Source of the DNA: a virus
Reading direction: 5' to 3' (one strand)
Length of the DNA stretch: 26,029 nt
Virus record (IMG/VR): IMGVR_UViG_3300009418_000105
Span: 1 to 26,029 of that record
In this document: in pieces, positions 1 through 26,029 of the stretch
Layout of the letters: each line of letters begins with the position of its first letter
Numbering within the stretch: the stretch's first letter is position 1
Program-made: the position numbers and the translations under genes
The notes under the pieces: generated by a model
Databases searched by the model: none
Told to the model about the DNA's origin: nothing
The model's input: only the letters and a program-made list of their open reading frames with translations

Positions 1-185
1 CCGCCAGCCCATGCCAACAATCCAACCGCCAAGCTGCCCATAAGAACGTAGGCAGGTTCGGGTACGTCCCAAACGATGGAGTCAAGTACGATAATTACAC
101 CGATAAATATTAGCGATGCGGTCAACAGGGTTCTGGCTGCACTCAGGCTCCCACGTTCGTCCGTGAGTATTTCCTTGATAGCCAT
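1..185 (-). CDS. Holin-like small membrane protein, 3' end cut off by the window
   Basis: The ATG at 183-185 directly abuts the TAG stop of the giant upstream gene (TAGATG), and a GAGAGG ribosome site lies a few bases before it. The reading frame is open to the left edge, giving at least 61 residues. It begins MAIKEILTDERGSLSAART, followed by a hydrophobic stretch (about residues 19-36, LLTASLIFIGVIIVLDSI), a short polar turn with VPEPAY, and a second hydrophobic stretch (about 46-60). Two closely spaced membrane spans in a small protein next to virion genes suit a holin or another phage membrane protein. I recall very similar N-termini in uncultured marine phage contigs, where they are usually unnamed. 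The holin role is inferred from topology and position only. Confidence 0.75.
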   Translation of the reverse strand, partial: MAIKEILTDERGSLSAARTLLTASLIFIGVIIVLDSIVWDVPEPAYVLMGSLAVGLLAWAG

Positions 186-3100
186 CTACGGCCTCTCGCC
201 TAACACCTGTTCTATTAAATCTCTGTCTTCTCTGATGTCTGCCATTATATCCAGCATTTCCCGCAAGTGGTCGTCCCGTGTTTCAATCATTCGGTACAAC
301 ATGCTTCGCTTGCCTTTTTCAGAGAGGTCGCGCCTTTCAAGCAAGTCATCACGGTCCTCTCGCCATTCGTCCATGAATCTCTTCATATGACTCAAGCGGT
401 CCTTATGGCGTAAATACTCTTCGTGTTTTTCCTCGTATTCTTGCGCCTTGCCCTCTGGTCCGTAACGACGCCTCTTCTCGATCTGGCCTAATGTGGTTAC
501 AATTTTATTAACATCTTCCAGCATTTCGTAAAAGTCTTCTTGGTAGCCACCGCCCCTTGCGGGATCAAATAAAAGGTCGCCAAGCATAGGGGTATTGACA
601 AGCGTTTGGGTATTGAAACCCGACTCGCGCCCTCGTCTATCAAGGGGAGACAAGCCAACTATCTCACCAATCAACGGGATCGGGAAGTCGGCTGCCGTTC
701 CTACGATATTATCGTCGTGAAATTCGGCGGCAATACGATCTGCTGTTGCCAGCCCATACGCCCCTATCGTTCCAAAGTATTGGCGTAGCATGTATTCCAG
801 TTTCATTGGCGATGTAAGAAAATCCGCATTCCTGACGAGTGGAATCTTGTTGATGCCACCGGACAGTTTCTTGCTAAGATAACTGGTGTATGGATTGAAC
901 TGTTCAGGGGCAGATACACTTTCCGACATCCATGATGGTACGATCCTGTCTCGTTGGAATACGTCCCTGTTGTTCATTGCGTCCCACACGGGACGTATGA
1001 TCTGGGGTCTCAAGTCGAGACTGAGGGATGCCTGTACTTGACGCTTTACTTCACCCCTTACATCCCTGAAATCATGTTCTTCTTCCACAATAGCACGGGC
1101 TATCTGTTCAGGGATCGTCTTATACAGAACACCTACTTCAAACGGAATCGGGATCTTGACGCCCGGCATCCCATCTCCGAGAGGTATAAGCCACCAATCA
1201 TTTTTCATGTCCTCTCTGGCGTTCTTGTATTCCTCCTCGTCATGCATAGCCATGTAATAGAGAAGTGTCATACTTGAGATAAACAAGCCTCTTCCGAGTA
1301 CAACGCCCGCACGTCTCGCTTGATGCAACCCTGAGTCCGGGCGAATTCTTTTTTCGTTCGACAATATACCGGGCGCATCATAGGCACCCAAATGTGTTCG
1401 GGCCATGACATCAAGACCTTGGATTCGGCCATTCAGGAATGGTGCCATGGATGTTATGATACTGAACAACGGGTTGGACCCACGACGGCCATAGTTGATA
1501 ATCTCCATGGCCTCCAATGTTGCCTGCGCCGCATTGCCATCTGTTTGTGCCATTACCGTATCGTAGACGGCCATGCGGGTAGCCACCTCGGACTGTTTTG
1601 ACATGCGGCCCAAAGCGTCCCATGCCAGTAAAGTAATATCTATGGGACTTGACCATTTCATCTCGCCCTTTGAAAGCATCTTGACGGTCGTTGCCGTCGA
1701 TCTTGACGGGTCGGGTGACCAGTCAACACCGATTCCTAGTCCTCGTTTTTCCGCCTTCTCTACAATATCGGGATCAATGACATTTTGTAGTGTCTTGAAT
1801 ATCAACTCCATTCCGCCACCGAACGTGACGGAAGCCTGCATACTGTCCCTTATGATGTTCTTTAACTGGAATGCCGGTGATCGAGTTACCAACTCACGCA
1901 ACAATGTCGAAGATCCGACAACAATTCTGGAGAGACCCCTGTTAAGTCTTTCGCTCTCGCCAAGGACGGGTATCTTCCCGAAAAAGTCCTCTATCATTTG
2001 ACGGGGACTCAAGGCTACGGACATTGCTGATTTCGCCAGCATAGCGTCCGCAACCAGATATTCTTGCTCGGAGCCATTTTCAAGGATATTGGTTTCGAGC
2101 TTGATTTCGTTCGCCTCCAATTTCTTATGGTCTTGCAAGATATCTTCTAATTCTTCGCGGGTTGCGTTCGGCAGACGTTCCCTGACCTTAGCCAAGTCAG
2201 CTTTATATGTACTCTCGGTAATCCCCTTGGTCTTGACAATGAGTGATGTATCCCAGCCCTTGGCCTCGGCAATCTTTTTCTGCCTTCTCCTTATTTTCTC
2301 GATAGCATCAATCTCTGCTTTAAGCTCTTGCACTTCACTATAGCTTGGATGCTGAGATTCTTCTGTAATCTGTTTTTGCCCCATCGCGTCATCTATACGC
2401 TTCTTGAGAGCGTTGTATCTCCTGCGCTTCCATGCAGGAACGACGGCTAATCTAATGGCGGTACCGGAATTAACCTCGTCACGCATTGTCCGGCTTGCCG
2501 CAATGTTTTCCATTGATTGTTCAAGAATGGTCCGCACATTCTTGGTTACATTAAAAATTAGGTTGTCATTAATCTCGTGGAAGCTGCCATCGAGATATTT
2601 ATCGATAAGGGGGTCGCCTCTTACCGGCTCTCCTCCATGGTTGTCATACGCCGTCTCTGCGTCCTTCTTCTCCTGCTCTCTCTTCTGGTACTCTTCATTA
2701 TTTATGTTGACCAATGTGCCGTCACTCGCCAGTGCGTCTGGATGTTTTTTGCCTTCGGGATCAACCGGGTCTTCTTTCACATAGAATGGGATATAGGGCA
2801 TTGACTGCATGAAATCCTTGCGCGATTCGGAAACCAGCCCGGCGTCATGTGCAAACTGGATCAGGTGCCAATTGAAATCAGCATATTCCCGTTCAAATTT
2901 CAGGGCAGCAAGTGATGGTTTATCTCCATCTCCGGCCTCCCGGTTAACCCGATCTATTGTAGCAGCTACCTCATTATACCCCTTGTCTAACACATCTGTT
3001 GTTTCAGACTGATGTACCTTTCCTACTACAACGTCGTAAAAACTACCCTTTAGGGTGCCGTCCTTGAGTCTTCTTGTATTACGTTCTTCTTCCGGCCATT

Positions 3101-6100
3101 TTTTGCCCTTCTTACGAGGGTTTGCCCTTTCGTACAGGGCGTTCAGTTCCCTTATCCTCGTTTCAAGATCGAGAGCGAGATCGGCTTGGTTCTCTCTTCG
3201 GGCCATGATGAGATCATTGTGCGCCGATCTCATTGCGGTTTGGATTCCTTCCACTCGACGCATTGTCATATAGGTCATGACCATTCTTTGGGCATCACCA
3301 ACCTTTATCTCGCCCCACGGCCATTTCCTGCCGGGTCCATCAATCTCAACAATGGTTTTGAATATCTCGTTAAGACCCTTTACGGCCCTTCCCTCTCTTG
3401 TGAGTGGGACGTGCTGGAAGCCGCCTTTGACATAGCTGATCATCCCGTATTTCATAATGCCGGGAATAAAGTTCAATGCATTGTCAGCAAATCGCCATGC
3501 CGCTATCGCCGAATTCTCGGCAAGTACGCCTAGCGTGGTACCGTAACGCTTGACTTCCTTGTCATACGACTTCTTGCTCGACAGCCACTGGAAAATACGC
3601 TTGTCCATAAGGCGGCCCCTGAGCATCTCTTTTTTGGTGCGCGTGATGGCTTCCTCTAATTGGGCACCATTTTCTATTGTATTGCCGTCAGGGTCTTGGA
3701 GAGTCATTCCGTCTATAACTTGCTTGCCTCCGGGATCTAGTTCCGCCGTTATGATCCCCATGTCAGCAAATTCCTGTAGCAACAACTCTTCTTTCTCTGA
3801 CATGACAGAGCTATTATGACCAAACCGGAAACTGCGGAGATCTCTCGGTGATACTGGCATACGGTAGGCGAGGGCTCGACCGTCCTTTATCCTGAAATAG
3901 GCGTCAAGGGCGGCTGGCCCAACATTGCCGTCCTCTAGTGCAGCCAAATTGAGTACCGACAAGGACGTTTTTGGTGTACCGTCGATATCTGCCCGTGCCC
4001 TGAAGTCGTTGATAAGAGAATCTAGAAGAGATTCCGTGGGTTTTTTCTGTGATTCCTCGGCAGCGTCAACTCTCGACATAACGATTCTGTCGGCAACCTC
4101 TTCTATCTTATCCCTGTCTTTTGTCTTGATTGCCCGAATTAACTCTTTCACGTCTTCAGGCTTGGCACGATCAATAAGCTGAAGGTCTGCTGCCTTGCGC
4201 TCCAGCCTGCCCTCCCGCTCCCTGCGATCAACCAGTTCCCTGTTCTGGATCTTCTCGAAAACTCTTATGACGGGAAGGATATCGGTATCTTGTGCAGCCC
4301 CGGCCATTGCCTTGAATCGTCCCCTCAACTCACGCTTGATCTTGCCTATCGCCCCAACAGATTTTGCCGCCGGGATCTTGCCCTGAGCGAGTGCGTCCAA
4401 GATGTGTACGGAAGTCTCTTCTGTAAGGTCGGCATCCGTTTTATCTTGATATCCCTGTACATCCCTCACCCATTCGCGCCAAGTAAGGCCCTCGGCAGCG
4501 GCGTCCGGGTCAACTTCTACGGGAACCTTGGTGTGGCCGAATTTCTCTAGGGCCTTTCGTTCCCATACCTTCATGTTTTTGAGTATGTGGATATGGGCAC
4601 CCTCATGTGCCACGGCATGTTTCATGAGGTCATCAATATTGGCATCAGTAATCTTGCCAAACTCTCGTGCGATCTGTGAAAGATTGAATGTGATCTGATT
4701 GCCGTAATTCTGTAGAGAGGAAACTGCGCCGTTCGTATAGGCTGGCCTATATATTGGCTTGTTATTCTTATCCAACTTGAGCTTGGGCCTGCCGTTCTCC
4801 ATTACTACATTGCCCGTTTTCGGGTCCGTCTCCATCTCAAAGGCACCCAAGAAGGTGACATCCTCAACTTGCTTTCCAAGAAGTTCAGCATTTTGTTCTA
4901 TCTCGAAAACTATTTCTGTTTCGTTGGGAAGCCCGGCCTCCTTGATATATTTTATTGCTATATTTCTCCATTCCTTGATGGTCTTGCCTGCCACGACCAG
5001 ATTATCAACATCCTGCTTGCTTTCATGAGGCGATTTAGGAATAGCTCCCTCTTGTTTTTGTAGTCTCCTGAGTTCTTTGCGTCTTAGTAAATTCTCCCTG
5101 CCTATAGGACTTTTATCTTGTTGTTGTTGGGAGCCAAGAACGCGCTCAAAAACTGTCATCTTCTGAGCGTCACTCAGATTGCTCCACGAAAGATCATTGC
5201 CGACCGCATCATTCATCACCCGTTGGAAGGCTTTTGTTCGGGTCGGGTTCTTGGGTACGTCGTAGTTCTTTGCCTCAAGCGTTGCCTTGATAAGCTCTAC
5301 GTCCACCGGCTTACCCGCCTTGACAAGGTTATCGTAAATCTCTTTTACTTTTTTGAATGCCGGTTCGGCAAGTACCGTGGTCCAAGGCCCGGCATAAACC
5401 CTGTCCCTTCGTACAGGCTTGTCCTGTGACTTACTGTCCTCCAGCTTCCTATCGGTTTCGGGAATGGATCTAATGTTTATAATTTGATCCAAGGCACTAC
5501 TTGCATTCTTGGCATCTAACAAGGACTTAACCGTATTCTCAACTTCCCCGATGGACATGTCAGTGTCCCGTGGTCTACCGCTCAATTCTGCGATAAGGGC
5601 AGCCTGTTCCGGTGTCGCACCTATCCGGTCAGCAATAAGCTCTGGCGATTCCTGATCATTCTCCAGATTAGCGAGCCTTTGTTCTATCTCGGCTCTATCG
5701 ACACCCTTATTTTCTATCTGTAATTCCAACGCCACTTTTTGCAGATTAACGCCTTCTTGCCCGGAAACGGTTTCGGTCATCGGGGTTCTACTGTACTCAA
5801 TTCCCCGACCTTCGTATTCCAGATGCACGCCCGCAGGCTTCTTGTATTTGGTTTCTTCGAGTAACGCTGCTTCCTTTTCTTTGAGGATCTGCATTTTTTC
5901 GGACACGGCTGCTTGCTTCTGTTCCGCCTCTTCACGCAATTGCTCTAAGGCTTCCGGCGACAGTTCCCCGTCCTGAGCTTGTTGTCTTGCTTCGGCCCTC
6001 TTCTTGGACGATTCCTTCTCTGGGTACCTCCGACGGTACTCATCGAGGCGTGCCTTGGCATCAACATAACGGCCTTCGTGGTAGTCGAGGAGCGCCAGAC

Positions 6101-8150
6101 GTTCGAGTTCTAATTTCATTTCCTCCGTGCGGAGGAGGTTCTGCTCGTACTTGTTCTCGTCTATCCTTTCTTCCAATTCTTCCAATCCATCCAGCTTTTC
6201 TTCCAGAGCTTTAAGATTCTCTCCGTCTGGATCAACCTCGGCAGCAATCTCTTCAATGACTCCGTCTCTATTTTTGGGGCCTTTGAAACGAGCGGTGATA
6301 TGCTCCCATACCGCTCCCAGTTTATATGTGGGTGGTGAAGAAAGATGTTCTATACCGAGAGCAGGCTGTCCGGCAGACTCGATAGCTCGCTCCTGCGCCT
6401 GAACGCTTACCAAGAGTGTCTCAAGTTTTTTCTTATATTCAATTAGTTCAGGATCTGCCTTCTCGGCAATCTTCTTATCGACCTTGGCAATCTCCTCATT
6501 GACCATGTCAGAGGTGAGGACTTCCAAATCCAACTCGTCGAGTTCGGCCTGAGCCTCAGCATTGTCTTGCTCTTCGAGAACGGCGGGCATTGTACCATTC
6601 CAAGTCCCATTCTCGACCATCTTCAGGGCCTCTCGATACCTGATCATCTCCCTGCCGTAGTTTACCAGTTCATCTGCAAGTTGTGCGCTGTCTGATTCAT
6701 GTTGCTCTTCAATTTTCTTTTCCGCTGCTTCGCGTTGATTCTTTGTCTTTAATTTACGCTTGCTTAACCGCTTCAATCGATCATCGCGTAGTTGATCAAT
6801 CTTATTTTTCTGTTCGGCGTGTATCTCGCTAGCCCGCTTATCGATATCCGTGTCGTTGCCCGTGAGTACCTGTTGCCGGATTTTCTCTTGTTCCTCGGCG
6901 TGCGCCTTTTCCTCGTTATATTGGTCCTCAGTGATCTCTCCCTTATTGTAGCGTTCCTCAATAGCAGCGAAGTCCGGGCCGGTAACCATGTTATCGACTT
7001 CGTCGGCAGTGTATTTGCCGGTTTCGAGAGCATGTGTAAATGATTTGCCAGCTTCTACACGCGCCTGATATTTCCCGCCTCGTACCCTGATACCGGCAGC
7101 AGATCGCACATACATGGAAGCTATGATATCGGCAACGGCACCAACCTCACCGCCAATGATGGCTTCCTTCAGGGCTTCGGTGCCAGCATTTTCCAAAGCG
7201 TCTTCGTCGTAGAGAACCTTGGCTAGCACAGACTGGAGGAACCCTGCGCCACCTTCCTGAATGGCTTCCTCGGTAGCTTGCTGGGCAGCAGACTGGAACA
7301 TCTTGCCAGTTGTCATATCGATGCCCTTCTCAATTGCATCCGGGCCGAATCTCCCTGCGAGCCTGCTGACGGGCATCATTTCAGTCCACCCTAGACCAAG
7401 ACCGCCCAAGAGAGCCGCCACTTCCGTGCCCTTGCCGACATCCCTTCCGGTACGCTCCTCGTAGTCAGCGACCATTCCGGCCTGTTGGCCTGCGCCCATG
7501 AGCATCGCGCCCCCATAGGCCGCGTATGGACCTACATAGGGAATGAAGGCGGTTCCTGCCATGGCCGCTACCTGACCCAGTCCCATGGCTAGTTGTGGTA
7601 GGTTGGCGTCCCGGTACACCGGATCGATTTCGTCGTAGAGGTCTTGTAGTTTCTTTCTCAGTTGCTTTTCGCGAGCCGTATCCTTGTCGGGCGTAGCAAG
7701 TCCGAGGAGTCCCTGTTCGGCCATGAGCGCGAACTGTTTCGCTCCTCGTGGGAAGGCTTTTACGGCCTCAAAAGCAGATCCGAGAAGTGTGCCCTCTTTC
7801 TCTGGGACTGGGTCTTCTATACCTAACGAGGCAATGCCAGTCCTATCTCGGCCCGTCCGTGCGGCATCGTCCCCTCGTGTCGGGAACCCTCGTGTCGGGA
7901 ACCCGGAAGATTCCTGCCGCGTAGGGAATCCCCGCGTAGGGAATCCCTGCGTAGGGAATCCTGAAGACTCTTCTTGGGGAGAGAATCCTCTTGTAGGAAA
8001 TCCTCTTGTAGGAAATCCTGAAGATTCTTCTTGGTCGGGAGGAGGAGAACTGGACCCAGTTACCCTACGAATAAACCGGGCACGTTCCTCTGGGGACATG
8101 CCCGGCGGTATTCGCACAACCCTGCCGTCAGATAAGGTAATTGTTTCCAC
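186..8150 (-). CDS. Giant internal virion / polyvalent protein (2654 aa) with HEXXH zincin site and LPD38-like C-terminal half
   Basis: The start is GTG at 8150; a stop codon lies just upstream in frame, so nothing longer is possible except from a non-standard ATT. No clear ribosome site precedes it. Residues 1-30 form a short charged N-terminal module (SDGRVVRIPPGMSPEE). Residues about 45-93 are a GFPTR repeat array. Residues about 185-270 are Gly/Ala-rich and hydrophobic and could insert in a membrane. Residues about 395-1000 are charged and rich in predicted helix or coiled coil. HEGAH at residues 1182-1186 fits a zincin HEXXH, preceded by a strand-like NQITFNLSQI; Glu1244/1245 could be the third zinc ligand. 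YIPFYV near 1785, KNIIRDSM near 2097 and PFLNGRIQG further on are patterns I associate with the LPD38 family of large phage polyvalent proteins. T7 gp16, a well-studied ejection protein, is about half this length. Ejection with the genome is inferred; protease activity is untested. Confidence 0.85.
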   Translation of the reverse strand: METITLSDGRVVRIPPGMSPEERARFIRRVTGSSSPPPDQEESSGFPTRGFPTRGFSPQEESSGFPTQGFPTRGFPTRQESSGFPTRGFPTRGDDAARTGRDRTGIASLGIEDPVPEKEGTLLGSAFEAVKAFPRGAKQFALMAEQGLLGLATPDKDTAREKQLRKKLQDLYDEIDPVYRDANLPQLAMGLGQVAAMAGTAFIPYVGPYAAYGGAMLMGAGQQAGMVADYEERTGRDVGKGTEVAALLGGLGLGWTEMMPVSRLAGRFGPDAIEKGIDMTTGKMFQSAAQQATEEAIQEGGAGFLQSVLAKVLYDEDALENAGTEALKEAIIGGEVGAVADIIASMYVRSAAGIRVRGGKYQARVEAGKSFTHALETGKYTADEVDNMVTGPDFAAIEERYNKGEITEDQYNEEKAHAEEQEKIRQQVLTGNDTDIDKRASEIHAEQKNKIDQLRDDRLKRLSKRKLKTKNQREAAEKKIEEQHESDSAQLADELVNYGREMIRYREALKMVENGTWNGTMPAVLEEQDNAEAQAELDELDLEVLTSDMVNEEIAKVDKKIAEKADPELIEYKKKLETLLVSVQAQERAIESAGQPALGIEHLSSPPTYKLGAVWEHITARFKGPKNRDGVIEEIAAEVDPDGENLKALEEKLDGLEELEERIDENKYEQNLLRTEEMKLELERLALLDYHEGRYVDAKARLDEYRRRYPEKESSKKRAEARQQAQDGELSPEALEQLREEAEQKQAAVSEKMQILKEKEAALLEETKYKKPAGVHLEYEGRGIEYSRTPMTETVSGQEGVNLQKVALELQIENKGVDRAEIEQRLANLENDQESPELIADRIGATPEQAALIAELSGRPRDTDMSIGEVENTVKSLLDAKNASSALDQIINIRSIPETDRKLEDSKSQDKPVRRDRVYAGPWTTVLAEPAFKKVKEIYDNLVKAGKPVDVELIKATLEAKNYDVPKNPTRTKAFQRVMNDAVGNDLSWSNLSDAQKMTVFERVLGSQQQQDKSPIGRENLLRRKELRRLQKQEGAIPKSPHESKQDVDNLVVAGKTIKEWRNIAIKYIKEAGLPNETEIVFEIEQNAELLGKQVEDVTFLGAFEMETDPKTGNVVMENGRPKLKLDKNNKPIYRPAYTNGAVSSLQNYGNQITFNLSQIAREFGKITDANIDDLMKHAVAHEGAHIHILKNMKVWERKALEKFGHTKVPVEVDPDAAAEGLTWREWVRDVQGYQDKTDADLTEETSVHILDALAQGKIPAAKSVGAIGKIKRELRGRFKAMAGAAQDTDILPVIRVFEKIQNRELVDRREREGRLERKAADLQLIDRAKPEDVKELIRAIKTKDRDKIEEVADRIVMSRVDAAEESQKKPTESLLDSLINDFRARADIDGTPKTSLSVLNLAALEDGNVGPAALDAYFRIKDGRALAYRMPVSPRDLRSFRFGHNSSVMSEKEELLLQEFADMGIITAELDPGGKQVIDGMTLQDPDGNTIENGAQLEEAITRTKKEMLRGRLMDKRIFQWLSSKKSYDKEVKRYGTTLGVLAENSAIAAWRFADNALNFIPGIMKYGMISYVKGGFQHVPLTREGRAVKGLNEIFKTIVEIDGPGRKWPWGEIKVGDAQRMVMTYMTMRRVEGIQTAMRSAHNDLIMARRENQADLALDLETRIRELNALYERANPRKKGKKWPEEERNTRRLKDGTLKGSFYDVVVGKVHQSETTDVLDKGYNEVAATIDRVNREAGDGDKPSLAALKFEREYADFNWHLIQFAHDAGLVSESRKDFMQSMPYIPFYVKEDPVDPEGKKHPDALASDGTLVNINNEEYQKREQEKKDAETAYDNHGGEPVRGDPLIDKYLDGSFHEINDNLIFNVTKNVRTILEQSMENIAASRTMRDEVNSGTAIRLAVVPAWKRRRYNALKKRIDDAMGQKQITEESQHPSYSEVQELKAEIDAIEKIRRRQKKIAEAKGWDTSLIVKTKGITESTYKADLAKVRERLPNATREELEDILQDHKKLEANEIKLETNILENGSEQEYLVADAMLAKSAMSVALSPRQMIEDFFGKIPVLGESERLNRGLSRIVVGSSTLLRELVTRSPAFQLKNIIRDSMQASVTFGGGMELIFKTLQNVIDPDIVEKAEKRGLGIGVDWSPDPSRSTATTVKMLSKGEMKWSSPIDITLLAWDALGRMSKQSEVATRMAVYDTVMAQTDGNAAQATLEAMEIINYGRRGSNPLFSIITSMAPFLNGRIQGLDVMARTHLGAYDAPGILSNEKRIRPDSGLHQARRAGVVLGRGLFISSMTLLYYMAMHDEEEYKNAREDMKNDWWLIPLGDGMPGVKIPIPFEVGVLYKTIPEQIARAIVEEEHDFRDVRGEVKRQVQASLSLDLRPQIIRPVWDAMNNRDVFQRDRIVPSWMSESVSAPEQFNPYTSYLSKKLSGGINKIPLVRNADFLTSPMKLEYMLRQYFGTIGAYGLATADRIAAEFHDDNIVGTAADFPIPLIGEIVGLSPLDRRGRESGFNTQTLVNTPMLGDLLFDPARGGGYQEDFYEMLEDVNKIVTTLGQIEKRRRYGPEGKAQEYEEKHEEYLRHKDRLSHMKRFMDEWREDRDDLLERRDLSEKGKRSMLYRMIETRDDHLREMLDIMADIREDRDLIEQVLGERP
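7873..8016 (-). repeat. Hierarchical 15-bp tandem repeat array encoding GFPTR units
   Basis: Three blocks of 15-base units lie in frame near the start of the giant gene: 7987-8001 and 8002-8016 (two identical), 7917-7931, 7932-7946 and 7947-7961 (two identical, the third with one change), and 7873-7887 and 7888-7902 (two identical). Each unit encodes GFPTR or GFPTQ. Blocks are separated by spacers encoding versions of QEESS, and a degenerate GFSPQ unit follows the first pair. Units match within a block but differ between blocks at synonymous positions, which suggests local tandem duplication by slippage or recombination. Confidence 0.9.
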
Positions 8151-8177
8151 AATTTATAATGTCTTATGTTATGGATG

Positions 8178-10199
8178 TTACTCTGGCTGTTCCTTTGCAA
8201 ACTCTGCCAGAACCATGTTGCGTCTCTCTTCGGGAAGTTCGGTCAAAGTCCGACGTAACTGCATTTCGTCGAGTTCTGAAGCGTCCTCCATTAGTCTACG
8301 TACAAGCTCTTGGTCACTAAGTTGCCCAAGCTCATTGACGTAAACCGATAGCTGTTCCTCAAATCCAGCCCCACCACTGACGCCACCCCTTCCTTCGGTC
8401 CATTTTGCTGTCGCTATGGGCAAGCCAAATCGCCCTTCTACTGCAGTAGGTATTATTCCGCTTGGACCCATATAGTACCTCTCCATTATTTTACGCAGCC
8501 TCGTTTGGTAGTTATCATACGCTGTTCTCTCCGGCGATCCCTCCTTAGCGAACCTGTCACCGGGAGCATATAACCTTGCGTCATTAACGAGGTTTTCAAT
8601 CACTTCTTGCATCGCCGGATCATGCCGATAATTCTCCGCTTGGATTTCTGCCGCCCCAAGTGCGGCCTCATAATCTATTCGGGCCGATTCCAGATCGACC
8701 GCGCCACGATGCCTTTCTTTAAGCAAGTCAATTTCCGACTTCATGAGATTTATTGCCTCTGTTCGTGGCAAGTTCGCAATATCCTGTAGGCGTTTCGTCT
8801 CAACATTACGATATGCCTCTTGCGCGGTGTTGTAGTCTATCATGCCCTTATCTAACAGGTCGGCGATTTCCTTAGTCTGCGTTGCAATATCCTCACGAAT
8901 TGTCTTGTCACGAGTGGTTATGCCAGTTATGACATTCTTGTATTTGTCAGGATCTCTGCTAGTGTCCAGCACCAATGAAGACAGGTCTCCAAAGAGTCTG
9001 GCTGTTCTCAGGCTATCTATCTCTTCGCCCGTCAACATTTGCTCATCAAGCTCTGCTAGTCTTTCCATGCGAGTACCGTACAGTTCTTCGTGGCCCAACC
9101 TTGTAGCCAATGCGGATGCCTCTCTGTGTTTTTCCGCAGCTATGTCTTCTGCGGTTCTTGTGGTCAGCAGGTCTCTGGTACCCTGAATTAGCTCCCGTCC
9201 CTCTTCTATATTGCCGCTAGGAACCCCGGACCAACTAGCTCTTCTAACCCCTGAGCCTGTTGTTGCAGGGAGAAGTTCAAATCCACTAAGCCTCTCCACA
9301 AGCGAAGCACGGCCCTCTTCCGCTTGCTGTGCTGCTCGTTCCTCTTCCGTCGGAACATCGAAGCCTGCTTGTAGGGCATGTGCGACCGGATCGAATTGAG
9401 GAACCTCGTCTGGATCTGCGCCCGCATCCCTTCGTTGCACCAGCCACGAAACCTCTTCATCGCTCTCGGCGTCCCTGATCCTCTCGGCAAACCGTATCTG
9501 ACGGTTTTGTGCTGCCAGTGCTTCTCTATTACGCCTCCTAGCTTGTTCAGGTCCAACGTCATGTGGGCCGGTTCGTCGAGGCACGGGTTCCTGACGACCC
9601 CTATAGTCTCCTAGCTCGACAGGGTCCAAGTCCCCTCGTCCCCTTATCCATTCTCGATGAGCTTCCGATTCACCACGCAGAAGTGATTCCGCTTCTTCCC
9701 TAGCCCCCGGAACCGCCGCATAAAGCCTCTCCACCGCCGTCAGACCCGAATCCCCTCCGAAACCTCTCCCTGCTTCTTCAATTTCTTCTTCGGTTGGATG
9801 AGAGCCGCCATGATAATAGCCCGGTATCAGGCCGCCAGATGCCGCCATCATTGGGGGCTGTGGACCCATGGGAGACTGTGGACCCATCTCTTGCGTGGCT
9901 ATGCCCCGCTGAAGATCGGCCATCTCCATCTGGTCGGGAGGCATCCCTGCGCCCATTGATGGATCTGCGCCAGTGATACCAGCAAACTCCTGTTTTACCT
10001 TATCGTCTACCGTGGGCGGGTTCGCTGCCTCGTGCTGGGCACGCCTTGCTTCGTCATCTGCACGAACCTTTGACCTACGACTCATCTCTAGGGTGATCGG
10101 ATAGGAATCAATCTCTTCGTTACCACCCTGAGTGCCAAGAGCCGTAAGCTCGGGATCAGAAAGATTTTCTAGGTATCGTTGTTGCTGAATTATATTCAT
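8178..10199 (-). CDS. Putative internal virion protein (673 aa) with GGLIPGYYHGG motif
   Basis: The ATG at 10199 follows a 40-base gap after the previous gene; its ribosome site is weak. The N-terminus (MNIIQQQRYLENLSDPELTA) and the following stretch with NPPTVDDKVKQEFAGI resemble N-terminal modules I recall in marine phage internal proteins: a short helix with SDPEL, then a basic helix. Residues about 80-120 are Met/Pro/Gly-rich and lead into GGLIPGYYHGG at 122-132, a motif shared with the next two genes upstream. The rest is charged and mostly helical, with no cysteine-rich or catalytic signature that I can see. Near the C-terminus QLSDQELVRRL echoes the N-terminal SDPEL segment. It sits between two other giant proteins in the inferred ejection cassette. 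No enzymatic function is recognisable; a minor capsid or scaffold role cannot be excluded. Confidence 0.85.
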   Translation of the reverse strand: MNIIQQQRYLENLSDPELTALGTQGGNEEIDSYPITLEMSRRSKVRADDEARRAQHEAANPPTVDDKVKQEFAGITGADPSMGAGMPPDQMEMADLQRGIATQEMGPQSPMGPQPPMMAASGGLIPGYYHGGSHPTEEEIEEAGRGFGGDSGLTAVERLYAAVPGAREEAESLLRGESEAHREWIRGRGDLDPVELGDYRGRQEPVPRRTGPHDVGPEQARRRNREALAAQNRQIRFAERIRDAESDEEVSWLVQRRDAGADPDEVPQFDPVAHALQAGFDVPTEEERAAQQAEEGRASLVERLSGFELLPATTGSGVRRASWSGVPSGNIEEGRELIQGTRDLLTTRTAEDIAAEKHREASALATRLGHEELYGTRMERLAELDEQMLTGEEIDSLRTARLFGDLSSLVLDTSRDPDKYKNVITGITTRDKTIREDIATQTKEIADLLDKGMIDYNTAQEAYRNVETKRLQDIANLPRTEAINLMKSEIDLLKERHRGAVDLESARIDYEAALGAAEIQAENYRHDPAMQEVIENLVNDARLYAPGDRFAKEGSPERTAYDNYQTRLRKIMERYYMGPSGIIPTAVEGRFGLPIATAKWTEGRGGVSGGAGFEEQLSVYVNELGQLSDQELVRRLMEDASELDEMQLRRTLTELPEERRNMVLAEFAKEQPE

Positions 10200-10239
10200 C
10201 TATCAATCACTTATGTGGTCACTTTCCCCGGACGCTGCG

Positions 10240-12819
10240 TTATCCTCCGAAAAACTTTGCTTCGCGCTGGGCTGCCGCTTCTGCTGCTGCTGCTGCTGCT
10301 TCCTGCTGCTGTTGATATCGATAATACGCGCCATATCCATGAGGGTCAGGTTGTCCAGCCTGTGGGTGCCCCTGAGGGAATACTGCCCCTGTTCGTGGGC
10401 TAGTTGTCTCCGGCTGCTGTCCGGGTGGACCACTGGGGAATAGGTCTCTGCCCAAACCCGCTAAAGAGAAACCATGTCTTCCCCCCGTTGTTTCTACGGG
10501 CTGATTCTGTGCCGCCCACATTCCTGCTCCTGCAATACCGGCACCGAGTGCCCTTTCTCCAGAAGAAAGCATCGGATTATATCTTGCCTGATGCGTGATA
10601 TTCTGGTAAGGCAGGCCGCTCATCTGTCTTCTCATCCAATCGAGACGTTTCTCAGGATCGTCCTTGGCCTTTTGCCATTCTTCTCTCGCAGTATCGTATC
10701 CAGCCTGTATACGTCTGGCTTCCTTCTCGCCAGCCGCACCCATTGTCCGCAGTCTTTCTAGCTGCTGTGCCTGTTGCTGGCCGCCCAGTGTTGCCTGTTG
10801 ACCACCTATACCAGCCAACTGTCCATATAGCCCTGCTTCACCGCCAAGGGCTCCCTGTTGGCCTCTCCATAGGTCAGACATAGTGCCAAAGCCCTGTTGC
10901 TGCATACCAGCCGCTGCCGCTTGCTGGGCTGCTTGCTGTGATGCTGCCTGTTGCTCTGCCGTCAACTGTTGTCCAGTGCCAGCAAATTGTGCTGCCCTGT
11001 CCGATTCAAACGCTGCTCTGGCTTCACGCTGTGCATCTGCGTAAGCCTTTCCGGTAACGTCGGCTATCTGCTGGGTTGTTTGCTGGCCTATCATCCCCTC
11101 TTCTATAGCTCGACGATATCCTCCCGTCCCGCCCATTGCGGTCTGGGAAGCTACCTCCGCCCTTTGACGCGCCGCCTCGTCTCGTATTGCCTGTATCTGA
11201 GGATCGAGTACGCCTTCAGTGTATTGTGAAACGTATGGGTCCAAGGCACCTGCTTCTCTCTGCATTTCTGGAGTAGCGGCCTGTTCGCCTATACTTCTGG
11301 CTCTTGCTGCAGCTTCTGCGCCAGCTTCAGTCATGCCAGCAGCAGCAGCCTGCGCCTGTTCCTGTGCCAATGGTGCGTAAGCACCAAACTTTCTTGCCAT
11401 CGCGGCCTGTTCTGGTGCAAGACTGCCAACTCCTCGTGCTGCATCACGCATTGTCTGTTCAGCTTGAAGTGTTGCTTGTGGACCTGCACCCTTTCCAAAT
11501 GCACCATAACCAGCCTGAGCAGCCGCCTCTAATTCGGTGGGTGCTGCAATAAATGGACCCTGATACGCTTCATACGGCCTTGTGCCAGCTTCCATAATGC
11601 CTGATTTAATAGCCGCCCAGTCTCCTGCCACCTCCGGTGAAACAAATGATTGGGTAGAAAAGAAGTCGCTTGGGCCGCCATATCCAGAATATGCGGCGGG
11701 CCTTGCGTAGTTTGGTGATACCGCTTGAGACTGATACCGTGGAGGAGCCGCAGTTTGCGGTTGACCCGGAGAAGGTTGCCCTCCACCACCCGGACTACCC
11801 GGTGGTCCAGTATCTGGACCGCCCGGCACGCCGCCTTGCTGCTGTTGATACTGAGCAAGTCCCGCCGGATCATTCAAGAATGGATCGGATCGTGATCCCG
11901 TACCAGCAGCAGTAGCGGGAGTCCATGGATCGAATCTACCACCACCCCATTGCGGGGCCGGTGGTCTACCCGACTGAGGGCCACCACCCGGACCACCCGG
12001 TTGCGCCATCATCATCCCGCTAGGCTGCTGCATTCCTCCACCCCATCCACCACCACCCGGTGCGGCAGGACCACCCATAAGTGGCTGTTTTCCAAAGCCG
12101 CCCGGAGGGGCTCCCATGGGCTGCTGCATTCCGCCACCCCACTGACCTCCGCCACCACCCGGTTGCATTCCCTTACTACCACCCCACTGACCTCCGAACT
12201 GATAGCCCGGAATCTTGCCACCCGCAGCACGACCCATTGCTATGGATTCATAAACCGAGGATTGCCTGTCTCTCGGACCGAGTAAACCTCTCACCCCTCT
12301 TATAAGTTTGTCTTCAAGAGCCCCAAACACTTCCCCTCCTTTATCCCAGCCACGGCGGGCGGCTGGCCGCAATCTATCCTCCACGGCTACCCCTATCCTA
12401 TCCAGAGTAGGTTTGCCAACCAGAGCCGTTATTCCTGCACTCGGCCCTTCCCTAGCCATGCGTTCCAACGCTGTTTTTATGCGGCCCCCAATACGTCGAT
12501 CAATGTCTCTCTGCCTCTGCTGATCCTCTGGCGAGAGTGGGCTAAGCGTATCACGGTTTAATAATAGTCTTGTCAGGTTAAATGGCTGTTGACCTATTCC
12601 CATCTCTCTCAAGGGAGAGTCCCCTCCGTAGTAGTCTCTCTCGACTGATTCTGCCCAATCCAGAGAATGTCTTTGGTCTCCATTTCTTCTAAGCTCCCTC
12701 TTAACCTTGCCCTTGATTAAATTTCTATTTATAGGAGTTTCTTGGGAAACAACGGACTTCAGTATTTCTGTACCTACCCCTACTTTTCCCCCACCCCGAT
12801 AACGATGTTTCTTACGCAT
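10240..12819 (-). CDS. Putative internal virion protein (859 aa), Gly/Gln/Ala-rich
   Basis: I chose the ATG at 12819 because GGTGAAG lies at the right distance and the start overlaps the preceding stop as ATGCGTAA. An in-frame ATG at 12831 would add four residues and is the alternative. The N-terminus is strongly basic (MRKKHRYRGGGKVG), then mixed helical to about residue 190. GGKIPGYQFGG (about 199-209) matches a motif in both flanking genes. Residues about 210-375 are Gly/Pro/Gln-rich and probably disordered. From about 390 the protein turns into Ala/Gln/Glu-rich helix, with LDPYVSQYTEGVLDPQ near 525 and WMRRQMSGLPYQ near 730, patterns I associate with long marine phage internal proteins. 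The end holds QQQQ followed by an alanine run and closes with AKFFGG. Function is inferred from position and composition only. Confidence 0.85.
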   Translation of the reverse strand: MRKKHRYRGGGKVGVGTEILKSVVSQETPINRNLIKGKVKRELRRNGDQRHSLDWAESVERDYYGGDSPLREMGIGQQPFNLTRLLLNRDTLSPLSPEDQQRQRDIDRRIGGRIKTALERMAREGPSAGITALVGKPTLDRIGVAVEDRLRPAARRGWDKGGEVFGALEDKLIRGVRGLLGPRDRQSSVYESIAMGRAAGGKIPGYQFGGQWGGSKGMQPGGGGGQWGGGMQQPMGAPPGGFGKQPLMGGPAAPGGGGWGGGMQQPSGMMMAQPGGPGGGPQSGRPPAPQWGGGRFDPWTPATAAGTGSRSDPFLNDPAGLAQYQQQQGGVPGGPDTGPPGSPGGGGQPSPGQPQTAAPPRYQSQAVSPNYARPAAYSGYGGPSDFFSTQSFVSPEVAGDWAAIKSGIMEAGTRPYEAYQGPFIAAPTELEAAAQAGYGAFGKGAGPQATLQAEQTMRDAARGVGSLAPEQAAMARKFGAYAPLAQEQAQAAAAGMTEAGAEAAARARSIGEQAATPEMQREAGALDPYVSQYTEGVLDPQIQAIRDEAARQRAEVASQTAMGGTGGYRRAIEEGMIGQQTTQQIADVTGKAYADAQREARAAFESDRAAQFAGTGQQLTAEQQAASQQAAQQAAAAGMQQQGFGTMSDLWRGQQGALGGEAGLYGQLAGIGGQQATLGGQQQAQQLERLRTMGAAGEKEARRIQAGYDTAREEWQKAKDDPEKRLDWMRRQMSGLPYQNITHQARYNPMLSSGERALGAGIAGAGMWAAQNQPVETTGGRHGFSLAGLGRDLFPSGPPGQQPETTSPRTGAVFPQGHPQAGQPDPHGYGAYYRYQQQQEAAAAAAEAAAQREAKFFGG
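10281..10298 (-). repeat. (CTG)6 trinucleotide run encoding polyalanine
   Basis: Six perfect CTG triplets on the plus strand read as six GCA alanine codons on the coding strand, inside the QQQQ-E-A6-E-AAA tail of the 859-residue protein. It is a plausible slippage site. It lies in frame, so length changes would alter only the alanine count. Confidence 0.8.
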
Positions 12820-15800
12820 ATTCTTCACCATATGGTTCCGGCAAAACTTCCTGTAAGTCGAGAGGAGGAGGCTGTTGTGGTGAGCCCGTCCGTCCCATCC
12901 TTACCTCGTCCTGCATTTGTTCTAGTATTGCGGCACCCTCATCCGTATTTCCATTACCTAGCCCACTGACCACGTCGGCAGCCACGATAAATTCGCCCTT
13001 GCTGAGAGCTACTGGCTGCGCTTCAGGGGTACCAGTATCGGCTGTAACAAGAACGTCATCTGCCATGCCGTCGCCCTCACCTGTCAGTAGTCCGCCTTCT
13101 TGCATGGGCATTTCCGGCCTTCCTAACTGCTGGGGTACCTGCATAGGCGGCATTGCCTGCTGAGTAGGTGGTGCCAATCCCTCTGCTAGTTTCAATAACT
13201 CTTCTTCGCCAAAGGCTTCTATATATCCCTGAATAATTTCAGCACTGCCCGGATCGTTTGGAGACATCAACGCCTTTCTGACTGCTGCCTCGACCTGACC
13301 CATTAATCCAGCGTCTATAGCACCACCTTCTGCCCTCCTGATGGGTGGCGCATAACTTTCAACGCGAGGTCTCTGGTTCATTCGCTGTAACATATCCGCA
13401 GTAGCACCAGATCCCGGAACGCCAGACCTCCTGAAGTCAGCCGCTGTTACGGGCATATTGGCGGGATCAAATCCCGGCCCGAATATTGTCGGCCCCTGAG
13501 TCTGTGCTGGCTGCCTTCTCTCGTCGAACAACCCAAGACTCGGTGGTGGAGGCGGCGGCGGTGCAGGGGCAGCAGGCGGCTGAGTTGTTGCCGGTTGGGT
13601 CGGAGTCGTTGGCCTACGTCCGCCTCTTCCTCCTCCTCTACGCCCCCCTCCTCTACGGCCTCCTCCTCTTTGTGTGCCCCTCGGTATTCGTGTACTAGCT
13701 AAGTCGGGATCTCCTGTTTCTCCGGGTCCGCCCCTGTCAAAGTCCTCATCAGTCATGTCCAGCCCCAGTCCCATGCTCATTGGGTCAATTCCCATCATGG
13801 GCGGTGGTGGAGGTGGTAGAGGTGCTGCTGCTGCCGTTTCTGGAACAACATCGGAAATATCATCTATATCCATACCCGGAGGTGGTGGTCCCATTGGTGG
13901 CGGACCAGCCATGGGCGTCACTTGAGGGCCACCACCCGGAGGTGTTTCGCCTGCCATCGCCGCCCTACGACGTTCACGTTCAAGGGGGCTTGGAATCGAG
14001 GAGGGTATGCTCGCCAGCATATCTCGCGTTAAGCCCGGAAATCCGCTAACGGTAGGTGCCGATGGAGGTCCCATCGGAGGCTCCACACCCGGAGGTGGCA
14101 TTGGCGGTGCCATCGGTGGAGCAGGTGGACCAGCCATTGGTGGCGCTGCCATGGGCGGTGGAGGTATAGCCGGAGGCGGCACTGGAGGGGCACCACCCGC
14201 TGGCGGAAGGTCCATAGGTGGCATTTGCGGAGGTACTGCGGCCATTGTGTCTGGTATAACATCAGCCATTTCCTCTAATCCCGGTCCCGGTGGTGCCGCT
14301 TCTACTGGAGGCAATACAGGGGCCGGAGGTGGAGGCTCAATGGGAGGTGCCGCAGGCGGTGGAGCAACTGGTGGAGCAACTGGCATTGGAGCCGGAGGAG
14401 CCGCAACTGGCGGAGCCGGAGGCATTGGAGCCGGAGGAGCTACTACTGGAGCAGCAGGCGGGGGCGGAGCCACTGGTGCTTGTGGCACTGGTGGCGGCGC
14501 AGCCGCTACTGTTTCCGGCGCAGCTTCCGCGACTTCTTGCATTAATTTTTGTTGCTCAACAACTTGATCAGCCTCATCGGCTTGTTGTTCTGCCTGAAGA
14601 GCTTCTATCTCGGCTATCTCTTTTTCTTCTGATCCCTTCTCTTTAGTAACAGCTTTCCTTGCATCCTCAACCCTAGTTTTTGCCTGTTTTGCCAACTTTT
14701 TGGCCTGCTCATCTATTGCCGAAAAATCGCCGACAGGAGGAATTGCTTCTGGTATTATCGGTGGCAATTCCATCGGTGGCGCAGCGACAGGAGCCGGTTG
14801 CGGGAACATAGCTGGAGGAGCATATGGCATAGTAGCTGCCATTCCCGGAGGCTGAACAGGTGGTGGTGGAAGCATAGGTGGTCCCATGCTAGGTGGCGGT
14901 CCCATAGGCGGAGCTACAGGTGGAGCCATAGGCAGCCGTGGTGGAGCAGCAGGAACTGGCATTGCCTGTGCTGGTCCCATCCTAAACGGTGGGAATCTGC
15001 CACCAACCTGATAACCCGGAACCATTCCACCGAAACGTCGTCTGGCGTACAGGCTGTCATATTCTGGAACCATTCCACCGCCAAAGCGGCCAACCGCAGG
15101 TTGAGGCTGTGTTGCTTGTGACCCTAACCCAAACCTTTGCCAAGTATTTGTAGTTACCGGGCCATGTATGGTTCCTACCTGCCCCGCTTGTGGCATGGCA
15201 CTGGGGCCACCCATCACACGAGTTCCCCCTCCTCCGCCTGCTCCAACATCAAGACCTTCACTCTCCCTCTGTTCTTCTAGGCTAGCTTTCTCAGCACTTA
15301 ATATTGCTGCCAACTGTCCCTTGCTTACTGAACCGCCTCCAGCCTTGAGGGCATTTTCAAGCTTGTCGCCAAAACTTAGACCTTTTATTCCACCTTCCTT
15401 CCAAGCGTCCTTTGCTGCATTTAAAGCCTTATCGAACGTATAGCCCGTCGCACCCGCTGATAGGGCATCAGTCCAACTACCACCTGCGACCTTAGTTCCG
15501 AGTGCGCTTATACCAGCAGACGCTAGCGGTCCTATACCGGGAATAAATGATACAGCGGCGGGAATAAGTTTCTTGAAGCCTTTTTTGATACCTCTCCATA
15601 AGCCACCAAAGATGAATGCGGGAACATAACCGCCATTGGCGTACACCATTGGGACCTCACCACCATCAGCGAGCCCGTAAGGAGGCATGTGTCCACCCCC
15701 AGCCAAGCCTATTATACCGCCAGCATTTCTCTGCATCGGCAATGAATGCCTACCACCAAGTCCGCCACCAAATACACCCAATTGAGGGCCGCCGCCTCTA

Positions 15801-16285
15801 CCACCACCCCAAATACCGCCACCACCACCACCACCTCTTCCCCCGCCCCCTGCTGGCGTGATTGTCATCTTCCATTCTTGTGGTGTCAGGGTTGGTGCTT
15901 GACCGCCTCCTCCACCCATAGGTTCAGGGTATGGACGCTGAATGTGAGGGCGACGCGGGTGACGACGACGAGGCTCATGGCCTATTGGTCTTACCATACC
16001 TATGTCAAAAGTGCGCCCGATGTTGCCTATGCCTGTGGGTGCAGCTATGGGAATTCCATAGTTGTCAGAGGGAGACATCACGTCTATCGCAGGCCCGGCG
16101 TGGGCCGGATCGAAACCGGGGAACTTCGCTCCTGCGTCCGAGGCGATCTGCTGCTGTCGTAACCGCTCCATCTGTTCCCTAAGTCCGCCAAGTCCGCCAA
16201 GTCCGGCACCGAAAATACCGGCGGATAGTGAAGAAGGAGAAGGACGCCGCTTGCCAAAACCGTAATCATACGCTATCGAAGTCAT
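12812..16285 (-). CDS. Putative internal virion protein (1157 aa), Pro/Gly-rich, with amphipathic, RGG-box and GEFIVAADVVS modules
   Basis: The ATG at 16285 lies two bases after the preceding stop (TAGATATG). In order: a short helix-forming N-terminus; a glycine run near residues 145-170; GGEVPMVYANGGYVPAF; then about 225-266 a basic amphipathic-to-hydrophobic stretch (GIKKGFKKLIPAAVSFIPG) that could bind membranes; FGGMVPGYQVGG near 418-429; a coiled-coil-like Lys/Glu/Gln stretch around 530-585; a long Pro/Ala/Met region to about 870; an RGG box (about 872-889); and a folded C-terminus holding GEGDGMADDVLVTADTG and LSKGEFIVAADVVSGLGNG. I recall the last block as a recurrent ending of large virion-associated proteins in marine phages. 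The skewed composition reflects low-complexity repeats, but the whole frame is open and ends properly. An internal or ejected role is inferred. Confidence 0.85.
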   Translation of the reverse strand: MTSIAYDYGFGKRRPSPSSLSAGIFGAGLGGLGGLREQMERLRQQQIASDAGAKFPGFDPAHAGPAIDVMSPSDNYGIPIAAPTGIGNIGRTFDIGMVRPIGHEPRRRHPRRPHIQRPYPEPMGGGGGQAPTLTPQEWKMTITPAGGGGRGGGGGGGIWGGGRGGGPQLGVFGGGLGGRHSLPMQRNAGGIIGLAGGGHMPPYGLADGGEVPMVYANGGYVPAFIFGGLWRGIKKGFKKLIPAAVSFIPGIGPLASAGISALGTKVAGGSWTDALSAGATGYTFDKALNAAKDAWKEGGIKGLSFGDKLENALKAGGGSVSKGQLAAILSAEKASLEEQRESEGLDVGAGGGGGTRVMGGPSAMPQAGQVGTIHGPVTTNTWQRFGLGSQATQPQPAVGRFGGGMVPEYDSLYARRRFGGMVPGYQVGGRFPPFRMGPAQAMPVPAAPPRLPMAPPVAPPMGPPPSMGPPMLPPPPVQPPGMAATMPYAPPAMFPQPAPVAAPPMELPPIIPEAIPPVGDFSAIDEQAKKLAKQAKTRVEDARKAVTKEKGSEEKEIAEIEALQAEQQADEADQVVEQQKLMQEVAEAAPETVAAAPPPVPQAPVAPPPPAAPVVAPPAPMPPAPPVAAPPAPMPVAPPVAPPPAAPPIEPPPPAPVLPPVEAAPPGPGLEEMADVIPDTMAAVPPQMPPMDLPPAGGAPPVPPPAIPPPPMAAPPMAGPPAPPMAPPMPPPGVEPPMGPPSAPTVSGFPGLTRDMLASIPSSIPSPLERERRRAAMAGETPPGGGPQVTPMAGPPPMGPPPPGMDIDDISDVVPETAAAAPLPPPPPPMMGIDPMSMGLGLDMTDEDFDRGGPGETGDPDLASTRIPRGTQRGGGRRGGGRRGGGRGGRRPTTPTQPATTQPPAAPAPPPPPPPSLGLFDERRQPAQTQGPTIFGPGFDPANMPVTAADFRRSGVPGSGATADMLQRMNQRPRVESYAPPIRRAEGGAIDAGLMGQVEAAVRKALMSPNDPGSAEIIQGYIEAFGEEELLKLAEGLAPPTQQAMPPMQVPQQLGRPEMPMQEGGLLTGEGDGMADDVLVTADTGTPEAQPVALSKGEFIVAADVVSGLGNGNTDEGAAILEQMQDEVRMGRTGSPQQPPPLDLQEVLPEPYGEEYA

Positions 16286-16287
16286 AT

Positions 16288-16617
16288 CTAGCTCGTCTCC
16301 ACGCCAAATATGCTGAAACTCATATCACCCGAACTTGCGTATACACTGATCACGTCATCATCACTCAGAGTTATGCCAACAATAATAAATACCGTATCGT
16401 TGGCAGCGACAGACTTACCGTAATAGATGTAATGCTTATTCTCTACGGATGCGCCCTTCGGACGGACGGCCACCCTAAAGGTTAGTGCCCCGCCTGAGCG
16501 ATTGACTGCGGCAATTGAACTGACCGTAGTCTGAGTGTCTTCAGGTACGGTATACAGATCCGTATCCGTTGTAGCACTCGGTGCTAATTGCCCCAATACT
16601 TTTAAGTTATCAGCCAT
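16288..16617 (-). CDS. Conserved small virion protein (109 aa), LKVLGQ type
   Basis: I chose the ATG at 16617 (MADNLKVLGQLAPSATTDTD) over an upstream in-frame TTG at 16629, because MADNLKVLGQ is the N-terminus I recall for this family in phage genomes. The ATG overlaps the end of the previous gene by eight bases. The sequence alternates polar and hydrophobic residues (LYTVPEDTQTTVSSIAAV, TFRVAVRPKG, FIIVGITLSDDDVISVYASS), consistent with a single small beta-sandwich. Such proteins occur among tail and capsid genes and are usually annotated as structural. Lying between nozzle and ejection genes, it may be a minor tail or decoration subunit. The exact role is unknown. Confidence 0.8.
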   Translation of the reverse strand: MADNLKVLGQLAPSATTDTDLYTVPEDTQTTVSSIAAVNRSGGALTFRVAVRPKGASVENKHYIYYGKSVAANDTVFIIVGITLSDDDVISVYASSGDMSFSIFGVETS

Positions 16618-16813
16618 TACTAGCACCAAGCAACAAAAATTGATATTTGCGTAATGCTAGTGAAGCATCTTTATCGTCTTGCGTCTTCACAGAATATATA
16701 TCACTACTAACATCTTGGAAATTTTGTTCAATCGTTCTGCGTGAAATACTTTCGTCCCTCTCTTCATACTCCAATGGCGCAGAGTTGAGTGGTCGGTAAG
16801 TTTTAAGTGTCAT
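16610..16813 (-). CDS. Conserved small phage protein (67 aa), possibly tail-associated
   Basis: The start ATG overlaps the stop of the nozzle gene as ATGA, so translation is probably coupled. The protein begins MTLKTYRPLNSAPLEYEERD, continues as a charged amphipathic helix (RRTIEQNFQDVSSDIYSV) and ends ALRKYQFLLLGASNG. I recall the combination of an N-terminal PLN-AP stretch, a helical middle and a C-terminal SLALR-(R/K)-(F/Y)-QFLL-G in marine podophages, always beside a nozzle-like gene and never with a demonstrated function. Association with the tail hub is inferred from this pairing. Confidence 0.75.
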   Translation of the reverse strand: MTLKTYRPLNSAPLEYEERDESISRRTIEQNFQDVSSDIYSVKTQDDKDASLALRKYQFLLLGASNG

Positions 16814-19197
16814 CGTCTACCATCCGTTCTTCCGTCAATTCGTACATATCCTACGCGCCATCCATAGCCTGAACCCGTACTTTGCACCTTCATTGCTACC
16901 TGTCTTGCCCGTCCACGGATGAACGATTGGTCCGTACTGGACGTTACCGTGGCACTCGCAATCTCGGACTGCGATGCGCCCGGATAGTCATGACCATTCA
17001 AGCTCACCGTGACTTCGTTACCTGAATCCGCATCCCTGAACTGAATGTCAGGTATCATCCGGTTCAGGAACCAGAACTGGTCCCCTTCGCCGAGGTCCAT
17101 ATCGCCCGTCTCGATATACGCGGTCATGGCCGAACCGTCATCGTCGTGCCCGTTCTCATGGCTATAAAGAACATTGGGGCAGATCGCCGTCCCAAGGGAC
17201 CCTCCGCCCGAAGCCGTAGATGTAGCAACGTCGCCCAATGTAATTGTGTAGGTATCTGCGTCGGTAATCGAAGCAACCGTATGCTGATCATTCAGAAGGA
17301 GCGCAGTAAAGCCGCCAACAGCGGACACATTATTTAGTATGATCTCATCATCGGCAGACAGGCCATGGCTCGTCTGGGTTATCGTTACGGTGCCCGTAGT
17401 GTTGCTTGTAGTTATTGGGTCCGCGCCCAACGCAACGGTTCGTATAGAAGAAGCGAGGGGATATGTCTTGGTGGCCGCATGACTCCATGCACCCCGAACC
17501 AATGTCCCTACATACCAGACCTGTTCGTCATAATTGAAGATGACGTACCTGTCATTCTCGCCATTACCAGACTCGGACGGATACATCCATATAACTTCGG
17601 AGAAATCTGTATTGGACCCGCATACAACCTTGAAAGATTGACTGAGATCGAAGTCGTCGAACACCGTACTAAGGACAGGGCACGGAAGTCGCTGTGCTGT
17701 TCCCGTGTAAGTATAGAAGGCTCCACGGTCCATAAAGAATACGGTTCCGTTCGCATTCACCGCAGCATTCGGAGATATCATGGACATCCCCTTGGCTACC
17801 TCATTAAACGAGAAGTAGTAGGGACTGCCGACATAACTCATGCTGACAATACCGCAATCGGTCCAGATCAGGATTTCCTTACGAACCCGTATGCCGCCAA
17901 TGATCTCTGAGCAGGACGACAGCTCTTGACCACCTGCACTGTTCGTTGATAGCGGCTGCCACTGTGCCGCATTCTCTGAAGTAGACCAGCGAACAAAGAG
18001 CGGATTGATCGTACTCGAACCAATGGGGTTACAGCCAAGAGCAACAACATGCCGACCTACATCCGATATCATGACTTGCGTGGCAGCAACGGGAGTGTAA
18101 TAAACGCCAGCCTTATAAACAGCGGACACACTAGATCCACCTCCAGATACTCCTCCAGATGTTGGATTTGACCCACCAATGTCTGCTGTCCAAGTGGTCT
18201 TGGTGGGGGTAGACGCAATTGTCATTTCCACATTAAGTCTGCTTGCGGTAATCCCATCCACTGTAGCATCGACGCCGGAAATCGTTACCGTATCGCCTAC
18301 ACCTGCGCCGTGACCACTCACATCTTTTACCGTAATAACGGTAGACCCGCTGGTAGTCGTAATAGGGTCAGTACCAAGCGTTATCGTTCTGCGCGTAATA
18401 TCGCTCAGGGCTACCGCAGCATTTCCGGTGCCATTGCTTTCGTCCCAGTAGTAGATGTCGCCCTGTCTCGGATTGGCGATCATGTCATCGCCGAAGTTTT
18501 CTATCGACCAGATACGCAGTTGGTTAGATTGACCTATCCCCTCCACTGACCCGAACCCGCCACTACCCCAGCCAGAAGCACCCCAACCAGAACCCGCAAC
18601 ATAGGTATTTAGGCCCGTATTGATTTGATATGCGGCTGTTACGCTTGATCCGCCAGCCGCCGTGTCCGTAGAGGTTGCCTTGGCATCGCAGATAACCCGG
18701 TACTTCGTCGTCGGGTTCGCGTCGCTCGGGTCTCCAAGGGCAACAATACGATGCTCTTTGTTAATATCGCCCGTCCCTATTCCACCCGAAGCATCCGCAC
18801 CTGCCAGTGTAACATAGTCCCCCTGTACCGCATTGTGTGCAGAAGGACTCGTGATTGTGATGACCGACGTTCCGCTGACCGTAGCTATTGGGTCAGTGCC
18901 AAGTGTATCGGTGGCCCGGACAGGAGTTATATCGTAATAACTAGCACCATAATTGAGGTACAACTTCAGGTTGGTCCCTACGCCGATATACGCGCTACCG
19001 TCGTCAGTGACCCAGTCATGAAGTTTTCTGGAGGCTCCCAGAAAGCTCGAAGTGACGTACCTGACCCACCCGCCGATCTTCTCGGCGAACCCCTTACGGA
19101 ATCGCACCTTATCGGAATCGTACCAAGTACCCTCTGCGGAATACCTAGTACCGTCCGTGAAAAGGCCCGGCTTGGGAGATATCTTCGTAAACGGCAT
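16810..19197 (-). CDS. Tail nozzle / head-to-tail connecting protein (795 aa), P22 gp10-like
   Basis: The N-terminus (PGLFTDGTRYSAEGTWYDSD, then KVRFRKGFAEKIGGW and LHDWVTDDGSAYIGVGTNLK) is the typical opening of nozzle-like tail proteins in marine podophages, which I relate to P22 gp10, the hub extending the tail below the adaptor ring. Further family features are LRIWSIENFGDDMIANPRQG and YYWDES near residue 220-260, LFVRWSTSENAAQWQP near 400, FFMDRGAFYTYTGTAQRLPC and VIFNYDEQVWYVGTLVRGAW in the second half. Three insertions of about 90 residues (roughly 97-192, 271-362 and 587-675) each start LG(T/A)DPI and look like repeated beta domains. The ATG at 19197 lies five bases after the preceding stop. 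The assignment rests on recalled family patterns. Confidence 0.85.
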   Translation of the reverse strand: MPFTKISPKPGLFTDGTRYSAEGTWYDSDKVRFRKGFAEKIGGWVRYVTSSFLGASRKLHDWVTDDGSAYIGVGTNLKLYLNYGASYYDITPVRATDTLGTDPIATVSGTSVITITSPSAHNAVQGDYVTLAGADASGGIGTGDINKEHRIVALGDPSDANPTTKYRVICDAKATSTDTAAGGSSVTAAYQINTGLNTYVAGSGWGASGWGSGGFGSVEGIGQSNQLRIWSIENFGDDMIANPRQGDIYYWDESNGTGNAAVALSDITRRTITLGTDPITTTSGSTVITVKDVSGHGAGVGDTVTISGVDATVDGITASRLNVEMTIASTPTKTTWTADIGGSNPTSGGVSGGGSSVSAVYKAGVYYTPVAATQVMISDVGRHVVALGCNPIGSSTINPLFVRWSTSENAAQWQPLSTNSAGGQELSSCSEIIGGIRVRKEILIWTDCGIVSMSYVGSPYYFSFNEVAKGMSMISPNAAVNANGTVFFMDRGAFYTYTGTAQRLPCPVLSTVFDDFDLSQSFKVVCGSNTDFSEVIWMYPSESGNGENDRYVIFNYDEQVWYVGTLVRGAWSHAATKTYPLASSIRTVALGADPITTSNTTGTVTITQTSHGLSADDEIILNNVSAVGGFTALLLNDQHTVASITDADTYTITLGDVATSTASGGGSLGTAICPNVLYSHENGHDDDGSAMTAYIETGDMDLGEGDQFWFLNRMIPDIQFRDADSGNEVTVSLNGHDYPGASQSEIASATVTSSTDQSFIRGRARQVAMKVQSTGSGYGWRVGYVRIDGRTDGRR

Positions 19198-19202
19198 GAA
19201 CG

Positions 19203-19502
19203 CTAACCCTCGCTGATACCGCCAGCATTGCCAACTATCAGATGCGGCACCGGATCATCAAGATCCCCACCCAGAACATCTCTGCCATCGATCCCAGCAG
19301 CCATTAACGCAAGTTGGAGTTGTGATTGAGATTCTTGCACTGCGACAAGGAGTTGTTTGATCAACTCTGCTTGTGGGGCAGAAAAATCTATCCTCACAGG
19401 CTCGGGTGTTGCCGGAGCGTTATCCTGTTCCCTTACTAACGCTGGCGATGCGCTCTTTGAGGTTTGCTGTTTCTGTTTCGACTGACGCGAGGCGTTCCCC
19501 AT
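19203..19502 (-). CDS. Conserved hypothetical protein (99 aa) overlapping the upstream gene by 83 bases
   Basis: I chose the ATG at 19502 (MGNASRQSKQKQ) because AAGGTGG sits six bases upstream at 19509-19515; an in-frame ATG at 19520 would add six residues but includes that site. The first 40 residues are polar and basic, likely disordered. A helical segment follows (QAELIKQLLVAVQESQSQLQ), then LMAAGIDGRDVLGGDLDD and PHLIVGNAGG. The helix and the DDPVPHLIVG ending look like real coding sequence rather than a frame shadow. The gene lies between a small membrane-anchored protein and the nozzle gene. No function is recognised. Confidence 0.65.
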   Translation of the reverse strand: MGNASRQSKQKQQTSKSASPALVREQDNAPATPEPVRIDFSAPQAELIKQLLVAVQESQSQLQLALMAAGIDGRDVLGGDLDDPVPHLIVGNAGGISEG

Positions 19503-19659
19503 GTTTATCCACCTTCTCATCTAGACGGTTAACAATACGTTCGATTTGCATTAGGGACTGTCTGGCCCCATTCAGTCCCGCCCTCACCCCACCATAGGCC
19601 GCACCTGCGGCAAGTGGAGCAGCGAGAACAGATATTATATTTGTCATACTAAGGTCCAT
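19420..19659 (-). CDS. Small membrane-anchored coiled-coil protein (79 aa), possible lysis accessory
   Basis: The ATG at 19659 is preceded by AGGT at acceptable spacing; a second ATG at 19647 has no such site. Residues about 6-28 (NIISVLAAPLAAGAAYGGV) are hydrophobic and small-residue-rich, suiting one membrane span. The rest is a coiled coil with a heptad-like pattern (QIERIVNRLDEKVDKHGERL, then SVETETANLKERI). One span plus a coiled coil can be a spanin-like or holin-associated protein, or a virion component. Its last 83 bases also encode the N-terminus of the next gene in another frame. The role is unproven. Confidence 0.65.
   Translation of the reverse strand: MDLSMTNIISVLAAPLAAGAAYGGVRAGLNGARQSLMQIERIVNRLDEKVDKHGERLASVETETANLKERIASVSKGTG
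19509..19515 (-). promoter_or_regulatory. Ribosome binding site for the gene starting at 19502
   Basis: AAGGTGG on the coding strand lies six bases before the ATG at 19502 and inside the coding sequence of the upstream gene. It decides the choice of this start over the ATG at 19520 and supports the reality of the overlapping gene. Confidence 0.6.
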
Positions 19660-19687
19660 AACTATTTACCTGTCACGCCACGCTCGT

Positions 19688-19700
19688 TGTACGAAGTACA
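19688..19700. other. Short perfect inverted repeat between tail fibre and membrane protein genes
   Basis: TGTAC-GAA-GTACA forms a five-base-pair stem with a three-base loop in the 42-base gap after the tail fibre stop codon. It has no following T-run on the coding strand, so a factor-independent terminator is unlikely. It could be a weak RNA hairpin or chance. Confidence 0.35.
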
Positions 19701-19701
19701 T

Positions 19702-21789
19702 CTATTCATCGTCATCGTCGGGCTTTTCTGGCTCAAGGATCGGACGACCATCATCGTCGGTCCATGGCGTTTCCATAATGTGCTGATCCTGACGTTCTGC
19801 CACGACCATCCACGAAACCGTGTCGCTCGAATCGGTGTCCTGACATTCAATCGTGAGCGTTCCACCCTCGACAGAACCTCTTACACCGTCCCAGCCCGTA
19901 TCATTTTGAATCCATGCCTGCGGATCTCTACACAGTAGCTCCCACGTTCCATCGGTCATTCCTGCTTCCTCGTCCAAATCTACCTGAACCCAACCGGACG
20001 AAAGCGTGGCAGTTCCCCGATATATCAAATCCGCCCTTGGTCCCTCAATGAAACTATGGACCAGATGGTGCGTGTCGTTCATCAATGGGAGCGGGTGGTC
20101 GATCTTAAAGGAGCCGGACCCCTTGGAGAGTGCCCCTGCTACCGTGGCCCCAGAACTTGTCAGCGTAAGCGACACCGTAGCGTCGGCACTGAAGATCATG
20201 TCGTTAGCAGAATGCCGATACTTGATGATGCCACGATATTCATCATCGCCGGTTGTTCCATCAGCGAAATGGATCACTCCATTGCTTGAAGTACCGGAGG
20301 CGATGGTCATTCCCGTAGCACCAGACGTATAGAGAACTAGATCGTCTGCACCCGCCTCATAGCCGGAAGGGGCTGTCGTTCCAATTCCTACCCTACCGCT
20401 CGAATCTATAACCATCCTGTTGGAATTACTGACCCGAAATGCCATTGACGAGTCGCTATTATTGTACTTGACCCCAGCGACCTCCAGTCCGTCCTTGTCA
20501 CCAAGCAGAATACCGGCTTCTTCGGCAGAACCCGAACCAACCGAAATATAGGCTGAAACCCCGGAACCCGAATTACGCTGAAACGTAGCAACTGATTGGG
20601 ATGCGGGACTCAACGCACCCTCTCCGCTATTTGCTATAACGTGCAGATATTGGCTGTCGAGCGGGCTGGTGGTATTTATGCCAACAACATCATTCGATAC
20701 ATCGACAAATAGGATTCCCGAATCGACATTCAGGTCGCCCGCCATCGTGCTTGTTCCAGATACATCCAGCGTACCGTTCAGATCAACAGCAGTAGCGTTT
20801 AATTCAATTTCGTCGGTAGCATTGATATCAAGGACGGTTGCACTAGGAGCGTTGATGTACTGGGATGAGTCGTTGAATTGAAGCTGCATTGTGGAATTCA
20901 GCAGCAATCCGGTATCGGCTACATGGGTAAGAGTAACATCCGTATCTGCACCAAAGCCCAAAACTCCGGCATCCGACAACAATGTTAGATCATCACCTAC
21001 CGTAGCATCGGCAGACATCGTGACATTGCCAGTCAAAGTGCTTGTCCCTGACACATCCAAAGTGCCGTTCAAGTCAACGGCAGTAGCATTCAACTCGATT
21101 TCGTCGGTAGCGTTAATGTCGAGAATTGCGTTACTGGGCGCATTGATAAACTGTGACGAGTCATTGAACTGAAGCTGCATTGTGGAATTAAGGAGCAACC
21201 CAGTATCAGCCACATGGGTAAGATTTACATCGCTATCCGCGCCAAAGTTTAGAACTGCCGCATCTGACACGAGAGTTAGATCATCGCCTACACTGGCATC
21301 GCCGCTCATCGTGACAGCACCAGTAAGCGTACTCGCGCCAGCCACGGTCAGGGTGCTGCTCAGTTCTAGGTCGGCAAACGCATCCAGAACAGCCGCACCA
21401 GACCCGGCACCATCCGTAAAGATTGCCGAAACCTTGCCATTGCCGATTGTAATGTTGGCCCCTGAACCCTGACTGATAATGATATTTTGAGAACCACTTG
21501 TCGCATTCTCGATAATCCAGAGTTTGTTTATCGTGTTCGGTGCCAGAGTAATGGTGCAGGCAGAATCCAATGTGCCCGTATACTTCAGGTATATGGCCCT
21601 GCCTTCGTCAGCCGAACCATTTGCTATAGTAGTAGTATGCGTATCTGCATTGGTTGTAATGGCTTCGGTACCGGAACCAAAAGCATCTGCTATAAGCTCT
21701 AAATTGGTATTTGTCGTGGTGCCCCAAGTGCCTGACTCGTCACCTGTCGCAATCTCCGTCAGCCTTAGATTGTTGACATAATCCGCCAT
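19702..21789 (-). CDS. Tail fibre protein (695 aa) with two 97-residue tandem repeats
   Basis: The N-terminus MADYVNNLRLTEIATGDESG and the WGTTTNTNLELIADAFG that follows form the typical virion-attachment start of marine phage fibres. Residues 154-347 contain two tandem 97-residue repeats rich in Thr, Ser, Asp and Leu, as in fibrous beta-helical shafts. Around 355-480 there are two VGI(N/G)TT(S/A)P turns, common in fibre shafts. From about 558 a conserved C-terminal module begins (SGSFKIDHPLP, then THHLVHSFIEGPRADLIYRG) and runs through WIQNDTGWDGVRGSVEGG to VVAERQDQHIMETPWTDDDG, ending in an acidic tail. I recognise this C-terminal module from many marine phage fibres; it is probably the receptor-facing or trimerising end. 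I see no S74 chaperone motif. The AGGGA before the ATG at 21789 supports the start. Confidence 0.88.
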   Translation of the reverse strand: MADYVNNLRLTEIATGDESGTWGTTTNTNLELIADAFGSGTEAITTNADTHTTTIANGSADEGRAIYLKYTGTLDSACTITLAPNTINKLWIIENATSGSQNIIISQGSGANITIGNGKVSAIFTDGAGSGAAVLDAFADLELSSTLTVAGASTLTGAVTMSGDASVGDDLTLVSDAAVLNFGADSDVNLTHVADTGLLLNSTMQLQFNDSSQFINAPSNAILDINATDEIELNATAVDLNGTLDVSGTSTLTGNVTMSADATVGDDLTLLSDAGVLGFGADTDVTLTHVADTGLLLNSTMQLQFNDSSQYINAPSATVLDINATDEIELNATAVDLNGTLDVSGTSTMAGDLNVDSGILFVDVSNDVVGINTTSPLDSQYLHVIANSGEGALSPASQSVATFQRNSGSGVSAYISVGSGSAEEAGILLGDKDGLEVAGVKYNNSDSSMAFRVSNSNRMVIDSSGRVGIGTTAPSGYEAGADDLVLYTSGATGMTIASGTSSNGVIHFADGTTGDDEYRGIIKYRHSANDMIFSADATVSLTLTSSGATVAGALSKGSGSFKIDHPLPLMNDTHHLVHSFIEGPRADLIYRGTATLSSGWVQVDLDEEAGMTDGTWELLCRDPQAWIQNDTGWDGVRGSVEGGTLTIECQDTDSSDTVSWMVVAERQDQHIMETPWTDDDGRPILEPEKPDDDDE
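20749..21330 (-). repeat. Two tandem 291-bp repeats in the tail fibre gene
   Basis: The units span 21330-21040 and 21039-20749, each encoding 97 residues from TLTG(A/N)VTMS to LDVSGTS; a degenerate third unit begins at 20748. The stretch from HVADTGLLLNSTMQLQF to DLNGTLDVSGTST is almost the same in both at the protein level, but the DNA differs at many third codon positions. The duplication is therefore not recent, and the protein sequence has been held by selection. Confidence 0.9.
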
Positions 21790-21805
21790 GTTTCGTCCCT
21801 AGCCC

Positions 21806-22228
21806 CTAAAGTGTCCAAGTCCATATATGAACCAACAATGGACCTGCAATGTTCATAATGCCATCGATTCCCCACCCACTGGGAACCTTCCACTTGCCTT
21901 CCGTTTTTTCCTTTGCGTTTTGACGCCAGTTCCCCCAACCCCTCACAAGATAATATAGGAGTGCGGCAGCCGACCCCATCTGTGCCATGTCCGCCGAACT
22001 TTCCGGCAATACCATTCCCCACAATACGAAGTAGCCTGTCATCAACAAGGCCACGAATATGTGGGATACCCAAACCATCCACCGGGAGCCGCCCTTCAAG
22101 AATCTTGGCAACCACGGCCAAATAAACCTACTGAACCACCTATCTATCCTAGCAAAATTATCAATAATCGAAGCCCAAATAAGAAACAGTACATGAAGAA
22201 CCAAGACCACCATGGATATTGTATTCAA
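21806..22228 (-). CDS. Integral membrane protein (140 aa) with about four spans, TTG start
   Basis: The start is TTG at 22228: GGAGG lies six bases upstream (22235-22239), whereas the internal ATG at 22213 has no ribosome site. Hydrophobic segments lie at about residues 6-25 (MVVLVLHVLFLIWASI), 53-74 (WMVWVSHIFVALLMTGYFVL), 80-98 and 122-140, separated by basic, tryptophan-rich stretches. It sits between the small virion genes and the tail fibre. It could be a holin or another inner-membrane protein active late in infection; neither length nor motif settles this. I do not recognise a named family. Confidence 0.75.
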   Translation of the reverse strand: MNTISMVVLVLHVLFLIWASIIDNFARIDRWFSRFIWPWLPRFLKGGSRWMVWVSHIFVALLMTGYFVLWGMVLPESSADMAQMGSAAALLYYLVRGWGNWRQNAKEKTEGKWKVPSGWGIDGIMNIAGPLLVHIWTWTL

Positions 22229-22234
22229 TTAATT

Positions 22235-22239
22235 CCTCC
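22235..22239 (-). promoter_or_regulatory. Strong ribosome binding site that fixes a TTG start
   Basis: GGAGG on the coding strand is six bases (AATTAA) before the TTG at 22228. It is among the best Shine-Dalgarno matches in the window and is the reason for calling the non-ATG start. Confidence 0.7.
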
Positions 22240-22246
22240 AAAGGTA

Positions 22247-22588
22247 TCAGTTAAAAACAGGTTCCCAGCTTGGTGTCTGTGAATCATCTACCTCCGCCCA
22301 ATTAGGTGTTTGTGAGTCATCTATAATACTCCATACATTTACGCCAGTCATTTCTGCCGTTCCGACGACACCTGTCGGCGAAACTGTTACACCTGTACCA
22401 GCAGTTACCGTAACGCTTCCTACCGAGCCTGTCCCGGCCAGTCCAGTAACCGATACAGTTATAAGTAACTCAACGGTTACTGACCCAACTGCACCCGTAC
22501 CAGCTACACCTGTTACTTCAACGGGAACAGGTTCACCCCAAGTGCCAGAGCCCCAAGTAGAGCGACCCCAGCCTGTTACGTTAGCCAT
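22247..22588 (-). CDS. Small repeat-containing virion protein (113 aa), MANVTGWG type
   Basis: The ATG overlaps the stop of the preceding gene as TAATG. The protein starts MANVTGWGRSTWGSGTWGEP, then carries repeats of about 20 residues: VTGVAGTGAVGSVTV, VTGLAGTGSVGSVTV and a degenerate VSPTGVVGTAEMTGV. It ends with two DDSQTP-(N/S)-W motifs. I recall this architecture, with variable numbers of the VTG-x-AGTG-x-VG unit between fixed ends, in many marine phages; it is commonly listed as hypothetical or structural. The composition implies a stack of beta strands, perhaps a short spike or a surface decoration. No function is demonstrated that I know of. Confidence 0.8.
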   Translation of the reverse strand: MANVTGWGRSTWGSGTWGEPVPVEVTGVAGTGAVGSVTVELLITVSVTGLAGTGSVGSVTVTAGTGVTVSPTGVVGTAEMTGVNVWSIIDDSQTPNWAEVDDSQTPSWEPVFN

Positions 22589-23019
22589 TACGCTATACGG
22601 ATAATGGCGTTACTCGAATCTGCGGCAGGAAATGCTATTGTGAACGTACCAGCAGTAGCGGTTTTATCTGCTCCAAAATCCAGAACAAGAACCGATGTAT
22701 CACCACTCGTATCTTCATTGAATATCAATGCACCTCTTGCGGTGATTGTTGCCGTAGTCCATGACGTATCAGCGAAATCGGTAAGGGCTGTCGTCCCGCT
22801 AGTGGACGGATCGACCCGCGTAAGACTATTGCCCTTAGCCGAATAATTCGTGCCGCTGACCTCGTTGCTCGTAGTATATGCCGTAGTGGAAGCACCCAGC
22901 GATGCACTGCTCGTATAGAGCGCGATCTTAAAGGTGTTTCCACCGGAGTTGAGAAAATTGTGTTTCGCTTCCAACAACTCTTTCTTGAAACTTGTACACA
23001 TCGCTTGACTGATTGCCAT
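22588..23019 (-). CDS. Conserved virion structural protein (143 aa), MAISQAMCTSFKKELLE type
   Basis: The ATG at 23019 overlaps the previous stop (TAATG) and has GGAGAAG upstream. The N-terminal helix MAISQAMCTSFKKELLEAKH, followed by FKIALYTSSASLGASTTAY and SNEVSGTNYSAKGNSL, matches a protein type I recall in a wide range of tailed phages, located among tail or head-tail genes. The rest is Ser/Thr/Ala-rich beta sequence (WTTATITARGALIFN, SVLVLDFGADKTAT, FTIAFPAADSSNAIIRIA), suggesting one beta-sandwich. It is usually annotated only as structural or hypothetical. A decoration or tail role is inferred. Confidence 0.82.
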   Translation of the reverse strand: MAISQAMCTSFKKELLEAKHNFLNSGGNTFKIALYTSSASLGASTTAYTTSNEVSGTNYSAKGNSLTRVDPSTSGTTALTDFADTSWTTATITARGALIFNEDTSGDTSVLVLDFGADKTATAGTFTIAFPAADSSNAIIRIA

Positions 23020-23300
23020 TACAACTTCTCCATGGAGTTAGCTAAATCATTATGACCTGCTGAACGCAGCAGGCTGATCACCTTGGAACGATCCTCCTTA
23101 ACCGCTTCCTTGATGTAGTAATCGATTGCCTTGTATATCTCTTCCCTGAAGGCCGTCGCCTGTTCTGCAATTTCTGGATGGGACTTATCTCCCACCTTGA
23201 TAATGTAATCAGTCGCACGTCGTGCCCAGTGTCCTGAAGGCAATGACCCATTGCTGCTCGTAAAGACCGATACGTTTCCCACCTCTCCATTAAAGATCAT
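23019..23300 (-). CDS. Conserved hypothetical small protein (93 aa)
   Basis: The start overlaps the adaptor gene stop as ATGA (23297-23300) and the stop overlaps the next ATG as TAATG, so it lies in a tightly coupled string. Sequence: a short N-terminus with FTSSNGSLPSGHWARRATDY, then a helical region (EQATAFREEIYKAIDYYIKE) and AVKEDRSKVISLLRSAGHND, ending ANSMEKL. I recall this pattern (H-W/F-A-x-x-ATD-x-I, then a Phe/Arg/Glu helix and a basic C-terminus) in marine phages next to the adaptor gene. No catalytic residues stand out. It may be a small connector or assembly factor; this is a guess from context. Confidence 0.78.
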   Translation of the reverse strand: MIFNGEVGNVSVFTSSNGSLPSGHWARRATDYIIKVGDKSHPEIAEQATAFREEIYKAIDYYIKEAVKEDRSKVISLLRSAGHNDLANSMEKL

Positions 23301-23929
23301 GATTGAGGTAGCCTGATTGTGCCGTCTCTGTATTCATCTCTGGTCATGCGTCCCTCAGCTTGCATCTTGAGAAGCTGCAATGCCTCTTGATACCTTTGTT
23401 GGTACAATTGCATCAAGTCTGCATCACCCTTCATATAGGTATACGCCTCAACCAAACATCCATAGAGTAATGCCGTGTCAGCATTTGTGCCCAACCACGA
23501 AGGGCTTGTATCGACAATCGAGGCTGGCTGATAGTAGTAGTGAAGCTCCGTTGTGAAATCGGCGTTTGGCGTAGGTCCGACAATGAACGTATCGCTCGCA
23601 AAAATACCGTAGTATTTAGGCACCCCTTCCGTCGATGCGTTCGGATATGTCGCCCTGATAAAGTTCGCGTCCTTGTTAATCAGGAATATCTGGTTGCTCG
23701 AACTCGTTATCGACAGCGACAATGGAAGTAGAAAATCAGTCGGCATAGCCAAATACTGATTCCCATCGGTGATTGTACCGGCTACATTCTTGCGATTAAC
23801 GGGCAGATTAACAGAACGGTAAATCCGTTGTTCGGCCTGTTTAATGAACGTATCTATTGCTGCAACAAAGTTTGTTTCCGTGTTTTGACAGTAATCCTTG
23901 ATAGCCGCAGTCAGTTCGGCGTAAGTCAT
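23297..23929 (-). CDS. Head-tail adaptor protein (210 aa), SU10-adaptor-like
   Basis: The protein begins MTYAELTAAIKDYCQNTETN, then FIKQAEQRIYRSVNLPVNRK, a helical pair I associate with adaptor proteins that bind under the portal in podophages such as SU10. The middle is beta-rich (YLAMPTDFLLPLSLSITS, then VPKYYGIFASDTFIVGPTPN), and the C-terminal part returns to helix (WLGTNADTALLYGCLVEAYT, YMKGDADLMQLYQQRYQEAL), ending with LLKMQAEGRMTRDEYRDGTI. Helix-beta-helix order and length match the family as I remember it. Both ends overlap neighbouring genes as ATGA. It would form a dodecameric ring between portal and nozzle; that is inferred from family knowledge. Confidence 0.85.
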   Translation of the reverse strand: MTYAELTAAIKDYCQNTETNFVAAIDTFIKQAEQRIYRSVNLPVNRKNVAGTITDGNQYLAMPTDFLLPLSLSITSSSNQIFLINKDANFIRATYPNASTEGVPKYYGIFASDTFIVGPTPNADFTTELHYYYQPASIVDTSPSWLGTNADTALLYGCLVEAYTYMKGDADLMQLYQQRYQEALQLLKMQAEGRMTRDEYRDGTIRLPQS

Positions 23930-24261
23930 GTTGTCACCGTCACAGTCCCCACCTTGCCACGAGCAACAAGGTTGCCCGCAGTATTGGCGTTCCCGTTCCC
24001 TACCGGATTAAACGCAAATAGCCTTCTGCTTGTATCTTGCGACGTGTCCGGGCGAGAATCTCTCAGAGCCTGTGGGTCGGCATAATCTCCCAGCCGTCCC
24101 AAGAAGTTCTGGGGCTGATCTTTGTCCAACATATTCTTGCCCACCATGAGCCCTGTCATCCGGCCCGCCTTAATCTGCGGCACCAAATCCTTGAGCTTAT
24201 AGCGAAAACCCGTGCGATCACAGAACCCGAAAGCATATTTACCATTGGCGAACTTAGCCAT
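23926..24261 (-). CDS. Conserved phage protein (111 aa), KYAFGFCDRTGFRYKLKD type
   Basis: A strong GGAGG lies six bases before the ATG at 24261, which overlaps the previous stop as TAATG. The N-terminus MAKFANGKYAFGFCDRTGFR resembles a conserved opening in marine phage connector clusters, in which a short beta segment with D-R-(S/T)-G is followed by Y-x-L. In the versions I recall, a W-x-G-x-x-V and KHPQ segment follows; here that is replaced by AGRMTGLMVGKNMLDKDQPQ. The C-terminus is Gly/Asn/Thr-rich and probably disordered or beta. The cysteine in FCDRTG could bind a metal, but there is no second cysteine. Role unknown, probably structural. Confidence 0.78.
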   Translation of the reverse strand: MAKFANGKYAFGFCDRTGFRYKLKDLVPQIKAGRMTGLMVGKNMLDKDQPQNFLGRLGDYADPQALRDSRPDTSQDTSRRLFAFNPVGNGNANTAGNLVARGKVGTVTVTT

Positions 24262-24935
24262 TAATATCCTCCCGGCACGAAATGAACAGAGGCACGATCA
24301 CGGTCTTCAGCCTGCGCCAAATCCCACTGAAATTCATATTCGGATTTCAATTCGGAAGATCGGCCAAATGCTTCGGGGTACTTCTGAGAAATCATGTATG
24401 CAAGACCAGACACAAGTGGTGGAAGAAAGCGGGCAGGAACATCGGGATCATTCGACCCAACAATGCCCGTGTCTTCAATGCGCCGTATCTGCTGATATGC
24501 AAACGTGTAAGCTTTATCAGGTGTGGGCCAGAGATAGGCTACGAGAGCATCGCGCTGCTTATCAATATATATATTTACAGGACGACCCTCTGTCAGCTTA
24601 TTCGGGATCGTGGAATACTGAGACACACTGAATCTTGTAAGAGGCTGGTCATTTTGTGACGTTCCCGACCCCTCACGAATCCAGTGTTGAATCAAATCAA
24701 CGGTGTCCGCATCAAGCGTAATAGTAGAAGTGCTTACGGAACACGTCTTTGTCCCCTGCTCAACACACCAGAAGTTAAGTCCCCGATTTGCCCATTCAAG
24801 ACTCAAGAGATTGAGTGATCGTCGAGCCGTGTCGATATCGTATCCTGTCCTCGACTGAAGACCACATCTCTCAAACGCTTCCTCTATAACCTCTGAAATA
24901 TCAAGGTTGAATGTCGAGGTTCCCGATGTAGCCAT
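24261..24935 (-). CDS. Probable head-tail connector / tail accessory protein (224 aa)
   Basis: AAGGAG lies a few bases before the ATG, which overlaps the previous stop (TAATG). The N-terminal pattern MATSGTSTFNLDISEVIEEA, FERCGLQSRTGYDIDTARRS, LNLLSLEWANRGLNFWCVEQ is one I recognise from many marine podophages, where the gene sits beside the adaptor and nozzle. It continues with a beta stretch (TCSVSTSTITLDADTVDLIQ, GRPVNIYIDKQRDALVAYLW) and ends in helices (YEFQWDLAQAEDRDR) and a short SVHFVPGGY tail. The layout resembles P22 gp4-type or T7 gp11-type connector proteins. I favour a connector ring, but homology to either is not established here. Confidence 0.8.
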   Translation of the reverse strand: MATSGTSTFNLDISEVIEEAFERCGLQSRTGYDIDTARRSLNLLSLEWANRGLNFWCVEQGTKTCSVSTSTITLDADTVDLIQHWIREGSGTSQNDQPLTRFSVSQYSTIPNKLTEGRPVNIYIDKQRDALVAYLWPTPDKAYTFAYQQIRRIEDTGIVGSNDPDVPARFLPPLVSGLAYMISQKYPEAFGRSSELKSEYEFQWDLAQAEDRDRASVHFVPGGY

Positions 24936-25192
24936 TAGGACTCCTTCGATTTTTTACATACTAAGCTTTGAAAATCTTGTACCTTAACCCCATTCTTTTG
25001 ATTTGGGGCCAGACGACCGTCACGGACCATTCCTCCGGCCCTCATGCGAGAAAAATCTGCAAGCTTCATATTATTCGTAATTGACTTCTTAATCATCCCG
25101 CCAGTCGCATATCCCTCACTAGTCCACTTCTCAGCGACTTCAGGATGCTTCGCCCACAGATATTTTCTCTGCTTCTCACTCTTGAAGGGCAT
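24935..25192 (-). CDS. Small conserved phage protein (85 aa), MPFKSEKQRKYLWAKHPE type
   Basis: I chose the ATG at 25192 (MPFKSEKQRKYLWAKHPEVA) because that is the N-terminus I recall for this family and it lies two bases after the previous stop; an ATG at 25210 would add six residues and overlap that gene. The motif is basic, aromatic and continues EKWTSEGYATGG. Two GGM(I/V) segments follow (ATGGMIKKS and RAGGMVRDG), which echo the GG-x-(I/V) motif in the large proteins at the left. The C-terminus is basic (VCKKSKES). It overlaps the connector gene as TAATG. The protein is basic throughout and might bind DNA, but no function is known to me. Confidence 0.75.
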   Translation of the reverse strand: MPFKSEKQRKYLWAKHPEVAEKWTSEGYATGGMIKKSITNNMKLADFSRMRAGGMVRDGRLAPNQKNGVKVQDFQSLVCKKSKES

Positions 25193-25194
25193 CC

Positions 25195-25383
25195 CTAGAA
25201 TGCCTTCCAATTCGGATACTTCTTGGCGATACGGCTAGTATACCCACGCTCATCCGCGTGTTCGGGATAATTTTCAGCAATTCTGCTCGTATATCCCCAA
25301 AAATGATCTTCTTCTGCCTTCTTCTCCGCTATCTCCTGAAAGCTTGGAACTTTTGCGGTCGGGTTTCTCGGATCTTCAGCCAT
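25195..25383 (-). CDS. Small protein of unknown function (62 aa) with an internal GYTSRIA repeat
   Basis: The start overlaps the previous stop (TAATG) with GAAAGAG upstream. The protein is MAEDPRNPTAKVPSFQEIAE followed by a charged helix, then two copies of an 11-residue motif, GYTSRIAENYP and GYTSRIAKKYP, about 18 residues apart, and ends NWKAF. The preceding W in DHFWGYTSR and the final NWK suggest aromatic anchors. I do not recognise the family. Tight coupling on both sides supports a real gene that works with its structural neighbours. Confidence 0.68.
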   Translation of the reverse strand: MAEDPRNPTAKVPSFQEIAEKKAEEDHFWGYTSRIAENYPEHADERGYTSRIAKKYPNWKAF

Positions 25384-25778
25384 TAGTAACTCTTTCTCAG
25401 GGCCAACATAACGGTATAACGATCACCGCTTGAGTGCCCTGTAGTAGTAAAGTTTACATCTCCGGTTGGACTGGATGCATTATTGGTGAGTGGCCCAGCC
25501 TGCCGGAAATCGTAGAAGCCGTAGCCACTGAGAGTCCAACAGATAACGTCGGTACTGGCATCCCAAAGAATATCTACAGTCATACCGGAACAATCATACC
25601 ACATCTGCTGGATTGTTACGCCATCGCAGGCTTTTTCGGTGCCGGATTCGGCTCGAAGGGCGGAAACATCTATCTTGGTCACGGCACTTTCGCCTGAACC
25701 ATCGGAGATGTTGGTGAACTTCATGACGGCAATACGGTCGCCGTCTTGAATCGTTTGTGAGGTTACTGCGTCAGCCAT
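25383..25778 (-). CDS. Conserved virion structural protein (131 aa), MADAVTSQTIQDG type
   Basis: GGGGAGAA lies seven bases before the ATG at 25778. The protein opens MADAVTSQTIQDGDRIAVMK, FTNISDGSGESAVTKIDVSA and continues with beta-type sequence (MWYDCSGMTVDILWDASTDV, then SPTGDVNFTTTGHSSGDRYT and VMLALRKSY). I recall this pattern (AVMKFTN-SDG-GE, LWDASTD, TGD-NFTT-G) as a common protein in uncultured marine phages, located just after capsid or portal-proximal genes. The fold appears to be one beta-sandwich; a capsid decoration or minor structural role is inferred. Its leader contains the two hairpins described separately. Confidence 0.82.
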   Translation of the reverse strand: MADAVTSQTIQDGDRIAVMKFTNISDGSGESAVTKIDVSALRAESGTEKACDGVTIQQMWYDCSGMTVDILWDASTDVICWTLSGYGFYDFRQAGPLTNNASSPTGDVNFTTTGHSSGDRYTVMLALRKSY

Positions 25779-25790
25779 CAGTTTCTCCCC

Positions 25791-25819
25791 GCAAGGACAG
25801 GGCTCCTAGCCCCGCTTGC
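25791..25819 (-). promoter_or_regulatory. Nested RNA hairpin directly upstream of the structural gene at 25778
   Basis: GCAAG pairs with CTTGC around an inner GGGCT/AGCCC stem with a three-base loop. On the coding strand the hairpin ends just before the GGGGAGAA ribosome site, and its last stem bases are within about ten bases of it. It could stabilise a transcript end or modulate translation. No known riboswitch or leader family is recognised. Confidence 0.55.
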
Positions 25820-25824
25820 AATAG

Positions 25825-25863
25825 GAGATATGACCACCCACCGGAAGATGGGTGGCCTATCTC
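25825..25863 (-). terminator. GC-rich hairpin after the upstream gene, possible terminator or processing site
   Basis: On the coding strand GAGATA and TATCTC form an outer stem and CCACCCA pairs with TGGGTGG over an eight-base loop. It lies 18 bases after the TAG of the partial gene at the window edge. The inner stem is a perfect seven base pairs, but there is no clear run of T after it, so classical factor-independent termination is uncertain. It may instead protect or cut the transcript between gene groups. Confidence 0.5.
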
Positions 25864-25881
25864 AGTTTAACAAATCATCTC

Positions 25882-26029
25882 CTACTGATCAGCAAAGGCA
25901 GGTACGTCTGCACCTTCCTGATAACCCCAAATGATCCAATTCGTTGAATCCTTTGCCAGAATGTTGATTTCAAAGATACCAAAATCTGTCAGGGTTAGCG
26001 TAGAGTTTGAGTTGCCGTCAGCATAAACA
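25882..26029 (-). CDS. 3' end of an unidentified phage gene (48 residues visible)
   Basis: An open frame enters from the right edge and ends with TAG at 25882-25884. The visible 48 residues read as beta-type sequence (LTLTDFGIFEINILAKDSTN, then WIIWGYQEGADVPAFADQ). A capsid, decoration or other structural protein would suit the position immediately upstream of the small virion genes, but 48 residues are too few to name it. Confidence 0.6.
   Translation of the reverse strand, partial: VYADGNSNSTLTLTDFGIFEINILAKDSTNWIIWGYQEGADVPAFADQ

Follow-up and report, generated by a model that had tools for sequence, protein, structure and literature searches.

Phage polyvalent proteins, as surveyed by Iyer et al. 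(2017, PMC5512222), are very large chains encoded in a late-gene setting. In the parts of the survey drawn on here, a zincin-like MPTase is named as their commonest domain, and LPD38 is reported solely in phage-type proteins. One LPD38 protein, the DarB-like gp69 of Burkholderia phage JC1, is a proven virion protein, for which 51 unique peptides were identified in virions purified with CsCl (PMC9144972). A further point of comparison is the N4 virion RNA polymerase (vRNAP) gp50 of the Schitoviridae, in which an N-terminal injection domain is followed by a middle part, a HExxH domain and a large C-terminal part.

The DNA analysed here, a 26,029-base IMG/VR virus record to which we refer as the window, carries on its minus strand a giant open reading frame (ORF) at 186..8150, which starts with GTG and encodes a polyvalent/ejection-type protein of 2654 amino acids. 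The initial annotation had reported this ORF, leaving its strand unstated. The same ORF is intact, with identical architecture, in the sister record L001, which is 99.96% identical to the window over 15.7 kb (7 mismatches). Upstream of the GTG start a clear Shine-Dalgarno sequence was not found; the start is supported by the resemblance of the window N-terminus, (M)ETITLSDG, to the N-terminus MPETIRLPDG of relative L011.

Like the surveyed polyvalent proteins, the product is a very large multi-domain chain, with an N-terminal module (N-module), a zincin and LPD38 in its 2654 residues, and its gene has a late, structural setting, with adaptor, virion and tail-fibre-like genes upstream and, in L001, an endolysin gene downstream. 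It differs from them in that its zincin is covered by no Pfam or NCBIfam model and in that no second enzyme was recognised; other enzymes occur in its relatives. By these tests the window protein belongs to LPD38 and, with delivery as a prediction, to the phage polyvalent proteins. With JC1 gp69 it shares a C-terminal LPD38 and giant size, but gp69 has 4515 residues and lysozyme-like, methylase and helicase domains, none of which Pfam found in the window protein; the adenine methylase and SWI2/SNF2 helicase of DarB-like proteins are likewise missing from its Pfam matches. The arrangement of parts resembles that of N4 gp50. Unlike gp50, however, the window protein has no RNA polymerase domain (across the pool searched with the N4 RNAP profile, this protein included, the best match had E 0.18, and no member of the family matches that profile), and the two zincins are kin at the superfamily level only. 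By analogy, the window protein may work like the N4 vRNAP, without being one. It combines a zincin clade that no Pfam or NCBIfam model covers with a bridge to N4 that is probably new. Neither the fixed chassis of N-module, zincin and LPD38 nor the N4 kinship of the N-module is described in the sections of the 2017 survey cited here (PMC5512222).

LPD38 and the conserved architecture of the relatives

The Pfam LPD38 domain (PF18857) was detected at residues 2305-2481 (708..1238, minus strand) with 99.8 bits and E 2.7e-28, above the curated Pfam cut-off of 27 bits that defines membership. The HMM comparison that had been suggested for the C-terminal region thus gave a significant result. The initial annotation had spoken of an LPD38-like C-terminal half; this holds in that homology with other LPD38 proteins spans about residues 1977-2634, but the Pfam domain itself is limited to 177 residues. 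Within the C-terminal half (residues 1346-2654; 189..4115, minus strand), a core at 2040-2600 is conserved in isolated phages and viral contigs. Apart from LPD38, searches of Pfam, PHROGs, NCBIfam and PADLOC with the 2654-aa protein returned nothing significant.

When isolated phages were searched by BLAST, only the C-terminal half was recognisable, in 40 records at 21-28% identity that included Vibrio, Pelagibacter, Escherichia, Planktothrix, Aeromonas and other phages. The N-terminal parts of these proteins vary: D274 carries a ResIII helicase and a methylase-like domain, Pag-Yong1 a sub-threshold ART and two HEXXH motifs, and the Pondi protein neither ART nor HEXXH. HEXXH is also absent from the LPD38 relatives of PTXU04 and phiARM81mr. 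Queries of the viral contigs with the entire protein, or with just the zincin, yielded the sister strain only, and profiles were needed; a C-half profile fetched 80 viral loci, to which a zincin profile added two more full relatives. Among the 54 relatives scored 5'-complete, which had been selected for their similarity to the window protein, so that the fractions are valid for one branch and not for all LPD38 proteins, the zincin profile matched 52 and the N-module profile 48. The two relatives without a zincin were L042, in which both modules lie in an upstream ORF, and L020, which starts at a contig edge. Wherever all three parts were present (48/48), their order was N-module, zincin, C-half. 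The family zincins fall into 34 clusters at 60% identity, and the constant order is therefore not a matter of redundancy. ART, GNAT, NUDIX, ASCH and ParB domains occur sporadically among the relatives. L042, with one ORF for N-module and zincin and another for LPD38, was considered as a naturally split form and set aside, as the separation depends on one in-frame stop at 9635-9637, which may be a nonsense mutation, a sequencing error or a natural split.

In bacterial genomes, the zincin profile gave strong matches only in two marine MAG contigs (L100 and L101) and weak ones in two others. Prophage LPD38 proteins mostly had different N-terminal parts, and many were without HEXXH. A zincin of the window type was not found in bacterial genomes, and those with LPD38 relatives were too diverse to name a host. 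A tblastn search of 50,697 phage records with one family zincin returned one weak match, in Ruegeria phage 45A6. Its protein ANH49087.1 (3912 aa) has all three modules of the window protein, namely the N-module (E 5e-22), a zincin with HESIH at 2856 (E 8e-28) and the C-half (E 1e-29), but it is longer, very divergent and annotated as hypothetical. Eight relatives (L023, L027, L028, L031, L050, L053, L057 and L060) have GHEGRHR or SHEGRHR downstream of the zincin, a separate conserved motif that merely resembles HEXXH.

The zincin domain: motif, ligands and predicted fold

The initial annotation had pointed to HEGAH at residues 1182-1186, preceded by a strand-like NQITFNLSQI and followed by Glu-Glu at 1244-1245. 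All of these are in the sequence, with NQITFNLSQI starting at residue 1151. HEGAH (4593..4607, minus strand) is the sole HEXXH in the 2654-aa protein, 0.046 being expected from composition. His1182 and His1186 are predicted zinc ligands and Glu1183 is the predicted catalytic residue. In alignment A4, which comprises 47 sequences that are mostly 14-25% and at the lowest about 13% identical to the window protein, every row (47/47) has H1182, E1183, H1186 and E1245; the rows were mostly picked for having HEXXH, so that the invariance of this motif is partly built in, whereas that of E1245 is not. A count based on profile matches is free of this bias, and here HEXXH was kept in place in 50 of the 52 relatives with a zincin domain. 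Likewise, an HEXXH somewhere in the protein was present in 50 of 52 relatives scored 5'-complete, against 0.4 expected, and the motif is thus not due to chance. Loss of HEXXH, which had been named, for close homologues, as an outcome that would speak against a zincin, was confined to two diverged relatives.

For the third zinc ligand, Glu1244 and Glu1245 had both been put forward. Since Glu1245 (4416..4418, minus strand) is invariant but position 1244 is Glu in only 42 of the 47 sequences, the proposal stands for Glu1245, which is the likely ligand, and not for Glu1244. The two relatives that lost HEXXH, L043 (DAQVIH) and L068 (DGNVIE), both have Ser in the E1245 column. HEXXH and Glu1245 lie about 60 positions apart, and their joint loss is what a single metal site predicts. 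Both relatives retain the whole domain minus the zinc site. Each also holds another HEXXH elsewhere, as do 14 of the 52 relatives when HEGRHR motifs are left out. A rule by which the active zincin is lost only if a second HEXXH is present was considered and given up as a hint only, with two cases and a chance probability of about 0.07.

An alignment-based AlphaFold2 model of residues 1045-1345 (4116..5018, minus strand) had a mean pLDDT of 64.9 and a pTM of 0.57, with block means of 86-96 at about positions 151-210. In model numbering, a long helix and strands are followed by the helix with HEXXH (125-146) and, further on, by a helix (195-211) that bears E1245. In a second-look structural alignment, zincins made up most of the top 50 entries, the best being Acel_2062 (3e11; Z 8.0, 93 residues, 2.4 A), with selecase (4qhh), the catalytic domain of anthrax lethal factor (4pkt) and PPEP-2 (6fpc) at Z 6.9, 6.6 and 6.4, respectively. 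Other zincins among the top 50 were PPEP-1, PPEP-3, YbeY, PprI, PepO and M1 peptidases. The four named structures share the common zincin core with the model at 8-16% identity, which is a likeness of fold only, and none of them is a phage ejection protein. As single Z values fall within the range reachable by common arrangements, it is the consistency of the fold class, taken with the ligands, rather than any one Z, that makes the zincin assignment persuasive.

Sequence-level searches were silent on this domain: no Pfam or NCBIfam model matched the zincin, and a PDB-sequence search with the zincin, N-module and C-half profiles gave nothing significant. Foldseek alone matched the zincin model strongly to one viral entry, A0A516M4V9, and to no PDB entry with E under 0.19. 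A single-sequence fold of residues 1014-1450 (pLDDT 45) was discarded. The fold prediction and structural search that the initial annotation had asked for, here run on residues 1045-1345, thus agreed with the ligands and with their joint loss on the zincin arrangement that it had claimed. We conclude that the assignment of residues 1045-1345 as a zincin is well supported, with proteolysis as a prediction from sequence and model. Arg1309 (4224..4226, minus strand), in a motif after the zincin with the family consensus IESGxxGxRxRG, is conserved in 45 of 47 sequences. This motif was considered as a self-cleavage site, and the idea was dropped because the motif is kept in both relatives with a dead zincin.

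The N-terminal module and its probable kinship with N4

The N-module, a Gly/Ala-rich segment at residues 110-356 (7083..7823, minus strand), shows invariant EG-like and QE motifs in alignment A6. Before it, residues 45-92 (7875..8018, minus strand), near the start of the protein, consist of GFPT[RQ] pentapeptides, a low-complexity linker encoded by 15-base tandem repeats at 7872-8027. Behind it lies a variable charged region at residues 357-1044 (5019..7082, minus strand), which differs among the relatives and gave no match in Pfam, PHROGs (at a significant level), NCBIfam or PADLOC.

When N-modules were compared with PHROGs, 18 of 33 members fell into phrog_10691, a family of unknown function, and three matched the virion RNA polymerase family phrog_2206 (best E 0.0014). 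For profile comparison, an alignment of 14 N4-like vRNAPs was cut into 17 tiles. The best tile for the N-module of the window family was N4 residues 201-600, with a score of 37, reversed tiles reaching no more than 22 (direct P 2.4e-4), and the best for the zincin was N4 2001-2400, which holds the HExxH domain C1 (43.9 versus 23.9; P 3.8e-5). An HMM of N4 residues 250-500 matched the N-terminal parts of 20 ORFs at E<1e-3 (best 3.8e-27), of which 19 were LPD38 proteins of bacterial contigs; reversed sequences reached 0.12 at best. After these intermediates had been added, hhalign scored the N-module against N4 at 45.4 (P 8e-6, probability 84%), with a decoy maximum of 17.4. An injection-type N-terminal domain was thus found by profile-profile comparison far above decoys, and the N-module is probably related to the injection (lipid-binding) N-terminal domain of the N4 vRNAP, which would bridge LPD38 proteins and N4.

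This domain of N4 has been described before. The N-terminal region is involved in protein injection according to the 2017 survey (PMC5512222), a review of N4 links it to membrane association and to injection of the genome (PMC4496689), and a 2025 preprint terms it lipid-binding (PMC12633501). Searches with the N4 N-terminal region and polymerase domain recovered, as far as the survey is cited here, the RNAP module alone (PMC5512222), and the link of the N-module to LPD38 proteins therefore appears to be new relative to the cited literature. A kinship of the LPD38 half with the C2 part of N4 looked plausible by eye; the match was weak and no better than decoys, and the claim was dropped. Besides the family zincin, L073, L074, L075 and L064 have at about residues 1090-1230 another HEXXH, which follows the N4 C1 pattern ([IVL]LHExxHxxT) and which the N4 C1 profile matched with a best E of 1e-4.

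Gene setting and proposed role of the zincin

The giant gene sits between tail genes and lysis genes, a position that in podoviruses is occupied by the genes for internal virion (ejection) proteins. The structural genes upstream on the same strand code for an SU10-type adaptor, for a virion structural protein assigned to phrog_3287 and for a tail-fibre-like protein. Directly upstream of the giant gene (8178..16285, minus strand) lie the genes of three large proteins of 673, 863 and 1157 residues, whose sequences are partly of low complexity. From their position and shared motifs, we propose these three neighbours as co-ejected partners; a family match for the 673-aa protein was not found. Beyond the giant gene, L001 encodes a small protein that contains a hydrophobic stretch, followed by an endolysin (phrog_894) and a possible spanin, and further on it has genes that by eye are ParB-like and helicase-like.

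The reading we favour, with a little more confidence than doubt, is that the window protein is an ejection protein of a short-tailed phage resembling N4 gp50, and that its zincin most likely processes its own chain or co-ejected partners. The protein would probably be made together with the late structural proteins, packed inside the capsid, perhaps via its C-terminal half, and passed through the tail with the DNA or ahead of it. The N-module would engage the membrane during delivery, and the zincin would cut the chain to which it belongs, or the partners ejected with it, so that parts come free in the course of delivery or afterwards. That the protein is of the injected kind, as the initial annotation had it, is in keeping with the kinship of the N-module to the N4 injection domain and with an LPD38 protein in JC1 virions. 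Of 54 relatives, 52 have the zincin, which wherever all three parts occur lies between N-module and C-half (48/48), and other cargo is sporadic; this suggests a constant job such as processing. From this pattern, we prefer processing over host trimming, which the initial annotation had ranked as its equal. The N4 vRNAP, the protein with the most similar layout, is however reported as packaged unprocessed in the literature portions cited here, which counts against processing. In addition, HEXXH is lacking from many LPD38 proteins, both in prophages and in isolated phages, so that the zincin is dispensable for the chassis as such, and as it is the only visible enzyme in the 2654-aa protein there is no recognised cargo to release. 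Confidence in the domain model, with its mean pLDDT of 64.9, is also no more than moderate.

As the sole recognisable enzyme, the zincin could instead be an effector, injected to cleave proteins of the host envelope, of host defence or of host signalling, phage-chain processing not being its job. Other effector-type domains such as ART-PolyVal in relatives, the secreted proteases among the fold matches and the 2017 survey, which in the part cited here counts action on host targets among the options for domains of this sort (PMC5512222), are all consistent with this. However, near-universal presence at a fixed position throughout a diverse branch would be unusual for an effector, and the active site was lost only in proteins with another HEXXH, which may be chance (about 0.07); we regard a host effector as unlikely, yet as the main rival and a serious one, since this particular protein shows no other enzyme. 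Rather less likely still is a zincin fold that is kept for structure or regulation, such as packing, refolding or contact within an ejection protein, with little or no proteolysis. In the N4 vRNAP, reported as packaged uncut, a HExxH domain occupies the corresponding position, and regulation of the polymerase is reported for the C-terminal domain (PMC12633501); L043 and L068 retain the entire zincin domain although the zinc site is gone. Active-site residues would, however, be lost more often from a domain with a purely structural role, and the invariance of four of them in 47 of 47 sequences down to about 13% identity speaks against it. That the giant protein stays outside the virion and acts late in the infected cell would fit an uncultured phage whose giant gene adjoins lysis genes, but is very improbable given gp69 in JC1 virions and the relation of the N-module to the N4 injection domain.

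Going beyond processing in an ejection protein, we tentatively suggest, as a view that we hold to be on the unlikely side, that LPD38 polyvalent proteins and N4-type vRNAPs derive from one old chassis in which the zincin is the release protease that acts after entry. Such a chassis would consist of an injection head, an exchangeable payload, the zincin and a packaging tail. These findings bear on the question of how very large proteins, several hundred kilodaltons in mass, get through the narrow tail of a phage and how their parts are then set free in the cell. To judge from an injection head common to the N4 polymerase and LPD38 proteins, many giant phage proteins annotated as 'hypothetical' may be ejection proteins with swappable middles, and the unmodelled zincin clade is a possible release protease. 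Ruegeria phage 45A6 offers a cultured phage in which ejection and release can be tested.

Several features of the neighbouring genes were observed along the way. The three large neighbours (8178-10199, 10240-12831 and 12812-16285, minus strand) have GG-x-[IVLM]-P motifs in common, often followed by G/A-Y/F as in GGKIPGYQFGG, with seven copies in total and zero in the 2654-aa protein; the motif is possibly a shared packing or recognition tag. The genes for the 1157-aa and 863-aa proteins overlap by 20 bases (12812-12831) in different frames. In the tail-fibre-like gene (19702-21789), a 291-base unit is present twice at 20747-21316 with 77% matches. Beside this gene lie small overlapping ORFs at 19203-19659 and 21806-22228 (minus strand); one such ORF has a hydrophobic start followed by a coiled-coil-like stretch, and by eye they look holin-like.
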